From: Micromonospora sp. NBC_01796
Lineage (GTDB): Bacteria > Actinomycetota > Actinomycetes > Mycobacteriales > Micromonosporaceae
Reading direction: 5' to 3'
Length of the DNA: 64,000 bases
Assembly (NCBI RefSeq): GCF_035917455.1
Contig: NZ_CP109078.1
Location: 5,812,001 to 5,876,000, forward strand
The position numbers were made by a program, and so were the translations under genes. Under the pieces are notes generated by a model. It saw only the letters and a program-made list of their open reading frames with translations, searched no databases and was not told the DNA's origin. Of this stretch, positions 1 through 64,000 are shown piece after piece (position 1 is the stretch's first letter; the number at the start of each line of letters is the position of its first letter).

Positions 1-1
1 G

Positions 2-226
2 CCGATGGTCGAGGCAGTCAAGGCGGCGTTCGTGGACGCTAACGGCAAGCAGGCAGGTGACCCTGTTCGTGGCGTGCAAGCCGTGATCAGCGCGATGAAC
101 GCACCCGTTCCACCGCACCGGATCGTGCTCGGCAACTCCGGCTACGACGTCGTTGTCGCGATGCACGAGAACGCACTCGCCGAGCTGCGCGCGAACGAAA
201 AGCTTTCACGCAGTGCGGACTTCTGA
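2..226 (+). CDS. SDR-family oxidoreductase, C-terminal fragment (5' end outside window)
   Basis: An open frame enters from the left edge and ends at a TGA at 224-226. The visible ~75 residues resemble the C-terminal tail of classical short-chain dehydrogenases: a segment read as PPHRIVLGNSGYDVV, then an amphipathic helix rich in Ala, Leu and Glu, then a terminus SRSADF. SDRs of this kind end with a substrate-loop helix, a 'P-x-R-L-x-L-G' strand and a final helix with a serine-rich tail. The NAD(P)-binding Rossmann fold and the catalytic Ser-Tyr-Lys residues lie upstream of the window, so substrate and cofactor cannot be stated. An in-frame ATG at position 5 is unlikely to be the true start because the similarity is to an internal and C-terminal part of the family. 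Confidence 0.7.
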   Translation, partial: PMVEAVKAAFVDANGKQAGDPVRGVQAVISAMNAPVPPHRIVLGNSGYDVVVAMHENALAELRANEKLSRSADF

Positions 227-518
227 ACCTGTCGCAAAGAGCGGTGTCGGCGACCTGCGCGGGAGTTGACCATGCCGCGACCGTGAGGAGTCTCGCCGGT
301 GGGATTGAGTCACCACACACAACCGACCCGATGCAGCCTTCATCAGGATGCCTCGCATGCCTGTGCCGACCTGACTGACCTCTGGTCGGTACCTCGAGCC
401 AATCACCGCGCTGCACGGCCCGTGACGGGCCCCCTCATCGGCATCGTGCCGCTGAGGTGCTGCAAGGACATACCAGCACGCCCTCGCGTCCTGGCACCCG
501 AGAAACCGGAGAGTAGAA

Positions 519-842
519 ATGAACGACAACACGCTGCCCAACGCCGTCGAGAACTTCATCGCGGCCACCAACGCGCACGACACGAACGCCCTGGCCGCAG
601 TCTTCGGCGACGGAGCCACCGTGCGCGACGACGGGAAAACCTGGGTCGGCAAGGCCGAGATCCGCGAGTGGATCCAGGGGCATCTGATCACCCCCAAGAT
701 CGTGCTCACGCCGACCTCGTTCGCCGACGACCGGCTGGTGGCCTCCGGGGACGGCGACTTCCCCGGCGGGCCGCTGTCCTTCTCGTTCGTGTTTGGCATC
801 AAGGACGACCAGGTCAACGACCTCGCGATCGCCCCCGTCTGA
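519..842 (+). CDS. NTF2/SnoaL-like small protein
   Basis: This encodes 107 residues. The start is the ATG at 519, preceded by a GGAGAG ribosome site about 7 bases upstream. The N-terminal helix (ENFIAATNAHDTNAL), the phrase 'LAAVFGDGATVRDDGKTW', a 'GKAEIREWI' helix and a curved-sheet C-terminus fit the cone-shaped NTF2-like fold. Members either bind small hydrophobic ligands or act as isomerases, cyclases or dehydratases. The length (about 105-130 residues) is usual for a stand-alone member. It lies 293 bp downstream of the SDR fragment and ends in a strong hairpin at 852-881, so it is probably a single-gene unit. The exact reaction is not predictable from sequence. Confidence 0.75.
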   Translation: MNDNTLPNAVENFIAATNAHDTNALAAVFGDGATVRDDGKTWVGKAEIREWIQGHLITPKIVLTPTSFADDRLVASGDGDFPGGPLSFSFVFGIKDDQVNDLAIAPV

Positions 843-851
843 TCCCTCACC

Positions 852-881
852 GGCTGGGGCGGCCCGAGGGCCGCCCCAGCC
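852..881 (+). terminator. Perfect hairpin terminator after the NTF2-like gene
   Basis: Arms GGCTGGGGCGGCC (852-864) and GGCCGCCCCAGCC (869-881) pair perfectly around a CGAG tetraloop, starting 10 bases after the stop codon. No U tract follows, which is common for actinobacterial terminators. Confidence 0.75.
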
Positions 882-923
882 CGCGAAGGTTGCGGTGGCC
901 GGCAGCTGACACCCGGTCAGGGC

Positions 924-1337
924 TCAGTGTTCGGTGGGACGCCGTAGCGGGGTGATCGTCCGCGACGCTGTTTCGGTGGCCTGGCGGCGCAGGGCGTCGT
1001 TCTCCGCGGCGAGAGCGGCGATGACGGTGGCCGCGGCGTCGACCTGCTCCTGCAGTTCGTAGCATCGGGCGCGGCTGGCCTTCAAGTCCCACTCGATGCG
1101 GCCGAGGTCGTGGTCGCGGCGCCGCGCGGCGGTCCCGGCCGGGCCGCCGCCGACCTGGGCGTCCCAGGCGGCGAGGATGTCACCGGCACGGTTCATGGTG
1201 GCCCGGCTGACCTGCGCTTCGCGGGAGAGATTGTTTCTGGTCACGCGTCCGTCCGTGTGCTGCGGTGTGCCGGCAAGCAGCCGGTGCATTGCCTCGAGCA
1301 GCCGTCGACGGCTAGCCGCCGAAACGGACGCGGTCAC
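924..1337 (-). CDS. HTH and coiled-coil protein, recombinase-helper (TnpC-like) type
   Basis: This encodes 137 residues from a GTG start at 1337. The N-terminal half contains a helix-turn-helix-like segment (LSREAQVSRATMNRA, about residues 38-52). The C-terminal half (about 75-125) is a predicted coiled coil with repeated Leu/Ala and charged residues. Small proteins with this layout (basic HTH followed by coiled coil) are often found beside tyrosine-recombinase trios of the Tn554 TnpA/TnpB/TnpC type in actinomycetes. Here no recombinase gene is adjacent, so this is either a solitary remnant of such an element or an unrelated DNA-binding protein. The family link is from memory of the pattern, and DNA binding is inferred. 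Confidence 0.5.
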   Translation of the reverse strand: MTASVSAASRRRLLEAMHRLLAGTPQHTDGRVTRNNLSREAQVSRATMNRAGDILAAWDAQVGGGPAGTAARRRDHDLGRIEWDLKASRARCYELQEQVDAAATVIAALAAENDALRRQATETASRTITPLRRPTEH

Positions 1338-1706
1338 GGGGTTGTCCGGTTGAGACGTGTTCGACCTCGCTCAGTTCGGCCTCGATGCGCCGGCGGTGGT
1401 TCGGTGCGAGCGTCCCGGAGCCGAGCAGCCGATGTCGGATCGCCCTCCGACGAGAAGCTGCGGTTGCTCACGAGCTGGTACGCCAGCTCCGCTGAATCCG
1501 ACCGGACATCTGTTCCGGTTCCGCCGATGGGCGAGTAATCGTAGGAGACCTCTCGGATTGCTAGCCATCCTTCCAACCACGGCGCATCCGGCGCTGCGGG
1601 AATGATCGCTGCCTCGGCCGAAATGTTTAGGCACCGCTTCGGCACGAAGGATGCCGGTGGGCGAAGCATTGTCACCCTCCGTCATTATTCCCGACTGGAG
1701 ACGCTC
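1338..1706. other. Intergenic stretch without a convincing gene
   Basis: About 370 bp lie between the divergently transcribed HTH gene and the aldehyde dehydrogenase. Short open frames exist on both strands but have no recognisable similarity, no good ribosome site and mutually conflicting frames. It may be the residue of a deleted partner of the HTH gene. A GGAG at 1697-1700 serves the downstream ATG at 1707. Confidence 0.5.
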
Positions 1707-3041
1707 ATGATCGACACGAATGACCTACAACGAATCTTCGCCCGCCTGAGGGCAAACCGGCGGAGCATCCGGCACAGCGGCGCCGAGGAACGCATCGCCC
1801 GCCTCGAACGCCTCCGCACCGAGGTCGCCGACCGGGCCGCCGACATCGGCGAAGCCATCCACGCCGACCTGGGCCGCCCGGCAGACAACCGCGACGAGAT
1901 CGAGACTGTCATGGGCAATCTCGACAAGGTGGCCGTTGAGCTTGCCGACTGGATGAAGCCAGTCCAGGTACCGCAGACCCCGGACCTGCCACCCGCCAAG
2001 GACATCTACGTCCAGTACGAGCCGCGCGGTGTCGTGCTGTTGTTCGGAACCTGGGACTTCCCGATCGGCATGTTCTTCTCGCCGCTGATCCAAGCGATCG
2101 CGGCTGGCAACGTCGTGCTCGCCAAGACCAGCGACCTTGCTCCCGCCACCGCCGCGGTCATCGCCGAGATTGTCCGGGCGGCGTTCGCGGAGGACGAGGT
2201 CGCCGTGGTCACCGAGGCCGACGACATCACCAACGACGATTTGCTCGAACTTCCGGTCGACCACATCTTCCTGACCGGCAGCCGGCGGGTCGGCAGGTCG
2301 GCAGGCTGATCGTGCAGGCCGCTGCGAAGCACCTGGCCACTTTCACCCTCGAACTGGGTGGCAAGTCACCGGTGATCATCGATGACACGGCCGACCTGGA
2401 CCAGGTCGGCCGCTGGCTGGTCGGTGGCAAGGCCGGGAACCACGGCCAGACCTGCCTGAGCGTCGACTACCTGTGGGCCCCGCCAGAGCGCCGGGACGAC
2501 CTGGTGGACAGGTTCACCGCCGCGTTGCGGGACGCCTACTACGCCGACGGCGTCTTCCAGTGGCAGCGTGACGGCCGATTCGTCAACCGGCGTAACTTCG
2601 ACCGGGTCAAGGGATATCTCGACCAGGCGATCGAGCGCGGCGCAAAGGTCGCGTTCGGCGGGAAGACAAACGCCCAGGCGCTTGTCATAGAGCCGACCGT
2701 GCTCTTGACGTGCCGGGCGACTGCGACCTCGTCCGTGAGGAGATCTTCGGGCCGATCCTGCCGGTTTTGACCTACACCAACGAGGAAGAGATCTATACGC
2801 ACGCCGACTCGCTCGGCAAACCCCTTGGTCTGTTCATCTACAGCCGCGATGACGCATTCGTGCGCAGGGTGCTCGACAACACCACCTCGGGTGGTGTCAC
2901 CGTCAACGGTCAAACGTGCACTGGCAGGAGGAAAACTTCCCGTTCGGCGGGGTCAACACCAGCGGGTACGGCCGTTACCACGGCGTCTGGGGCTACCAGG
3001 AACTTTCCAACGCGCGCTCGGTCTACCACGTCGCACCCTGA
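1707..3041 (+). pseudogene. Aldehyde dehydrogenase, broken by three frameshifts
   Basis: The reading frame begins at the ATG at 1707 behind a GGAG site and encodes a class-3-like NAD(P)-dependent aldehyde dehydrogenase of about 445 residues. Recognisable landmarks are PRGVVLLFGTWDFP (N-terminal cofactor fold), LTGS, LELGGKSPVII, GQTCLSVDY around the catalytic cysteine, and EEIFGPILPV. The frame is lost three times. At 2289-2304 the octamer GTCGGCAG is tandemly duplicated (VGR should run into LIVQAAAKHL). Near 2703-2706 one base is missing (PTVLL should continue DVPGDC). Near 2907-2913 the frame shifts before the C-terminal HWQEENFPFGG block. After the third shift the remainder reads intact to the TGA at 3039-3041. 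The octamer duplication looks like a real slippage event, while the other two could be sequencing errors. As written the gene cannot make a full enzyme. Confidence 0.85.
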
Positions 3042-3588
3042 CTATCGGCGAACCGGCCGGCGCCTCGGCGGCACCGGGCCGGCACGCGCGAGCGGGCGAA
3101 TTCACCGCTGGCCTGCGTCGTGAACACCGGGTTCGTCGGGTACGGCGTTCTGCCTGGCCGCCGCCGGCGCGTACTCCAGGGTTGGCGGGACGGCTTCTGC
3201 TCCCAAGTGCCGACGCGCTGTTGGTACGGGTCTCACCCGGAGTCAGTCTGGTCGGCATCGTGCACGGCTCCCATCTGGGGCTCACCGACGCCGAACTCAC
3301 TCGCCTCTCCAGCCTCGAAGTCGTCGGGCAGCGCGAGATTCGGCTGGCCCACAACTGGTCGAACGGCCTTACTCCGTCATTGAGCTGAGCGTCGTCCGGG
3401 AGATCACCACCAGCCGTACCACCGTGTGGCGCAGGTGCAGAACCTTGGTCAACTCCCGTACGAACATGGGCGACGCATCGATGTATCGCAACCTTGCCGA
3501 CCTTCACCAGTTCGTGCAGCGCCTCGGGAGTTGCCGGTGTGCTGAGCGTGCCCAGGTGAGTGGGGCCGTACCCGGCTTGCCGCAAGAA
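3042..3588. other. Degenerate intergenic region
   Basis: About 550 bp between the aldehyde dehydrogenase remnant and the terminator of the amidohydrolase. Several open frames overlap on both strands. None has a clear ribosome site or recognisable motif, and frames change along the stretch, as if an old gene has decayed. I assign no function. Confidence 0.45.
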
Positions 3589-3624
3589 GCGGCGCTACCG
3601 GAGAACTCGCTCCGGTAGCGCCGC
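3589..3624 (-). terminator. Strong hairpin downstream of the amidohydrolase gene
   Basis: A perfect 15-bp stem (3589-3603 with 3610-3624, arm GCGGCGCTACCGGAG) closes a 6-base loop. It begins 14 bases after the stop of the minus-strand amidohydrolase, so it is most likely its terminator. Confidence 0.8.
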
Positions 3625-3637
3625 GACGAGGACGGCT

Positions 3638-4966
3638 TCACGTACGCCGCGCTTTGATCCGGTCCCGTGAAGCGCGCATGAGCTCGCGGGCGCGCTCCGC
3701 GACCGCGCCGGAAAGCTTTCCCCCGCGCTTGAGGACGCGTCCGTCGATGACCACCGTGTCGACGTCGCTCGGTCCGGCGCTGAGGAACGCCGCGAGCACC
3801 GGGTCGTCGAAGCCGTCCAGATGGGGGGCGTCGAGATCAACGGTGATCAGGTCGGCGTAGCGGCCGACTGCGATCTCGCCGGCGAGATCAGGCAAGCCCA
3901 CGACTCGGGCGCCGCCCCGGGTGGCAACGTCCAGCAGGTCCAGGTGCCCGTACACGAGTTCGCCCGGCATTTCGCCACGCGCGATCGGGGCCGCGTTCGC
4001 CCGCGCCCTTTCGGTAGCCAGTACGAGCCGCATTTCGCCGAACAGGTCGCTCGGGCCGTAGGCGACGGTGTCGGCGCCCAGGCCGACCGGTATGCCGTGC
4101 GACAGCGCCGGACCGGTCGCCGGATGAACGCCCAGCCCCATCGTCAGGTCGACGGTCGGCGTAGCGGTCACGGTGCCACCCGACTGTGCGATCAGTTCCC
4201 ATTCTCGCTGGGTGAACTCGTTGGCGTGCACGTAGTTCACGTCCGCTCCGAGTAACCCCTGCTGGTGCAACTGCTCCACGGCCCCTGGCAGGCCGGCCAT
4301 CCCGGCGTGGATGGAGATGGGCAGGCCCATATCACGGGCGAGCGCGAAATCGCGTTCGGTCTCCTCCGGCGACGACATCGACGGGCCCCGCAACCCGAGG
4401 CCGAGCCCGATCCGGCCGCTGCCCGCGGCGGTGTGCGAGGTCAGCATCTCCCGGGCGTGTCCCTCGAAGAGGCCGGGGTCCCCGCTGGAGCTGGCCTTCC
4501 CACCGAAGTAGACCCGTGCGCGGATGCCGCTGTCGACGAGAGCACGCATGTTGGCGTCGATGTCGGCGGGCGACCCGAGGTTGTGGGCCCAGTCGGCGAC
4601 GGTTGTCACACCAGCGTGGATTGCCTGTAACGCGCCCCACAACACCCCGGCGTAGACGTCCTCGGTGGTGAACGGGTCACCGTGTCCCTCGTTGATCTGC
4701 TGGACGTACGGAAACAGGGGCACCCCGCTGCTACTGGCCGAAAGGACACCGAGCCACATGTGGCGGTGGGTGTCGACGAAACCCGGCAACACGAGGTGAC
4801 CGGAGACGTCGACGGTCTGCTCGTCCCCGGACTTCGCCAGTTGCACACCTATCTCGGTGATGATCCCGTCGCGGATGGCGATGTCCGCCCGACGACTGGT
4901 CAGGTCTGGGAACAGCACCTCCCCGCCCCGAAGGAGCAGGGGACGGGATTCTGTACTCGAAGGCAT
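3638..4966 (-). CDS. Amidohydrolase-superfamily deaminase/chlorohydrolase-like protein
   Basis: This encodes 442 residues and is intact. It has the layout of the ATZ/TRZ and MtaD-like branch of metal-dependent amidohydrolases. A small N-terminal beta-domain is followed by the metal motif VDTHRHMW (His67 and His69). Then come ISIHAG (third metal His), NYVHANEF (His near the active site), GLGADT (catalytic and metal Asp), and a C-terminal beta return ending in a 'VDTVVIDGRVLKRGG' strand. Such enzymes hydrolytically remove ammonia or halide from purine, pyrimidine, triazine or thioadenosine-type substrates in the cytoplasm. The true substrate cannot be read from sequence. The gene is divergent from an HxlR-type regulator, with a palindrome at 4988-5010 in the shared promoter, so it is probably that regulator's target. 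It ends in a strong hairpin. Confidence 0.85.
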   Translation of the reverse strand: MPSSTESRPLLLRGGEVLFPDLTSRRADIAIRDGIITEIGVQLAKSGDEQTVDVSGHLVLPGFVDTHRHMWLGVLSASSSGVPLFPYVQQINEGHGDPFTTEDVYAGVLWGALQAIHAGVTTVADWAHNLGSPADIDANMRALVDSGIRARVYFGGKASSSGDPGLFEGHAREMLTSHTAAGSGRIGLGLGLRGPSMSSPEETERDFALARDMGLPISIHAGMAGLPGAVEQLHQQGLLGADVNYVHANEFTQREWELIAQSGGTVTATPTVDLTMGLGVHPATGPALSHGIPVGLGADTVAYGPSDLFGEMRLVLATERARANAAPIARGEMPGELVYGHLDLLDVATRGGARVVGLPDLAGEIAVGRYADLITVDLDAPHLDGFDDPVLAAFLSAGPSDVDTVVIDGRVLKRGGKLSGAVAERARELMRASRDRIKARRT

Positions 4967-4987
4967 ATCGTGGTTCTCTCTTTGCTG

Positions 4988-5010
4988 CTAGGTATACGGC
5001 AGATACCTAG
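4988..5010. promoter_or_regulatory. Perfect palindrome between amidohydrolase and HxlR genes, likely operator
   Basis: CTAGGTAT (4988-4995) and ATACCTAG (5003-5010) are perfect inverted repeats separated by 7 bases. The site lies 21 bp upstream of the amidohydrolase start and 72 bp upstream of the HxlR start. HxlR/MarR-type winged helices bind dyads of this size, so it probably controls both divergent genes. The assignment is inferred from position and symmetry. Confidence 0.7.
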
Positions 5011-5081
5011 CTAAGATAGGAGCCGTTGCTGGACGGCGACAAGAAGGCACATTGAGCTGCTCAGGTATCACCGGAGGAACC

Positions 5082-5488
5082 ATGTCGAGGGATACGGCCG
5101 AGCGCAACATCCTCCTGCGCGATGTCATGGATCGCATCGGGGACAAGTGGTCGGTTACCGCCATCTGCCGGCTCGATGGGGGCCCGCTGCGGTTCAACGC
5201 GCTCCGCCGCACCATCGACGGGATCACGCAACGCTCGTTGAGTGCGACGCTGCGACGACTGGAACGCGATGGTCTCATCACCCGCACCGTCCATCGACCG
5301 TGCCGCCGAGCGTCGAATACGCCCTCACCACCCGCGGGCGGAGCCTGCATCACGTCCTCGCCGAGCTGGTCGACTGGACCGAAGCGAACCTCGACGACAT
5401 TCAGGTGTGCCGCGCGGAGTACGACGCGGTGCAGCCGGCGCCCGAGGTCAGCCAAATGGCTGCCCCCAGCTTTACCACCCTGCCGTGA
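5082..5488 (+). pseudogene. HxlR-type transcriptional regulator, one frameshift
   Basis: The ATG at 5082 follows a GGAGGA site. The first ~75 residues are a clean HxlR winged helix (DRIGDKWSVTAICRLDGGPLRFNALRR, then ITQRSLSATLRRLERDGLITRTV, each read in the same frame). Near 5293-5297 one base is missing, and the family's typical continuation (PTVPPSVEYALTTRGRSLHHVL, split here between frames) is found only in the +1 frame, ending at the TGA at 5486-5488. Restored, the protein would be about 135 residues, normal for HxlR regulators. It either is a recent pseudogene or contains a single-base sequence error. Its position opposite the amidohydrolase, with the operator-like palindrome between, suggests it was the local repressor or sensor. 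Confidence 0.8.
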
Positions 5489-5690
5489 CAGGACGGCGGC
5501 GAAGGTCTCTCACCCCCACTCGGTCAATCAGCGCCTCACGGCGCACGTGCCACAGGTGCCGACGGTCCGCGACCTGCAACGCCTCGGGCAGGGCGCGCCA
5601 TGTAGTCATTCCGTGATGGCCGCAGTCGGGCGAGACCGTAGCCAACCAGGTACCGCGGGTCGACAGGAGGAACTCCGGTAGCCGGGATTG

Positions 5691-6977
5691 TTACCGCTGT
5701 GGCCGGAAGTGGTTCCGGATCAGGTACGCGGTGACCTGCTTGCCGATCTTCGCGCCCTCCACGTCGGCGGTCCGGGTGTGGATGCCACCCCAGATGCGCG
5801 CTTCGACGACCTCGGAGAGGGCGTCTGAGAAGCCACGGAAGTGCCGGGTGGTGCCCGAGGCGGCGCTGTATCCGCTGAACGCGATGTCGTCCCGACCGAA
5901 GAGGTACGCCAACGCCGACATGCTGGCCGCGGTGAAGCAGGTGTGCCCGGACGTGAAGTCGGGGTGCGGGGGAGTGACCAGCAGCGGCGACCACCCGGGG
6001 TCGGCCACGGTGGCCGGGTTGCCGTCGGTGTCGGCGAGCTGGACCGCGGTGATCGGCCGCCAGAAGCTCCATGCGGCCTTCTCGTTGTAGCAGGCGGTCG
6101 TGGCGTCGGCTTCTGCGAGGTCCACCACCGCGAACATCCGGGCGGTCTGGAGGAGGTTCAGCCGCTGCGTCGTCGCGAGCTGCCGTTTGATTTCCCATTC
6201 GGCCAGGTGCCGGTCGTGCCACCAGATCGCCGCCTGGGTCTGGTCGAGTGTCCGTATCGTGCTGTTCGCCGCGCCGATCTCCTTGACCTCGTTGAGGTCC
6301 CGGGCGTACCGGTTGCTGGTGAGGGCGGGCGGGCCGGCGGTTCGGAACATCGACGCACGCGGGATGACGAACGGCTTGAGGTTGCCGACCCAGGCTCCGT
6401 CGTGGGTGAAGGTCGGGGGCGTGGGCCGCCACTGACCGGGTTGACTGCCGATCACCCAGGTCTGGTCGCCGAACGCCCCGTCGTTCCTGCGTGCGGCGAT
6501 CATCGCGGCCGCCGTTCGGCTGCCGACGGTGATCCCGCGCCGCTTCGCGACGCTGTCCGGGATCGTGGCCAGCGACTCGTCGTACTGCGTCCGCAGTCGC
6601 TGGTGCTGGTCGGGGAACAGCGCGTCCAGCACGGTGAACGCGGCGGTGGCGACGGCCGCGTCCGTCGACTCGGTTCCCCGGGTCGCCGGTGCGACCAGGT
6701 ACGGCTGGTACGGCGTGCCGGCGATCGCGTTCACCGCGTCGTAGACGGCCCCGTGCACCATGGCGAAGCTGCGTGCCTGGACCTGCGGTTGCTGGCCGGC
6801 GACTTCCCAGATCGCGGTCTCGGCGTTGCGGTCCCAGACGATGACGGCGTTGGCGGACGGATCCGGGTCGGACGCGTACGCCGATGCGGAACCGAGCACG
6901 GCGGACGACCCGACCGCGAGGATCCCGACAACGGCGACCTGTCCGGCCTTCCGGAGCAGCGAATGACGGCCCGTCAT
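5691..6977 (-). CDS. Secreted vanadium-dependent haloperoxidase / PAP2-superfamily protein
   Basis: This encodes 428 residues. An N-terminal basic stretch followed by a hydrophobic core (AVVGILAVGSSAVLGSASAYA) is a signal peptide with likely cleavage after the AYA. The vanadate or phosphate-binding residues of the family are all visible: K and R in KAAWSFWRP (about residue 310), the PDFTSGH block (about 350), and the final R-x-x-G-x-H in ARIWGGIH (about 400). These residues are shared by bacterial vanadium haloperoxidases and acid phosphatases. The length and the long helical N-terminal half favour the haloperoxidase branch of secreted actinobacterial proteins. Actual halogenating activity is not provable from motifs. 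It lies directly downstream of a broken ABM-domain gene on the same strand, and its own ribosome site is weak. Confidence 0.85.
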   Translation of the reverse strand: MTGRHSLLRKAGQVAVVGILAVGSSAVLGSASAYASDPDPSANAVIVWDRNAETAIWEVAGQQPQVQARSFAMVHGAVYDAVNAIAGTPYQPYLVAPATRGTESTDAAVATAAFTVLDALFPDQHQRLRTQYDESLATIPDSVAKRRGITVGSRTAAAMIAARRNDGAFGDQTWVIGSQPGQWRPTPPTFTHDGAWVGNLKPFVIPRASMFRTAGPPALTSNRYARDLNEVKEIGAANSTIRTLDQTQAAIWWHDRHLAEWEIKRQLATTQRLNLLQTARMFAVVDLAEADATTACYNEKAAWSFWRPITAVQLADTDGNPATVADPGWSPLLVTPPHPDFTSGHTCFTAASMSALAYLFGRDDIAFSGYSAASGTTRHFRGFSDALSEVVEARIWGGIHTRTADVEGAKIGKQVTAYLIRNHFRPQR

Positions 6978-6984
6978 GAGGCGG

Positions 6985-7347
6985 CCGACCGCTGGTTGTC
7001 CCGTCCCGGTGACCGGGGCATCGACGATGATGTCTGCATGGCTGCAAAATACGCCGCCGGGCGTGGTCCGTGGGGCCCCGAGACGCGGGGTGGGCGTTCG
7101 GGTGTCGAAGAACCGGCGGCGGCAGCGGCACCCGTAGGAACACTGCCCGCAGGTCCAGCCAGCCGCTCGTCGGGATACGGACCTCGTCAGCCAAGACCTC
7201 GAAGCGGCGGGAGCCGGGCTCGTTCGCGAGGGAGTCGCGGGCGGTCTTCTTGGCTACCCGAACGAAGTCGTCGCGATGCTCCGGCTGGGCCGGAACGTCC
7301 TGGACGTCGACGTCGAGGCTCTGCGCCAGCGTGTGGCCGTTCCTCAC
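6985..7347 (-). pseudogene. Antibiotic-biosynthesis-monooxygenase (ABM) domain gene, frameshifted
   Basis: Starting at the ATG at 7347, the first ~55 residues read as an ABM ferredoxin-like domain: DVDVQDVPAQPEHRDDF, then RDSLANEPGSRRFEVLADE, a hallmark order for this family of small heme-free monooxygenases and quinol oxygenases. The C-terminal half in the same frame is nonsense. In a neighbouring frame a segment FFDTRTPTPRLG followed by a 'G-V-F' helix resembles the usual end of the domain. This indicates one or more frameshifts around 7100-7190. It would have been about 100-110 residues and lies immediately upstream of the haloperoxidase gene on the same strand, so the two may once have been co-transcribed. 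Confidence 0.5.
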
Positions 7348-7419
7348 GACCGAATCGTGGCTGCAGCGGTCAGCTGGGCGGGCCGGGCTGGGTTTTCTCC
7401 CAACCGGGTCGCTCCGGAA

Positions 7420-7438
7420 GCGGAAGTTCCGCTATAAC
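7420..7438 (+). promoter_or_regulatory. Palindrome overlapping a -10-like TATAAC
   Basis: GCGGAAGTTCCGC (7420-7432) is a palindrome around a central G, directly followed by TATAAC (7433-7438), a good -10 hexamer. A start point near 7445 would give a ~38-base leader for the serine hydrolase at 7483. The palindrome sits in the spacer, so a bound protein would block the promoter. No good -35 is visible. Confidence 0.45.
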
Positions 7439-7482
7439 GGGCATGCTGTTCCGCTGGCCGACATCGCCCCCTCGGAGTGCCC

Positions 7483-8469
7483 ATGACGACGCAGTTGCGT
7501 GACCGTCTCGACCAAATACTCCAAACGGGCCAGGTCGGCGGTCTGCACGCCGTCGCGGCGGTTCGCGGTGGTCAAACCGTGCTGGAGTACTACGGGGCCG
7601 GCGAGGACTTCGCCTGGGGCGACTCGCTGGGCGTCGTCGAGTTCGGGCCCGGGGTCCTGCACGACATCCGGTCGGTCACCAAGAGCGTGACCGTCCTGTT
7701 GTACGGCATCGCGCTCGGCGAAGGACTGGTCCCGCCGCCAGCGGAGCCGCTCCTGCCGCGGTTCCCGCAGTACCCCGACCTGGCGGCCGACCCCCGGCGT
7801 GCCCGGCTCACCGTCGAGCACGCGCTGACAATGTCGTTGGGTGTGGAGTGGCGCGAAGATCTCCCGTACAACAGCCCAGCCAACGCCGAGATCGCGATGG
7901 AGCTGGCACCGGACCGATACCGGTACATCCTGGAGCGGCCGATCCTCGAGCCGCCCGGCACCCAATGGACCTACTGCGGCGGTGCCACGGCTCTGCTCGG
8001 CCGACTGATCGCCGACGGCACCGGGCAGTCGCTGCCGCAGTACGCACAGGCCGTGCTGTTCGCGCCGCTGGGCATCGGCAGCTTCGAGTGGATGACCGGC
8101 GCGGACGCAGTGGCCTCCGCCGCGTCAGGGCTGCGACTCGCGCCGCGCGACCTGGCCAGGCTCGGGGAGCTGGTGCTGGCCGAGGGAACCTGGCACGGTC
8201 AGCGGGTCGTCCCCGCCGACTGGATCCGTACGATGCTCCAGCCACGCCTGCAGACCAGCTGGGGCGCGCGGTACGGCTACCAGTGGTACATCGAATCCCT
8301 CGAGGGCCATCGACTGCTGGCCGGCATGGGCAACGGCGGCCAGCGCCTGTTCGTCCTGCCCCATCTGAACCTCACCGCGGCCATCACCGCCGGCAACTAC
8401 GACGACCCCGACCAGTGGCGGACCCCGCTCACGGTGCTGGAACGGGTCATCCTTCCCGCGATGGCTTGA
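7483..8469 (+). CDS. Serine hydrolase, class C beta-lactamase / DD-peptidase family
   Basis: This encodes 328 residues from the ATG at 7483, which has a GGAG 5 bases upstream. A GTG two codons earlier overlaps that ribosome site and is less likely. The catalytic SxxK is in DIRSVTKSVTVLLYG (SVTK, about residue 66), the second motif (Y-x-N/S position) is the Tyr of TYCGGATALLGRL, and the K/H-T-G-like third motif appears near the MGNGGQRLFVLP strand. The family covers esterases, D-aminopeptidases, 6-aminohexanoate hydrolases and beta-lactamases. No signal peptide is evident, which argues for a cytoplasmic esterase- or amidase-like role rather than antibiotic resistance. It appears to be a single-gene unit with its own promoter. 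Confidence 0.8.
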   Translation: MTTQLRDRLDQILQTGQVGGLHAVAAVRGGQTVLEYYGAGEDFAWGDSLGVVEFGPGVLHDIRSVTKSVTVLLYGIALGEGLVPPPAEPLLPRFPQYPDLAADPRRARLTVEHALTMSLGVEWREDLPYNSPANAEIAMELAPDRYRYILERPILEPPGTQWTYCGGATALLGRLIADGTGQSLPQYAQAVLFAPLGIGSFEWMTGADAVASAASGLRLAPRDLARLGELVLAEGTWHGQRVVPADWIRTMLQPRLQTSWGARYGYQWYIESLEGHRLLAGMGNGGQRLFVLPHLNLTAAITAGNYDDPDQWRTPLTVLERVILPAMA

Positions 8470-8803
8470 GGCACCGCGCCCGCCGGCTAGCCCATCGGCA
8501 GGGCGCACATCTGGGCCGGACGTCAGCTCACGCGTGCGGTTGGGACAGCTCCTGCGTTCACCACGTTTCTGGCGGGTTCCACTGCTCGTACTCCGGTCCG
8601 TGAGAGGGCAGGCGCGGCGGGCGATCGGCACGGTGCCCGGCGGCGCACAAGACGGTAGGGCCCGCCCGTGGGGCTTGGGGGTCAGCCGTCACGGCGCGGG
8701 GCCTACCGCGGGGCGGCCGGGGAAGCCGCGCCCGGGTGGGGCGGCGTCGCCGGGCACCGGGTCGGGCTCCGACGGTCCCGGCCACGGCGACGCCGCTGGG
8801 GGC
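8470..8803. other. Convergent intergenic region
   Basis: About 330 bp between the serine hydrolase (plus) and the aldo/keto reductase (minus). It is very GC-rich with several short partly paired G/C tracts that could terminate transcription, but no single convincing hairpin and no credible gene. Confidence 0.5.
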
Positions 8804-9826
8804 TCAGATGATCGTCGGAGCCTCGGCCTGGACACCCAGCATGCTCGGGCCCGCCGCCAGGCCCTGGTGTGCCAGCTGGCCGAGCTCGTCCAGGTCCTCC
8901 TTGGTGAGCAGCACGTCGAGGGCGCCGAGGTTGTCGTCCACGTGCGCAACCCGGCGGCTACCCGGGATGGGTACGACGTTCTCCCCCTGGCGCAGCAGCC
9001 AGGCGAGTGCGAGCTGGGCCTGGCTGATCCCTCGCTCGGCGGCGAACTGTCGCAGCGGGGCGAACCTGTCCACGTTGCGCCGCAGGTTCTCCTCCTGGAA
9101 GCGCGGCGCGTTGTTGCGAAAGTCCAGGTCCGCACCACCGATGGAATCGGCGCTGCCGGCCAGGAAGCCATTACCCAACGGCCCCCAGGGCACCACGCCG
9201 ATGCCCAGTTCGTTGGCTGCCGGCACGACCTCCGCCTCGACGTCACGCGTCCAGAGCGACCACTCCGACTGCACCGCCGAGATCGGGTGCTCGGCGTGCG
9301 CCGCACGCAAATGCTCGGCGGTTACGTTGCACACGCCGATGTGGCGTACCAGGCCGTCACGGACCAGCGCCGCCATCGCGCCGACCGTCTCCGCGATCGG
9401 TACCGCCGGGTCGGGGAAGTGCAGGTACCACAGGTCGACCATGTCGACGCCGAGGCGTCGCAGGCTGGCCTCGAGCGCGGGCCGGGCGAGTTCGGGCCGC
9501 GCGTCGACGAGGACCGTGTTGGCGTAGGCGGCGGTTACCTGGCTGGTGGTCGCTGATCGCGCCCCGGCGATCCCCCACTTGGTGGCGATCGCCACCTCGT
9601 CTCGCCGACCGGCCACGGCCCTGCCGACCAACCGCTCGTTGCCGCCGTCCGTGCCGTACGCGTCGGCGGTGTCGATGAAGTCGACCCCCCGGTCGAGTAC
9701 GTGCAACAGCGTGGCGAGCGCATCCTCCTCCTGGCTGGCCCCGTACATGCCGTGAACCAGAACCATGGCCCCGTACCCGAGCGCGGAAACCTGTAACCCC
9801 TGGCTACCGAGTGCGCGTTTCTGCAC
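8804..9826 (-). CDS. Aldo/keto reductase
   Basis: This encodes 340 residues when started at the GTG at 9826, which follows a GGAGAG site. An ATG 30 bases further upstream lacks a site. It is a typical (beta/alpha)8 NADPH-dependent oxidoreductase of the YakC-like branch. The catalytic Asp and Tyr are in FIDTADAYG, Lys in VAIATKWG, and His in WYLHFPDP. The cofactor end has GIGVVPWGPLGNGFLAG and IPGSRRVAHVDDN, which bind the NADPH phosphate. It reduces aldehydes or ketones to alcohols in the cytoplasm, substrate unknown. It is followed upstream, on the same strand, by a small lipoprotein gene 35 bp away, so the two may be co-transcribed. A LysR regulator lies divergent about 1.1 kb away and could control both. 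Confidence 0.9.
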   Translation of the reverse strand: MQKRALGSQGLQVSALGYGAMVLVHGMYGASQEEDALATLLHVLDRGVDFIDTADAYGTDGGNERLVGRAVAGRRDEVAIATKWGIAGARSATTSQVTAAYANTVLVDARPELARPALEASLRRLGVDMVDLWYLHFPDPAVPIAETVGAMAALVRDGLVRHIGVCNVTAEHLRAAHAEHPISAVQSEWSLWTRDVEAEVVPAANELGIGVVPWGPLGNGFLAGSADSIGGADLDFRNNAPRFQEENLRRNVDRFAPLRQFAAERGISQAQLALAWLLRQGENVVPIPGSRRVAHVDDNLGALDVLLTKEDLDELGQLAHQGLAAGPSMLGVQAEAPTII

Positions 9827-9861
9827 CTGCCCTCTCCATTCTGGATGTTTCAGCATGTCGG

Positions 9862-10362
9862 TCAGTTGTATCGGCCGACAACATCGTGGATGACACCGTC
9901 GCGGATCAGGTAGTCGTAGTAGAAGACCTCGCTGCCACCGCCACCGGTGCTGAACTCGTAGTCAACAATGTAACGCTCGCCATTCCAACGGCTGCCGACA
10001 ACCTTGTAGCGGCCACCGGCGTGCAGTACCTCGGGAATGAGGAAACGGTCCATAATCGCGTCCCGCGACGGGTAGATCCGTCCCACACTGTCGAACTGCG
10101 CGTTCGGCGCGAAGGTGGACCGTACCCCGTCCTCATCACCGGCGTTTGCCGCGTCCGCGAACCGCTGCGCGACCCGCTCCACCGCCGCCTTGTCCACCCC
10201 CGCGGCCGGTTCACTGGCCGCTGGGGGCGGGCTGTCGGCCGGCACGGTCGTGACGCCCGACGAGTCCGGTGCCGCTCCCGGTGTGTCGGTCTCGCTGGAA
10301 CAGGCGGCCATGCTCAGGGCCAGCGAGGCAACGAGTACGACCCGACTCGCTTTCTGCATCAT
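9862..10362 (-). CDS. Lipoprotein with NTF2/SnoaL-like domain
   Basis: This encodes 166 residues from the ATG at 10362, which has an AAGGAGAGAG site 3-10 bases upstream. The N-terminus is a lipoprotein signal: basic start, hydrophobic core VVLVASLALSMAAC with the lipobox Cys at about residue 21. A Ser/Thr/Pro-rich linker follows (to about residue 55). The rest has the helix 'VERVAQRFADAANAGDEDG', 'FAPNAQFDS', and a strand-rich end 'YYDYLIRDGVIHDVVGRYN', the arrangement of SnoaL/NTF2-like folds. It is probably anchored on the outer face of the membrane. It sits just upstream of the aldo/keto reductase on the same strand. The function is unknown; ligand binding is a guess from the fold. Confidence 0.75.
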   Translation of the reverse strand: MMQKASRVVLVASLALSMAACSSETDTPGAAPDSSGVTTVPADSPPPAASEPAAGVDKAAVERVAQRFADAANAGDEDGVRSTFAPNAQFDSVGRIYPSRDAIMDRFLIPEVLHAGGRYKVVGSRWNGERYIVDYEFSTGGGGSEVFYYDYLIRDGVIHDVVGRYN

Positions 10363-10924
10363 GCGCTCTCTCCTTCTCTGACACGGATTGCTGTCCCGGG
10401 TGTGGATCAGCAGACACATCTGGTTGCCGGTACCTTCGGCTTCGAAGATCGGTTATGCGTTACCTCCCGCCGACCACGTCCACCGGCTGAGGGCCAGTCG
10501 TCACGAGGATGGCTCCTGTTCAGGGCGCGCCGGGTCGCGATTCGATCGCGGGATCCGAGCGTCTACGGTGGTCACCGGGCCGGGTGCCGGCCGCATCGGC
10601 ACGTCGGGCGGCTGCGGCGGCTCGGGTCGGCCGCCACGGACCGGCGAGGAGGTCACGGCGACCGGAATCGGGTACGGGACGGACGGTGCGGCAGAACCCG
10701 ATAGTGGTCTCGTGTCGGTACCGTCCGGCGCGGGGCGACCAGTGCGTCGTACTCGTGGCCGGAGCCCGGATCGCGACGTTGCACGCCTCGCTGTGGGCTG
10801 GCATCGGTCCTCCTGGAATACGTTGCGGCTGGTCTCGACACAAGGGATCTCCGCTCGTGGTTCTGCACCAGCAGACAATGCTCGTGCCCCCGACGTCCAA
10901 GACCTACAGTTATGACGCCGAGGC
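10363..10924. other. Long divergent intergenic region upstream of lipoprotein and LysR genes
   Basis: About 560 bp with open frames on both strands but no recognisable protein. It must hold the promoters of the lipoprotein/aldo-keto reductase unit (minus) and of the LysR gene (plus). AT-richer words around 10900-10915 (CAGTTATGACG) may be part of a LysR-binding region. No repeat from the 14-20 kb family was found here. Confidence 0.45.
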
Positions 10925-11890
10925 ATGGATCGATCGGGGGAAGGGTTGGACGTCGACACCCGGGTGTTGCGCTATTTCGTGGCGATCGCCGAAGAGCTGA
11001 GCTTCACCCGTGCCGCCGAGCGGCTGTTCGTCTCCCAACCGTCGTTGAGCCGGCAGATCCGTCAGCTCGAGGAGGAACTGCGTAGCCCGCTGTTCCAGCG
11101 CACCACCCGGGACGTACGACTCACCCCGGCCGGCGAGGCGCTGCTGCCCGCGGCCCGGCAGCTGATCGACGCCTGGCAGACGGCCCAGCGCACGGTCCGT
11201 ACGGTCGAGGCCGCAGCGGCCCGGCACCTGCGGGTGGGGTTCACCGCCACCGGCGCCGGCCCGTTGAGTACCCGCGCGCACGCTGTCTTCTCCCAGCGCT
11301 ATCCCGAGGTGAGCGTGGAGCCCAAACGCTTCGACTGGGGCGGCGAGGTGACCGCGCTGCGCGAGGGACTGGTGGACGTCGCGTTCCTGTGGCTGCCGGC
11401 GGACACCATCGGACTGCACACCGAGATCGTGGCCGTGGAGCGACGGTTCGTCGGCGTCGCCAGGAACCATCGGATCGACCAGCTCGCCACGGTGGGCATC
11501 GGGGACCTGCGGACGGAGCCGCTGGTGTTCACCCGCAAGGCGCCCCGGCACTGGGTCGACTGGTGGGCGGTGAACCCGCGCCCGGACGGCTCGGAGCCGG
11601 TCTGGGGACCGGAGAACGACAACGTCGAGGAGATGCTGGAGCACGTCGCCGCCGGGATCGCGGTGTGCATCGGACCGGAGTCGATGGCGAGCTACTACGC
11701 CCGGCCCGACCTGAGCTGGCGCCCGGTCGTCGACATCGCCCCGCTGCGCATCGCGCTCGCCTGGCCGGTGGCCACGAGCAATCCGCTGGTGACCACGTTC
11801 GCGGAGGTCGTACGCGAGCTGTCGGATCCGCTGCCGGACACGGCGGTCGGACCGGAGCGCGTGCCGTCACCACTTCGTTCGATTCCATAA
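10925..11890 (+). CDS. LysR-family transcriptional regulator
   Basis: This encodes 321 residues. The N-terminal winged helix is canonical: LDVDTRVLRYFVAIAEEL, then SFTRAAERLFVSQPSLSRQI, then LEEELRSPLFQRT (read continuously, about residues 8-65). The remainder is the two-lobed periplasmic-binding-like effector domain. The ATG at 10925 is taken as start. A TTG at 10946, just before the conserved DVDTRVLRYF and behind a GGGGGAAGGG purine run, is a serious alternative that gives 314 residues. LysR proteins usually control adjacent divergent genes, here the lipoprotein/aldo-keto reductase pair, in response to a small ligand. The ligand is unknown. Confidence 0.9.
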   Translation: MDRSGEGLDVDTRVLRYFVAIAEELSFTRAAERLFVSQPSLSRQIRQLEEELRSPLFQRTTRDVRLTPAGEALLPAARQLIDAWQTAQRTVRTVEAAAARHLRVGFTATGAGPLSTRAHAVFSQRYPEVSVEPKRFDWGGEVTALREGLVDVAFLWLPADTIGLHTEIVAVERRFVGVARNHRIDQLATVGIGDLRTEPLVFTRKAPRHWVDWWAVNPRPDGSEPVWGPENDNVEEMLEHVAAGIAVCIGPESMASYYARPDLSWRPVVDIAPLRIALAWPVATSNPLVTTFAEVVRELSDPLPDTAVGPERVPSPLRSIP

Positions 11891-12033
11891 GTCACCGTCG
11901 GTCGGCGCCGGTCGCTTGGACGGCCGGCGCCGACGCTGGTTGACTCAGCCCTGCCGGAAGATCTGTACCGTTCGGAAGCTCGGCCACGGCGTTGACATGC
12001 GAGTTTTTCCGCTGATGATCGGCGAATGGCGTC

Positions 12034-12283
12034 ATGCTGCCGGTCGTGATCCTGTCGTTCAGCTACCTGCTTCTTCGTCAGGCACTGGCAGTCGATCATC
12101 CTGTTGAATTGCGGTGGGCACGCCAACGCGGTCGAGGTGCTCGTGCTGCGGCATCAGGTCGCGGTCCTGCCTCGGCAGGTGCGCCGTCCGGATCTGGAAC
12201 CGGCCGACCGGGCAGTGCTTGCCGGCCCGTCGAGGCTGTTGCCGCGGACCTTGGCGGGTATCCACGGAAGGCGACGGGCGTAG
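12034..12283 (+). pseudogene. Transposase N-terminal remnant (integrase-core, IS3/IS481-like group)
   Basis: A first segment reads [16 protein letters not shown], and after a frame change a second reads [18 protein letters not shown] followed by [21 protein letters not shown]. The second segment is the standard N-terminal signature of a large group of DDE integrase-core transposases ('[16 protein letters not shown]...RLSWADRAVLAALARLLP'). The frame terminates at about 12283 with no catalytic domain. The truncation point coincides to within a few bases with the left end of the 0.54-kb segmental duplication starting at 12280, so the insertion or recombination that brought in the duplicate probably removed the rest of the transposase. 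Confidence 0.75.
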
Positions 12284-12820
12284 CAGCCATTCGGTTGCGG
12301 TGTGCACCTCGGTGGCGGCATTGAGCGGGGTCTCGATCGGTGTACTGGTGTGGGCGTCGACCTGGTGGCCGCCGCAGCCGGTGGGGTCGGAGTCACAGCT
12401 GAGGGAGATCGTTGTGTGCACCTGCCATGGCGGTCCGGGGCGGTGGTACGGCATGCTGCCCGCTGGCGCGCACAGGACGTCCACCCAGATCTGATTCGAT
12501 CCCCCTTCGCCCGTCAATATCGTGACCGGGAACTCCGGTTCGGGCCCGAGCCGCTGGTAGCGGAAGCGGTTCAGGGAAGCCACAGAGCTGGGCGTCGGAT
12601 CGTGCACCCAGCTGCTGCCCGACCCGGAAGAGGGGTTCGTCGGCGGACTGCAGAAGCTGACGTACGCGGTTGTGTTCCGTCCGATCTGCCAGGGCGGGAA
12701 ACAGCCAATCGACCTTGCCTAGCGGCAGCGGAATGTTCCGGAGGTCACGGCTCAGTCTGTGTTGCCGAACCATGCTACGTCCACCCGTTACCTGTGCGCC
12801 GCCGTGCACGGTCGGCGGCA
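12280..12820. repeat. Segmental duplication, copy 1 (541 bp; copy 2 at 16777-17320)
   Basis: The sequence from TAGCAGCCATTCGGTTGCGG to GGTCGGCGGCA matches 16777-17320 nearly base for base over its whole length, in the same orientation. Copy 1 is 3 bases shorter (two missing near 12564-12574, one near 12739). Differences are mostly single substitutions. Similarity stops abruptly at both ends. Confidence 0.9.
12284..12748 (-). pseudogene. Decayed copy of the 185-residue unknown gene at 16691-17248
   Basis: This is the duplicate of the intact gene at 16691-17248, carrying two frameshifts relative to it: one base lost just after the start codon and two lost in the middle, where the intact protein reads LWGVPLNRFRYQRLG. 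The duplication also ends before the last ~30 codons, so the C-terminus here runs into transposase-remnant sequence. It is therefore non-functional. The still open middle part encodes the block LNRFRYQRLGPEPEFPVTIL and IETPLNAATEVHTATEWLL seen in the intact copy. Confidence 0.8.
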
Positions 12821-12987
12821 TGAGAGTGCATGTGATCTTTCAACAGAAGGTGTGCTGGTACGGGCAGTCGTCGCAGCGTCAACGCAGCATTGCTCGACCA
12901 GTCAGGCCACTGGGTCACCACAGAGCGGGAGGGCATTCCCTCTCCAGAGGGAGGCTGTCCGGTGCGGTCGTTCCTACGGTGAGTGGC

Positions 12988-13971
12988 ATGAAGAGGAATG
13001 GACGCGCCGCGGAGGCGACACCAGGAGGCTACTGGCCGAGTGTTGGGCGCGTTGCTGCGTACGGCGCGGTGTTCGCGATGGCACCGTACTTCGTGATGAA
13101 GGTCTACTGGACGATCGACGGACTGCGCGGCGGGGGACTGCACGAAGGAGCCTGGAGCCACTTGAACTGGGCGACAATTAATGGGTTGACGGTGGCGATG
13201 TCTGGGCTGGCCATGCTGCTCGGCCTTGCGCTGGCGCAGCGATGGGGCCTGCGGGTACCAGGCTGGTTAATACTGCTCCCGGGCTGGATCGGGATGGGTT
13301 TCCTGGTGCCGATGATTCCGGTCATACCGTTTCTTGCGCTGGTGAGCACGGATACCGGCGCCACCGCCGCGGAAGCGCAGATGACTGCCTGGGAAATCGG
13401 TCTGCTGTCGGTGTCGTTCGCCGGGTTCGCGCTCGGTCTGGCGATCGCCGCTCCGGTCTACGCCGTACGGCGGTGGCCGGACGGGTTAGTCGGCGCGGGT
13501 GTCCCTGGGCGGCCGGGCGTGCGGGTCACTGTGGCCCGATTGGCGGCGGCGCTCTGCCTCGCCCTCGGCCTGCCGCAACTATTCTGGGCGCTGGGCGGAA
13601 CGATCGGCTTGAACGGGGCGACGCTCGACGGCCGCGACGCGCAGTGGCACCTACTTACCGCCAACAGCGGAGTGTGGGCGTTGGGCGCCGCGTGGAGCGC
13701 ATGGACGCTGACCCGCAACACCGGTCGGGTGCCCCTGCTGCTGTCGTGGCTGGCTTCCGGGTTCCTGTTCGCGTGGGGGTCGTGGAAGGCAGTCTTCTCC
13801 TTCGCGGTGACGCCGGAGTTTCCGCCGCCGGAGCAGTTGTGGACGCTGGCGCTGCAGAACCATTTCGGCGCGGCTGCCGGGCTGCTAGTCCTTGTCGTAA
13901 TCCTTCTCACGGTGTCTGAAAAAGCTGAGCGGAGCCGCGCCGTCGGCGGACCCGTGCCGGATGCCAACTGA
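12988..13971 (+). CDS. Multi-pass membrane protein, unknown function
   Basis: This encodes 327 residues from the ATG at 12988, preceded by GGTGAGTGG. About eight hydrophobic segments are visible, for example AAYGAVFAMAPYFVMKVYW, GLTVAMSGLAMLLGLALA, GWLILLPGWIGMGFLVPMI, IGLLSVSFAGFALGLAIAA, LAAALCLALGLPQLFWALGG, LLLSWLASGFLFAWGSWKAV and AGLLVLVVILLTV, connected by short loops. There are no catalytic or transporter motifs I recognise. Similar proteins occur as orphan conserved membrane proteins in actinomycetes. It ends 19 bp before the first 18-bp repeat core (13990). The start upstream at 12670 would run through the segmental duplication and is rejected. Confidence 0.7.
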   Translation: MKRNGRAAEATPGGYWPSVGRVAAYGAVFAMAPYFVMKVYWTIDGLRGGGLHEGAWSHLNWATINGLTVAMSGLAMLLGLALAQRWGLRVPGWLILLPGWIGMGFLVPMIPVIPFLALVSTDTGATAAEAQMTAWEIGLLSVSFAGFALGLAIAAPVYAVRRWPDGLVGAGVPGRPGVRVTVARLAAALCLALGLPQLFWALGGTIGLNGATLDGRDAQWHLLTANSGVWALGAAWSAWTLTRNTGRVPLLLSWLASGFLFAWGSWKAVFSFAVTPEFPPPEQLWTLALQNHFGAAAGLLVLVVILLTVSEKAERSRAVGGPVPDAN

Positions 13972-13989
13972 TGCGGGACACCCGCTCAT

Positions 13990-14085
13990 CGACAGTTCAG
14001 GATCCTGCACGACCAAGCGACTCGTCACCGAGCGTGGCCGCTTCGATCGGCGAGCACGCCCGGACGGCGGCAGATCCGGATGCCC
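13990..14085 (+). repeat. Dispersed repeat unit A (two 18-bp cores 78 bp apart)
   Basis: The left core CGACAGTTCAGGATCCTG (13990-14007) and the right core CGGCAGATCCGGATGCC (14068-14084) bracket an internal segment with CACCGAGCGTGGCCGCT, which matches the GAGCGTGACGGCT segment of units B and F. The left core is the most diverged. It starts 19 bp after the stop of the membrane-protein gene. Confidence 0.65.
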
Positions 14086-14209
14086 GATCTTGGAATCGAC
14101 GCGCGCTACCTGCGGCAGTGCAGGCGTCTGGCTGATTGGGCATCTTTGCGAGATTTCCGGCTCCTGGCCGGAGCGTTCCCGGTGGTACGTCGAGGACCGA
14201 AACAGGTGA

Positions 14210-14782
14210 TCAGGAGCTGCTCCACAGCGTCAGGTCACTGCTCGTAGCGACAGCCAAGGTGCGCCCGGATGGGGAGAAACCAGCAGCGCGTAGCTCGGAA
14301 TAGTCGGCGTGGAGGATATGCCACCACTTCTCGCCCGCCGGGCCACGGCACAGTCCTCCGTCGGCCGAGAGTACGACTCGATGATGCGGCCAGTCCGGGC
14401 TGACCACATCAACGGTCCAGCCATCCTCAGTCGTGGTGTGCAAACCACCACCAAAAAGACCCGCGATCCGGACTCGCGTCCCGGCAATAGGGCCCAGACC
14501 TGGACAACTGAGGTCTGGAACCGCATCCGGGTAAGCCGACTCTGGGTCCGGTGTTCGATCCCTGGCGATCTTGGCCCCGGTCGTCGCGTCGAACAGGCCG
14601 TGGCCGTCATGGGACACGACCATAACTAGGTCGTTGCCTGAGTGATCTGCGGAAAAGCCGATCCCCACAAGGCCTCCGATCGGCACCTGCCGGTCGAGCA
14701 CAAGCCGCCAAGGACCTGGCGGGGGCATCACCGGGGCGGAGAGGAAGCGTTCACGCAGTCCCCGCTGGTATTCCGTCAGCAT
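14210..14782 (-). CDS. Unknown protein, beta-rich (WD40-like phrase at C-terminus)
   Basis: This encodes 190 residues from the ATG at 14782. The sequence is strand-rich, with recurring short strands ending in Gly-Asp or Ser-Asp turns (LVMVVSHDGHGLFDATTG; FSPSGRTLAVATSSDLTLW). The last phrase looks like one beta-propeller blade ('FSPDGRTLAVAS...VRLW'), but the protein is too short for a full propeller. The N-terminus (YQRGLRERFLSAP) is helical. I do not recognise the family as a whole. The gene lies alone on the minus strand and is bracketed by repeat units A and B, so it behaves like a self-contained insert. It could be an orphan immunity or effector-neutralising protein, but nothing in the sequence proves that. 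Confidence 0.6.
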   Translation of the reverse strand: MLTEYQRGLRERFLSAPVMPPPGPWRLVLDRQVPIGGLVGIGFSADHSGNDLVMVVSHDGHGLFDATTGAKIARDRTPDPESAYPDAVPDLSCPGLGPIAGTRVRIAGLFGGGLHTTTEDGWTVDVVSPDWPHHRVVLSADGGLCRGPAGEKWWHILHADYSELRAAGFSPSGRTLAVATSSDLTLWSSS

Positions 14783-14874
14783 CCCTCAGCACCCCTCATG
14801 TCGCGCTTGGCGTATGTTAGCCAGTCTCGCAACTTGGGCAGGAAGTACCTACGGGGGCTCGGGTGCACTCAACT

Positions 14875-14971
14875 CGGCAGTTCAGGGTGCCGGCGCCCCT
14901 GGACGCCGGACACCAAGCGTGACGGCTCATCGTCTGCCTGCGCCCACGATCAACGGCAGATCAGGATGTCG
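14875..14971 (+). repeat. Dispersed repeat unit B (best composite copy, cores 79 bp apart)
   Basis: Core CGGCAGTTCAGGGTGCCG (14875-14892) is followed by a 61-base segment containing CACCAAGCGTGACGGCT, then ATCGT and ACGAT as short inverted arms around CTGCCTGCGCCC, then the core CGGCAGATCAGGATGTCG (14954-14971). It aligns without gaps to unit F (20204-20300) over the first 79 bases. It lies between the 190-residue unknown gene and the CoaD-like gene. Confidence 0.75.
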
Positions 14972-15046
14972 CCTGTGACGAAAGGCCCGATGTCGGGTCA
15001 GCACATGTACGGCTGGGATAATCGTAACCATGTGGTTGGAGTTGCG

Positions 15047-15529
15047 GTGACGGCTACGTCGGATCGTGGAGTGGTGCCGACACCTGGTTCGTTGGTGGTC
15101 TATCCCGGTACGTTCGATCCGTTTCACTCGGGGCACCGGGACCTGGTGGCCCGTGCCCGGGTGATGTTCGACCAGATCATCGTGTTGCTGGCGGTGAACG
15201 CCGACAAGCGACCAACCGCCGAGGCCACGACCAGGGCCGCACGCGTGCGCGACGCCATGCCGGCAGCCTGGGGCAATGTTGAGGTGGACACCTGGACCGG
15301 TTTGACCGCCGCCTACTGCCTGCACCGCGGCGCCACAGTCATCGTCCGCGGCCTACGTACGGCTGCGGACCATCGTCACGAGTACCAGCTCGCTGCGATG
15401 AACGAGAAACTCGGCGTTCAGACCGTCTGGTTGCCGTCCCGTCCGCAACTGGCCGCCACTTCGTCTACGGTTGCCCGCGCATACCGCTCGGCACAGTCGA
15501 CCCGTCCCTCCCTGAACGCTAAAGGGTGA
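15047..15529 (+). CDS. Phosphopantetheine adenylyltransferase-like protein (CoaD paralogue)
   Basis: This encodes 160 residues from the GTG at 15047, behind TTGGAG. This length equals normal CoaD (about 160), whereas an upstream start would run back into repeat B. The nucleotidyltransferase signature is clear: YPGTFDPFHSGHRDLV (T/HxGH motif, residues ~17-32), a Lys in VNADKRPT, the Arg-bearing GLRTAADHRHEYQLAAMN (CoaD has GLRxxxDFExExQMAxMN), and ATSSTVAR in place of ISSSLVK. CoaD transfers AMP from ATP to 4'-phosphopantetheine in coenzyme A synthesis. Residues differ from housekeeping CoaD (His-Arg-His for Phe-Glu-Tyr, a longer K loop), so this is probably a horizontally acquired paralogue with altered substrate, not the essential copy. 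It stands 76 bp from the convergent recombinase gene and 75 bp after repeat B. Confidence 0.8.
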   Translation: MTATSDRGVVPTPGSLVVYPGTFDPFHSGHRDLVARARVMFDQIIVLLAVNADKRPTAEATTRAARVRDAMPAAWGNVEVDTWTGLTAAYCLHRGATVIVRGLRTAADHRHEYQLAAMNEKLGVQTVWLPSRPQLAATSSTVARAYRSAQSTRPSLNAKG

Positions 15530-15605
15530 TCCCAGGGGTCGCGGATCGCTGGTAACGCCTTCGAGATGAAAAGCACTGTTCTCGGCAGACCCGCTCGCGC
15601 GGTCG

Positions 15606-16523
15606 CTAGGTTCCGGAGGCCATGTAGGCGGCGAGGATGTAATTGGGGTGGCGGTCGAGGTTCTTGCGGGCACGGTCGTAGCGCATGGTGGTGCGGGGGT
15701 CGGCGTGACGGGCGGCGATCTGTACGTCGCAGAGGCTGACACCGGCGTCGAGCATGGTGGTGACGAAGGTGTGGCGCAGCATGTGCGGGTGCATCCTCGG
15801 CATCCGTATCCCGGCGTGGGCGGCGAGGAGTTTGAGTCGGCGGGTCGCGGCGTGCCGGTCCATCCTGGTGCCGAGGGTGTTGCGCAGGATCGGGCCGTCG
15901 AGGTGGCCGTCGACCGCGCGGTCGACGGCCCTCGCCACCGCGGGTGGGAGTGGGATGAGGACGACCTTGCCGCCCTTGCCGCGTACCCGGAGGACACGGT
16001 GGCCGTGCTCCTCGCCGAGGTCGCCGATGTTCGAGCCGCAGGCTTCGAAGATCCGGAGCCCGAGAAGTCCGAGCATGGCGATCAGCGCGAAGTCGTTCGG
16101 GTTGTCGGATTGTCGTGCGGTGGTGATCAGTGCTTCGAACTGGAGGTGCCCGAGCCCGAGGGTGGGTGATTCGGGTGGGACCACCGGTCTGCGGACGTAG
16201 TCGGCGGGTGAGTGCGGGAGGATGTCGTCGATGACGCAGACGCGGTAGAAGCCGATCACCACCGACAGGCGGCGGGACACGGTCGAGGGCTGGAGCCGCC
16301 GTACGTCTTGAAGCCAGCGCACGTACCGCTCGATGTCGACGCGCGCGGCCGACAGTGGATCCAGGTCCTGGTCGGCGCACCAGGTCAGGAACACGCCTAG
16401 GTCGGAGTCGGTATGCGACCGTGTGTCACCTCGGTACCGACCGAGGTAGGCGGCCACCGCCGCACGGAGGACGCGGCGATCAGGAGAGACAGGACCGGGA
16501 CCGGAAGCGGGAGAGGTAGTCAT
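15606..16523 (-). CDS. Tyrosine recombinase / XerC-XerD-like integrase
   Basis: This encodes 305 residues and is intact. The N-terminal SAM-like core-binding domain (about residues 15-110) includes SHTDSDLGVFLTWCADQDL and STVSRRLSVVIGFYRVC. The catalytic domain (about 125-295) has all key residues: Arg in LLGLRIFEACG, Lys in RGKGGKVVLIPL, the HxxR of HPHMLRHTFVTT, His in QIAARHADPRTT, and the nucleophile Tyr in MRYDRARKNL. The length is typical of Xer-like and of many integron- or cassette-type recombinases. The extra helix that distinguishes integron integrases cannot be judged by eye. It lies in the middle of the repeat-bearing island and is the only intact recombinase in the window, so it is the natural candidate to act on local repeats. 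That link is inference. Confidence 0.9.
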   Translation of the reverse strand: MTTSPASGPGPVSPDRRVLRAAVAAYLGRYRGDTRSHTDSDLGVFLTWCADQDLDPLSAARVDIERYVRWLQDVRRLQPSTVSRRLSVVIGFYRVCVIDDILPHSPADYVRRPVVPPESPTLGLGHLQFEALITTARQSDNPNDFALIAMLGLLGLRIFEACGSNIGDLGEEHGHRVLRVRGKGGKVVLIPLPPAVARAVDRAVDGHLDGPILRNTLGTRMDRHAATRRLKLLAAHAGIRMPRMHPHMLRHTFVTTMLDAGVSLCDVQIAARHADPRTTMRYDRARKNLDRHPNYILAAYMASGT

Positions 16524-16690
16524 ACCTCACGGTGCGTCACGCTCAAAGGCAGCGCCAACACTCGCCAGGCGACAGATCCGGACGGCGGGGTGAGTGGCGT
16601 CGCGCCCGGTGACCACCGGCTTTGCCCTATGGGGCCGCCGCATTCGCTGGGCCACCCTCGGCAGGCCGGTGGGGTGATGCGCGGTTCGTG

Positions 16691-17248
16691 TCAGTCGCGG
16701 CGTCGGGGTGCGGGTGGGTGACCGCGGTTCGGGTCGTGTTTTCGGAGGGAGCCCTCGCTTTCGTTGGCGAGTCGTTGTAGCAGCCATTCGGTTGCGGCGT
16801 GCACCTCGGTGGCGGCATTGAGCGGGGTCTCGATCGGTGTACTGGTGTGGGCGTCGACCTGGTGGCCGCCGCAGCCGATGGGGTCGGAGTCACAGCTGAG
16901 GGAGATCGTGGTGTGCACCTGCCATGGCGGTCCGGGGCGGTGGTACGGCATGCTGCCCGCTGGGGCGCACAGGACGTCCACCCAGATCTGATTCGATCCC
17001 CCTTCGCCCGCCAGTATCGTGACCGGGAACTCCGGTTCGGGCCCGAGCCGCTGGTAGCGGAAGCGGTTCAGGGGGACGCCCCAGAGCTGGGCGTCGGATC
17101 GTGCACCCAGCTGCTGCCCGACCAGGAAGAGGGTTTCGTCGGCGGACTGCAGAAGCTGACGAACACGGTCGTGTTCCGTCCGATCTGCGAGGGCGGGGAA
17201 CAGCCAATCGACCTTGCCTAGCGGCAGCGGAATGTCCCGAGAGGTCAC
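16691..17248 (-). CDS. Unknown 185-residue protein (intact parent of duplicated gene)
   Basis: This encodes 185 residues from a GTG start at 17248. The N-terminus DIPLPLGKVDWLFPALADR is followed by helices (VRQLLQSADETLFLVGQQLG). A strand-rich centre contains LNRFRYQRLGPEPEFPVTIL and GGSNQIWVDVLCAPAGSM, then a region with four His/Cys positions (HTTISLSCDSDPIGCGGHQVDAH) that might bind metal. A final helix (TPLNAATEVHAATEWLLQRL) precedes a basic tail. I do not recognise the family. A frameshifted copy lies at 12284-12748 inside a 0.54-kb duplication. The gene is downstream of the recombinase on the same strand when read from right to left, but 167 bp separate them. Confidence 0.6.
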   Translation of the reverse strand: MTSRDIPLPLGKVDWLFPALADRTEHDRVRQLLQSADETLFLVGQQLGARSDAQLWGVPLNRFRYQRLGPEPEFPVTILAGEGGSNQIWVDVLCAPAGSMPYHRPGPPWQVHTTISLSCDSDPIGCGGHQVDAHTSTPIETPLNAATEVHAATEWLLQRLANESEGSLRKHDPNRGHPPAPRRRD

Positions 17249-17320
17249 GGCTCAGTCTGTGTTGCCGAACCATGCTACGTCCACCCGTTACCTGTGCGCC
17301 GCTGCGCACGGTCGGCGGCA
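16777..17320. repeat. Segmental duplication, copy 2 (544 bp; copy 1 at 12280-12820)
   Basis: The direct-repeat partner of 12280-12820. This copy keeps an open reading frame and is presumably the donor or the better preserved one. The two copies enclose about 4 kb containing the membrane protein, the 190-residue unknown, repeats A and B, the CoaD-like gene and the recombinase, so recombination between them would excise that block. Confidence 0.9.
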
Positions 17321-17403
17321 GAAGAGTGAGCCGGGAGCCATTGCGGAGTGGCGTCGAAACAGTGCGAGGTCAACCTGTCTTGCTGACGTTGGAGCTGTTG
17401 CCG

Positions 17404-17616
17404 TCATTCGGCAAAGGCAAGGCCATGCTCGGCCAGCGCTGCGGCCAGGATGCTGACCGCCTTCGGCCCGACCCCGTGCAGGGCCAGTAGATCGCGGCGG
17501 CTGTAGGCGCTCACTTGCGCAAGCGTCGTGATGCCAGCTTCGAGAAGGGCGCTGTTGGCTGGTCGCCCGATCGGTGGCAGGTCGCCGATTTGTTCGGGCA
17601 CATGGCGAGCACTCAC
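17404..17616 (-). CDS. Small helix-hairpin-helix DNA-binding protein
   Basis: This encodes 70 residues when started at the GTG at 17616. A longer frame reaching 17835 overlaps the neighbouring HAD-like gene and is rejected. The body is one HhH unit of the type seen in the RNA polymerase alpha C-terminal domain and DNA-repair proteins: IGRPANSALLEAGITTLAQV, then YSRRDLLALHGVGPKAVSIL with the hairpin sequence HGVGPKA, then AAALAEHGLAFAE. Such stand-alone small proteins are frequent in actinomycetes and bind DNA backbone non-specifically. The role is unknown. It lies 95 bp beyond the stop of the HAD-like gene, same strand. Confidence 0.75.
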   Translation of the reverse strand: MSARHVPEQIGDLPPIGRPANSALLEAGITTLAQVSAYSRRDLLALHGVGPKAVSILAAALAEHGLAFAE

Positions 17617-17711
17617 GCGATCACGATAGCCAGCCGCACCGCCGATCCGCGAAACCGGACCACACCTCGCCTCGCCGGGGTACCCGATCGGCGGCATGAG
17701 CGTGCAGGTGA

Positions 17712-18236
17712 TCAAGCTGGGTTGCCGCCCTGCGCCAGCCATTGACGGATGACTGAGAAGTCCGCTTCGGTCAGGCCTGTGTATGGGTCGACGCGGTGCA
17801 GCAGCGCCCGCGTCGGGTGATGGGCCACGACCCATCGCTGGTCGGTATCGGTTGTCTCGTCGTCAAGCCAGACGAACGATCGTCCTGCTGCCCACCGGGT
17901 CAGGAACACGGTCTTCCAGTGCAGACCGTGCCCCGGATCCTGGTCGTCGTCCGGCCAATCGACCACCGGCAGGACTAGAAGCCCGAGCCGTGGTGAGACG
18001 ACCTCGTTCGCATCCGCCATCCATGTCGTTGCCCAGACCAACTCGCATCTCAGGGCCAGCAGCCTGCGGCCGTCGCTTGGGTCAAGCCGATCGAGCAAAG
18101 GATTGCCGGTGCTGTCCGGTGGCTGTGTGGCGGCACCGATCGAGGAACGTCTCCGGCCAGCTGGCCGGGTTTTGAACGGGATCAGTGGGCCGTCTACATC
18201 GAGGAAGATCAAGGGGCGGTGGGTCAGGCCGGGCAT
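17712..18236 (-). CDS. HAD-like domain protein
   Basis: This encodes 174 residues from the ATG at 18236, which directly precedes the conserved phrase. The phrase RPLIFLDVDGPLIPF is HAD motif I (DxDG with the nucleophile Asp about residue 12). ELVWATTWMADANEVVSP carries motif II (the Thr of ATTW). The Lys of HWKTVFLTRWAAG is motif III. VWLDDETTDTDQRW contributes the motif IV acidic DD pair. It therefore keeps all four motifs of a small cap-less haloacid-dehalogenase-fold phosphohydrolase. Substrate is unknown. Similar 'HAD domain' proteins occur as accessory genes in actinomycetes. It is the most upstream of a run of minus-strand genes, with repeat core D 116 bp upstream. Confidence 0.8.
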   Translation of the reverse strand: MPGLTHRPLIFLDVDGPLIPFKTRPAGRRRSSIGAATQPPDSTGNPLLDRLDPSDGRRLLALRCELVWATTWMADANEVVSPRLGLLVLPVVDWPDDDQDPGHGLHWKTVFLTRWAAGRSFVWLDDETTDTDQRWVVAHHPTRALLHRVDPYTGLTEADFSVIRQWLAQGGNPA

Positions 18237-18351
18237 CACGCTCGAACCGTATCGTGGGGCCGATCCGGGCTGGGCCGGGTACGTGCACCCTTCGGGGCAC
18301 GGCCGGACGTCGAGTCCCACTTGCTGACTACCGTGGGCCGCCCTCGCTCGG

Positions 18352-18369
18352 CGGCAGATCCGGATGCCG
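18352..18369 (+). repeat. Dispersed repeat core D (solo)
   Basis: CGGCAGATCCGGATGCCG, the 18-bp core with C at the variable ninth-to-tenth position. No partner core or internal segment is recognisable 79 bp to the left. It sits in the divergent gap between the HAD-like and the HEAT-like genes. Confidence 0.7.
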
Positions 18370-18432
18370 TCCTCCTCTCTGATCACGGCGGCACCGGGAG
18401 TTGAAAAGCTCGGCACGGACCCGCGGAGACCG

Positions 18433-19557
18433 GTGCTCCATACTCTTGCGGTGCGGCACGAGGAGCTTCTGGCGCGGACCGACTGGTCGGCGGTCGAGCA
18501 TGCGCACAGCGGGATGCCGGAGGTGCCGCGGACACCAGAGATCCTCGCGGCTCTGCTGAGCGACGACGCTGTACGTCAGGCCAGGGCGCTTGGTGATCTC
18601 TACGGGATCATCCACCACCAGGACACCATCTACAGCGCGACAGCACCGGCGGTGGACTTCGTTGTCGCGGTGCTCGACGCCCCGCGCATGCTCACCCCGG
18701 TGGCGGCGCGAGGCGGTGTCGGCACCGTACCGATGCGGGCCGCTTTGCTGGATTGGTTGACGTCGGTTATGGATGCGGTAGCGGCCTCGGGTGAAGCGGT
18801 CTCGGGTGAGGCGACGGACATCGACGCGTGCCGTGCCGCTCGCCCGCGTGTCTTTCGCGCCGCGTGGGCGATGCGTGAGGATCCTGACCCGGCGATCGTG
18901 CGTGCCGCGCTGGGCACGCTCGCATGTGTGTTGGACGACGGGTCAGAACTCAAACGCCACCGCCCCGAGGTGGCGGCCTGGATGGGTGAGCATGCTCTGG
19001 CTCGCTCTGACCGGTGTATCCGTGTCCTGGCGGTTTTGACTCTCACGTCCTGGGCGTACGACACCTCGCCGGTTCTTCGCGACGATCCGGATGCCGTGGT
19101 ACGGGCAACCGCCGCGCTCTCGCCCGCCTTTGCTGTCAAGCCGGAGGGGACCCGGGCGCTTATCGATGTTCTGTCCAATCCGGCCGATGCAGCCTGGTGT
19201 CAGCAGATTCTTCCGTATTTCGGGCGGATCTACCCGTTCAAGCTGCTGCCTGTGGCGATCGACCGGGCCACGCTGGAGGAACTCGTTAGGGCTTTGGGGC
19301 TGCTCCTCGCCGAACCACCCGATGGCACGTACGTCGGCGACTGGGGCGCAAGGCTGCGTGCGAAGGCGTTCCCGGGCGGGTTCCCGCCGCCGCAGCCGCT
19401 CGACGCGACTCAGCAGGCACTGTTGGACCTGGTCGCGATGCACTGTTTCGGTCCAGCCGCCCCGCCGCGTCGGTTCGCCGCCGACACCCGGATGGCGCTG
19501 CGCGGTCTCGTGCCAGGCGGCCAGGTCTCCCAAGGCGCGGCATCCGCAGAATGGTGA
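18433..19557 (+). CDS. HEAT-repeat-like protein
   Basis: This encodes about 374 residues. The GTG at 18433 has a GGAG 4 bases upstream; a GTG at 18451 is equally possible, and an ATG at 18364 lies inside repeat core D and is unlikely. The N-terminus (TDWSAVEHAHSGMPEVPRTP, LLSDDAVRQARALGDLYG, IIHHQDTIYSATAPAV) is the hallmark start of a bacterial HEAT-like family in which short helical repeats follow a 'W...EHAYG...VP' entry. Paired helices continue throughout (DPAIVRAALGTLACVL; DPDAVVRATAALSPAFAV). Such proteins act as scaffolds, and members are often found beside polymorphic toxin genes as candidate immunity proteins. No toxin is next to this one. It is flanked by repeat cores D and E. Confidence 0.7.
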   Translation: MLHTLAVRHEELLARTDWSAVEHAHSGMPEVPRTPEILAALLSDDAVRQARALGDLYGIIHHQDTIYSATAPAVDFVVAVLDAPRMLTPVAARGGVGTVPMRAALLDWLTSVMDAVAASGEAVSGEATDIDACRAARPRVFRAAWAMREDPDPAIVRAALGTLACVLDDGSELKRHRPEVAAWMGEHALARSDRCIRVLAVLTLTSWAYDTSPVLRDDPDAVVRATAALSPAFAVKPEGTRALIDVLSNPADAAWCQQILPYFGRIYPFKLLPVAIDRATLEELVRALGLLLAEPPDGTYVGDWGARLRAKAFPGGFPPPQPLDATQQALLDLVAMHCFGPAAPPRRFAADTRMALRGLVPGGQVSQGAASAEW

Positions 19558-19762
19558 CCAAGCCGGGCAGCGCGCACGACCAGGCAAGCTCCCGAGTCAG
19601 CCGCATAGCCACGCTGCTCCCGGAATTCGTCAGCACCTCGCGTCTCCGCCCATCGGCATGACCGGCGGTTGAGTCACACCTCTTTACGATGCGTAGCGTG
19701 CGGATTGCGGCACGACCCGAAGCCCTCGCACCTGGACGCATCACTGCTGACGATCGCTGAAG

Positions 19763-19815
19763 GTGACGGCTGCTCCGGCGCCACTGCACGCAGTCGGCGG
19801 CAGATCAGGGCGCCG
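19763..19815 (+). repeat. Dispersed repeat E (right half of the unit)
   Basis: GTGACGGCT at 19763 is followed 35 bases later by the core CGGCAGATCAGGGCGCCG (19798-19815), the same spacing as in unit B (14919 to 14954). The left core is not recognisable. The TCA inside the core supplies the stop codon (TGA) of the minus-strand gene ending at 19805. Confidence 0.65.
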
Positions 19816-20149
19816 TCAGTGAGGGGTGCCAGAAAGCGAAGTCGTCAGGCGGACCCAGGACAAGCGCTGTCATATCCAACAGCCGTTGGTAGTAGCTCGC
19901 CTCATAGCCGGCCAAGTGCGGTACCACTCGGGCGAGGTCCTGCTCGCGTGCTGCAAGAACATCCCACCACCGATCATCGAGGTCGCCGCCGTTGATCAGC
20001 CACGTACTGATGCAGCCGGCGGCGCCGGCATCGAGCATGACCATCTCGACCCCCGCGATGTCGACGGCCGTCAGACGGGCAGGAAACGCAGCCTCCCTGT
20101 GCGCCGCCCAGAGTTCGGCAACAGCCTTGATGCGGTCATCATCCGTCAT
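19805..20149 (-). CDS. Unknown 114-residue protein
   Basis: The ATG at 20149 begins MTDDDRIKAVAELWAAHREA. The rest alternates amphipathic helices and a few strands (VDIAGVEMVMLDAGAAGCIS; NGGDLDDRWWDVLAAREQDL; SYYQRLLDMTALVL) and ends in FAFWHPSLTAP. It is acidic overall and has no signal or membrane segment. I do not recognise a named family. Small acidic single-domain proteins of this look are common among actinobacterial accessory genes, including immunity genes, but this is only an analogy. Its stop codon is contributed by repeat E and unit F starts 54 bp upstream of its start, so the gene is tightly bracketed by two repeat copies. Confidence 0.6.
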   Translation of the reverse strand: MTDDDRIKAVAELWAAHREAAFPARLTAVDIAGVEMVMLDAGAAGCISTWLINGGDLDDRWWDVLAAREQDLARVVPHLAGYEASYYQRLLDMTALVLGPPDDFAFWHPSLTAP

Positions 20150-20203
20150 CCGGAACAGCCCTCCGATCGCCGGGACCCTTAAAGAGAGTAGGCACACTAC
20201 TTT

Positions 20204-20300
20204 CGGCAGATCAGGATGCCGGCACCGCGGGGGGCCGAACACCGAGCGTGACGGCTGGTCGTCTGCCTGTGCACACGACCAGCGGCTACTCGGTTCGTTG
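20204..20300 (+). repeat. Dispersed repeat unit F
   Basis: Core CGGCAGATCAGGATGCCG (20204-20221) is followed by 61 bases containing CACCGAGCGTGACGGCT and a perfect 9-bp inverted repeat GCTGGTCGT / ACGACCAGC around CTGCCTGTGCAC. The expected second core position (20283) starts CGGC but has diverged. It matches unit B along the first 79 bases. Confidence 0.75.
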
Positions 20301-20404
20301 ACCTGCGACCGTGGCCCGGCCAGGCTTCGGTCGAGACGCCCGGGCTGTCGCTCACTCTTCGGCTGCCACGCTGGTCGTGTGGCTCTCATTTTGCCTGCGC
20401 GGCT

Positions 20405-20640
20405 CGGGCACCGCCCCAGGGCGGGAGGGGCTCAAGAGCGCCTCTGTGTGTCAAATCCTTGCTGGGTGCCAGCTTGAGTTGATCTTTGATGAGGTGTCGG
20501 TAGAGAACCTTGGTCAGCCGCCGTTTCAGGCGGGTCGCGCCTCGGCGGGTGTCTTGCCCTCACGGAGTTTGCGCGGGTAGTAGACATGGCCGCGGGCGTC
20601 GAGGACGACGACCGTGAGTAGCCCGGTCTAGGGGCCGTCG
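20405..20640 (-). pseudogene. IS110-like transposase C-terminal remnant, frameshifted
   Basis: On the minus strand one frame reads VYYPRKLREGKTPAEAR and, after one frame change, the next reads RLKRRLTKVLYRHL. Together these resemble the C-terminal end of IS110-family transposases ('YYxRKxxEGKTPxEARRxLKRxLxxxxYRxL'). Nothing of the catalytic DEDD or Tnp-20 core remains. It marks an old insertion at the right side of the repeat-bearing island, directly downstream of the SUFU-like gene. Confidence 0.55.
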
Positions 20641-21296
20641 TTGCCACGTCCGGCCTCGCTTGGGGTCCGCGACGCCTGGTCGTCTGTTACTGAGGGCCGG
20701 TTCAGGTCGGTGACCAGTAGCGGCTGTCGTTCGCCAAGCATGGTCAGTAGACCGTTGGTGCCCCGCTGTCGAGCTTGCGCGTATTCGTCGGTGGTCAGGC
20801 CGACTACCTGCAGGAACTGCACTCGGCCGTGTGGAGTGTGGGTTGTCCCGAGTTCTGGGTCCTCGACGAAGGTTAGGGCCGTAAGCGCCGTTTCGTGGTC
20901 CTGGCGGATGGGGCCGTTGGCGTTGATGTGGTGGCCGGGTTCGAACCTGTTGCCGCTGGAGATCATGTACCGGGCGAGGTTCTGCAGCAGGTTTGCCGCC
21001 CAGATCGGCGGTGCGGTGTCACCGGTGTCGCGGGTGATCCGGATGGTGAGCTCGAAGCCCCAGCCCGACTCGTCGGGGTTGTCGGTTTCCTTGGCGTACA
21101 GCTCGCTCATGCCGTAGCCGATGGTGTGCCAGTGCGGCACGGGCTCGACACGCTGGTAGAAGCTGACACCGTCGAGCGGATCTGGTCCACCCAGCGCGAA
21201 GCGGTGCAGCGTGCCGTAGTGCTTCGGCTTCACATCGGGATACAGCTCGGCGAGCCGGGCGTCGATAGCGCCCCACCCGGGAGCTTCGGAGGTCAT
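20628..21296 (-). CDS. Suppressor-of-fused (SUFU)-like domain protein
   Basis: This encodes 222 residues from the ATG at 21296, which has a GGAG-like run upstream. The N-terminus (APGWGAIDARLAELYPDVKP, KHYGTLHRFALGGPDPLDGV) and the middle (HWHTIGYGMSELYAK, SGWGFELTIRI, PPIWAANLLQNLARYM) match the bacterial SUFU domain, in which a G-x-G-x-S-ELY turn and a W-G-FELT strand are typical. Bacterial SUFU proteins are known as immunity components in polymorphic toxin systems, where they neutralise secreted effectors. No toxin gene is adjacent, since the neighbour is an IS110 remnant. It may thus be an orphan immunity gene, or serve an unrelated role. Confidence 0.8.
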   Translation of the reverse strand: MTSEAPGWGAIDARLAELYPDVKPKHYGTLHRFALGGPDPLDGVSFYQRVEPVPHWHTIGYGMSELYAKETDNPDESGWGFELTIRITRDTGDTAPPIWAANLLQNLARYMISSGNRFEPGHHINANGPIRQDHETALTALTFVEDPELGTTHTPHGRVQFLQVVGLTTDEYAQARQRGTNGLLTMLGERQPLLVTDLNRPSVTDDQASRTPSEAGRGNDGP

Positions 21297-21642
21297 TGAA
21301 AGATCAGAACACGCCGGGTCGGGGTGTCTGCACGGACCTCCTGAGTGGCGAGGCAGGCGGCCCGTGCTCGCCCCGGACATCGCGGGCGACGGCCGGCCAT
21401 AGGACGACCACTGGAGCGGTCCGCCGCAAGGAGAATCCCGCAACGCCATCCCGCGACCGTCATGACACGAACGGACGCCGACAGGTCCGCCTGATCAGCG
21501 GCGTATGCGGATCCGTGCGTCATCCGTATGAGAGGCCACTCTTGTGGTCGGCTAGATCGAACGGGGTGGCGCAGTTCGGGCAGTTGAGCCGACCGAAAAG
21601 GCAAGTGAGGGCGATCGCTCTCGAGTCCCGGCCTGCCTGAAG
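21297..21642. other. Intergenic stretch between SUFU-like gene and IS5-like remnant
   Basis: About 350 bp with only short conflicting open frames and no recognised protein or repeat. It includes the promoter of the SUFU-like gene and, near 21600-21640, probably the broken 5' part of the transposase remnant that follows. Confidence 0.45.
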
Positions 21643-21798
21643 GGCCTCGGCTGGGTCGTCGAGCAGACCATCGCCCTGCCGCACTGGTTCCGACGCCTAC
21701 GGACCCGCTGGGATATCCGCGATGACATCCACGAAGCCTTCCTCACCCTGGCCTGCGCGATCATCTGCTGGCGCAGACTCCAACGCTCAAAGAGTTAG
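21643..21798 (+). pseudogene. IS5-family transposase C-terminal remnant
   Basis: The frame reads GLGWVVEQTIALPHWFRRLR, then TRWDIRDDIHEAFLTLACAI, then ICWRRLQRSKS and a TAG at 21796-21798. This is the standard C-terminus of IS5-type DDE transposases ('WVVERTFAWLHWFRRL...IHxAFLxLACxxICWRxL'), including the catalytic-Glu helix region. No upstream part of the gene remains. An AGAGTTAGGAGCTCT sequence at the stop resembles the common right end of this IS group. It closes the accessory island on its right. Confidence 0.8.
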
Positions 21799-21804
21799 GA
21801 GCTC

Positions 21805-23292
21805 TTAGTCGGCCAGCTCGACCAAGGGGAAGGCCCGGTGCCGTCGGGGCGGGATCAGGAAGTTCTGTCGACGGGTGCAGGTGAGGAAGCGTTCCAGGCC
21901 GTTGTCCTGCTCGGCCACCCGGTGCTTGCGCGCCAGGTCTACCGCGGCCTGGCTGTGCCGCATGCGGGCGAAGACGTCGGCGGTCGGCACGAAGAGGCTG
22001 AAGTGCAGCTTGGGTTGACTGCTGCCGTCCGGTACGTCCATCGGGTCAAAACCGGGGCCGTCCACCCGCAGATGCATCGGGGTACCGTCCGGCGCCCGGG
22101 AACTGCGCTGGAGGGTGGACAGGTGCCCCATCCGACGCTCACCAGGGGGCAGGCCGACCCCTCGGGCGGTCAGTTCGGCGTAGTCCGGCCCACGGTTGTC
22201 GGCCGGCAGGAACGACGGCCCACCGCCGTCGGTGAGCTGGTCGGTGTTGCCCGGATGCACCGGCGGGGCGTGGAACATGTACTGCACCCGTTTGCTGAAG
22301 TTGCCGTTCTCGCTCGGCGGGGTGTCCGGCGAGGCCATGTCGTAGAACTGGAGCATGTCGAGGATGACGTGCGACAGGTGCTGGATCCCGCCGTTGTCGA
22401 GGTAGTCGCCGGGGCGGGCGGTGGTCAGCCGGGCCGAGGGGTGGCCGGCGAAGGTGCAGATCGCCGGTGGGCCGGAGGCGTTCGTCTGCTGGTCCGAGAA
22501 ACCCATCCACATCGGGGAGTCCGGCTGGATGAACCGGGCGTAGGGCAGCCGGTTCTGCTCGGCCACCGAGCGGGGCAGGCCGACCTGGGTGAACATGTGT
22601 CGGCTCGAGGTGACCGTGAGCAGCCCGGCGAAGTCGGGCGAGGGTGTCGGCGCACCGGCCAACATGTCGCTGCCGTCGAACCAGCCCAGCACGTCCTGGA
22701 TGACCGCCGCACGGTCACTGCGGAAGGTGAACATCAGGTCGTTCTGTTCGATCCGGACCGGAACGGTGAAGCGTTTCTTGGTGACCCCCGGGTTGTCCGG
22801 GTGCACGTCGGTGGGCGCCGGCACCGCCTCCTCCAACACCGAGCGGGCCGGGTCGGCGAGCAGCCGGGGCAGGTGCGCGCCGACCAGGTCCCCGGTGAGA
22901 CCGCCGGGCAGCCGCCGGAAGTACGGCAGGCCGTACGACACGAAGGTCAGCAGGCCGGCCGCGCCGAACGCGTACCGCGACTCCAGCAGGGTGAGCACCC
23001 GGGTCAGCTCCCGCTGGTCGTCCCGGCCGGGGCTGCGGGCGAGCGCGGCGGTCAGGTACACGGTGTGCACCGGCGGCGTGACGAACGGTCCGCCGGTGGG
23101 CGAGGACTGCTCGGGCGCGCTGAACCGGGCGACGTCGAACTGGATGTCGGGCAGGTCCGCCGCCGGGTCCGATGCGGCCGGACGGATCGGGGTACGGGCG
23201 CCGTCCGAGCAGGCCGCCAGCGCGGACGCGGCCATCGCCAGCGCTCCGCCGGCCAGCATGGTGCGGCGGCTTAGCCGGGACGGGGCGCCCAT
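21805..23292 (-). CDS. Tat-exported lipoprotein, possibly DUF7405-like
   Basis: This encodes 495 residues. The N-terminus has a twin-arginine motif (LSRRTMLAGG) followed by a hydrophobic core and a lipobox Cys (SALAAC, about residue 28), so it is exported folded and lipid-anchored. The body has conserved-looking aromatic and His-rich phrases: VHTVYLTAALARSPGRDDQR, RHMFTQVGLPRSVAEQNRLP, MWMGFSDQQTNASGPPAICT, HLSHVILDMLQFYDM, and a C-terminal ERFLTCTRRQNFLIPPRRHR with its F-P-L-V end. This reminds me of a family of Dyp-peroxidase-like Tat proteins, but a heme ligand cannot be assigned. It begins 3 bp after the stop of the CdiI-like immunity gene, so it is probably co-transcribed with it. Its relation to toxin function is unknown. 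Confidence 0.7.
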   Translation of the reverse strand: MGAPSRLSRRTMLAGGALAMAASALAACSDGARTPIRPAASDPAADLPDIQFDVARFSAPEQSSPTGGPFVTPPVHTVYLTAALARSPGRDDQRELTRVLTLLESRYAFGAAGLLTFVSYGLPYFRRLPGGLTGDLVGAHLPRLLADPARSVLEEAVPAPTDVHPDNPGVTKKRFTVPVRIEQNDLMFTFRSDRAAVIQDVLGWFDGSDMLAGAPTPSPDFAGLLTVTSSRHMFTQVGLPRSVAEQNRLPYARFIQPDSPMWMGFSDQQTNASGPPAICTFAGHPSARLTTARPGDYLDNGGIQHLSHVILDMLQFYDMASPDTPPSENGNFSKRVQYMFHAPPVHPGNTDQLTDGGGPSFLPADNRGPDYAELTARGVGLPPGERRMGHLSTLQRSSRAPDGTPMHLRVDGPGFDPMDVPDGSSQPKLHFSLFVPTADVFARMRHSQAAVDLARKHRVAEQDNGLERFLTCTRRQNFLIPPRRHRAFPLVELAD

Positions 23293-23295
23293 GCC

Positions 23296-23739
23296 TCAGT
23301 GGGACCGGTCGAGCGCACCGCGCAGGGTCCGGCCCAGTTCGTCGTCGCCCGGGTCGGTCAGCCGTACCGCGTGCTCGCCGAGCCCGACGAAGCCCTCCCG
23401 GGCGCCGCCGTTGCGGGTCGGGCTCACCAGCAGCTCGTCGGAGTCCCACTCGATGTCGACGTGCCGGGTGCCCTTGGCGTACGTGGCCCAGGAGCGCAGC
23501 CCGAGCGCGTCGAGCAGCGGGGCGAAGGGCGTCGGCCCACCCCGCAGGTCGGGCGTGGGCACACCGGTGCGCGAGGCGTCGAGCATCCGGCGCACCGCCG
23601 CGCCCAGTTCCCGGTCGTCGGCCGGCTCGTCGAGGAGGTCGAAGACCCCGTTGGCGATCCACAGGCCGTCGGTGGTGAGCGAGGAGGAGTACGCGACGTA
23701 CCGACCTCTGCGCAGGTCGAGTGCGGCGAGTCTGGTCAT
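23296..23739 (-). CDS. CdiI-like immunity protein, cognate to the RHS toxin
   Basis: This encodes 147 residues from the ATG at 23739. It resembles contact-dependent growth inhibition immunity proteins: an N-terminal strand-helix (GRYVAYSSSLTTDGLWIANG), a helix ELGAAVRRMLDASRTGVPTP, then LRSWATYAKGTRHVDIEWDS, NGGAREGFVGLGEHAVRL and ELGRTLRGALDRS. The block 'LGLRSWxxxxKGxRxVxIxW...TPxRNxGxxxGFxxL' is typical. It is acidic, as expected for a protein that neutralises a basic nuclease. It lies 61 bp beyond the stop of the RHS gene whose C-terminus is a CdiA-type nuclease, on the same strand, which is the standard order for toxin and immunity. Start and family are good; direct binding is inference. 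Confidence 0.8.
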   Translation of the reverse strand: MTRLAALDLRRGRYVAYSSSLTTDGLWIANGVFDLLDEPADDRELGAAVRRMLDASRTGVPTPDLRGGPTPFAPLLDALGLRSWATYAKGTRHVDIEWDSDELLVSPTRNGGAREGFVGLGEHAVRLTDPGDDELGRTLRGALDRSH

Positions 23740-23759
23740 CGGTGTCCTCGGTCGGGTGA

Positions 23760-23791
23760 GGGGACGCCCAAGGATATCGTTGGGCGTCCCC
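23760..23791 (-). terminator. Perfect hairpin between RHS toxin and its immunity gene
   Basis: A 12-bp perfect stem GGGGACGCCCAA / TTGGGCGTCCCC (23760-23771, 23780-23791) closes an 8-base loop, 9 bp after the RHS stop and 20 bp before the immunity start. It may terminate most toxin transcripts, or protect or attenuate the message so that immunity is expressed differently. Confidence 0.7.
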
Positions 23792-23800
23792 GGATGGTTG

Positions 23801-26800
23801 CTACCTGATCGGGATGATCCGTACGGTCACCCCTCGCTGCGCGCCGTACTGGACTATCTGGTTGAGCGCGTTCTGCTGGGCGCTGGTGGCCGTACCGCGC
23901 TGCACCGCGATCTCCAGTTCCCGGGCGGCGACCTGTCCCGGTCTGATGGTGACCCCGTCCCAGCTGACCGGGTTGCTCTTGGCGAAACCGGCCGCCTTGT
24001 CCACATAGCCCTGCAACCGGCTGGTGAGCTGGCCGGCGGTCTGGTAGCTCTTGGCGGTCAGGTCGACGCTCTTGATACTCGTGGCGGTGCCGTTGGCGAA
24101 CCGGTCGATGGTCGGGAAGCTGCGCGGCAGGTTGCCGCCGAGCTTCGCCTCGATCGCCAGGCCACGCTCGAACTGGTTGAGCTTCCAGACCGAACTGCCG
24201 GCCTTCAGGTACGCCCCGACACCGCCGCTGAGCGCGCCCAGCGCGCCGCCGATGGCGAAGTCCCGCAGGGCGTCACCCATGCTGTACTTGCGCCCGGTCA
24301 GCGCGGCGACGCCCGCGCCGATGCCGACCGAGGACGCGCCGCCGATCAACGCCCCGATCAGGATCGGTACGCAGATCGGGCAGTCGCCGTTGGGGTCGGA
24401 GAGGTTGACCGGGTCGTTGAGGGCGTACGTGTAGAGGTTCGTGCTGCCGCCGCCGAATCCGGCCGGGTCCTGGCTGAGGAACCGCCCCGTCTCCGGGCTG
24501 TACCAGCGGGCCCGGTGGTAGGACAGCCCGGTGTCGGCGTCGCGCTCCCGGCCGGTGAACTGCTGGGTGTTGCCGCTGGCGGCGCCGCTGACGGTGACCG
24601 CGCCGAACGGGTCATAGCTGTACTGGGTGGTCAGCGTGCCGGCGGAGTCGGCCAGGCCGAGCACGGTGCCGAGCGCGTCGGTGATCGGCATCCGGGCGCC
24701 GGCGCCGTCGGTACGGACCAGTGTCTGGTCGAGCCCGGCGGTGAGCCGGTTGGCGACGGCCGCCCCGGTCTGCTCCCGTACCAGGTTCGGGCCGTCGTAG
24801 ACGAAGGCGGTGGTGGCCCCACCGGCCGTACGGGTGGCGAGACGCCCGGCGCCGTCGTAGCCGTACGCGGTGGTCATCCCCGGCCCGGTGACCCCGGTCA
24901 GCTCGCCCCGGGCGTTCCAGGTGTAGCCGAGCAGTCCGTCCCCGGTCAGGTTGCCCTCGTTGTCGTAACCGAACGTCCGGGCACCCCGGCTGGTCAGCCG
25001 GTTCGCGGCGTCGTAGCTGACCGATGGCGCGGTGGCGGGGACGGTGACGTTGGCGAGGCTGCCGGTCAGGTTCAGCACCCGCCCGGTGCCGTCGTACGAG
25101 TAGCCGAGGTCGCCGATCGGTACCCCACCGGCGCTCTCGTAGAACATCCCGGTCAGCTGGGAGGCGGCGTCGTACGTGTACCGGGCGGTGACGCCGCCCT
25201 GCTCGACCCGGTCGGTGCGGCCGGCCGCGTCCCGGTGCCAGGTGGCGGTGGTGCCGCCCTGGGTGATCCGCTCGACCAGGCCGGTCTGGTCGTAACCGTA
25301 GGAGATCGCCGGCTGACCGGGCACGGTCATCCCCGAGCGCCGCCCGGCCGCGTCGTAGGAGTAGCCGACGGTGCCGGCCGGGCTGACGACGGTGACCACC
25401 TGGTCGAGGTCGTTCCAGCCGAGGGTGACCAGCCCGCCGCCGGCGGAGTCGTCGATCGTGGTGAGCCGGTCCTGGGTGTCGTAGCCGAACCGTTTGGTGC
25501 TCTCGTAGCTCGGTCCGGCGGTGGCGCCGTACCCGATGAACGTGGTCCGGCCGAGGGGGTCGTACTCGGTGACGGTGGTCTTGCCACGCCGGTCGGTGGC
25601 GGAGACCACCCGGCCGAGCACGTCGTACGTCTGCCGGGCCTGGTGGCCGAGCGGATCGGTGACGGTCACCGGGCGGTCGGAGTTGTCGTACGCGACGGAG
25701 GTGCTGTTGCCCCGGGCGTCGGTGACCTTGGTCAGGTTGCCGTTGCCGTCGTACTCGAAGGCGGTGACCCTGCCGAGGCCGTCGGTGCTGGCCACGACCT
25801 GGTTGTCCGGGTCGTGGCGGACCTGCTCCAGCACGCCGGTCGCGTCGGTGACGGCGACCGGGCGGCCGACGGCGTCGACGAAGCTGCGGGTGGTCCGGCC
25901 GAGCGGGTCGGTCACCGCGATCAGGTCGCCGTGCTGGTAGGTGTAGCTGGTGGTGTTGCCCAGCGGGTCGGTGAACGAGGTGACCTGACCGGCGGCGTTG
26001 TAGGCGTAGTGCCGGCTCCGGCCGGCGGTGTCGGTGACCTTGGTGAGGTTGCCGGTGGTGTCGTACTCCATCCGGTTGGTCCGGCCCTGGTCGTCGGTGA
26101 CCGAGGTGATCTGCCGGTAGGGCCCGCCGGAGGTGACGGTGGCGGACTGCGCGGCGGCGGTGCCCGCGAGCGCGGTGAGTGAGGTCAGGTCCCCGTTCGG
26201 GCCGTACCCGAGCGCGGTCCGTCGCCCGTACGGGTCGACCAGCGCGGTCGGCTGGTGGGTGACCGGATCACGGGCGGTGGTGGAGGTACGTGCCTGGGCG
26301 GTGCCGGCGGCGGTGGTCTCGGTGGTCACCCGGCGGTTGGCGTCGAAGCTGGTCTCCCGGACGCTTCCGTCGGGCTCGGTGACGGCCGTCTTCACGACCT
26401 TGCCCGCACCGTCGGTGGTGTACGCGAAACCGTAGGTGACCCCGTCGGGCATGGTCTGGGCAACCACCCGCCCGGCGGTGTCGTAGGTGTTGGTGAGGTA
26501 GGTGATGCCGCGCGCGTCGGTGACGGTGGTCATCCGGTTCGCGGTGTCGTAGCCGTACCCGGTGGTCCGTCCGCCGGGCGAGGTGACGCTGGTCAGCCGA
26601 CCGGCGGTGTCGTAGCCGTAGACCACGGCCCGGCCCGCGTTGTCCTGCGCCCGAACCACCCGGCCGCTGGCGTAGCTGAGTTTGATCCAGCGTCCGTTGG
26701 GCGAGGTGATCTGGGTGATGTCGCCGGACTGCCCGCCGCTGGCGCGGGTCAGGGTGATCTGGTTGCCGTGCCGGTCCCGGATGGACTGCAACGGGGTGTT

Positions 26801-29800
26801 CTCGCCGAAGACGTACACCATGCCGTCGGTGCGGACCAGGTCCCAGCCGTCACCGTTCCAGGTCATCACCGCGTCCCGGAACGGGCCGGTGGTGCCGACG
26901 GCCTTGAACACCGCGTCGGTCCAGCCGGTGCCGGGGCTGATCCGGTCCATGTGGACCTTGCCGCTGTCCGGGAAGACCAGGTCGGCCTCGGTGTACTCGT
27001 GTTCGGAGTAGATGAAGATGCCGTAGGTGAAGTTCGCGCCGATGCCGAACTCGCGCATCTGGGTGTCGTTCTGCCGGTAGGTGCGGGTGATCGAGATCGG
27101 CAGCACGTCGTTGACGGTGAGGTCGGTGTGCTCGTCGACGAAGAGCCCGCTGGCCAGGTCGACCGGGTCGCCGCCGGCGTCGCCGTCCTCGCCCGGTCCG
27201 GTGCCGGCGGGGCGCTTGCCGCTGCCGTTGAACATCGCCCCGGTGAACTCCCAGACCCGCACGTCGGGGTCGGGCACGACCTGCCGGCCGTCCGGCGTGA
27301 CGGTGCCCCGGCCGTAGACGTACCAGCCGGCCTCCGCGCCGGTCACCGCGCAGACCGAGGGCGCCTTCGCCGCCGTCGTGCCCGGCTTCTTCGGGTACGA
27401 CTTCACCGGCGCGTTGGTGCACGGCACCCGGCCGGGGTCGTAGTCCCAGAAGTCCAGCCGGCTGCCCGGCGCGAGGCCCTGGGTGTTCGGGTAGATGATC
27501 TGCGCGCCCTTCGGCAGGATCACCGACCCGCCGGGCTGCACGGTGAAGTAGACCGGGGTGCGTACCCCGGCGGGCAGCGGGAACGGCGGCTGGTCCACCG
27601 GGAGCGCGGTGATGGACAACTCGGTGACGGTTCTGCCGGTCCGGTCGCGGATCACGGAGCCCTTGGGTAGCCGTACCTCGAAGCCGGGAATCGCCGGAGT
27701 GGTGATGACCGTCTGCTGCTTGGTAGTGGGGGAGGGGAAGCGGACGCTGTTCGCGGTGTCGAGCCGGGTCATCCAGATCGGGTACGACAGCTCGACGGTC
27801 TCTCCCGCCCGCAGGTCGACACCGGTCTCGAAGCGGCCGAAGGCGCGTCCCGGGCTGCTCGCCGTCGCCCCGTCGATGACCAGGACGTGGTGCCCGGCGG
27901 TGAGCCCGGTGAGCAGGAACCGCCCGGTGGCGTCGGTACGGGTGCCGCGCCCGCCGACGGTGAGGGTGACATCCGCGAGCGGTCTGCCGTTGAGCAGCAG
28001 CGCCTGCCCGGCGAGCGCGGTGATTCCCCGCTCGGCGCGCAGCGCCGGCTGGAGGTTGCCGTAGGCGCCGGTGCGGTGCGACTCCCAGTCCTCACCGGCG
28101 AGGTTGAACCGGTCCGGGGTCCAGGTTTCGGTGACGTCGCCGACCGGCCCGGTCACGGCCTGCTTCGCGGCGGCGGGAGCCGGGGCGGCGGGCAGCCGTA
28201 CCTCGCCGGTGACTCTGCCGACGGTGCTGGTCGAGGGGTCGACAAAAACGGTGTACGTGCCGGCGGTGGGCAGGGTGACCGAGGTGAAGGTGCAACTGCC
28301 GCCGCAGTACACGCTGCTGCCCAGGTTCGTCCCGTCCGGTTTGCGGATGATCGCCGTGGCGTTGTACTGGCTGTAGGTGCCGGCGGTCATCGCCACGGTG
28401 ACCGCCTGGCCGGCGGTGCCGGGGAAGGTGAGCGCCGCGTTCTGCCCCGGCACGGTGGTGGTCAGGATGGTCGCCGGGCCGCCCGGGGTGGTGGCCGAGG
28501 TCGCGTCGGCCGGGACGGCGTGCACCTGGAGGGCTACCGCACCGGTGTACGTGGTTTCCGGGTTCAGCAGGATGGTGTACGTGCCGGCGACCGGCAGGGT
28601 GGTGGCGTCGAAGAAACACGTGGCCCCGCAGTACGCGCTGCTGCCCAGGTTCGTCCCGTCCGGCTTGCGTACCACCGCCGTCGCGTTGTAGGTCCCGTAC
28701 GTGCCGGCGGTGCCCTGCACCGAGATCCGCTGGCCGGCGGTGCCGGTGAACGACAGCACGCCGTTCTGCCCGGGGACGGTGGTGGTCAGGGTGACCGGGG
28801 CGGCGCCCGGTGTGGTGCTCGCCGCCACGTCGGCCGGGACGGCGTACAACTGGAGCGAGACCGCACCCGTGTACATACCCTCCGGGTTCAGCAGGATCGT
28901 GTACGTGCCGGCGACCGGCAGCGTGGTGGCGTCGAAGAAACACGTCGCTCCGCAGTACGCGCTGCTGAGCAGGTTCGTCCCGTCCGGCTTGCGTACCACC
29001 GCGGTCGCGTTGTAGGTCCCGTACGTGCCGGCGGTGCCCTGGACCGAGATCCGCTGACCGGCGGTGCCGGTGAACGACAGCACCGCGTTCTGCCCCGGGG
29101 CGGTGGTGGCCACCGACACCGCCGGGCCGCCGATCGTGGCGTTCACCGCCGCGTCGGACGGCACGTCGTAGATCCGCAGGACCACCGTGCCGGTGTAGGC
29201 GCCCTCCGGGTTCAGCAGGATCGTGTACGTGCCGGCGACCGGCAGCGTGGTGGCGTCGAAGAAACACGTCGCTCCGCAGTACGCGCTGCTGACCAGGTTC
29301 GTCCCGTCCGGCTTGCGCACCACCGCCGTCGCGTTGTACGTCCCGTACGTACCGGCGGTCCCCTGCACCACGATCCGCTGACCCGCCGCCCCGGTGAACG
29401 ACAGCACCGCGTTCTGCCCCGGGACGGTGGTGGTGAGGGTGACCCCCGCCCCGCCCGGTGTCGCGGTCGCGGTGGCGTCGGCCGGTACGTCGTACACCCG
29501 GACGGTGAGCGCGCCGGTGTAGGTGCCGGCCGGGTCGAGCAGGAGGCTGTACGTGCCGGTGACCGGCAGCACCACCGTGTCGAAAAGGCACGACGTCCCG
29601 CAGTACGCGCTGCCGGTCAGGTTCGACCCGTCCGGTTTGCGGACGACCGCCGTCGCGTTGTACGTGCCGTACGTGCCGCCGGTGCCCTGGACGAGAATCC
29701 GCTGCCCGGCGGTGCCGGGGAAGGTCACCACGCCGTTCTGGCCGGGGGTGCTGGTGGTCACGGTGACCGGGTCGCCGCCCGGGGTGGTCGGGACGGTGGC

Positions 29801-32800
29801 GTCCACCGGCACGTCGAAGACCTGCGCGGTGAGGCTGCCGACGGCCGCCGCGGCCGGGTCCACCAGGAGCGTGTAGGTGCCGGCCGCGGCCAGCGACACA
29901 GAGCTGAACGAGCAGGTCGTCGCGCAGGAGGAGGTGCTGGTGACCGTGCTGCCGTTGGGCGCGCGCAGCGCCACGGCCACGCTACCGCCGCCGAACGCAC
30001 CGGCGGAGAAGCTGGTGGTGACGACCTGTCCGGCCGTACCCGGGAACGAGATCACGGCGTTCTGCCCCGGCACCGTCGTGGTCACGGTGACCGCGGCCCC
30101 GCCGGGTGTGGTGGCGGCTGCGGTGTCGGCCGGTACGACGTACACCCGGGCGGTGAGCGCGCCGACGGCGGCCGTCCTCGGGTCGACGGACAGGGTGTAG
30201 GTGCCGTCGGCCGGAAGTGTCGTGGTGTCCAGGAAACACGCCGTCCCGCAGGAGGTGTTCGAGACGATCGAGGTCCCGTCCGGGCGGCGTAGCGTCACCA
30301 CCGCCTCGGTCGAACCGAACGTGCCGGCGGAGAGCTGCACCGCCACCCGCTGACCCGACGTCGCCGGGAACGAGATCACCGCGTTCTGCCCCGGCACCGT
30401 CGTGGTAACCGACACCGCCACACCACCCGGCGTGGCGGTCGCCGTGGCGTCGGCCGGCACGTCGTGCACCTTCGCGGTGATGCCGCCGACGACCGTGCCC
30501 CTCGGGTCGATCAGCACGGTGTACGTCCCGGCCACCGGAAGTGTCGTGGTGTCCAGGAAACACGCCGTCCCGCAGGAGCTGTTCGACACGATCGAGGTCC
30601 CGTCCGGGCGGCGTAGCGTCACCACCGCCTCGGCTGAGCCGAACGTGCCGGCGGAGAGCTGCACCGCCACCCGCTGACCCGCTGTCGCCGGGAACGAGAC
30701 CACCGCGTTCTGCCCCGGCACCGTCGTGGTCACCGACACCGCCGCACCACCCGGGGTGGTGTTGGCGACCGCGTCGTTCGGCAGGTCGTGCACCTGGGCG
30801 GTGATCGCACCGAGGGTGGCGTCGGTGGGGTTGACCAGGACCGTGTACGTGCCGGTCGTCGGGAGCGTGATCGCGTTGAACGAGCAGCTCGTACCGCAGT
30901 AGGTGTCGGCGACGACGGTGGAGCCGTCCGGGGCGCGCAGCCTGGCGTAGGCGTTGTACGTGCCGAAGGTGCCGCCCGACATGATCACCGAGACGGACTG
31001 CCCGGCGGTGACGGGGAAGGAGACCACGGCGTTCTGTCCGGGGACCGTGGTGGTCAGGGTGACCGGGGCTCCACCTGGCGTGCTGTTCGCGGCGGCGTCC
31101 GCCGGCACGTCGTGGACCTTCACCGTGGCCTGGCCGAGGTAGGTGCCGTCCGGGTTGAGCAGGATGGTGTACGTGCCGTCGACCGGCAGCACCACCGCGT
31201 CGAAGAAACACGAACCACCGCAGTACGCGCTACCGCCCAGGCTCGACCCGTCCGGCTTACGGATCACCGCCGACGCGTTGTACGTCCCGTACGTACCACC
31301 GCTGAACTGCACGGAGATCCGCTGCCCGGCCGTACCGGCGAACGACACCACCGCGTTCTGGCCCGGCACGGTGGTGCCCACGGTGACCGGGGCGCCGCCG
31401 GGCGTGGTGCTCGCCGTCGCGTCCGCCGGCACCAGGTGGACCTGCGCCGACACCTGGCCGACGGTGACGCCGTCCGGGTTGAGCGCGATCGTGTACGTGC
31501 CGTCGACCGGCAGCACCACCGCGTCGAAGAAACACGACGCACCGCAGTACGCGCTGCCGCCCAGGCTCGACCCGTCCGGCTTACGGATCACCGCCGACGC
31601 GTTGTACGTCCCGTACGTACCACCGCTGAACTGCACCGAGATCCGCTGCCCCGCCGTACCGGGGAAGGAGATCACGCCGTTCTGGCCGACGGTGGTGGCG
31701 ACGGTGACCGCGCCCGCGCCGGGCGTGGTGCTCGCCGTCGCGTCCGCCGGCACCGAGTGGACCTGGGCGCCGACCGTACCGACGTAGGTGGTGTCGGGGT
31801 TGACCACGATGGTGTACGTGCCGTCGACCGGCAGCACCGTGGTGTCGAACAGGCACGAGCTGCCGCAGTACGCGCTGCTGGTCAGGTTCGACCCGTCCGG
31901 TCTGCGCACGATCGCCGTCGCGTTGTAGGTCCCGTACGTGCCGCCGGAGAGGTGGACGAGGACCCGTTGCCCCGTGGTGCCGGCGAACGAGAAGACGCTG
32001 TTCTGGCCGGGCACCGTCGTGGTGGCGGTGACCTGGGGACCGCCGGGCGTCACCGCCACGGTGGCGTCGGCCGGCACGTCGTACACCTGGACGGTGATCG
32101 CCCCGGTCACAGTGGACTGCGGGTCCACGAAGAGGGTGTACGTGCCCTCGATCGGCAGCACGGCGGTGTCGAGGAAGCAGGCGCTGCCGCAGGAACCGTT
32201 CGAGGCGACCGTTCCGCCGCCCGGCCTGCGCAGCGTGACGGCGGCGTTGTAGGTGCCGTAGGTGCCGTCACTGACCTTGACCGCGACCCGCTGACCGGTG
32301 CTGCCGGCGAAGGTGACGGCCGCGTTCTGCCCCGGGACGGTGGTGGTGACGGTCACCGGGCCGCCGCCCGCCGTGGTGCTCGCCGTGGCGTCCGCCGGCA
32401 CCTCCCGGACGGTCGCCGAGATCGAGCCGGTGGCCGCGCTCGCCGCGGCCAGCAGCAGGGTGTACGTCCCAGCCGTCCGAGCCGTCACCACGTCGATGAA
32501 GCCGGTGGCGCCGACGCACCCGGACGACGCGGCGGTGCGCCCGAACGGGTCGAGCACCTTCGCGGTGGAGATGCCGCAGGAGCCGAGGGTGCCGTCCGCG
32601 AGCTGCACACTCGCCCGCTGCCCCTCCGCCAGGTCGAAGACGACCAGGGCGATGTCGCCCGCGCTCGGGATCGACACCGACCTCGTGCCGCCGAGCGCGA
32701 CCCGCGAGGTGTGCGCCACGTCGGCAACGGCGTACGGGGCGGGCGCGACGAACACGTCGGCGGTGCCTTCGCCGCTGCCGTACCTGGTCCGTACCCCGAT

Positions 32801-33532
32801 CCGGCCGGAGCCGGCGCCGGCGGGCACCTGGACGCCGAGGCTGCCGGCGGCGACGGTCGGGGTGAACGCCCGGGTGCGGTTGAGGGTGATCGCGTTGTCG
32901 GCGGCCTCGGTGGCGAAGCCGGTGCCGGTGACCGTGACCGTGCCGCCGGGTGCGACGACGTTCGGGGTGACCGCGGTGACGGTCGGCGCGGACTCGCCGG
33001 AACCGCTGACCACGAAGGACTGCGGGCTGGTCGCGGTGACGCCGCCGACCGCGACGGTGACCGGTCCGGTGGTCGCCCCGGCGGGGACCCGGACCACCAG
33101 GCGCCGTCCGCCGGCCGTGCTGACCGTGGCCGGTACGCCGTTGAACTCGACGGTGTTCTCGGCCGCGACGTTGGAGAAGCAGCCGCCCTGGAGGGTCACC
33201 TCGGCGCCGACCGCCGCCCTGGCCGGCACCAACGACAGCAGGGCGAGGGCGGAGCCGCCGTCGTTGGTGACGGAGGTGATGTTGCCCGTGGGGTCGTACC
33301 CGTACCGGGCACTACGACCGGTCCGGTCCTGCACCCCGGCCAACTGCCCGGCGGCGTCGTACGCGTAGCCGAACGAGTCGCAGGCGACCGAGGCCGGCAC
33401 GATGTCCGGCAGGTCCCCCCGGACGCCGAGGCCCAGCAGCAGGGCGAGCGCGGCGAGCGACGCGGTCGACCGTAGTCGGGCACCCGCCCAGACCCTCGAT
33501 CGGATGGTGCGGTGGCCCGCCGGTCCAGACAT
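23801..33532 (-). CDS. Giant secreted RHS/YD-repeat protein with repeat stalk and CdiA-type nuclease toxin
   Basis: This encodes 3243 residues. The ATG at 33532 follows AGGAGG. A signal-like hydrophobic segment (SLAALALLLGLGVRG) is followed by a lone pair of YD repeats (~50-90) and two IPT/TIG domains (~100-265). Next comes a divergent module and then 13 tandem ~108-residue modules (~378-1780), each with a CGxxC-type Cys pair. A carboxypeptidase-regulatory-like domain (~1815-1900) and a DUF6531-like entry (GGDPVDLASGLFVDEHTDL, ~2125) lead into YD repeats. The RHS core motif GLSYHRARWYSPETGRFLSQ (~3000) precedes a Gly-rich hydrophobic pre-toxin region. The last ~140 residues (FERGLAIEAKLG, PTIDRF, SIKSVDL, ARELEIAVQRG) match the CdiA endonuclease-toxin domain of PD-(D/E)XK type with Glu, Asp and S-x-K. 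RHS shells enclose and deliver such toxins. The immunity gene follows. Confidence 0.9.
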   Translation of the reverse strand: MSGPAGHRTIRSRVWAGARLRSTASLAALALLLGLGVRGDLPDIVPASVACDSFGYAYDAAGQLAGVQDRTGRSARYGYDPTGNITSVTNDGGSALALLSLVPARAAVGAEVTLQGGCFSNVAAENTVEFNGVPATVSTAGGRRLVVRVPAGATTGPVTVAVGGVTATSPQSFVVSGSGESAPTVTAVTPNVVAPGGTVTVTGTGFATEAADNAITLNRTRAFTPTVAAGSLGVQVPAGAGSGRIGVRTRYGSGEGTADVFVAPAPYAVADVAHTSRVALGGTRSVSIPSAGDIALVVFDLAEGQRASVQLADGTLGSCGISTAKVLDPFGRTAASSGCVGATGFIDVVTARTAGTYTLLLAAASAATGSISATVREVPADATASTTAGGGPVTVTTTVPGQNAAVTFAGSTGQRVAVKVSDGTYGTYNAAVTLRRPGGGTVASNGSCGSACFLDTAVLPIEGTYTLFVDPQSTVTGAITVQVYDVPADATVAVTPGGPQVTATTTVPGQNSVFSFAGTTGQRVLVHLSGGTYGTYNATAIVRRPDGSNLTSSAYCGSSCLFDTTVLPVDGTYTIVVNPDTTYVGTVGAQVHSVPADATASTTPGAGAVTVATTVGQNGVISFPGTAGQRISVQFSGGTYGTYNASAVIRKPDGSSLGGSAYCGASCFFDAVVLPVDGTYTIALNPDGVTVGQVSAQVHLVPADATASTTPGGAPVTVGTTVPGQNAVVSFAGTAGQRISVQFSGGTYGTYNASAVIRKPDGSSLGGSAYCGGSCFFDAVVLPVDGTYTILLNPDGTYLGQATVKVHDVPADAAANSTPGGAPVTLTTTVPGQNAVVSFPVTAGQSVSVIMSGGTFGTYNAYARLRAPDGSTVVADTYCGTSCSFNAITLPTTGTYTVLVNPTDATLGAITAQVHDLPNDAVANTTPGGAAVSVTTTVPGQNAVVSFPATAGQRVAVQLSAGTFGSAEAVVTLRRPDGTSIVSNSSCGTACFLDTTTLPVAGTYTVLIDPRGTVVGGITAKVHDVPADATATATPGGVAVSVTTTVPGQNAVISFPATSGQRVAVQLSAGTFGSTEAVVTLRRPDGTSIVSNTSCGTACFLDTTTLPADGTYTLSVDPRTAAVGALTARVYVVPADTAAATTPGGAAVTVTTTVPGQNAVISFPGTAGQVVTTSFSAGAFGGGSVAVALRAPNGSTVTSTSSCATTCSFSSVSLAAAGTYTLLVDPAAAAVGSLTAQVFDVPVDATVPTTPGGDPVTVTTSTPGQNGVVTFPGTAGQRILVQGTGGTYGTYNATAVVRKPDGSNLTGSAYCGTSCLFDTVVLPVTGTYSLLLDPAGTYTGALTVRVYDVPADATATATPGGAGVTLTTTVPGQNAVLSFTGAAGQRIVVQGTAGTYGTYNATAVVRKPDGTNLVSSAYCGATCFFDATTLPVAGTYTILLNPEGAYTGTVVLRIYDVPSDAAVNATIGGPAVSVATTAPGQNAVLSFTGTAGQRISVQGTAGTYGTYNATAVVRKPDGTNLLSSAYCGATCFFDATTLPVAGTYTILLNPEGMYTGAVSLQLYAVPADVAASTTPGAAPVTLTTTVPGQNGVLSFTGTAGQRISVQGTAGTYGTYNATAVVRKPDGTNLGSSAYCGATCFFDATTLPVAGTYTILLNPETTYTGAVALQVHAVPADATSATTPGGPATILTTTVPGQNAALTFPGTAGQAVTVAMTAGTYSQYNATAIIRKPDGTNLGSSVYCGGSCTFTSVTLPTAGTYTVFVDPSTSTVGRVTGEVRLPAAPAPAAAKQAVTGPVGDVTETWTPDRFNLAGEDWESHRTGAYGNLQPALRAERGITALAGQALLLNGRPLADVTLTVGGRGTRTDATGRFLLTGLTAGHHVLVIDGATASSPGRAFGRFETGVDLRAGETVELSYPIWMTRLDTANSVRFPSPTTKQQTVITTPAIPGFEVRLPKGSVIRDRTGRTVTELSITALPVDQPPFPLPAGVRTPVYFTVQPGGSVILPKGAQIIYPNTQGLAPGSRLDFWDYDPGRVPCTNAPVKSYPKKPGTTAAKAPSVCAVTGAEAGWYVYGRGTVTPDGRQVVPDPDVRVWEFTGAMFNGSGKRPAGTGPGEDGDAGGDPVDLASGLFVDEHTDLTVNDVLPISITRTYRQNDTQMREFGIGANFTYGIFIYSEHEYTEADLVFPDSGKVHMDRISPGTGWTDAVFKAVGTTGPFRDAVMTWNGDGWDLVRTDGMVYVFGENTPLQSIRDRHGNQITLTRASGGQSGDITQITSPNGRWIKLSYASGRVVRAQDNAGRAVVYGYDTAGRLTSVTSPGGRTTGYGYDTANRMTTVTDARGITYLTNTYDTAGRVVAQTMPDGVTYGFAYTTDGAGKVVKTAVTEPDGSVRETSFDANRRVTTETTAAGTAQARTSTTARDPVTHQPTALVDPYGRRTALGYGPNGDLTSLTALAGTAAAQSATVTSGGPYRQITSVTDDQGRTNRMEYDTTGNLTKVTDTAGRSRHYAYNAAGQVTSFTDPLGNTTSYTYQHGDLIAVTDPLGRTTRSFVDAVGRPVAVTDATGVLEQVRHDPDNQVVASTDGLGRVTAFEYDGNGNLTKVTDARGNSTSVAYDNSDRPVTVTDPLGHQARQTYDVLGRVVSATDRRGKTTVTEYDPLGRTTFIGYGATAGPSYESTKRFGYDTQDRLTTIDDSAGGGLVTLGWNDLDQVVTVVSPAGTVGYSYDAAGRRSGMTVPGQPAISYGYDQTGLVERITQGGTTATWHRDAAGRTDRVEQGGVTARYTYDAASQLTGMFYESAGGVPIGDLGYSYDGTGRVLNLTGSLANVTVPATAPSVSYDAANRLTSRGARTFGYDNEGNLTGDGLLGYTWNARGELTGVTGPGMTTAYGYDGAGRLATRTAGGATTAFVYDGPNLVREQTGAAVANRLTAGLDQTLVRTDGAGARMPITDALGTVLGLADSAGTLTTQYSYDPFGAVTVSGAASGNTQQFTGRERDADTGLSYHRARWYSPETGRFLSQDPAGFGGGSTNLYTYALNDPVNLSDPNGDCPICVPILIGALIGGASSVGIGAGVAALTGRKYSMGDALRDFAIGGALGALSGGVGAYLKAGSSVWKLNQFERGLAIEAKLGGNLPRSFPTIDRFANGTATSIKSVDLTAKSYQTAGQLTSRLQGYVDKAAGFAKSNPVSWDGVTIRPGQVAARELEIAVQRGTATSAQQNALNQIVQYGAQRGVTVRIIPIR
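28190..32400 (-). repeat. 13 tandem ~324-bp coding repeats in the RHS gene
   Basis: Each repeat encodes about 108 residues running from (V)PADAT through TTVPGQNAVxSF, GTAGQRIxVQ, GTYGTYNAxAVxRKPDG, YCGxxCFFD, LPVxGTYTxLLNP to the next PADA. One more divergent module precedes the array at its N-terminal side. Modules near 28560-29400 and near 31200-31650 are almost identical at DNA level, while those near 29800-31000 differ more, so amplification or gene conversion has been recent and local. The fold is probably a beta-sandwich like pre-peptidase C-terminal domains, with one disulfide each. Confidence 0.9.
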
Positions 33533-34035
33533 GCTGCCTCCTCAGACGCAACTTCTGGAAGGCAAGCTAGGCGAGATCCATCGACCAGAATAGACATCCG
33601 ATCGGTCCGGGACCCCCGGAACCTAATCACTCACTGTGATCGCACCTTCTACCGGCAGAAACCGGCGGCGTCACCGAAAGTGTTGTCGACTATCGGACAG
33701 TCAATTGTGTTGCCGCCGAGCGGGCTAAATTGGACGGTTCGCCGCGGGCCCGGTGTGGGCCGCACCGGGCCGCGCGGTCCGGCTGGCTCTCCGTCGCGGA
33801 CCTCTGCGTTGTGACGAGGATGCTCCGCCGGGTGAGCGTCGACACGTGGGAACTCTCGGCCGGGCTCGGCGCCTTCGGCCTCGCCGGCATGCGGAGCGCC
33901 CGGCACCACCGGCACCAGACGGTCATGCTGCAACGGTCCGGCGGTCCTGCGGCAGCTTTCACCTACTCGGTTGTGGATTTCGGCAGGGGCGCTGTCGGCG
34001 TGGTGACACCAGCACTTCTTCCGCCAAACAACCGG
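33533..34035. other. Regulatory/intergenic region upstream of the RHS gene
   Basis: About 500 bp. On the minus strand the RHS ribosome site AGGAGG lies 4 bases before its ATG. AT-richer sequence around 33560-33720 probably holds its promoter. The hairpin at 33747-33771 separates it from the upstream cupin gene. No credible gene is seen. Confidence 0.5.
33747..33771 (-). terminator. Hairpin between cupin and RHS genes
   Basis: Arms GGCCCGGTG (33747-33755) and CACCGGGCC (33763-33771) pair perfectly around 7 bases. Lying about 265 bp beyond the cupin stop, it could separate cupin and RHS transcription. There is no U tract. Confidence 0.5.
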
Positions 34036-34533
34036 TCAGTCCCAGTTGTCGTGCCGGATGCCGAAGGCGTCCCGCTCGGACTCGGTAATCTCCAGCGAAC
34101 CGTCGCGGAGCCTGAGGAGGGTTTCGAAGTACTCCTCTCGCGGCGCGCCCGGCGCGAACAGCAACAGCATCGACGCTGGATCACCCGACTCGTTTCGGAA
34201 CCCGTGCATCCCGCCGGGTGGTACGTGCAGGAAGTCTCCGGCGCCGGCGTCGACCCATCGGTCGCCGGAGTACAGCCGGATGTTTCCGCCCAGGACGAAG
34301 AACGACTCGGAAAGGCCGCGGTGGAAGTGCGGGCCGGGTCCGCTTGGCTCCGGGCTGAAGTCCCACCGGTAGAGGCCGAAGTCGCCGTACGTCTCGGTGC
34401 CGCGCGCGAGGTAGGTGACCTTCACCCCGTTGGGGTAGGTGATGTCGGCCGGCTGGTCCGCTCTTCTCAGGTGCGTGCGGCTGTGACCGTGTTCCCCGTC
34501 GTAGCGCGAGGGTGGATAGGCGGGTAGCGACAA
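34036..34533 (-). CDS. Cupin-domain protein
   Basis: This encodes 165 residues from a TTG start at 34533, behind an AAGGGAAGGAA run. The two cupin motifs are visible: PGPHFHRGLSESFFVLGG (motif 1, G-x5-H-x-H-x3,4-E with His-x-His and Glu) and GDFLHVPPGGMHGFRN (motif 2, with the metal His). The protein thus can bind a divalent metal through three His and one Glu. Single-domain cupins of this length are isomerases, dioxygenases or sugar or small-molecule binders. There is no further clue to the substrate. It is a monocistronic gene on the minus strand upstream of the RHS gene, with a hairpin between them. Confidence 0.8.
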   Translation of the reverse strand: MSLPAYPPSRYDGEHGHSRTHLRRADQPADITYPNGVKVTYLARGTETYGDFGLYRWDFSPEPSGPGPHFHRGLSESFFVLGGNIRLYSGDRWVDAGAGDFLHVPPGGMHGFRNESGDPASMLLLFAPGAPREEYFETLLRLRDGSLEITESERDAFGIRHDNWD

Positions 34534-34605
34534 CGCGGTTCCTTCCCTTCTGCGAGGCGTGGACGTTCGTGGGTGGGTGCGACGCCGGATGGCCCTTGCC
34601 GGACT

Positions 34606-34866
34606 TTATCGGGCGGCGGTGCTCAGATGGTGCAGGAGCTTGCGTGCCAGGGCGTCCAGGGTGGTCAGTTCTCGGGGTGTGAGGCCGGCGGCCAGCAGGG
34701 CGGTGACGTTGGCGGTGTGCTGCGTCATGGCGGCGTCGACGGTGGCGTAGCCCTGTTCCGTGAGGCGGATCTGGAAGCTGCGCCGGTGCTCGCGGTCCAG
34801 GATCGCTTCGACACCCACTTCGTCGACAGCGCCCCCTGGCACCGGACTCGCGCAGCCGCCTGACCG
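34606..34866 (-). pseudogene. MarR-type regulator, C-terminal remnant
   Basis: The frame contains DREHRRSFQIRLTEQGYATV, the wing and following helix of a MarR winged helix ('D-x-R-x3-I/R-LTxxG'), then a dimerisation helix LTPRELTTLDALARKLLHHL. The first ~80 residues of the family, with the DNA-recognition helix, are missing: the sequence upstream becomes unrelated, and the gene stops only ~50 bp from the divergent reductase. A 5'-truncated, non-functional copy is the simplest reading. It may once have controlled the neighbouring reductase. Confidence 0.65.
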
Positions 34867-34914
34867 CACCCACCCTTACCGGCACCTGACTGCACGTACT
34901 CCTGAGGAGACATC

Positions 34915-35553
34915 ATGCGAAAGATCATCGCTTCCACCTACGCCACCCTCGACGGCTTCATCGACAACCCGCACCTGTGGTCCATGCAGCACAACAGCGA
35001 GGACGCCATGGCGTACGCCCTGAACCTCACGCTCGGCTGCGACGCGCTCCTGCTCGGCCGCGTCACGTACGAAGGCATGGCCCAGGCATGGCCGGCCATG
35101 GGCGGCAACCCCTACGCCGACCACGTCAACAGCATCGCCAAGTACGCCGTGTCCTCCACCCTGGAAAAGTCGGACGCGTGGGACAACTCCCACATCATCC
35201 CGGGCGACGAGCTCGTCGAAGCCGTGACCACACTGAAATCCGAAGCCGGCAAGGACATCCTCATCTGGGGTAACGGCCGACTCACCGACGATCTGGCCAA
35301 GCACGGGCTCCTGGACGAGTACAGGGTCTGGATCTACCCCGTCATCAAGGGCGGCGGCGAGGCTCTCTTCCGCCCTGAGAGCGCCGGCACCGTTGAACTC
35401 GTCGACAGTACGACCTTCACCTCGGGCATCGTCGTCCTGACCTATCGCCCCACGCGCCGCCAATCGAGCCCGGACCGGGCTAGCCAGAGCCCCTTGGAGC
35501 GGCAGGCGAACGCGCTTCGTGGTGCGGAGCCCGGCCCCGTCGGCATACGGTGA
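34915..35553 (+). CDS. RibD C-terminal / dihydrofolate-reductase-like family protein
   Basis: This encodes 212 residues from the ATG at 34915, behind an AGGAG. The N-terminus MRKIIASTYATLDGFIDNP is typical of this group of NADPH-binding DHFR-fold reductases. Other marks are CDALLLGRVTYEGMAQAWPA, KYAVSSTLEKSDAWDNSHII, KDILIWGNGRLTDDLAKHGL and LDEYRVWIYPVIKGGGEALF. Such 'dihydrofolate reductase family' proteins are usually about 185 residues and reduce pterin-like or flavin-precursor compounds, or have unknown substrates. Here the frame extends about 25 residues past the usual end (after IVVLTYRP), with basic low-complexity sequence, probably from loss of the original stop. A truncated MarR-type gene lies divergently upstream. 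Confidence 0.85.
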   Translation: MRKIIASTYATLDGFIDNPHLWSMQHNSEDAMAYALNLTLGCDALLLGRVTYEGMAQAWPAMGGNPYADHVNSIAKYAVSSTLEKSDAWDNSHIIPGDELVEAVTTLKSEAGKDILIWGNGRLTDDLAKHGLLDEYRVWIYPVIKGGGEALFRPESAGTVELVDSTTFTSGIVVLTYRPTRRQSSPDRASQSPLERQANALRGAEPGPVGIR

Positions 35554-35582
35554 GGACGTAATCGACCTTGGAGGGCTGGCAC

Positions 35583-37172
35583 GTGGCGACGGAGGATTGG
35601 TTCCTCACCGCGCGGGAGCGCGGCAACCCGACCTCCCACCTACCCGCCTCTACCAGCGGAAACCAGGCCGAACCGCTGATTCATGGCGCGGCGTACTTCG
35701 ATCGGTTGGTGACCGAGGTCGAGTCGTTGCGGGCCGGGGACCATCTGTTCTTCACCGACTGGCGGGGTGACCCGGACCAACGGATGCGCCCGGATGGTCC
35801 CACCGTGTCCGAGTTATTCTGCCGGGCGGCGCAACGTGGCGTGGTGGTCAAAGGTCTGATCTGGCGTTCTCACCTGGACCGGCTCCAGTACAGCGAGGAG
35901 GAGAACCGCAGCCTCAGCGAGGCCGTCTCGGCCGCCGGTGGCGAGGTGCTCCTCGACCAGCGGGTCCGGCGGGGCGGATCGCACCACCAGAAGTTGGTGG
36001 TGCTGCGGCACCCGAACGAGCCGGAGCGGGACATCGCCTTCGCCGGTGGGATCGACCTCTGTCACAGCCGGCGCGATGACGCCGACCACCGGGGCGACCC
36101 GCAGGCGGTGGCGATGTCACCCCGCTACGGCGACCGCCCACCCTGGCACGACGTGCAGTTGGCGGTGCGGGGGCCGGTGGTCGGTGCGCTGGACACCGTG
36201 TTCCGGGAGCGCTGGACCGATCCGATGCCGCTGGACTCGGAGAACCCCATGGCGTACCTGCGGGACCGGCTGCGCGGGGCGGACCTGAGAGCCGACCCGC
36301 TGCCGGCCCAGCCCCCCGACCCGCCGCCCTGCGGGCCGCACCACATCCAGGTGCTGCGCACCTATCCGGCGGTCCGGCCGCGCTACTCGTTCGCTCCGGA
36401 CGGGGAGCGTACGGTGGCCCGTGGCTACACCAAGGCGATCCACCGGGCCCGGAAGCTGATCTACCTCGAGGACCAGTACCTCTGGTCGACCGAGGTGGCC
36501 GACCTGTTCGCCGCCGCGTTGCGGGCCAACCCGGAGTTGCACCTGGTCGCCGTGGTGCCCCGCTACCCCGACGTGGACGGTCGACTGGCCCTGCCGCCGA
36601 ACATGGTGGGGCGGGAGCAGGCGCTCGCCCTCTGCGAGCGCGCCGCACCCGAGCGGGTGCACGTCTTCGACGTGGAGAACCGGTCCGGTGACCCGGTGTA
36701 CGTGCACGCCAAGGTCTGTGTGGTGGACGACGTCTGGGCGAGCGTGGGCAGCGACAACTTCAACCGCCGATCGTGGACCCACGACAGCGAACTGTCCTGC
36801 GCCGTACTCGACGACACGGCCGACGACCGGGCGCCCACCGACCCGTCCGGGCTCGGCGACGGGGCCCGCCGGTTCGCCCGCGAACTGCGGCTGCGGCTGT
36901 GGCGCGAGCACCTGGACCGGGCCGCCGACGGCAGCGAGGACGACGACCTGCTCGATCCGCAGGAGGCGGTGCGAGCCATCGCGGCCGGCGCGGCGGCGCT
37001 ACAGGCGTGGCATGACGGTGGCGAACTCGGGCCCCGGCCGCCGGGTCGGCTACGCCCGCACCAACCGGAACGGCTGCGCTGGTTGACCCGGGTCTGGGCG
37101 GTTCCGGTCTACCGCCTGGTCTACGACCCGGACGGCCGTCCCTGGCACGCCCGGCGCAGTGGGAGCTGGTAG
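35583..37172 (+). CDS. Phospholipase D-family protein
   Basis: This encodes 529 residues from the GTG at 35583, with GGAGGGC 5-11 bases upstream. It has two HKD-type motifs: SHHQKLVVL (His135, Lys137) followed by DIAFAGGIDL, and VHAKVCVVDDVWASVGSDNF (His375, Lys377, then Asp, and the GSDNFN end). This pairing forms the single active site of bitopic PLD enzymes, which hydrolyse or transfer phosphatidyl groups or cut phosphodiesters through a phosphohistidine. The gap between the motifs fits PLD/cardiolipin synthase-like proteins of this length. There is no signal peptide, so it acts in the cytoplasm or at the inner membrane. Substrate unknown. It lies 29 bp after the reductase gene, possibly in one transcript. 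Confidence 0.85.
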   Translation: MATEDWFLTARERGNPTSHLPASTSGNQAEPLIHGAAYFDRLVTEVESLRAGDHLFFTDWRGDPDQRMRPDGPTVSELFCRAAQRGVVVKGLIWRSHLDRLQYSEEENRSLSEAVSAAGGEVLLDQRVRRGGSHHQKLVVLRHPNEPERDIAFAGGIDLCHSRRDDADHRGDPQAVAMSPRYGDRPPWHDVQLAVRGPVVGALDTVFRERWTDPMPLDSENPMAYLRDRLRGADLRADPLPAQPPDPPPCGPHHIQVLRTYPAVRPRYSFAPDGERTVARGYTKAIHRARKLIYLEDQYLWSTEVADLFAAALRANPELHLVAVVPRYPDVDGRLALPPNMVGREQALALCERAAPERVHVFDVENRSGDPVYVHAKVCVVDDVWASVGSDNFNRRSWTHDSELSCAVLDDTADDRAPTDPSGLGDGARRFARELRLRLWREHLDRAADGSEDDDLLDPQEAVRAIAAGAAALQAWHDGGELGPRPPGRLRPHQPERLRWLTRVWAVPVYRLVYDPDGRPWHARRSGSW

Positions 37173-37347
37173 CGGGCGACCGACACCCCGGCGCCGGCTC
37201 GGATCGTCGGGCCGGTCGGTCGGCCTTCGTGTGTGCTCGGGTACCTGGCGCCGGTGCGCGACACCGCCGTACCCCTGCGGCCGGCCGGCTGGGGAGCGTT
37301 GGCCACCGTCTACGCCACGCGCGTGTTGAACAGCATGCCGGCGGATT

Positions 37348-37670
37348 TGGTACCGGGTCACCGTGTTGATCGGTCTCCCGCTGCTGCTCGGCGCGCGTAC
37401 CTGCCGGTGGTGCGACAGGAGGCCCGCCAGGTGGAGCGGCGGGTCGCGGAGGAGCGGCGGCGCCGGGTGTCGGAACTGGCTCTGGTCCGGGCCAACGAAC
37501 GCAGTGCCATCGCGCGGGAACTGCATGACACGCCCAACACATCGCGTCGATCGTGCTGCGGGCAGGCACCTCGATTTCGACGTGGTGGTGGACGGCGAAG
37601 CCCTCGACGGTCACTCCCGCGCGGGGCGCCTGCCCCGGACCACGGTCACCGGCACCACCGTACGAACCCG
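37348..37670 (+). pseudogene. Sensor histidine kinase remnant (NarL-associated type)
   Basis: Pieces in different frames are recognisable: a membrane helix (VTVLIGLPLLLGA), a charged coiled coil (RQVERRVAEERRRRVSELAL), then RANERSAIARELHD, the phospho-accepting His box of the HisKA_3 class, continued after a frame change by HIASIVLRAG. Nothing of the ATPase domain or of the upstream sensor remains. It is the residue of a deleted kinase gene that abuts the phospholipase D gene on the left and a convergent small gene on the right. Confidence 0.7.
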
Positions 37671-37686
37671 CAGGGCCGGTCCCGTC

Positions 37687-38121
37687 CTACAGTCTGACCA
37701 GCGCGACGTCCCACTGGCCGTGCAGTTCCTCCCACCCGGCCACGATCTCGCCGATCGGCAGCGGATTACGCCCCGGATCGTCGTCGCGGTTCAGTTCGCA
37801 TCCCTGCTGCTCAAGCTCCCGGAGCACCCGCTCGGCGTCGTCGACCGACCCGTCGGTCACGAGCCGCAGGTAGCCGATCCGCCAGTCGTCGGTGCGCGGT
37901 GGTGCGAGCGCGAGGTCGCGCCCGGAGGCGAACCGTCCACTGACGGCGTACAGGGAACGGCTCGCGTCGACGCGTAGCGGCCCGTCGTCGGACATCGCGA
38001 CGTCCGGATGGAGGAACATCCGCTCGCCGGTGAGGACGGCGGGTTCGAGCCACTCGGCAAGACGGTCGAGTTCGGTCTCGTAGAGGAAGTTGCCCCATGC
38101 GTAGAGTGCGAATTCGGCCAC
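37687..38121 (-). CDS. Small acidic protein downstream of the NucA/NucB-like toxin, candidate immunity
   Basis: This encodes 144 residues from the ATG at 38121. It contains MAEFALYAWGNFLYETELDR, LAEWLEPAVLTGERMFLHPD, DWRIGYLRLVTDGSVDDAER, VLRELEQQGCELNRDDDP and a C-terminal VAGWEELHGQWDVALVRL. It is acidic and has no membrane segment. I do not recognise a named family. Its position, 107 bp after the stop of a secreted nuclease-domain protein on the same strand with a strong hairpin between them, parallels the RHS/CdiI pair elsewhere in the window. An acidic partner for a DNA-binding nuclease would fit an immunity role. This is inferred from context only. Confidence 0.55.
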   Translation of the reverse strand: MAEFALYAWGNFLYETELDRLAEWLEPAVLTGERMFLHPDVAMSDDGPLRVDASRSLYAVSGRFASGRDLALAPPRTDDWRIGYLRLVTDGSVDDAERVLRELEQQGCELNRDDDPGRNPLPIGEIVAGWEELHGQWDVALVRL

Positions 38122-38160
38122 GGGCGCCGATCGTACGCGGCGGACGAGGTGCGGACGAGG

Positions 38161-38202
38161 CCGTCGCGCCCCGGCGGGTGGTTGCCCACCGAGGCGCGAC
38201 GG
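38161..38202 (-). terminator. Hairpin between NucA/NucB-like gene and its small downstream gene
   Basis: Perfect 10-bp arms CCGTCGCGCC (38161-38170) and GGCGCGACGG (38193-38202) enclose a 22-base segment that can itself pair (GGGTGG with CCACC). It sits 27 bp after the toxin stop and 40 bp before the small gene. Confidence 0.65.
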
Positions 38203-38228
38203 TCCGTCGTACGAGGTCGGGAGCGCGG

Positions 38229-41200
38229 CTACTGCTGGTCGCAGTACGTGTCGCCGGGCTCGTCCGGTGGCTCACTCGGGTTCGGGTCGTCGGGGTCGAC
38301 CGGTTGGCCGACGATCTGGACGAAGAACGGGTCCCCGGGCAGGATGCGGTGCTTCTGGTAGAACCAGCCCAGCCGGGAACCGGAGGCGCAGTTGTCCTTC
38401 AGCGGGATCTCGTCCACCGAGTAGGACAACGGCCCGGTCAGGGCCCCCTCCTTGGTCGAGGCGAACGGGTACTCGTCGCACGAGTCCCGGTTGGTGCCCC
38501 AGATCCGGTTGCAGGCGGCGATGGCGAGGTCCCGGTTGTTCTTGATGCCGCCGCCGGTCAGCCGGTGCAGCGGGTCGTTGCTCTCCCTCGAGCCGGGGAT
38601 GTGCTTGCGCTGGCCCGCGGGCGGCAACGGTTCGGTCAGGTTGGGGGTCTGCTGTGCGGTGTCGATGTGCTCGGCCGAGTGCTGCACCTTGAGATCGTTC
38701 TTGTTCAACTTGAAGGTCGAGACGCCGTTCCTGATCACACAGCCGCCGTTGTAGACGGAGATGTTCGGTGAGGAGTCGCAGCGGATGGCCTTGTGCGTGC
38801 CGAAGGCGGTGAACTTGACCCGGTCGTAGACGAATTCGATACCCGCGTTGATGTCGCAGTTGGCGGTGTAGTGCCGCCCCACCCCGACGGGCGTCGGGGA
38901 GCGGAGCGTGTGGTCGACCGTGACACCGGCCGTCCACTGCGCGTACGTCTTGGTCACCCGGTCCGTCCCACTGGTGAGCTGGCAGGGGTCGGGCGACCCC
39001 ACACCCCTGGTTCTGAGCAGGAGCAGCGACACCGGCATGACGGCCGGCGGGGGAGTGCCCCAGACGGTCCGGAAGTCGTCCAGCCGCCATTTCAGCTTGG
39101 TGTCCCGAGCCGCGAGGTGTGAACTGTCCCGGACACCACGGAACGTGGTGACGAGTTGGGTGATCCGGAACGACACCGCCCCGACCTGCACCCAGACACC
39201 GCCCCGGTTGCGGACCCAGGATTCGAACAGCCCGGTCTGCTTGTGGCAGGCGTTGTACTGGTTCTTGATCCAGCCCTTGGACGCGTACGCCTTGGTCGTC
39301 GCCGAGGTCCCGTCGCATTCGGCCAGGGTGATCTGTCCGGGGCTGGTGGGCGAGGGCGCCGCCGCGTCGACCGCGCGCCCACCGTCGCCCGGTACCCGCG
39401 AACCGGTCGTGAGCGCCCCGCTGCCGGACAGGGTCACCTCCAGCACGGGCGGAACCGGCTCGCCCTCCCACGGCACGGCGGAGTCGAAGTAGCGTTCGTG
39501 CTGGCCCTCCCCGGCCTCCGGAACCGTACGCAGGGCCAGGCCGTGGTTGGCCGTACCGGTCGCCCACGATTGGGCGGTCGCGGTCACCGGCCAGCTCATC
39601 GTCCCGACGCCCTCGCAGTCGGGGGTGGCGTCCGCGGCCACACCGGTCGCGCCCGTGGCCGGCTGCCGGTTCCAGGCGAGTGTCTCCGGGGCCCAGGAGC
39701 CGGTCACCGGGAACACCCGGATGTCGATCGTGTCGGTGTCGCACCAGGCGAAGACCTGGTTCAGCCGCAGCGTGGCGCTGCGTACCGTACGTCCGGCCAG
39801 CGCCGTCGTGTCGAACCTCAGGTACGTACGGGACAGGTCGTGCGTGCCGTCGCCCCAGTCGTAGCTGCCGGCGACGAGCAGTGGCTCGCCCTGCTCCTCG
39901 AAGCCCCAGTTGGTGGTGGCGACACCGGCGACCAGTGGCAGCTCCAGCGTCTGGTCCTCACCGGGCGGCCCGGTCGGTGGTGGTGTCGGTTCGGAAGGTG
40001 TCGGGGTGGGGGTGGTCGGGGTGGGATTCGGCCCGGTCGGGGTGGGGTCCGGGGGCACCGGATCCTCACCGGGCGGCGCGTTCGGGTTGCTCGCCGCGTC
40101 CCGATCCTCCTGGGTCAGTCCCTCCGGTGCCGAGTAGTCGTCCATCTCCAGGTCGTCGAAGGTGACGCCCTCGGTCTCCGCGAACCGGATCGCATCCTCG
40201 TCGCTGCGCCTCGGCATCTGCGGCGGTACGTCGGTCATCCTGGCCTGCGCCGCCTCCGCGTCGGCCCAGGTCCGGTTGACCACGTCGGGACCGTGCTCGT
40301 CCGCGTAGGTGGACAGGATGGTCACCTGCTCGGCGGGTTCGTAGTCGACGAAGAGCACCGGCCCGGTCTCGCTGCTCTCCGAGGAGCGGTACTGCCGCCA
40401 GTTGGTGGCCTCCGACTCGTTCACCGCGCGCAGTTGGAAGCCGAGGTCCGGCGCACCGTCCGCCCATGCCTGGGTGATCGCCTCGACCGAGTGGTACAGC
40501 TCGCCCTCACCCCAGGAACAGGTGTCGCTGTAGGCGGCCTGGTTGCTGCTCTGCCCGGTGGTGGTGGCCGAGGGCTGCACGCTCCAGCGCAGTGTCGCCG
40601 GACTCCAGTCGCTGGTGATCCGGCGGGCGACGATGCCCGAGCCCACCTGGGACCCGCAGGCGTTCGAGCGGTAGTTCCAGATCCGCAGGTCGGCGTTGAG
40701 GATGGTGGATCCGACGAGGTTCGTGCCGGCGATGTGGTAGCGGATGTAGGTGCGCCAGGTTTCCGCGGCGCTGCTGGACGACCGGCCGGCCCGCAACCAG
40801 GTCGCCGAGGCCTGCGAGTTCGGGTACTGGACGCTGGAGACGAAGGTGTCCTCGTCCAGTCCCGCGCCGACCCATTCGGAAGCCAGTCCGATCGTCACGG
40901 GGTAGGCCACGTCGCGGTCGGCAAGGAAGACCGGGTCGGGCGTGAGCGTGAGTACCGGTCCCACCGAGTCGTGGGTCACCGACGCCGACGCGATCCCCCG
41001 AACACCCGAGTCCGGGGTGTCGACCGCCTTGGCGTCGAGCATCGTCGCCGCCGAGACGTCGGCAAAGGTGCTGGTCCTGCCCGTGTCGGTGGCGAGCAGA
41101 CGAGGGCCGCCGGACTTGTCCTTCCCGTACGTCATCCGTTCCGGAAGGGTGACCGGTACGCGGAACGTCGGCTTCCCCTCCGGCCGCTGCCGGATGACGA

Positions 41201-41777
41201 TCGACTGGTCGAACCCGGTGGAGGTGGCCGTGACCACCAGGTCGATGCCCGGGGACACCGCGTCGGGGTAGGTGGCCGCACTGCCCGACAGCACCGGCCG
41301 GGGCAGCGGGCGCGGCCAGCGTACGGCGGACCGGTCCCGGCCGTTGCGGCTGCGGAGAACGGTCGTGTCGCCACCCGAGGACAGGTCGAGCCCCACCGGG
41401 GTCGCCTTGGGCCGGATGACCCCGTTGCGCTCCACCAGGGTGGTGTCGACCGGCACCCACCGGTCCCGCTGCTTGACCCGGACCGGCTCGCTGTGCAGTT
41501 CGGCGTGGAGCGTACGGCCGTCGCTGTTGGCCCACGTGCTGGACCGTTCCGTCCGCATCGACTCGATCTCGACGCGTCGGTTCTGTTTCCTGGCCGCCTG
41601 TTGTGCGGCCTTGACCGGGTCGAGCCGGCTGGCCGTCGACTCGGGTTCGGGCTGGTTGGCGCTGGCCCGGAACGGACCGCCGATCAGCAGCGACGCGGTC
41701 AGTACGGCGACGGCCGCGACGGCCACCGCCCGCCACTGCCCGGGTCCGCGCGCGGACGGGCTCATGGATCCTGTCAT
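38229..41777 (-). CDS. Large secreted DNRLRE protein with NucA/NucB-like nuclease domain
   Basis: This encodes 1182 residues. The ATG at 41777 has GAGGGGAG upstream and begins MTGSMSPSARGPGQWRAVAV; a longer frame to 42086 lacks a signal and site. A hydrophobic signal segment (AVAAVAVLTASLLIGGPFRA) is followed by a beta-rich N-terminal half with a DNRLRE-type domain (ATWLRAGRSSSSAAETWRTY, LNADLRIWNYRSNACG). A Pro/Thr-rich linker at ~566-606 leads to a second DNRLRE domain (RTYLRFDTTALAGRTVRSAT; ~615-790). The C-terminal ~100 residues have CDEYPFASTKEGAL (~1100), a NucA/NucB-type deoxyribonuclease signature (D-x-D/E-x-P), then SVDEIPLKDNC and a terminal Cys. DNRLRE proteins act as secreted shells or passengers in polymorphic toxins. 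The nuclease activity is inferred. Confidence 0.8.
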   Translation of the reverse strand: MTGSMSPSARGPGQWRAVAVAAVAVLTASLLIGGPFRASANQPEPESTASRLDPVKAAQQAARKQNRRVEIESMRTERSSTWANSDGRTLHAELHSEPVRVKQRDRWVPVDTTLVERNGVIRPKATPVGLDLSSGGDTTVLRSRNGRDRSAVRWPRPLPRPVLSGSAATYPDAVSPGIDLVVTATSTGFDQSIVIRQRPEGKPTFRVPVTLPERMTYGKDKSGGPRLLATDTGRTSTFADVSAATMLDAKAVDTPDSGVRGIASASVTHDSVGPVLTLTPDPVFLADRDVAYPVTIGLASEWVGAGLDEDTFVSSVQYPNSQASATWLRAGRSSSSAAETWRTYIRYHIAGTNLVGSTILNADLRIWNYRSNACGSQVGSGIVARRITSDWSPATLRWSVQPSATTTGQSSNQAAYSDTCSWGEGELYHSVEAITQAWADGAPDLGFQLRAVNESEATNWRQYRSSESSETGPVLFVDYEPAEQVTILSTYADEHGPDVVNRTWADAEAAQARMTDVPPQMPRRSDEDAIRFAETEGVTFDDLEMDDYSAPEGLTQEDRDAASNPNAPPGEDPVPPDPTPTGPNPTPTTPTPTPSEPTPPPTGPPGEDQTLELPLVAGVATTNWGFEEQGEPLLVAGSYDWGDGTHDLSRTYLRFDTTALAGRTVRSATLRLNQVFAWCDTDTIDIRVFPVTGSWAPETLAWNRQPATGATGVAADATPDCEGVGTMSWPVTATAQSWATGTANHGLALRTVPEAGEGQHERYFDSAVPWEGEPVPPVLEVTLSGSGALTTGSRVPGDGGRAVDAAAPSPTSPGQITLAECDGTSATTKAYASKGWIKNQYNACHKQTGLFESWVRNRGGVWVQVGAVSFRITQLVTTFRGVRDSSHLAARDTKLKWRLDDFRTVWGTPPPAVMPVSLLLLRTRGVGSPDPCQLTSGTDRVTKTYAQWTAGVTVDHTLRSPTPVGVGRHYTANCDINAGIEFVYDRVKFTAFGTHKAIRCDSSPNISVYNGGCVIRNGVSTFKLNKNDLKVQHSAEHIDTAQQTPNLTEPLPPAGQRKHIPGSRESNDPLHRLTGGGIKNNRDLAIAACNRIWGTNRDSCDEYPFASTKEGALTGPLSYSVDEIPLKDNCASGSRLGWFYQKHRILPGDPFFVQIVGQPVDPDDPNPSEPPDEPGDTYCDQQ

Positions 41778-42258
41778 CTCGCTCCCCTCGGAGCACAAGG
41801 AATAGATAGGCAACCATCTCCCGGTGGCCTGGAACGGAACCTTGGGTAATCCTTGAATCGTCCGTTCGGGAACCCTGCCGCAGGTCGGGCGCGGCGGGGT
41901 TGACGGAGGGACCGGGGCCGCCCATGCATCGGGCGGCCGCACGCCGGTTGGACGAGGCATTGCGGGGCTGCTCGGTACGTCGACGGCGACCGGGCGCGGG
42001 TGACGCCGTACGTGGCGGATAGGGCCGCCCGGCCCGTGCCGCTGTCCGCGTCCGCGGGACGCGGGCAAGCCCCGTGCAGGGGTCAACGACGCAGCCGGTT
42101 GCGAAACTGCTTCAATACTGCGTTAGCGGGGGCGATCGAGGCTCCTGACGCATTACGCGACCCTCCGTGCCGGACAGGTGACACCGGGTGTCCGTTCGGT
42201 GTACTCGATCGCTGCACGACGCTGGCCCGATGTCGGCACGACCCGGACGGAGGAGGAA
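41778..42258. other. Divergent intergenic region, NucA/NucB-like and ABC-transporter promoters
   Basis: About 480 bp between the secreted nuclease gene (minus) and the ABC operon (plus). A short AT-rich run around 42093-42125 (TTGCGAAACTGC then TACTGCGTTAGC) may carry the plus-strand promoter. AGGAGG at 42251 is the ABC ribosome site. No gene is seen. Confidence 0.5.
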
Positions 42259-43191
42259 ATGTCCAGCACGCCGCTGTCCCTGCCGCAACCGTCCGCGCGG
42301 GCGCCCGAGTTCGGCCGGGACGCGCTCATCGTCTGCGAGAACCTGGTGCGGATCTACCAGACCGGTTCGATCGAGGTGCAGGCGCTGCAGGGACTGGACC
42401 TGGCCGTGGACAGCGGTGAGATGGTCGCCGTCGTCGGCGCCTCCGGCTCGGGTAAGTCGACGCTGCTGTCCATTCTGGCCGGCATCGACGCCCCCACCGC
42501 CGGACGAGCGCGGGTCGACCGGTGGAACCTGCTGGCGATGTCCCGCGCGGACCGCGTGGACTACCGGCGGCACACCGTCGGCTTCGTACGGCAGCAGACG
42601 GCGAGCAACCTGGTCCCCTACCTGACCGCACGGGAGATGGTGGACCTGCCGATGACGGCGGCCCGTACCGGGAAGAAGCAACGCCGGGAGCGCGCGGCCG
42701 AGCTGCTGGGCAGCCTCGGCGTCGCCGACTGTGCCGATCGGCGCCCCGCCCAGCTCTCCGGCGGACAGCAGATGCGGGTCGCGATCGCGGTGGCGCTGGC
42801 CAACAGGCCGCGGGTCCTGCTCGCCGACGAGCCGACCGGCGAACTGGATGCCGCCACGTCCGCGGAAGTCTTCGGCGTACTGCGGGACGTCAACCGACGG
42901 TACGGCGTCACCGTTGTCGTGGTGACCCACGACCCGGAGGTCAGCGGCCAGGTCGAACGGACCGTCGCGATCCGGGACGGGCGCACCAGCAGCGAGGTGC
43001 TGCGCCGTACCACCACCAACGCGGAGGGCGACACGCACATGATCGCCGAGGAGTACGCCGTGATGGACCGGGCCGGGCGGGTTCAGGTGCCGCGCGACTT
43101 CCGTCAGGCGCTGGCGCTGACCCGGCGGGTCCGGCTGGCCCTGGAGCCCGACCACATCACGATCCGCCCCGACGCGGGAAGCGACGAATGA
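42259..43191 (+). CDS. ABC-transporter ATPase with AbrB-like C-terminal tail
   Basis: This encodes 310 residues from the ATG at 42259 (AGGAGG 3-8 bases upstream). The ATPase core is of the MacB/LolD type: Walker A in VVGASGSGKSTLLSILAG, Q loop VGFVRQQTASNL, signature LSGGQQMRVAIAVAL, Walker B VLLADEPTGELDAATS, switch His in VVVVTHDP. The last ~45 residues (EYAVMDRAGRVQVPRDFRQ then ALALTRRVRLALEPDHITI) form a SpoVT/AbrB-like swapped-hairpin unit, which is usually a DNA-binding or dimerisation module. This fusion suggests that the ATPase dimerises or docks through the tail. It is the first gene of a four-gene operon and its stop overlaps the next start (ATGA). Confidence 0.9.
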   Translation: MSSTPLSLPQPSARAPEFGRDALIVCENLVRIYQTGSIEVQALQGLDLAVDSGEMVAVVGASGSGKSTLLSILAGIDAPTAGRARVDRWNLLAMSRADRVDYRRHTVGFVRQQTASNLVPYLTAREMVDLPMTAARTGKKQRRERAAELLGSLGVADCADRRPAQLSGGQQMRVAIAVALANRPRVLLADEPTGELDAATSAEVFGVLRDVNRRYGVTVVVVTHDPEVSGQVERTVAIRDGRTSSEVLRRTTTNAEGDTHMIAEEYAVMDRAGRVQVPRDFRQALALTRRVRLALEPDHITIRPDAGSDE

Positions 43192-43910
43192 GCACCGAGC
43201 CGCTGCTCAGCGTGCGTGGTGTGCACCGTCGTTTCAGCACCGGGCCGACCGCCGTGCACGCCCTGCGCGGCGTCTCGTTCGACGTGGCCGCCGGTTCCAT
43301 GGTGGCGCTCGTCGGCCGGTCCGGCTCGGGCAAGACCACCCTGCTCAACGTCATCGGCGGCCTGGATCGCCCGGACACCGGCACCGTGCACGTCGACGGC
43401 ACCGACGTCACCGCGCTCGATGAGGACGGACTGTCCCGGTTGCGGCGCGAGAAGGTGTCGTACGTCTTCCAGAGCTTCGGGCTGATCCCGGTGCTGTCGG
43501 CGGCGGAGAACGTCGGCGCCCCGCTGCGGCTGGCCCGCGTCGCCCCGGCCGAGCGCGAGCGGCGAGTCGAACTGCTGCTGGACCTGGTGGGCCTGGCCGA
43601 CCATGCCCGGCAGCGGCCGGCCGAGCTGTCCGGCGGCCAGCAGCAGCGGGTGGCGATCGCGCGTGCGCTGGCCGCCTCACCCCGGCTGCTGATCGCCGAC
43701 GAGCCGACGGGGCAACTTGACGCCGAGACGGGTCTGTCGGTGATGGCCCTGCTGCGCGGGGTGGTGGAGTCCGAAGGCGTCACCGCACTGGTGTCGACGC
43801 ACGACGCGGTGATGATGGCGTTGGCCGACCGGGTGATCCGCATCCACGACGGGCAACTCGACGAGCAGGCGGCCGAGCAGCCGTACGGGCACGTCCCGGG
43901 CGCCACGTGA
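43188..43910 (+). CDS. ABC-transporter ATPase (MacB/LolD type)
   Basis: This encodes 240 residues from the ATG at 43188, overlapping the previous stop by 4 bases. Walker A is VGRSGSGKTTLLNVIGGLDR, the Q loop is VSYVFQSFGLIPVL, the signature is LSGGQQQRVAIARALAAS, Walker B is LLIADEPTGQLDAETG, and the switch His is in VSTHDAVMM. It lacks the AbrB-like tail of its neighbour. Two different ATPases encoded side by side with two FtsX-type permeases suggest a heterodimeric ATPase driving a heterodimeric mechano-transmission exporter, the MacB-like class that moves lipids, peptides or antibiotics, or pulls on envelope proteins. The substrate is unknown. Confidence 0.9.
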   Translation: MSTEPLLSVRGVHRRFSTGPTAVHALRGVSFDVAAGSMVALVGRSGSGKTTLLNVIGGLDRPDTGTVHVDGTDVTALDEDGLSRLRREKVSYVFQSFGLIPVLSAAENVGAPLRLARVAPAERERRVELLLDLVGLADHARQRPAELSGGQQQRVAIARALAASPRLLIADEPTGQLDAETGLSVMALLRGVVESEGVTALVSTHDAVMMALADRVIRIHDGQLDEQAAEQPYGHVPGAT

Positions 43911-43917
43911 CGCGACG

Positions 43918-46900
43918 ATGCTGAGGCTGGTCAGCCGCCGCGCCCGCGCGCAGTGGCAGTTGCTGGCAGCCCTCCTCGGGGTCGTCACGGTCGGCGCGAC
44001 CCTGCTCGGCACCTGCACCCTGCTGAGCACCCGCACCGCCGAGCGGGCGCTGGAGGTGGCCATGGCCCGCGCCGCCCCCGCTGCCGTCGACGTGACCGCC
44101 TACACCGGCACCATCGAGGGCAGGGACGCGCCATCCGTCACCGCCGACACCCGTACCGTGGTGACCTCCGCGCTCGTACCGTTCTCGGCGACGACGACCG
44201 CGCGGGCGTCGACCGTGCTGCGGGCGCTGCCGCCGGGGCTCGCCCCGGGCACCACCGTACCGGCCCAGGCGTACCTGTCGGGGCTGGACGACCTGCCGAC
44301 CCGAGCCCAACTGATGACGGGGCGCTGGCCACGCGACGCCGGCGACACGGTGGTGTTGGAGTCCACCGCCCAGCTGCTCGGCCTCAGCCCCGGCAGCCGG
44401 GTCCACCTCGGCGCGGAGCTGGCCCACGCGCCCGTCCCGGCCCTCGACGTGACCGTCGTCGGTGTCGTACGCCCGCTGCCGGGGCGCGGCTGGGACCGCG
44501 ACCCGCTGGCCGCCGCCGGCTCTGCCACCGGATACCGCGACGGCCGCTTCGGGCAGCCCGTCAACGCCTACGGCCCCTTCATCGTCGACCTCGCCGACCT
44601 GGTCACCACCGGTGCGACCCTCGACCGGCTCGAGATCACCGCCCATCCGGACCTGTCCCACTCCAACCGCCGCGACCTTGAGACCGTGGCCGGGGCCGTC
44701 CGCGCCGCCGACCGCCGGCTGGCGGGCACTCTCGGCGACCGCGTGCAGCTCGAACGTGTCTCCTCCGCCCTGCCACTGACCCTGCGCGCCGCCGACAACC
44801 AGCGACACGTCACCGGCGCCGTCGTGCTCGCCGTCGCGGTTCTCGGCGGCGTCCTGGCCGCGACCGCACTCGCCCTCGCCGGCCGGCTGACCGCGGGCAT
44901 TCGCGCCGACGAGACCGCCCTGCTGTCCGCCCTGGGCACCAGCCGCGGCCAGCTCGCCGCCACCGCGACACTCGAGGCCGTGGTCGTCGCCGCCCTCGCC
45001 ACCGCGCTCTCGATACCGGCCTCGTCGGCCGTGCACGCCGGCCTGACTCACCTGTCGCCGCTGGACGGCGCCGGTCTGACCGTCCGGCCGGCCGTCACCG
45101 GCGCCCAGGTGCTGGCGGTCGCCGGCGGCGCGTTGGTGCTCGCCGTCGTGCTCATAGTCCTGGCGATCCGGCCCGTCCCGGCAGCCGGCGACCGACGCAA
45201 CCGGCGCGAACTGCTGGCCCGATCGGGCGCCGACCTGCTGCTCGCGGCATTCGCCGCCGTCGGGTGGTGGCAGCTGTATGCGCAGCCCACCACCGCCAGC
45301 CCGCGCGCCGACGCGGTCCGGGTGCTCGCGCCGGCGCTGCTGCTCACCGCAGGCGCCGCCCTGGTGCTCCGCGTGGTGCTGCCCGCCCTGCGCGGCGCCG
45401 ACCGGCTGGCGCGCCGCGCCCGGGGGCTGGTGCTGCCGTTGGCAGCCTCCGAGGCCGCCCGCCGGCCCCAGGCGGTCGCCGCCGGGCTGCTCGTCGGGCT
45501 GGCCTGCGCGGTCGGGACCTTCGGCATCGCCTTCGACGCCACCTGGGAACGGTCGCAGTACGACCAGGCCGAGCTTTCCGTTGGCACCGACCTGGCGCTC
45601 GCCCTCACCACGCCGCCGGTCGCCGGGCAGGGCGCGGCCGTCAGCGCGGCCACTTCGGGGCAGGTGAGCCCGGCGGTCGACCGAGGCACCGCCGTCGGGC
45701 AGTGGCTCGGCACCGCCGGTGAGGCGCCCCGCCTGGTCGCCGTCGACCTCACCCGCGCCGACGCACTGCTGCGCGGGCGGCTGGACGGCGACCGCAGCTG
45801 GACGGAGGTGGGGGCGGCTCTCGCACCACTTGCCCGCGTCAACGGCCTCGCCATTCCGGCTGGGGCCCCGCTCGTCCTGAGCGGGACCGCGGCCGGCGGC
45901 ACCTCGCTCGCCGTAACGCCCCGGCTGCTGCTACAGGACGCCACCGGCCTGCGTACGCCCTGCACCGGTCCTCCGGTGCCGCTCGACGGGCGGGAGCACC
46001 GGCTGCCCGCGTGCGCGACGGCGGACGGACTGCGCCTCGTCGCGGTGTCCCTGCCGGTGGCGCCCGACCCGACCGGACCGGATGGCGGGTCCGACGCGGT
46101 CGCGGGCCGCATCGCCGTGGCCGTCACGCTCACCGTGCCGCCGGACGCATCGGCTGACGGATCGGACTGGACCGCCACATCCGCTCCGCCGGTGGCGGGG
46201 CAGCTCAGCGACCCGACCGTCGCGCTCTCCGCCACACCGACGGGAACCGAGCTGCGGATGGCGGCAACCGTCGACCTCGGCGGCGCCCCGGACGCCGCCC
46301 GGAACCTCGTCGCCACCGCCTTCCCGAACCCCGGCCCGGTGCCCGTCGCCGTCTCCGCCCGCTTCGCCAGCGACGTCGGTGCCGGCCACGGCCGGCAGCT
46401 CAGCGTCACGGTCGGCACCACGCCCGTCCCGATCGTCGTCACCGAGGTCGTGCCGACCGTCCCGTCCGCCCCCGGCGCCGTCGCCGTCCTGGCCGACCTG
46501 GACACCCTGTCCCGCGCACTTGCCGTCACCGGCGACCTGACGTTCCCGGTCGACGCCTGGTGGGTCGGCCACCCCGCCGGACCCGGTGCCGCCGAGCGGG
46601 CCACCGCCCTGCACCTGGGCACCGTCACGACGCGCGAGGCAGAGACCGCCCGCCTCACCGGCGGCCCGCTGCGCGCCGGGCTGCCGGCCGCGCTCCGGCT
46701 GGTCGTCCCGGCCGCGGCCCTGCTGCTGCTCGCCGGCGTCGTCCTGCACGTGACCTGCGACCTGCAGGCCCGCGCCGTCGAGGTGGCGCGGCTGCGCGGC
46801 CTGGGGATGTCCCGGCGCGGAATCCGGGCCGTGCTGCTCGGCCAGCACGCCGGTGTTCTGCTGCCGTTGCTCGCGGCGGGCGCGGCCGTCGGCGCGCTCG

Positions 46901-47100
46901 CCACCCGCGTCGTCGTACCCCTGCTCGTACGCTCCGACACCGGCGCCGCGCCCGTTCCGGCCGCCCAGCCACTCTGGCCGTGGACCGCCGAGGCCGTACT
47001 GCTCGCCGGGCTGCTGGCCGGGTGCACGCTCGCCGTCACCGTCGTGATCACCCTCCAGGTCCGCCGAGCCGACGCCGCGCACCTGCGGGTGGCGTCGTGA
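43918..47100 (+). CDS. FtsX-type ABC-transporter permease, large
   Basis: This encodes 1060 residues, with start 7 bp after the ATPase stop. A first N-terminal helix (LLAALLGVVTVGATLLGTCT) is followed by a large extracytoplasmic domain, then two FtsX-like membrane blocks. Helices such as AVVLAVAVLGGVLAATALAL, VLAVAGGALVLAVVLIVLAI and, at the C-terminus, LRLVVPAAALLLLAGVVLHV followed by RLRGLGMSRRGIRAVLLGQH (the coupling helix) are visible. This is the duplicated FtsX architecture of actinobacterial lipoprotein-release or antimicrobial-peptide type permeases. Together with the two ATPases upstream and a second permease downstream (GTG overlapping this stop), it forms a complete exporter operon. 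Confidence 0.85.
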   Translation: MLRLVSRRARAQWQLLAALLGVVTVGATLLGTCTLLSTRTAERALEVAMARAAPAAVDVTAYTGTIEGRDAPSVTADTRTVVTSALVPFSATTTARASTVLRALPPGLAPGTTVPAQAYLSGLDDLPTRAQLMTGRWPRDAGDTVVLESTAQLLGLSPGSRVHLGAELAHAPVPALDVTVVGVVRPLPGRGWDRDPLAAAGSATGYRDGRFGQPVNAYGPFIVDLADLVTTGATLDRLEITAHPDLSHSNRRDLETVAGAVRAADRRLAGTLGDRVQLERVSSALPLTLRAADNQRHVTGAVVLAVAVLGGVLAATALALAGRLTAGIRADETALLSALGTSRGQLAATATLEAVVVAALATALSIPASSAVHAGLTHLSPLDGAGLTVRPAVTGAQVLAVAGGALVLAVVLIVLAIRPVPAAGDRRNRRELLARSGADLLLAAFAAVGWWQLYAQPTTASPRADAVRVLAPALLLTAGAALVLRVVLPALRGADRLARRARGLVLPLAASEAARRPQAVAAGLLVGLACAVGTFGIAFDATWERSQYDQAELSVGTDLALALTTPPVAGQGAAVSAATSGQVSPAVDRGTAVGQWLGTAGEAPRLVAVDLTRADALLRGRLDGDRSWTEVGAALAPLARVNGLAIPAGAPLVLSGTAAGGTSLAVTPRLLLQDATGLRTPCTGPPVPLDGREHRLPACATADGLRLVAVSLPVAPDPTGPDGGSDAVAGRIAVAVTLTVPPDASADGSDWTATSAPPVAGQLSDPTVALSATPTGTELRMAATVDLGGAPDAARNLVATAFPNPGPVPVAVSARFASDVGAGHGRQLSVTVGTTPVPIVVTEVVPTVPSAPGAVAVLADLDTLSRALAVTGDLTFPVDAWWVGHPAGPGAAERATALHLGTVTTREAETARLTGGPLRAGLPAALRLVVPAAALLLLAGVVLHVTCDLQARAVEVARLRGLGMSRRGIRAVLLGQHAGVLLPLLAAGAAVGALATRVVVPLLVRSDTGAAPVPAAQPLWPWTAEAVLLAGLLAGCTLAVTVVITLQVRRADAAHLRVAS

Positions 47101-49865
47101 ACCGTTGGCTGGCTCGCCGACGGCCGGCACCGCACTGGCCCAGCGTCCGGGGCCGCGCCCGCGCCGACGCCGGACCGCTGCTGCTCACCGCCGCTGTCGT
47201 TGCGGCCGTCGCGCTGCTCGCCGGGGCCGTGCCGACGCTGCTGCGCGCCGCCGCCGACGACGCCGTGAAGGACACGATCCGCCGCGCTGGCGACGACGCG
47301 GACGTCCTCGTACACGCCAACTGGGAGCGCGACGACGGCCCGAGCGGCGGACGCATCCGGGTACCCCGCCTCGCCGGGGAGGTCGACGACTTCCGCAGCC
47401 GGGCGGCGGACACGCTCGGGTCCGGCCTGGATGCCGTGCTGCAACCGCCCGTCGCCGTCGTCAACGGCCCGATCTTCAGCATCACCGACGGTAGCGTGCT
47501 GCGTACGTTCCAGTTCACGTACCTGGCCGGCGATCTCGGCGGCCCGGACGTGACGTGGATCGCCGGCAGCGCGCCCGGCCCCGCCGTCGCCGACCCGGAC
47601 CAGGCCGTCGAGATCCCCTACCACGGACCGCCCTGGCCGGTGCAGGTCGGCCTGTCCGAGGCGGACGCCGCCGCACTCAACCTCGGCCCGGGCGACCGAA
47701 TCCCGCTCAAGGACGATCAGAAGCGCGACAAGGACGTACGGATCAGCGGGATCTACCGACCTGCGGACAGCGCCGATCCCGCCTGGCGACTCGCCCCGTC
47801 GCTGCTGCGACCCGTACCCGGCGCCGACGGCGTGGGCAGCACCCGCCTCGCCGGCCTGCTGTCGCGTGAGTCGCTCCCGGACGCCCGTCTCGCCGTCGAC
47901 GAGGACCAACTGCAGCGCACCGTCCGTTTCACCCCCGAACCCGGCGCACTCACCTGGGACGCCGCCGCGGCGCTCGCCGGCACCGTGGTCGAGCTGAAGG
48001 CCACCTCCGGTTCGTCGAGCGTCCGCGACGAGTCCCTGAAGTGGGAATCGCAGCTCGACACCGTGCTGCGCGACGCCCGTACCCAGATCAGCGCCGCTTC
48101 CGCGCAAGCCGCCGTCCTGCTCGCCGGGGTTCTGACCGCCACGGTACTGGTCCTGCTGCTCGCCGCCGATCTGCTGGTCCGCCGCCGTACCCCGGCGTTG
48201 AGCGCCGCCCGGCAGCGCGGTGCGGCGCTGCCCGACCTCGGCGCGGAACTGCTGATCGAGTCGGCCGGGGTGACCCTGTCGGCCGCCGTCGTCGGGCTCG
48301 CGATCGCCCGCGCGGTGGCGGCGGGCGTCTCCTGGTCCTGGGCGGTTCCCGTGGTCCTGGCCGGCGCCGTCGCCGGGCCGGCGTTCGGCACACTCGCCGC
48401 CGCCCGAGCCAGCCGCGATCGGCGCAGGCCCGCCAACCGGGCCGCACGCAGCCGGCTCCGCGGCACCGGACAGCTGCGCCGCGCCGCCCTGGAGGCCGCT
48501 GTCCTGATCGCCGCGGTCGCCGCCTTCGTCGCACTGCACCAACGCGGGCTCGTGCCCGCCGCCGGCCCCGTCGGCGACGCCGGAGAGCTGACCGGCGACC
48601 TGGCCCTGCCCATGAGCGCTCTCGCGCTGGGCGTGCTCACCGGCGCGCTCGTCCTGCTCCGGCTGGTGCCCGTCGGGGTGCGGTTGTCGCTCCGGCAGGC
48701 CCTGCGCTCCCGCCGTCCGCTGGCCGTGTTCGGCGCAGCCCGGGCGGCCGCGACGGCCGGGCGCGCGCTGCCGCTGCTGGTACTGGTGAGCGCCACGGCG
48801 CTGGCGTCGTTCGCGCTCATCCTCGGCGCCACCACCGCCCGGGGCCTCACCGACGGCGCGTGGAGCACCGTCGGTGCCGACGCCCGCCTCGACGTCGGCG
48901 CCGACGCCGCGGCCTCCACGCCCGCACTCGCCGAACGCATCGCTGCCGCACCCGGGGTACGGCAGGTCCTCACCGCACAGGTGACCGACTCGGCGCGCGT
49001 CGTCGCCGACTCGACCGCACTCGCCCCACGTCTGGTCATCGTGGACGCCGCCGCGTTCCAACGCCTGCTCGCGGCCACTCCGCTGCCGGACGCGCCGGCG
49101 CTGGCCCGGCTCTCGGCACCCGGTCCTGGCCCCGGGGACGTGCCGGCGCTGGTCCGATCGAGCGACGGCGGCCTGCGGACCGGTACCAGGCTGCAGCTTC
49201 CCCGCGATGGCGCCCCCGCGATCCGTCTCGCTGCGGTCGGTACCGCTCCCTCCGTCGGCGCCGCCACCGACATCGTCATCGTGGACGCCGCGGCTCTCGC
49301 CGCCGCCGGGCTGCCCGCCGTCCCCAACACCGTCTGGGTGACCGGCCCCGGCGCGGCACGGGCCGTGTCGAGCACCGGCGTCGCCGCCGACGTCGTGCTG
49401 CGCACGGATGTCCTGCGGGCGCAGCGGGCGGCCCCGCTGACCGCGGGGCTACTGCGCCTGACGTGGACGGCCGCTGCGGCGCTGCTGGCGCTGGGGCTGC
49501 TCGGCCTCATGCTCGCCGCGGCCGCGGGTGCGCCGGAGCGGTGGCAGACCCTGACCCGGCTGCGGACCCTCGGCCTGCGGCCACGCGACGCCCGCTGGGT
49601 CGCCGCCGGAGAGCTGCTGCCGCCGGTCGTGGTCGCTGCGGTGTACGGCCCGTTGCTCGGGGCCCTGCTCGCACGCCTGACACTCGGCCCGCTCGACTTG
49701 CGGCTGCTCACCGGCCAAGCCACCGACCCGGCGGTCGTCCTGCCCTGGTGGATGCTCGGCCTGGTGGGCATGGCGTTGCTGGCGGCGGCCGCCACGGTTG
49801 TCCCCGTCGAGTCGGCGCTACGGCGGCGCGACCGGCTGAGCGAGGTGCTCCGCGCGGGCGAGTGA
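47097..49865 (+). CDS. Second FtsX-type ABC-transporter permease
   Basis: This encodes 922 residues from a GTG at 47097 that overlaps the preceding TGA by 4 bases. A signal-anchor helix (LLTAAVVAAVALLAGAVPTL) precedes a large external domain. Two groups of FtsX-type helices follow (AAVLLAGVLTATVLVLLLAA; LPLLVLVSATALASFALILG) and the last set is WMLGLVGMALLAAAATVVP. The coupling motif appears near LTRLRTLGLRPRDARWVAAG. The order ATPase-ATPase-permease-permease with translational coupling is consistent with a stoichiometric complex. No periplasmic adaptor or regulator is attached, although the secreted nuclease on the other strand is the next gene to the left. Confidence 0.85.
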   Translation: MNRWLARRRPAPHWPSVRGRARADAGPLLLTAAVVAAVALLAGAVPTLLRAAADDAVKDTIRRAGDDADVLVHANWERDDGPSGGRIRVPRLAGEVDDFRSRAADTLGSGLDAVLQPPVAVVNGPIFSITDGSVLRTFQFTYLAGDLGGPDVTWIAGSAPGPAVADPDQAVEIPYHGPPWPVQVGLSEADAAALNLGPGDRIPLKDDQKRDKDVRISGIYRPADSADPAWRLAPSLLRPVPGADGVGSTRLAGLLSRESLPDARLAVDEDQLQRTVRFTPEPGALTWDAAAALAGTVVELKATSGSSSVRDESLKWESQLDTVLRDARTQISAASAQAAVLLAGVLTATVLVLLLAADLLVRRRTPALSAARQRGAALPDLGAELLIESAGVTLSAAVVGLAIARAVAAGVSWSWAVPVVLAGAVAGPAFGTLAAARASRDRRRPANRAARSRLRGTGQLRRAALEAAVLIAAVAAFVALHQRGLVPAAGPVGDAGELTGDLALPMSALALGVLTGALVLLRLVPVGVRLSLRQALRSRRPLAVFGAARAAATAGRALPLLVLVSATALASFALILGATTARGLTDGAWSTVGADARLDVGADAAASTPALAERIAAAPGVRQVLTAQVTDSARVVADSTALAPRLVIVDAAAFQRLLAATPLPDAPALARLSAPGPGPGDVPALVRSSDGGLRTGTRLQLPRDGAPAIRLAAVGTAPSVGAATDIVIVDAAALAAAGLPAVPNTVWVTGPGAARAVSSTGVAADVVLRTDVLRAQRAAPLTAGLLRLTWTAAAALLALGLLGLMLAAAAGAPERWQTLTRLRTLGLRPRDARWVAAGELLPPVVVAAVYGPLLGALLARLTLGPLDLRLLTGQATDPAVVLPWWMLGLVGMALLAAAATVVPVESALRRRDRLSEVLRAGE

Positions 49866-49965
49866 CGGCCCAGTGGGCTGTCACCTCTGGTGGTGGGCGC
49901 CGGTCAGCTGGAGGAAGTCTCCGGGTTCGGCATCGGCGCGAATCGTGCCGTCGTGTTTGCCCGCG

Positions 49966-50835
49966 TCACGGTCGTCTCTGCCCACCGGTCGCATCGCCGA
50001 CCGCAACGACGGGATTGGTCAGCGTTCCGAGTGCCGCGGACGTGATCTCGATCGTGTCACCGGGTCGTGTGGTGAACTCGGCCTCCGGCACAATGCCGGT
50101 GCCGGTCAGCAGCACCACGCCGGCCGGAAAGCTGAGCGCTCGGAACAACCAGCCGGCAAGGTCGGTGAAACCGCGGGCCATCGCCGACGTCGAGGTCGCT
50201 CCGGCGTACGCCTCGCGGCCCTCACGCAGCACCCGCATCCCGATCTGGATCGTGTCCGGGTCGATCGCCCAGCTCGGTACGATCGCCGGGCCGAGCGCAC
50301 AGGAGCGGTCGTAGATTTTCGCCTGCGGAAGGTAGAGCGGGTTCTCACCCTCGATCGCTCGGCTGCTCATGTCGTTGCCCAGCGTGTAACCGAACACGTC
50401 CCCGGCCGCGTTGAGCACCAGGCCAACCTCGGGCTCAGGTACGTCCCAGCCGGAGTCGACACGGATCCCGACGGCGTCGCGGTCGCCGACAACCCGCCAC
50501 GGACTGGACTTGAAGAAGATCTCGGGACGGTCACTGACGTAGACGTGGTCGTAGAGGGAACCGTGTCCGGACTCCTCCTGTCGTCCGTCGCGGCTGCGCA
50601 GGTACGTCACCCCGGCTGCCCACACCTCCTGCCGGTCCACGGGTGGAAGTGCCCTGTCTCCGGGCATGTCGCCGCGGGCTTCGCGGGCGGCGGCCTCGAC
50701 CACAGCGCGGGCCTGGTCGAGCGGTAGGGCGAGCAGGTCGGCGAGGCTGGCGTCGAGCTCGCCCCACTCGCCGTCCTGGCGTACGGCCCAGCGTGAGGCG
50801 TTGCCGGCGCTCAGGTGGTGAATGGAGATCGACAT
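49966..50835 (-). CDS. FAH-family enzyme, possibly a 2-keto-3-deoxy-sugar-acid dehydratase
   Basis: This encodes 289 residues from the ATG at 50835. The fumarylacetoacetate-hydrolase fold is evident: VWAAGVTYLRSRDGRQEESG, RPEIFFKSSPWRVVG, the metal-binding Glu-x-Glu pair in VPEPEVGLVLN, GYTLGNDMSSRAIEGENPLY, LPQAKIYDRSCALGPAIVPS, and a C-terminal VVLLTGTGIVPEAEF and GDTIEITS. The phrase 'GENPLYLPQAKxYDxSCALGP' is typical of the branch that includes 2-keto-3-deoxy-D-arabinonate dehydratases, as well as isomerases of aromatic catabolism. Divergence from an IclR regulator beside a sugar-type ABC transporter favours the sugar-acid reading. Substrate unproven. Confidence 0.85.
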   Translation of the reverse strand: MSISIHHLSAGNASRWAVRQDGEWGELDASLADLLALPLDQARAVVEAAAREARGDMPGDRALPPVDRQEVWAAGVTYLRSRDGRQEESGHGSLYDHVYVSDRPEIFFKSSPWRVVGDRDAVGIRVDSGWDVPEPEVGLVLNAAGDVFGYTLGNDMSSRAIEGENPLYLPQAKIYDRSCALGPAIVPSWAIDPDTIQIGMRVLREGREAYAGATSTSAMARGFTDLAGWLFRALSFPAGVVLLTGTGIVPEAEFTTRPGDTIEITSAALGTLTNPVVAVGDATGGQRRP

Positions 50836-51014
50836 TTGACCATCCTAGGTGTGGGGAAAAGCAGCGAACGTGGCTGTTTCTGGTTGCGTCGGGACCGCTT
50901 CTGCGGGCGACGAGCCCGGAACCTGGCGCGGGGGACGACGCGGTTACCCTCTTCAGGTGCCGGTCCGTGTGGAGATCGTTGACACGAGTCCGGCATTCCG
51001 AAGGGACTATCGAC

Positions 51015-51785
51015 ATGCCCCGTGTGGTACCGGCGGTCATTCGCGCACTCGACATCCTCGAACTGTTTCTGGACCGTCCTCAGCTGTCGGCCCGTGAGGT
51101 GATGGAGCGGCTCGACCTACCCCGCACCACCGTCCACGAGTTGCTCGTCACGCTCGAGGCGCGCTCGTACCTGATCTCCGTTCCGGGCCAGCCGGTGCAG
51201 TATCGGCTCGGCATGCCCCTGTTCCAGCTCGGTGCGGCGTTCGCCGGCCGGCTCGACCTGGTCCGTGAGGCGCAGAGCGTCGCGCGGGACGTGGCCGCCG
51301 CGTGCGACGAGGCGGTTCACGTGGCCGTGCTCGACGGTGCCGATGTCATCTACCTTGTCAAGGTCGACAGCACCCACCCGATCCGGATGGTCTCTGCGGT
51401 CGGGCGGCGGCTGCCGGCGCACTGCACGGCGGTCGGCAAGATACTGCTGTCGGGCCTCGATCAGGCGGGCCTGGACGTCGTCCTGCCGAAGGGTGTCCTG
51501 TCGGGCATGACGCCGGACAGCATCACCGATCCGGACCGCCTGCGGGCGCATCTCGAACATGTCCGGGCCGAGAGCGTCGCGTTCGACATCGGTGAGTCCG
51601 ACAGCGCCATGCGCTGCGTCGCCGCGGCGGTCCGGGACCATTCCGGCGCAACCATCGCCGCGATGAGCGTGTCCGCGCCGACCATTCGCTGGACCCCGCA
51701 GGCGCACGTCGAGTGGACCGCGCTGGTACGCGAGGGCGCGGCCACGCTGTCCGCCCGGATGGGCTACCTGGCCCCGGCTCGATAG
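51015..51785 (+). CDS. IclR-family transcriptional regulator
   Basis: This encodes 256 residues from the ATG at 51015, behind GAAGGGA. The N-terminal winged helix is standard (VVPAVIRALDILELFLDRPQ, LSAREVMERLDLPRTTVHEL), and the C-terminal effector domain has LPAHCTAVGKILLSGLDQAG and AFDIGESDSAMRCVAAAVRD. IclR proteins usually repress or activate carbohydrate- or aromatic-acid catabolic genes, releasing DNA on binding a catabolite. The adjacent FAH enzyme is divergent and the solute-binding protein/permease lie downstream, with a promoter and palindromes of IclR-like size at 51824-51900. It is therefore the likely regulator of this locus. Confidence 0.9.
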   Translation: MPRVVPAVIRALDILELFLDRPQLSAREVMERLDLPRTTVHELLVTLEARSYLISVPGQPVQYRLGMPLFQLGAAFAGRLDLVREAQSVARDVAAACDEAVHVAVLDGADVIYLVKVDSTHPIRMVSAVGRRLPAHCTAVGKILLSGLDQAGLDVVLPKGVLSGMTPDSITDPDRLRAHLEHVRAESVAFDIGESDSAMRCVAAAVRDHSGATIAAMSVSAPTIRWTPQAHVEWTALVREGAATLSARMGYLAPAR

Positions 51786-51823
51786 TCGGCTTGCTGGTTC
51801 CGACCGGAAATCGCATCGAAACA

Positions 51824-51900
51824 TTGACATGCCTCCCTGTGTTCCTCTAGCGTCGCGTCCACTCGACACGATATCTCGAACATAGTTCGAAATTTCGAAC
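51824..51900 (+). promoter_or_regulatory. Promoter and two palindromic operators before the solute-binding-protein gene
   Basis: TTGACA (51824-51829) and TAGCGT (51848-51853), 18 bases apart, form a good sigma-70 promoter. Downstream are overlapping dyads: TCGAAC-ATA-GTTCGA (51876-51890) and the perfect palindrome GTTCGAAATTTCGAAC (51885-51900). A repressor bound there would block transcription just after initiation. The IclR protein encoded next door is the obvious candidate. Confidence 0.7.
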
Positions 51901-52209
51901 GGTGGTGTCCCGTGGACCGACCGAACTGGAACGTCAGCACCGCTCTCTCGGCCCGGTCGCCGTGGACTGCGGGGGTGGACGGCGCCATGGGTGGGCCCGA
52001 CGCCGCTGGGACAACCCCACCAACTTCTGCGCCATCGAGCCCTCAGGGCGGTAGCTGGCCGACGACGAGTACGCGCACGCGTTGACCGATGCGGGCCGCG
52101 TGCCCGCAGTCGCCGACATCGAAACACAGCTGAAGCACTAGGAACGCGGCGTTCGCCAAGTGCGCCTTCGGCGTGCGGCGATCAGGGAAAACAAGGGAGG
52201 CCAAGGTCT
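51901..52209 (+). other. Long leader with a decayed reading frame
   Basis: About 300 bp between operators and the solute-binding-protein start. In one frame a piece reads RRRWDNPTNFCAIEPSGR then a stop, and in the same frame LADDEYAHALTDAGRVPAVA ends at 52141 at a TAG. Together they look like the C-terminus of a former gene (perhaps a catabolic enzyme) with a premature stop. I do not recognise the family. AGGGAGGCCAAGG at 52195-52207 is the next ribosome site. Confidence 0.4.
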
Positions 52210-53640
52210 ATGGAGGACAACCCGTTATGGTCCCGGCGCGGCTTTCTGGGGATGGGGGTGGGGGTGCTCGGGGCGGCCGGTCTGGCCGCGTGCGGGGGCA
52301 CCTCCGACTCGCCCACCAGGGTGCAGCCGGAGGTTCCGAAGGAGCTGGTGGACGCCGCGGCGTCGTTGAAGGGCTCCTCGATGGGGGTGCTGTCGCAGAA
52401 GCTCTACTCGACAAAGGCGAACGAAGCGCTCGACAGCTCGATCGGTAAGTTCGCCGACGTCACCGGGACGAAGATCGAGAACAGTCTGGTCCAGGCCGAC
52501 GCCGGTGACGTGGTGGCCAAGATCGATGCCGAGGTCAAGGGCGGCGTGGCGCGTGACCTGGCGTTCATGACCGACTCGCGGTTCGTCGCGCAGTTTCACG
52601 CGCTGGGCGACCTGGAGGACGTGACGGACGTCGTCGAGGCGCTGACGGCCAAGTACGGCGAGCCCTGCGCGGAGGCCAAGAACTTCTGCGTCTTCGACGG
52701 CAAGTGGTACGCGATCCCGTACCACTTCATCGGGATCGGGTCGTTCCTGCGCAAGGACTGGATGCAGGACAAGGGCATCACCCCCAAGGACGTCTACACC
52801 TGGGAGGAGTTGCGGGATCTGTGCCTGGCGATCTCCGATCCGACCAAGCGCCGGTTCGGCTGGGGTATGACGGTGAACCGGTCCGGTGACGGCAACGGCA
52901 TGATCGAGGCACTGATCAACTCGTACGGCGGGGCGATCACCTCCAACGACGGCAGGAAGGTCACGTTCGACTCTCCCGAAACGGTGCAAGCGGTGACCTT
53001 CCTGGGTGACCTCTACACCAATCCCAAGTACCGGCCGATGCTGCCGCCGGGGGTGGCCAGCTGGACCGACACCAGCAACAACGAGAACTGGCTCGCCGGG
53101 ATCCTGGGTTACACCCGCAACAGCTTCAGCGTCTACGCGGACTCCAAGACCAAGCGGAACCCCGTCTACGGCAACACCCACGTCTTCTCCGACTGCATCG
53201 GGCCGGCGACCGACAACTCCCTGCTGCTCGGGCAGTCCCAGGGCTTCGTCGTCTTCAAGGGTGCCAAGAACCCCGCACTCGCCAAGCTCCTGGCGCAGTA
53301 CCTGGTCAGTGCGCCCGCGCTGGTCGGGGTGGCGAAGGAGGCGCCCGGTCTGGCGATGCCCGCCTGGGAGAAGGTCTGGGACGCCGACCCGTTCTTCACC
53401 AGCGGCGACCCGGCGTTTCCCATGGTGCGCAAGGTGTCCCAGCAGCCGTTGCCGCTGTCCACCAAGAACGGCCTGGCCTTCCCACAGAAGGCCAGCGCCG
53501 GCCAGCAGGCCGCCGTCGCGGCCTACGTCCTCACCGACATGATGCAGCAGGTCGTACAGGGAACGGCGCCCGCGCAGGCCGTGACGGCCGCGCACGCGAA
53601 GATGGTGCAGATCTTCGCCCAGCAGGGGCTGCCGCAGTGA
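52210..53640 (+). CDS. Sugar-type ABC transporter solute-binding lipoprotein (Tat)
   Basis: This encodes 476 residues from the ATG at 52210. The N-terminus has a twin-arginine (WSRRGFLGMG) and hydrophobic run ending in a lipobox Cys (GLAACGG, about residue 28). The rest is the two-lobed extracellular solute-binding family 1: DLAFMTDSRFVAQFHALG, AIPYHFIGIGSFLRKDWMQD, YTWEELRDLCLAISDPTKRR, GNGMIEALINSYGGAITSND and GQSQGFVVFKGAKNPALAKL. It captures a ligand outside the cell for the permease encoded immediately downstream (4-bp overlap, GTG at 53637). Members bind oligosaccharides, polyols or sugar acids. The context suggests a sugar-acid-like ligand. No dedicated ATPase gene is present. Confidence 0.9.
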   Translation: MEDNPLWSRRGFLGMGVGVLGAAGLAACGGTSDSPTRVQPEVPKELVDAAASLKGSSMGVLSQKLYSTKANEALDSSIGKFADVTGTKIENSLVQADAGDVVAKIDAEVKGGVARDLAFMTDSRFVAQFHALGDLEDVTDVVEALTAKYGEPCAEAKNFCVFDGKWYAIPYHFIGIGSFLRKDWMQDKGITPKDVYTWEELRDLCLAISDPTKRRFGWGMTVNRSGDGNGMIEALINSYGGAITSNDGRKVTFDSPETVQAVTFLGDLYTNPKYRPMLPPGVASWTDTSNNENWLAGILGYTRNSFSVYADSKTKRNPVYGNTHVFSDCIGPATDNSLLLGQSQGFVVFKGAKNPALAKLLAQYLVSAPALVGVAKEAPGLAMPAWEKVWDADPFFTSGDPAFPMVRKVSQQPLPLSTKNGLAFPQKASAGQQAAVAAYVLTDMMQQVVQGTAPAQAVTAAHAKMVQIFAQQGLPQ

Positions 53641-55655
53641 GGTCGGTCCGTTCAGCACCGGCCCCGGCGACGGGGGCACCCCCGCCGCCGGGGCGCGGCT
53701 CTCTGACGAAGACCCAGCGGCGGCTGGGCCGTGACTGGCGGCTGGCGGCACTGTTTCTGGCGCCCACGGCCGCGCTGGTCGGCGGGCTCGTGCTCGTGCC
53801 GATCGCCCGGTCGATCGTCACCAGCACCACGGAGCGGCACGGGCAGGACAACGTCTTCGTCGGCCTGGGCAACTACATCGCCCTCTTCGCCGACGAGCAG
53901 TTCCGCACGGGCGTGGTGAACTCGTTCGTCTACACCGCGTACGCCGAGGTGTTCAAGGTGGTACTGGGGCTTGCCGCGGCCCTGCTGCTGCACCATCGGC
54001 GTCGTGGTCGGGCCCTGCTGACCGGGCTCCTCCTGGTGCCGTGGGTGGTGCCGACGGTGGTGACGGCGTTCAGCTGGCGCTCCCTGCTCGACCCGATCTT
54101 CGGCAGCGTCAACACCCTGCTCACCGCCTCGGGGATCGGGCCGCTGCTGGCCACGGTGCAGTTGGTCGACAGCTGGCCTGCGGGCTGGCTGTCCGACACG
54201 TCGCTGGCCATGCCGTCCGTGATCCTCGTCAACGTGTGGAAGGGGGTGCCGTTCTTCACCGTCTGTTTCCTCGCAGGGCTGAAGGCCATCCCGGCGGACC
54301 TGTACGAGGCGGCGGCCATCGACGGCGCCTCGTCGTGGCGGAGATTCGTCCACGTGACGCTACCCGGACTGCGCCACGTGATCACCGTGACAGTGACCCT
54401 GTCGTCGATCTGGACGTTCAACAACTTCGACCTCATCTGGTTGCTGACACAGGGCGGCCCGGGCAACGTGACCGCGCCGTACGTGCTCGTCGCGTACTCG
54501 AAGGCGATCCTGCAGTTGCAGTACGGCGCGGGAGCGGCGGTCACGCTCGTCATGCTGCCGGTCATCGGCGGGCTGGTGTTCGTCCTGGTCCGGCTGTTGC
54601 GCCAGGACGCCGGCACCAAGCGACCCGGGAGCGCCCGGACGGCGCGGTGGGCGGCGCCGGCGCGCAAGGCGCTGCCGTGGGTCGTCACCGCGGCGCTCGT
54701 CGGTCTGCTGGTCTGGGCGTCGCCACAGATCTTCTGGAAGGCGGCGGTGGTCCTCGGTGTGATCCTGCTGATCGCGGCGACGGTCGGTCGGGTGGTCTCG
54801 GCGCTCCAGTCCCAGGGAGGTCGCCGTGCGTCGTCCCTCGTGTCGAGCCTGGGATCCGGTGTCGCGATGGTCGGGTTGCTCGCCTTCGTGCTCGGCCCGC
54901 TGTACTGGATCGCCGTCACGGCCTTCAAGTCCGAGGGCCAGGTTGTCATGCGCGTCAACGACCTGTGGCCGACGCCGTGGACGTTGGAGCAGTTCGGTGC
55001 CCTGTTCACGAACCAGCCGTTCGGCCGCTGGTATCTCAACACCGTACTGGTGTCCGTGGCGTCCACCGCGGTGGCACTGGTCTGCGCCGTCCTGGCGGGC
55101 TACGCGCTGGCCCGGCTGCGGTTCCGCGGGGCGCAGGGCTTCACCGTCACGGTGCTGCTCACCTACGTGATGCCGGGTGCGCTGCTGTTCATCCCGCTGT
55201 ACCAGTTGCTCATCGGAGTGCGGCTCACCGACTCGCTGTGGTCGCTGGTGCTGACGTACCCCACCTTCACGCTTCCGTTCGCCACCTGGCTGCTGGCGGG
55301 GTACTTCGCATCGATCCCTGTCGAACTGGAGGAGGCCGCGCTGGTCGACGGCTGCACCCGCATCCAGGCGTTCGGCCGGGTGGTGCTGCCCCTCGCCAAG
55401 CCGGGACTGCTGGCGGTCGCGCTGTTCACCCTGACCAATGCCTGGAACGAGTTCCTCTTCGCCTTCGTGTTCATCACGAAGGACGAGTACAAGACGCTCC
55501 CCGTCGGGATGCAGTCGATGATCGCCGGGGATGTCGTACCGCAGGGACAGCTCGCCGCCGCATCGCTGCTCGTCAGCATCCCCGTGGTGGTCATGTACGC
55601 CTTCGGGCAGCGTTTCCTGACCGAGGGGCTCACCGCGGGCGCGGTGAAGGGCTGA
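53637..55655 (+). CDS. Fused two-domain ABC permease (MalF- plus MalG-like in one chain)
   Basis: This encodes 672 residues from a GTG that overlaps the preceding stop by 4 bases. Residues ~40-330 are a MalF-like permease, with the ATPase-coupling EAA loop EAAAIDGASSWRRFVHVTLP followed by the helix VTVTLSSIWTFNNFDLIWLL. Residues ~345-400 form a linker with two extra helices (VVTAALVGLLVWASPQIFW, AAVVLGVILLIAATVG). Residues ~405-672 are a MalG-like permease with EEAALVDGCTRIQAFGRVVL as its EAA loop. Normally these are two separate proteins. No frameshift or stop between them is visible, so the fusion is real in this sequence. The ATPase must come from elsewhere in the genome, as in many actinobacterial sugar ABC systems with a shared MsiK-like ATPase. 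Confidence 0.9.
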   Translation: MRSVRSAPAPATGAPPPPGRGSLTKTQRRLGRDWRLAALFLAPTAALVGGLVLVPIARSIVTSTTERHGQDNVFVGLGNYIALFADEQFRTGVVNSFVYTAYAEVFKVVLGLAAALLLHHRRRGRALLTGLLLVPWVVPTVVTAFSWRSLLDPIFGSVNTLLTASGIGPLLATVQLVDSWPAGWLSDTSLAMPSVILVNVWKGVPFFTVCFLAGLKAIPADLYEAAAIDGASSWRRFVHVTLPGLRHVITVTVTLSSIWTFNNFDLIWLLTQGGPGNVTAPYVLVAYSKAILQLQYGAGAAVTLVMLPVIGGLVFVLVRLLRQDAGTKRPGSARTARWAAPARKALPWVVTAALVGLLVWASPQIFWKAAVVLGVILLIAATVGRVVSALQSQGGRRASSLVSSLGSGVAMVGLLAFVLGPLYWIAVTAFKSEGQVVMRVNDLWPTPWTLEQFGALFTNQPFGRWYLNTVLVSVASTAVALVCAVLAGYALARLRFRGAQGFTVTVLLTYVMPGALLFIPLYQLLIGVRLTDSLWSLVLTYPTFTLPFATWLLAGYFASIPVELEEAALVDGCTRIQAFGRVVLPLAKPGLLAVALFTLTNAWNEFLFAFVFITKDEYKTLPVGMQSMIAGDVVPQGQLAAASLLVSIPVVVMYAFGQRFLTEGLTAGAVKG

Positions 55656-55695
55656 CCGGGGAGGCCAGCGCGCCGTCGATCACCCGCAACGGTGG

Positions 55696-55730
55696 CCCGC
55701 CACGTGGCGGGTAATCTCCGCCACGTGGCG
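55696..55730. promoter_or_regulatory. Two tandem CACGTG palindromes downstream of the permease gene
   Basis: The perfect 16-bp palindrome CCCGCCACGTGGCGGG (55696-55711) and the 12-bp palindrome CGCCACGTGGCG (55719-55730) share the core GCCACGTGGC with centres 21 bp apart, i.e. two helical turns. This suits cooperative binding of a dimeric regulator, though each could also form a hairpin. They lie 40 bp after the permease stop in a convergent gap. Confidence 0.5.
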
Positions 55731-55829
55731 CTCGATCATGCCGATGATGCCGGCCATGCTGGGGGCAGTGATCACGTCCCGTGACCCCTGTTTCGCGGAG
55801 GCGATGCCGGCCACCGAGGTGAGGCCCCG

Positions 55830-55863
55830 CCGGTACGGGTTCCCCGAGGAGCACCCGTACCGG
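55830..55863. terminator. Bidirectional hairpin between permease and carboxypeptidase genes
   Basis: Arms CCGGTACGGGT (55830-55840) and ACCCGTACCGG (55853-55863) are a perfect 11-bp inverted repeat with a 12-base loop, in the gap between the convergent genes ending at 55655 and 55925. Confidence 0.7.
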
Positions 55864-55924
55864 CGGATCGATCCGGTCCAACCGGGTTCACATGACTGCG
55901 ATCCCGCCCGGACCGGATGGGCCC

Positions 55925-58405
55925 CTACTTCTTGCGGATCGTGATCGTCGCCTTGCGGTAGTTGTTGCGCTTGTCGGTCTTCGTCGGGTCGTAGTTCTGC
56001 TCGATGTTGCCCGCCGCGTCGACCGAGAACCAGTGGAACGTCGTCGTCTCGGTCACGTGGAACACCTCGCCCGGCTCTCGGAATTCAGTCGCCTCGTAAC
56101 GCGGCGACTGGAGGGTGGGCCGGCTGCCGTCCGTCGTGTAGTAGATGGTGGCCGGCTCGTTCGTCTCGAAGCGCACGTCGACGGGCGCGGAGTATTTCCC
56201 GCCGCCGGGAACGAGCTTGGACGTCGGGTCCTTCTTGTCCTTGCCCCAGTCCGCCGCGACCCGGAACATCTCCATGATGCCGTTGGCGTACTCCATCGTC
56301 TCGGCGTGACCGCTGACAAGGTTCGGATCGCCCTCCCACACCGGTTGGAACGAGCCGCCCTGCCAGGTGCCGGTGGCCGGGTTGTAGACCGATCCGCCGA
56401 CCTCCCACCCGAAGGCGTAGATCCCGTAGGTGTGGTACAGGTCCTCGCGCACGTTGCCCGCGGAGGAGTAGAGGACATCCGACGACCCGCCGACGTTCTC
56501 CGGCGTGACGACGGTCTCCCGGTGCGCCTTGACCTGCGACAGGATCCTGCCGGCCGACTGCCAGTAGAACGCCTCGTCACCCAGCGGCGGGCGCGGCGTG
56601 GTGATCCGCCCGTCCGCGATGTAGGCACCGGGCTGCCAGAACAGCTGGCCGCCGTTGGAGTGCACCGACATCATGAACTTGATGTTCGAATACCTCTCGA
56701 CCAGCCAGATGATGTTTTCCGCCTCGGGTTCGGAGAGCTTCTCCGGTCCCTGGTAGGTGTCGCTGACGCAGCTGGTCGACGCACCCGAGTAGCCGTCGTG
56801 ACCCGACCCGACCCGGTAGTTCCGGTTCAGGTCGACGCCCCAGGAGTTACGCCGGGCCGGATCGGCGTTCTCGTCCGGGCAGTGGTTCGTCATGTTCCGA
56901 CGCTGCGAGGCGAAATTGTAGAAGCTGTAGTTCGCCCCGTCGGGGTTGTTGGACAGGATGAAGAAGATGTCGGTGTTCTCGACGATCTTCTTCGTCTCCC
57001 TGTCGGACCTGTAGTTGTGCACCAGACGCTCGGCCGACTCCAGCGAGGTAGTCGCCGGCACCCACTCGCGGGCGTGGTCCTGCGCCTGGATCAGTACGCC
57101 GGGGTTCCTGCCGTCGCGATGCTTGCCGATCCGCAGGACGGGGATCGTGGCCGGGCCGCGCGGCACCTCGCCCTCCGGTGCGCCGACGCGCTTCTGGTCG
57201 AGGAAGTCGGTCAGCGCGACCGGGCCGGACGTCGGCGCGACGATGCCGGTGCCCGCGTTGGTCCGGTACGGGTGCGCCCGGTCGACAAGTCCCTGGGACT
57301 GGGTCTCCAGCGCCGCCGCCACCTCGGTAGCCGTACTCGCGGCCCCGGCGGAGGCATCCTTCGCGAGGAGGACGCGGATCGCCTTGCCCGTCACCTCGAC
57401 GCCGAGCGGGAGGTTCGCCCCCGGCCGGTCCACGAACTCGACGGTGATGTCGTTGCCATCCTCGTGACCCCACGCCGCCGAGCTGACGACGACCGCAGAC
57501 TGCCCGGTACCGCCGATCGTGGCCTGCGCCTTGCGCTGGTAGCCATTGGTCTGGTTCGGCAGGTGGACGATCTCGGCGATGTCCGGGTACTGCCGGGCGA
57601 TTTCCTTGGCGCGGCTGTAGAGCTGCTGCGGGTTCCGGTAGCCGTCGACGAAGTCCGACTTGTAGCCCCGGTTCTCCGTCAGCGGTGGCGGAGCGTCCTC
57701 GAGCCAGTCGGAGACGTCGCCGGTGGCGACGCCGCCGGTCGAGCTGGTCACCCGGATCTGGTTCGGGCGCGCGTCGAGCTTGAACAGGTTCCGGTGGAAC
57801 ATGTACTGCCCGGAGTCGACGAACCGGCTCATGGTCCGGGCGAAGCCGAACGGGGTGCGCCGGCCCGAGTCGTTCTCGAGCTGCATCGTGACGATCGGGT
57901 CCGCCTGCTGCCCCTCGGTGGTCCGCGCCTCGACGTAGAGGAAACCCTGGCCCTTCGTGGTGAACCAGTCGGCGCGGACGACCCGCACCGTCTTCTCGTG
58001 GCTGAACACCTGGGCTGTCTGCGTACGGAGGGCCTGGAGGCCGCCGTCGGCCTCGTCGCTCCAGGCGAAGCCTTCGTCGTCGCCGAGGATCTCGACGCCC
58101 ATCGCCTCGAGTTCGGCGATCTGCTCGGCGTTCACCACCGCCTCTCCTTCGATGCCGCTGGGCACGCGCCTGAGGCCGTGCTCGAGGTCGAAGCCGGCGG
58201 CGACCACCTTGTCCAGCATGTCGGCACCGGTCAGCTGGATGCGTACGTGGCTTACCGACTCCCGGTCCTCAAGGGGGGATCGCCCCGAGTTCGCTGTGGC
58301 TGTGGACTGCGTGGGAACCGCGCCTACGGGTGCGGGCACGATGAGGATGCTCGCCACCAGGGCGGGCAGTGCGAGAAGCGCGATGCGCAGTCGTGTGCGA
58401 TGCAT
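55925..58405 (-). CDS. Secreted M14-family zinc carboxypeptidase with C-terminal beta domain
   Basis: This encodes 826 residues. The ATG at 58405 has AAGGAGGGGAG directly upstream. A signal peptide (RIALLALPALVASILIVPAP) leads to a propeptide-like region and an N-terminal jelly-roll domain. The M14 catalytic domain has the zinc motif in DHAREW (His444, Glu447), the third ligand His582 in SVHSNGGQLFW, substrate-binding Arg and Asn around SWGVDLNRNYRVG, and a catalytic Glu in YAFGWEVGGS. The C-terminal ~85 residues (PATIYYTTDGSRPTLQSPRY, TTFHWFSVDAAGNIEQNYD) form an Ig-like chitobiase/hexosaminidase-type sheet. It should cleave C-terminal residues of extracellular peptides. Specificity cannot be read. 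Transcribed toward the sugar-transport operon. Confidence 0.9.
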   Translation of the reverse strand: MHRTRLRIALLALPALVASILIVPAPVGAVPTQSTATANSGRSPLEDRESVSHVRIQLTGADMLDKVVAAGFDLEHGLRRVPSGIEGEAVVNAEQIAELEAMGVEILGDDEGFAWSDEADGGLQALRTQTAQVFSHEKTVRVVRADWFTTKGQGFLYVEARTTEGQQADPIVTMQLENDSGRRTPFGFARTMSRFVDSGQYMFHRNLFKLDARPNQIRVTSSTGGVATGDVSDWLEDAPPPLTENRGYKSDFVDGYRNPQQLYSRAKEIARQYPDIAEIVHLPNQTNGYQRKAQATIGGTGQSAVVVSSAAWGHEDGNDITVEFVDRPGANLPLGVEVTGKAIRVLLAKDASAGAASTATEVAAALETQSQGLVDRAHPYRTNAGTGIVAPTSGPVALTDFLDQKRVGAPEGEVPRGPATIPVLRIGKHRDGRNPGVLIQAQDHAREWVPATTSLESAERLVHNYRSDRETKKIVENTDIFFILSNNPDGANYSFYNFASQRRNMTNHCPDENADPARRNSWGVDLNRNYRVGSGHDGYSGASTSCVSDTYQGPEKLSEPEAENIIWLVERYSNIKFMMSVHSNGGQLFWQPGAYIADGRITTPRPPLGDEAFYWQSAGRILSQVKAHRETVVTPENVGGSSDVLYSSAGNVREDLYHTYGIYAFGWEVGGSVYNPATGTWQGGSFQPVWEGDPNLVSGHAETMEYANGIMEMFRVAADWGKDKKDPTSKLVPGGGKYSAPVDVRFETNEPATIYYTTDGSRPTLQSPRYEATEFREPGEVFHVTETTTFHWFSVDAAGNIEQNYDPTKTDKRNNYRKATITIRKK

Positions 58406-59291
58406 GCTCCCCTCCTTCCGTTTGCGGCCTGTGGATGATGCCGTGGCCGGCCCACGGGCGGGCCGGACCGATCCAGTTCGGATGGCCGTGCTGAGCTCAC
58501 CCACGGCGGGCCTGGGTACGACGGCGGGCACCGTCGCGACAGGATGGGTGCGGGTCGTGAGCGAGCTGGGAGCGGTGAGTGTATGCGAATTCTTCGCTGC
58601 GACGAGCTGCGTGAGCCGGATCTTGAGCATTGCTTGAGGTGGTCGTCCAACCGCCCGCTCCAACCCGTACCCGTACCCGGAACCGACCTCGACGCGTGTG
58701 ACGATGTGGTCGAGGATTGGGCAGACGGTATTCCCGGCACGCTTGCGGTGCGACGTCGTCGGCGGGGTGGTGCGACAACACCACGTCGCCCACCCCGTCC
58801 GCGAGGGGAGGCATGACCACTCCGACAGGGGCGGACAGGACACCTGCCGGGCCCCGAGAAACGGGGGAGCGCATGTATGAGTTTCCCCCGCCTCGATAGT
58901 CATCGGTGTCCATCGATCGACGAGTGTCGCACGCACCGTGCTCACCGTCCGGCGACGGCCTTCGTCCAGGTCATCGACACGACCGAAGCGGCGGCCCCAC
59001 CATCCGCAGGTACGAAATCGCGTAACGAGCGGATCGCGGCATGACAGTGCGCGGAGTTCGCCGCCGGCCTGCGGGCCTGGTAGTGCGCCTGGCGCGCCGG
59101 CACTCCGTTCTCGCAATATCCGTTCCGGCGGTCCCACCGTTCGTTGCCGTCCCGTCAGTGGTCAAGTCTGAGCTCAGGCATCCGTAAGAGCACGGCCCGC
59201 GGGCACCACAGAGGTGATGGTTCTAATCCTGGCTTCAGGTTGATCGGGGAGGATGGGCGGCAAAGCATCGACTGGAAGGGGGCGGGCCGGC
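58406..59291. other. Long gene-free region upstream of carboxypeptidase and response regulator
   Basis: About 890 bp between divergent genes. Short open frames are present on both strands, with no ribosome sites or motifs. Several imperfect inverted repeats exist (for example GGTGGTGCGACAACACC near 58770). It must contain promoters for both flanking genes, but I see no small RNA or gene that can be supported. Confidence 0.5.
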
Positions 59292-59984
59292 GTGCGGATC
59301 CTGATCGCGGATGATGACGGGGCCATCCGTGAGTCGCTGGAGCGGGTGCTCCAGGTCGAGGGTTACGACACCAGCACCGTCGCCAACGGTCTCGCCGTGC
59401 TCGACGGGGTCGGTGGGGTCGGCGGTGACACCCTGGATCTGCTGATCCTCGACGTGATGATGCCCCGCCTCGGCGGGTTGGAGACCTGCCGGCGGTTGCG
59501 GGCGGCGGGTCGGGATCTACCGGTGCTGATGCTGACCGCCCGGGATCAGGTCTCCGACCGGGTCGCGGGGCTGGACGCGGGCGCCGACGACTACCTGCCC
59601 AAGCCGTTCGCCACCGAGGAGTTGCTGGCCCGGGTGCGGGCCCTGCTGCGCCGGCGCACGCCGACCGACGGGGAGTCGCAGATCCTGTCGTTCGCCGACG
59701 TCCGGCTCGATCCCGACGGGTTCGAGGCGTGGCGGGGCCGGCGGCCGCTGCGCCTGACCCGGACCGAGTTCTCCCTCCTGCAGGTCCTCATGCGCAACGC
59801 GACCCGGGTCTTGACCCGCGACGTGCTGTTCGAGGCGATCTGGGGCTTCGACATGAGCGCCACCGCCAACAACCTCCAGGTATACGTGAGCTACCTGCGT
59901 CGCAAGATGGAGGCCGAGGGTGAGCCGCGATTGATCTACACGCTGCGCGGCCTGGGATACACGTTGCGGGAGACTCCTCCGTGA
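59292..59984 (+). CDS. OmpR/PhoB-type response regulator
   Basis: This encodes 230 residues from the GTG at 59292, right before [19 protein letters not shown]. The receiver domain has the acidic pocket (ADDD), the phospho-acceptor Asp54 in [17 protein letters not shown], the Thr of LMLTARD and the Lys of PKPF. The C-terminal winged helix has [36 protein letters not shown] and the recognition part [15 protein letters not shown]. It resembles MprA/PrrA-like regulators of actinobacteria, which answer membrane stress. The kinase gene overlaps its stop by 4 bases, so both are translated together. Confidence 0.9.
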
Positions 59985-61432
59985 GCAGGCCCGCCGGCCG
60001 GGAACCGCGCCGGCTGACCCGTTGGTGGCGGCGGCGGTCCCTGCGGACCAGGCTGACGGTGATCGCTGCGACGGCCATTGCGGTCAGCGTGTTCGTAGCC
60101 TTCCAGGTGGCCAGCGAGCTCCTGGACTGGGAGCTGCAGGACACCGCCCAGAATCAGCTACGCGCCGACTCCCTCGTCCTGGCGACGAGCGCAGAGCGCG
60201 CCGGTCTGGCGCAGGTCGAGCTATCGCCGTATCCCGGATCCGGTCGGCTGGTGCGGGTCATCCTGCCCGACGGGTCGACCCGGACGCCGGCCGGTCAACC
60301 CGCGCTGCCTCCGGTCAGTGGGCCCGCCGGGCGCGTGGCGCAGGGCGGGCTGGCCGACCTGATGGAGTCGAACGACAGCGACGAGGACGGCTACGTCATC
60401 TACACGCTGCGGGCGGGCGACGGCGCGGTCCAGGTGGCCCGCGTCGTCGACGACAGCCCGATCAACCGGTTCGGGTTCGGCATGTTGCTGATCGGGCTGT
60501 TCTGCGTGGCCGGGGGCGCCCTTGTCGGGCGGACTGTGGCGCGGGCCGGGCTGGCACCGATCGACCGGCTGACCGCCGCCGCGGTACGTGTCGCGCACAC
60601 CCGGGATCTCGACGCCGACATCCCGGATGAGGGCGGTGGGGAGATCCGGCGGCTGACCCAGTCGATCAACGACATGCTCGCCGCGCTCCGGGACTCCCGG
60701 CGGGCCCAGCGGCTGCTCGCCGAGGACGCCGCCCACGAGCTCAAGACCCCGCTCACCAGCCTGCGCCTCAACGTCGAGCTGCTGGTCCGGCTCAATCGGC
60801 GCGGCACCCTGGACAGCGCACTGCCGGCGGAGAGCCGGACCCGGCTGCTCAACGATCTCGGCGCCCAGGTGGCCGAGTTGAGCACCCTTGCCGCCGAGCT
60901 GACCGAGGTGGCGCGCGGTGACGTCAGCGACGAGAACACCGAGCTGCTCGACCTCGCCGACGTGGTGGTGGCCGCCGCGACCCGGACGCGTTCCCGCGTG
61001 CCCGACATCGAGGTCGCGCTCGACGTGACCCCCGTGTGGGTGAGCGGGCGTCCCGCTGCGCTCCAGCGGGCGGTGCTCAACCTCATCGACAACGCCGGCA
61101 AGTGGTCCCCCGCGGCCCAGCCGGTCCAGGTCCGGCTCCGTGCCGAGGGCGCGTCGGCGGTGCTCGAGGTCGACGACGCCGGGCCGGGCATCGACGCCGT
61201 CGATGTACCGCGGGTGTTCGACCGGTTCTACCGTGCCGAGAGCGCCCGGGCGTTGCCAGGATCCGGTCTGGGGCTGTCGATCGTGCAGCGGGTCGTCGAC
61301 GACCACGGCGGCCGGGTCACCGTCGCCCGCTCCGCACGCGGTGGCGCGCTGCTTCGGGTCGACCTTCCGGCCGCGGCCCCGCCCGCCCCGATCGCGCGGC
61401 TCACCCCCGGGGAGGACACCGCGGTGCGCTGA
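59981..61432 (+). CDS. Sensor histidine kinase
   Basis: This encodes 483 residues from a GTG overlapping the response-regulator stop. Two membrane helices ([20 protein letters not shown], about 25-45; [20 protein letters not shown], about 160-180) enclose a ~110-residue extracytoplasmic sensor. A HAMP segment follows, then the HisKA box with His252 ([20 protein letters not shown]). The ATPase domain has N box [13 protein letters not shown]1 [12 protein letters not shown] box [11 protein letters not shown] and G2 [13 protein letters not shown]. It pairs with the regulator upstream. It is convergent with the MMPL transporter gene, so the transporter is not in the same transcript but could be a target. 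Confidence 0.9.
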
Positions 61433-61489
61433 CCCGCCCCGGCGGCGCGGCGCAGGACCAAAGGGCGGCGACCGTCGGGCCCATGAAAC

Positions 61490-61521
61490 GATCCGGGACG
61501 GGCTGGGCCCCGTCCCGGATC
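61490..61521. terminator. Bidirectional terminator between kinase and MMPL genes
   Basis: Perfect 13-bp stem GATCCGGGACGGG / CCCGTCCCGGATC (61490-61502, 61509-61521) with a 6-base loop in the gap between convergent stops at 61432 and 61540. Confidence 0.8.
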
Positions 61522-61539
61522 TCGTCCGTGCCGCCTCGC

Positions 61540-63684
61540 TCACCGTTGCAGCACGGGCTCCTCGTCGGCGGCGAGCGACTCTTGACCGTCCGGCAGCTCC
61601 ACCGGTCGGGACAGCCGGCTCGGCCACCAGATCCGCCGGCCGATCAGCAGGGTGAGGGCGGGCACCAGGACCGACCGCACCAGCAGGGCGTCGAGCAGCA
61701 CGCCGAAGGCGACCAGGAATCCGACCTCGACCAGCATCACCAGCGGAAGTGTGGCGAGGACCGCGAACGTGGCCGCCAGGACCAGGCCTGCCGAGGTGAT
61801 GACGCCACCGGTGGCGGAGAGGGCTTTGAGCATGCCCTCTCTGGTGCCGAGCCGCACGGTTTCCTCCCGTGCCCGGCTGACCAGGAAGATGTTGTAGTCG
61901 ACGCCGAGCGCCACCAGGAACAGGAATGCCAGCAGCGGCACCGAATAGTCGACGCCCTTGAACCCGAGGATCGTGTCGAAGACGAACACACTGCCGCCGA
62001 AGGCTGCGGCGAATGAGATGATCACGGTGGCCATCAGGACCAGCGGGGCCACGAACGCGCGCAACAGCAGCCCGAGGACGATCAGGACGACGGCGAGCAC
62101 CAGCGGGATCACCAGCTTCTCGTCGCGGCTGGTGGTCACCGCGGTGTCGAGGTTCTCCGCGCTCGGCCCGCCGACGATCGCCTCCGCCCCGCTCACCGCG
62201 TGCACGGCGGTGCGCACCCGCTTGATCGTGTCGTACTCCGCGACGGTGTCCGGCGCGTCAGCCGGGAACACGGAGATGTCGGCCCAGCCACCGCTGGTCT
62301 CACCCGGGATCGCCAGAGTCACGCCGGGAGTGCGCTTGACGATGTCGAGCACCCGCTCCTGGTGCGCCGGCCGCGTGAAGATCGTCATCGGCTGGCCGCC
62401 GAGCTCGGGGAAGTGCTGGCGGAGGACGGTGAAGCCAGTGACCGACTCCGGCGCGGACAGGAACTGGTCCTGCTCCCGCAGGACGCCGGTGTTGCCCGCC
62501 AGGCCGATGGCGAGCACGCCGAGGACTCCGAGCGAGCTGAGCGTCGCCACCCACCGGCGGCGGCTGATGGCGGTGCCGAGCCGTCCCCACAGCCCCGGCT
62601 TCTCTTCCACGACCGTGCTGAACCGTGGGATGGCCGGCCAGAAGATCCGCCTGCCGAGCACCACGAGCACCGCCGGGAAGAGCGTCAGCATGGCCACCAG
62701 CGCGCACAGGATGCCGGCCGCGCCGATCGGGCCCAACCCGCTGGTGCTGTTCAGGTCCGCGACGAGCAGGCAGAGCAGGCCGGCGATCACGGTGGCCGCG
62801 GACGCGACGATGGCCGGCGCCGCGCCGCGTAGCGCGTGAACCATCGCAACCCGGACGTTCTCGTGGTGGTGCAGTGCCTCCCGATATCGAGCGATGAGCA
62901 ACAGCGCGTAGTCCGTGCCGACGCCGAATACCAGGATCGTCAGCAGCGCCGAGTTCTGGTCGTTGACCACGATGCCGAAGCCCTTGACGAGGAGGTAGAC
63001 GGTCGCCATCGCGGTCAGTGCGGCCGCGCCCACGGCCACGAGCGGGATGAACCACAACACTGGGCTGCGGTAGGTGAGGATCAGCAGGAGCGTGACGACG
63101 ACGACGGTGGTGAGGAGGACCTGCATGTCGATGCCGTCGAAGACGGCGTCCACGTCGCCGTCGATCGCGGCCGGGCCGGTCACGTCGAGTTCCAGGCCGC
63201 CGGGGCGGTCCTTCGCGGCGTCACGCAACGGGCCGACGATGGCCTCCGGTGCGCCGTAGGTCGTGCTCACCTCGAGGGTGAACATCATCGCCCTGCCGTC
63301 GGTGGAGAGTCTCGTCAGTGGGCCCTCGTCGTCCTCGCCAGCCGCCGCCACCTTCGGCGGGTACCGCTTGGCAAGGGTGCTGTGGTGGCGCTCGACCGTC
63401 GCGCGGTCGGCGTCGGTCATGCCGCCGACGCGGTGGTACACGAAGACGAACGTGTTGTCCTCGCCGCCGGGGAGACTGTCCTCCAGCACCGCCACCTTGG
63501 TGGACTCGGCGCTGGCTGGCAGGGTGTCCGCGGCTTTGTCGGTGGTGACCGAGCTCAACTTTCCGCTCAGCGGCACCATGACCGCCGCCAGCGCCAGCCA
63601 CAGGCCGATCACCAGCCACGGCACCCACCGGCCTGCCAACCGACCGGGCGGCACTTCCCTGGGCGGCGCTGCGTTGACTGACAT
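61540..63684 (-). CDS. MMPL-family RND transporter
   Basis: This encodes 714 residues from the ATG at 63684, which has AGGAGG 7 bases upstream; a frame reaching 63990 lacks a site and a homologous N-terminus. A single N-terminal helix is followed by a large extracytoplasmic loop, then blocks of five helices, twice. Motifs include FGVGTDYALLLIARYREALH and, in the second half, LVALGVDYNIFLVSRAREET, each with the D-Y pair of the proton relay of MmpL proteins. MMPL transporters export lipids, pigments or antibiotics, or act in drug tolerance, using the proton gradient. The substrate is not predictable. Its promoter region is shared with a divergent gene at the right edge. Confidence 0.9.
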   Translation of the reverse strand: MSVNAAPPREVPPGRLAGRWVPWLVIGLWLALAAVMVPLSGKLSSVTTDKAADTLPASAESTKVAVLEDSLPGGEDNTFVFVYHRVGGMTDADRATVERHHSTLAKRYPPKVAAAGEDDEGPLTRLSTDGRAMMFTLEVSTTYGAPEAIVGPLRDAAKDRPGGLELDVTGPAAIDGDVDAVFDGIDMQVLLTTVVVVTLLLILTYRSPVLWFIPLVAVGAAALTAMATVYLLVKGFGIVVNDQNSALLTILVFGVGTDYALLLIARYREALHHHENVRVAMVHALRGAAPAIVASAATVIAGLLCLLVADLNSTSGLGPIGAAGILCALVAMLTLFPAVLVVLGRRIFWPAIPRFSTVVEEKPGLWGRLGTAISRRRWVATLSSLGVLGVLAIGLAGNTGVLREQDQFLSAPESVTGFTVLRQHFPELGGQPMTIFTRPAHQERVLDIVKRTPGVTLAIPGETSGGWADISVFPADAPDTVAEYDTIKRVRTAVHAVSGAEAIVGGPSAENLDTAVTTSRDEKLVIPLVLAVVLIVLGLLLRAFVAPLVLMATVIISFAAAFGGSVFVFDTILGFKGVDYSVPLLAFLFLVALGVDYNIFLVSRAREETVRLGTREGMLKALSATGGVITSAGLVLAATFAVLATLPLVMLVEVGFLVAFGVLLDALLVRSVLVPALTLLIGRRIWWPSRLSRPVELPDGQESLAADEEPVLQR

Positions 63685-63943
63685 CAATAGCCTCCTGACG
63701 GGTTGCATCGCTTGTCCGAGGCCAACTTCGTACCGAGCGAATCTGAGACGACCGTTAATCCGGTGATCAGACCGGTTGGCAAGGCCCAGGCACACAGCCG
63801 TCGGACCGGATGAGCAACGCGGCACGGCTCTCGTGCGGGTGTCGAACGGCGCTCCGGGAGTGGTACCGCGGTACCACCTCCCTCCCGACGATGACGACCG
63901 CCGTACGACGAAACAAGACGGAATCTGTCCTAGCGTCCGGGCT
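63685..63943. other. Divergent intergenic region at the right edge
   Basis: About 260 bp upstream of the MMPL gene (minus) and of a partial gene (plus). An AGCGCC-like GC-rich stretch and a TAGCGT near 63931 may be promoter elements. No gene seen. Confidence 0.4.
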
Positions 63944-64000
63944 ATGAGGAAATCTGACAGTCCACGGTGGAAATTCGCGGCGGGCGCCATGACGCTGGTG
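63944..64000 (+). CDS. Start of a gene cut by the window edge
   Basis: From the ATG at 63944 an open frame reads MRKSDSPRWKFAAGAMTLV to the window end. There is no strong ribosome site, but a TAGCGT 10 bases upstream could be a -10 for a leaderless message. The basic start followed by an apolar run hints at a signal peptide or membrane protein. With 19 residues, no assignment is possible. Confidence 0.3.
   Translation, partial: MRKSDSPRWKFAAGAMTLV

Follow-up and report, generated by a model that had tools for sequence, protein, structure and literature searches.

In integrons, the integrase catalyses the insertion and excision of cassettes; attI adjoins its gene, and attC is an imperfect palindrome, which recombines in the form of a folded single strand. 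Cassette genes of integrons mostly share one orientation and are read from Pc, and the attC sites are targeted by elements of the IS1111 group. The sites of pdif modules alternate in orientation; the modules lie between inverted sites, and XerC/XerD of the host are used. According to one report, the IntI integrase possesses an extra segment in its catalytic domain, which has a role in integrons (PMC8138268). Two further reports describe the pdif (Xer-dif) modules of Acinetobacter plasmids as gene modules bordered by Xer-type recombination sites (PMC12907356, PMC13141974). Integrons have been reported to be nearly absent in the actinobacterial phylum. Here, we analyse a region of a 64-kb stretch of DNA (in its full length termed the window), which is – judged from its sequence – very probably a gene-cassette array made by site-specific recombination, integron-like and assembled from other parts. 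In the best reading, an Xer-like recombinase, an attI-like site and an attC-like unit would recombine as an integron-like system. The preliminary description of this DNA had proposed a cassette-gathering or repeat-mediated insertion system; the borders of the repeats, their orientation, and their link to the recombinase lend support to this proposal. Among the titles and abstract openings listed, our literature search, which covered few of the subscription journals, gave no account of such a system. Table 1 lists the features of the window.

Table 1. Units, cores, and cassettes of the array, with positions and strands in the window
Feature	Position	Strand	Score or detail
Diverged unit, right part (GTGCACGGTCGGCGGCATGAGAGTG); a duplicated block has its right end here	12792..12828	+	15 bits; strict core 12815
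Unit A: left core ATCGACAGTTCAGGATC, middle motif CACCGAGCGTGGC, right core GGCGGCAGATCCGGATG	13983..14085	+	55 bits
Cassette gene, 190 aa, without Pfam match	14210..14782	-	
Unit B, two well-preserved cores	14868..14971	+	70 bits
Cassette gene, CoaD-like nucleotidyltransferase (PF01467)	15050..15529	+	Pfam 2.3e-15
Left core by the recombinase stop (CTGTTCTCGGCAGACC; TCGGCA at 15582), left end of the recombinase cassette	15577..15595	+	
Tyrosine recombinase, intact, 305 aa	15606..16523	-	
Putative attI-like region 5' of the recombinase: motif CACGGTGCGTCAC (16528-16540), core GGCGACAGATCCGGACG (16568-)	16528..16585	+	
Cassette gene, 185 aa, without Pfam match	16691..17248	-	
Diverged unit, end GCGCACGGTCGGCGGCAGAAGAGTG	17292..17330	+	17 bits
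Core GATCGGCGGCATGAGCGTG	17687..17706	+	strict core 17691
Cassette gene, HAD_SAK_2 domain	17715..18236	-	Pfam 3e-10
Unit D, left half diverged	18332..18369	+	11 bits; core 18351
Cassette gene, 397 aa, without Pfam match; termed HEAT-like in the preliminary description	18364..19557	+	
Unit E	19708..19815	+	30 bits
Cassette gene, 114 aa, without Pfam match	19805..20149	-	
Unit F, left core and interior preserved, right core interrupted at ~20283 after AGCGGC	20201..20300	+	56 bits
Rearranged remnant, similar in two pieces (70-75%) to an IS110-family element	20283..20605	.	
Multi-gene cassette of ~7.2 kb, left part, first bases exactly GCGGCA	59036..64000	+	

The repeat unit comprises about 100 bp and contains two direct cores (CGRCA); arrays of such units, in one orientation, occur across the Micromonosporaceae. 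The repeat noted initially was confirmed. Units A, B, and F can be aligned over about 100 bp; the family that they represent is also present in sister genomes. In the window, the 18-mer occurs six times with at most three mismatches, always on the plus strand (expected number 0.17; none of 100 shuffles reached six). A relaxed core pattern, which was devised – like the strict one – after inspection of the sites, matched 10 times on the plus strand and not at all on the minus strand. Of the seven plus-strand cores named originally, the one at 13990 lies outside the set of six 18-mers and is a weaker left core (13989, relaxed pattern). The reading of D and E as lone cores of a separate kind was dropped, because a profile of the unit revealed diverged units at both positions. 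The array extends beyond the limits 13990-20300 initially given for the island. Further units or cores are located at 12792, 17292, 17691, and 59036.

The profile detected 196 units with at least 12 bits and none after reversal of the 75 sequences searched; these were the loci also used for training, and they had been chosen for holding a unit or a recombinase. Among units of at least 10 bits, the orientation agreed in 136 of 138 adjacent pairs less than 5 kb apart, and it was uniform within the arrays of 42 out of 44 loci; Rfam gave no match with E ≤ 1 for positions 11500-22000 of the window. For a survey of genomes, in which at most about 15 candidates were scored per genome, the unit matched with a best E-value ≤ 1e-5 in 99 of 250 Micromonosporaceae genomes (a hand count; 96 of 247 after removal of the three genomes that were sources of the model) and in none of 197 genomes sampled from the rest of the phylum, six of which gave matches at E-values of 5e-5 to 1e-3. 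With E ≤ 0.01, 173 of the 250 family genomes matched, some of them by chance. The interiors of units within one genome are in places 93-100% identical. Near-identical copies distant from each other were also seen in one genome (L105-L108).

The recombinase, which had been described as intact, is so indeed. The models fitting best were NF001399 (102.9 bits) and XerD (100.8 bits), both below their own cutoffs; the integron integrase model TIGR02249 matched residues 221-285 only and remained with 38.1 bits far under its cutoff of 265. The AlphaFold model is poor, with a pLDDT of 66 and values below 50 for residues 243-305. On plasmids, no close relatives were found at 1e-50; among phages, 105 related records were found at 1e-30, of which 104 are less than 60% identical, the ten matches listed showing 46-47%.

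Four observations argue for the link between recombinase and repeats assumed in the preliminary description. Firstly, the recombinase is flanked by the same two cores: The core GGCGACAGATCCGG at 16568 is located 45 nt upstream of its start, and its named relatives have a core 30-85 nt ahead of the start in 41 of 68 cases (opposite strand: 1 of 68) and 10-50 nt past the stop in 41 of 73 (opposite strand: 1 of 73). In the windows set, 27 of 68 recombinase loci are without GCGGCA upstream, and 32 of 73 without TCGGCA downstream. Secondly, the upstream region resembles the right half of the unit. After exclusion of ten of 80 loci, whose upstream DNA was short or truncated, the middle motif was present in 24 of the 31 Micromonosporaceae loci, the unit-type core in 23 and both in 22, with a spacing of 40-42 nt in 18 of these 22 (41 in the unit); outside the family, the corresponding numbers are 0, 13, and 0 of 40 loci. 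As the motif and about the same spacing are shared with the right part of the unit, we consider this region of ~60 bp – by analogy – attI-like and the unit attC-like; its role as insertion site is putative. Thirdly, fragments of the recombinase were found within other arrays. The gene is scarcer than the units, being present as a whole or in part in only four of 40 loci that were fetched for their units alone. Fourthly, nearby cores have mostly one orientation in other actinobacterial families, too: Around 13 recombinases, strict cores occur 40 times in unit orientation versus 4 times in the other, mostly on the 5' side of the recombinase. Two looser patterns gave 178 versus 94 and 82 versus 26 matches; at L222, L227, and L233, no orientation bias was found with the looser patterns.

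The junctions bear direct cores with CGRCA in the middle, and three kinds of blocks lie between them, namely genes in either orientation, interiors of ~85 bp, and the recombinase gene combined with its upstream region. There are examples of each kind that recur elsewhere with ends at cores and unrelated flanks. For the 85-bp interiors of 20 unit pairs, which are not independent because members are shared and of which one lies at contig ends, identity rises within TCGGCA and drops after GCGGCA. The recombinase cassette, which consists of 992 bp and is 90% identical to Plantactinospora, reaches from TCGGCA to GCG of the right core. Recurring gene blocks have lengths of ~670 bp, 614 bp, and 7.2 kb. 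The block of ~670 bp (98%) is preceded by a unit in one genome, whereas an attI-like site precedes it in a second genome. The 7.2-kb block is ~95% identical across genera, the match being a genome from the same genus as Plantactinospora mayteni; its right end is at a left core past the window, and its ORFs were tentatively assigned by eye to an MMPL-type transporter and a sensor kinase. The CoaD-like cassette is also found in L110 (84%), where it extends up to the left core of the unit that follows, and the DNA of the 185-aa gene is 94-98% identical to positions 12280-12828.

These recurring blocks bear on the alternative that the unit is a mere MITE, i.e. an internally deleted one-gene transposon with a tyrosine recombinase, which inserted beside genes that are themselves immobile. 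The unit equals the ends of the recombinase cassette minus the gene: It contains the left core and the 60-bp upstream region with about equal spacing, and the 85-bp interiors have the ends of the recombinase block in common. The distant copies in L105-L108 fit as well. However, the gene blocks between units likewise recur, with ends at cores and unrelated flanks, and independent insertions would not share one direction as these units do; a scatter in both orientations beside immobile neighbours was not observed in the arrays. We therefore regard the MITE alternative as unlikely.

The core motif was located within 16 nt in both sequences at 26 of 120 block ends in unit orientation and at 3 of 120 in the other, the rates in the interior being 11% and 7%; therefore, most block ends lie away from cores. 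Units do mark borders between shared and unshared DNA, and in the examples inspected, identity shifts at the cores. The large share of block ends away from cores is in favour of homologous recombination between dispersed repeats, which would have shuffled the gene blocks with the recombinase as a bystander, and the nearly identical interiors within a genome, in repeats of 80-100 bp, could serve as homology. Nevertheless, the inspected breaks occur at the ~6-bp core, one cassette ends at left cores that are backed by three kinds of units (L065, L085, L053/L067), and the cores are placed at a fairly fixed distance from the recombinases, which makes this explanation very improbable. Genome G002 is collinear with positions 21804-33727 of the window at 92%; as the 80 kb compared from this genome gave no match at 1e-20 to positions 1-21.8 kb, an empty allele of the array was not found there.

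The units do not fold, which supports their placement outside the known attC type. The folding of 95 units resulted in mean z-values of -0.27 and -0.28 for the two strands, and RNAalifold computed -0.18 kcal/mol and three predicted pairs, none of which is compensated. The idea that the inverted motif of the unit is an attC-like stem was dropped on these grounds. For six units folded singly, the z-values of both strands were mostly close to 0; unit F gave -2.8 and -3.1. A true integron, of which both the integrase and the attC sites have diverged, is hardly credible, although an integrase, its upstream core, cores mainly on the 5' side outside the Micromonosporaceae, the mixed accessory enzymes, and the arrays without nearby integrase could be quoted in its favour, given an integrase score below those of Xer-type models (~100 bits), units without a fold, and cores that are direct rather than inverted.

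With respect to cargo, 117 of 135 intervals between units contain an ORF, and 126 Pfam families were identified by scanning 147 of the 202 ORFs. The cassette ORFs are oriented 108 to 94; since genes occur in both orientations, an integron-style read-out of the array from a single promoter is unlikely. The window contains no tRNA genes.

For the integron-like reading, we propose the following mechanism. The recombinase would bind inverted half-sites (about GATSMGKRYG) flanking CGRCA in double-stranded DNA and would cut at CGRCA. Circular cassettes would be excised and inserted at the upstream site of the recombinase or at any unit. The recombinase gene of the Micromonosporaceae type may have turned into a cassette itself, and the unit probably represents a copy of the ends of this cassette that lacks the gene. 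The many arrays without a nearby recombinase, or with fragments only, may rely on a recombinase encoded at another place in the same genome. It seems reasonably probable that actinobacteria possess an independently evolved system of cassette capture, which consists of an XerC/D-like recombinase being itself a cassette, an attI-like site upstream of it, double-stranded sites with double cores, and genes pointing either way.

If this is true, the integron principle was invented a second time, in bacteria ranging from the Micromonosporaceae to Tessaracoccus, Serinicoccus, Ornithinimicrobium, Nocardioides, Kribbella, Actinotalea, and others, and the system would show to what extent this principle can do without a folded attC site. 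At the frequency found among the sampled family genomes (99 of 250), such a system would tell where these bacteria store shuffled genes, and many cassette genes that are so far uncharacterised could be annotated by their flanking sites. It may also yield a recombination tool that works on double-stranded sites and could be used to assemble DNA in actinomycetes.

Modules of the pdif type resemble the array in that recombination sites border gene modules; it differs from them by a dedicated recombinase, one orientation of the sites, its location on chromosomal contigs, and two cores per unit. A pdif/Xer origin was rejected on account of the single site orientation and the recombinase associated with the cores. 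The IS1111/IS110 elements that insert in attC have a counterpart as well: An IS110-family element starts within the core, namely right after CGGC in five of seven distinct ends found in other arrays by means of a search pattern derived from two of its own matches; the difference is the target, which is the new core. In unit F, whose second core had been considered decayed, there was apparently no decay by point mutations; from ~20283 on, the core is replaced by the IS110-like remnant. With sedentary chromosomal integrons, the array has in common a tyrosine recombinase with a core upstream, a row of cassettes with one site orientation, unit interiors that are – by eye – similar within a genome, arrays without nearby integrase, broken copies of the integrase, mixed cargo, and IS110-family insertions in the sites. 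It differs from integrons by a recombinase outside the IntI model, an unfolded unit with two direct cores, genes in both orientations, and a recombinase gene that is, in the Micromonosporaceae, itself bounded by cores.

Cores in the window all point one way. The preliminary description had proposed an 18-bp core that is always in plus orientation, and this was borne out: with up to three mismatches, six copies were found in the 64 kb, all on the plus strand, versus 0.17 expected. A relaxed pattern, which was composed only after the sites had been seen, gave ten cores on the plus strand and none on the minus strand of the whole 64 kb. Units A, B and F had rightly been recognized as paired-core units; each is about 100 bp long and contains two cores. 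Decay of the second core of unit F was not supported, however: this core ends at ~20283 in a remnant, two pieces of which are 70-75% similar to an IS110-family element. According to the profile, D, E and two further sites in the window are diverged units. Duplicated cassette DNA (94-98% identical) is present as well, and the right core GGCGGCA ends both copies.

Positions of cores and associated features (L, loci fetched for a unit or a recombinase; G000, genome of the window, a single contig of 8.56 Mb in which the window is C1:5812001-5876000)
Feature	Position	Strand
Core (relaxed pattern)	window 12815	+
Core (relaxed pattern)	window 13989	+
Core (relaxed pattern)	window 14067	+
Core (relaxed pattern)	window 14874	+
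Core (relaxed pattern)	window 16569	+
Core (relaxed pattern)	window 17691	+
Core (relaxed pattern)	window 18351	+
Core (relaxed pattern)	window 19797	+
Core (relaxed pattern)	window 20203	+
Core (relaxed pattern)	window 59036	+
Duplicated cassette DNA	window 12280-12828	
Duplicated cassette DNA	window 16777-17328	
Recombinase block	window 15582-16571	
7.2-kb block	window 59036 to G000:5878195	
SUFU-domain gene	window 20628-21296	
RHS/YD-like gene	window 24500-33700	-
324-bp repeat (x13)	window 28148-32332	
IS110-family element at core	L063:9829	
IS110-family element at core	L056:10856	
IS110-family element at core	L064:6113	
IS110-family element at core	L072:7673	
IS110-family element at core	L093	
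IS110-family remnant	window ~20283	
Stretch with attI-like region distant from recombinase start	L043:10441-11645	
Tandem cores	L217:1-120	
Tandem cores	L222:14420-14500	

The consensus of the unit is CTCTCATCGGCAGTTCCGGATGCC...CACCGAGCGTGACGGC...GCGCACGGTCGGCGGCAGATCCGG, with left and right cores in the same direction and the middle motif CACCGAGCGTGAC; what look by eye like inverted copies of a half-site (about GATSMGKRYG, unscored) lie beside the cores. A unit model without structure, built from units of the window's genome, G001 and the sister genome G002, found matches with E ≤ 0.01 in 173 of the 250 genomes from the window's family, Micromonosporaceae. At E ≤ 1e-5, a hand count gave 99 of 250 (96 of 247 without the three model-building genomes) and none of 197 other genomes of the phylum sample, six of which lay between 5e-5 and 1e-3. 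An iterated profile identified 196 units of at least 12 bits in 75 sequences (1.41 Mb), which include the window and were mostly picked because of a unit or a recombinase; reversed sequences gave none. Among 138 pairs of neighboring units (at least 10 bits, less than 5 kb apart, median spacing 1.3 kb), 136 have the same orientation, which is uniform in 42 of the 44 loci with such a pair and mixed in L091 and L110.

Twenty unit pairs from 88 units, with interiors of equal length and at least 88% identity and with recurring members, were compared. On the left side, identity was 0.68-1.00 in TCGGCA and then at least 0.95 over 12 positions; on the right side, it fell from 0.80-1.00 in GCGGCA to 0.55 just after and to 0.2-0.5 at greater distance. 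The right flanks are different in all 20 pairs and the left flanks in 19. By eye, interiors are alike within one genome or array; attC sites likewise resemble one another within a chromosomal integron. Four loci within 0.2 Mb of one genome, G218 (L105, L106, L107, L108), combine near-identical interiors (at least 96% for three compared pairwise) with different flanks, which suggests recent activity. Judged by eye, units of Kribbella (L225) and Micropruina (L216) are short, with both cores close together.

At the sequence level, cores run in the same direction, the recombinase lies between cores, and each of three kinds of core-bounded block has examples. Loci L115 and L116 of two genomes share 673 bp (98%) from GCGGCA to GCGGCA; the block is preceded by a unit in one genome and, in the other, by a recombinase attI-like region with no recombinase beside it. 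A 614-bp block (99.5%), found at two places in one genome, ends at GCGGCA, and the 7.2-kb block, about 95% identical in G082 (genus of Plantactinospora mayteni), starts at GCGGCA and ends at CTCACMTCGRCA. The recombinase block (992 bp, 90% versus Plantactinospora mayteni) runs from TCGGCA as far as the right core's GCG; this core is GCGACA in the window and GCGGTA in P. mayteni. In four arrays of the genus, the same cassette ends at the left core, with three unit kinds behind it (L065, L085, L053/L067). By contrast, CGRCA was found within 16 nt in both sequences at only 26 of 120 distinct block ends in unit orientation and at three in the other, so that most blocks end elsewhere; inside blocks, the rates were 11% and 7%. 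Ends away from cores are ascribed to decay or other events.

The recombinase (305 aa) has a Phage_integrase domain; its nearest protein models are Xer-type (about 100 bits, under their own cutoffs). In an alignment of 26 recombinases (mean column identity across orders 79%), the catalytic residues R, K, HxxR, H and Y occupy their expected positions. Searching 61 family and order genomes yielded a distinct set, about 65-93% identical, with many fragments; sister-genome arrays also contain fragments (L066, fetched for its unit; L053 and L056, fetched because of fragments). The 80 named loci (68-96% identical) are from Micromonospora, Actinoplanes, Plantactinospora, Propioniciclava, Micropruina, Tessaracoccus, Ornithinimicrobium, Serinicoccus, Knoellia, Nocardioides, Kribbella, Kineococcus, Lentzea, Nocardia, Cellulomonas and others. 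Phylum-wide the gene is rare, with hits in 2 of 295 other sampled genomes at E ≤ 1e-60 (46-48% identity).

Named loci with enough upstream (68) or downstream (73) DNA carry GCGGCA 30-85 nt before the recombinase start in 41 of 68 cases in unit orientation (other strand, one) and TCGGCA 10-50 nt after the stop in 41 of 73 (other strand, one). Of 31 Micromonosporaceae loci, including the window, 24 carry the middle motif upstream of the gene, 23 the right core and 22 the two together, at a distance of 40-42 nt in 18 of these 22 and of 41 nt in the unit. In sequence, the attI-like region of this family resembles the unit. Because it carries the unit's motif and core at about the same spacing, the Micromonosporaceae unit looks like a recombinase block minus the gene, that is, left core plus attI-like region. 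Upstream regions of 40 loci from other families contain a unit-type core in 13 cases and the middle motif in none. Five Actinoplanes-group loci (L147, L151, L157, L160, L166) have neither upstream, possibly owing to another insertion or another site type. In L043, about 1.2 kb separates the attI-like region from the recombinase start, as though an insertion had come between them. In Actinotalea (L217) and Nocardioides soli (L222), the recombinase has short tandem cores (period about 34 bp) immediately upstream.

Outside Micromonosporaceae, the surroundings of 13 recombinases were analyzed in stretches of 15.7-20 kb (19 stretches were fetched, of which six contain no recombinase of at least 55%). 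Strict cores numbered 40 in unit orientation versus 4 opposite (25 versus 1 on the recombinase's 5' side, 15 versus 3 on the 3' side). Looser patterns gave 82 versus 26 and 178 versus 94, the bias being absent in L222, L227 and L233. The clearest case is Tessaracoccus oleiagri (L231), where the intermediate of the three patterns gave 8 versus 0 outside the gene, spaced 0.6-2.3 kb.

Of 135 inter-unit intervals, 117 hold an ORF. A Pfam scan of 147 of the 202 ORFs yielded 126 families (E ≤ 0.001), each in at most eight members; cargo types include hydrolases, NmrA/SDR, methyltransferases, TetR, glyoxalases and APH-type phosphotransferases. At five of seven distinct ends, an IS110-family element starts right after the CGGC of a core, left or right, comparable to IS1111-type elements in attC. 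Just past unit F, the SUFU-domain gene (5e-47) adjoins the large RHS-like gene, whose RHS/YD-like repeats were noted by eye and which includes the 324-bp repeat; the SUFU family is common among toxin-immunity proteins. The RHS/YD-like stretch is collinear with G002 at 92%, whereas the adjoining array is not.

Mechanistically, the recombinase would cut within CGRCA and recombine sites as double-stranded DNA, circular intermediates would arise, and the recombinase cassette may have been the donor of the unit. The IntegronFinder 2.0 study (PMC9024848) reports complete integrons to be lacking in Actinobacteria, and the literature matches listed do not describe the system. By our analysis it appears to work like an integron, yet departs from it in two defining features tested. 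The recombinase does not match the integrase family, scoring 38 bits with the integron integrase model (cutoff 265), and where integrons have a folded attC, the fold check found units without attC-like folding, in agreement with their earlier placement outside the attC type. Gene orientation differs as well: of the ORFs between units, 108 run with and 94 against the unit direction.
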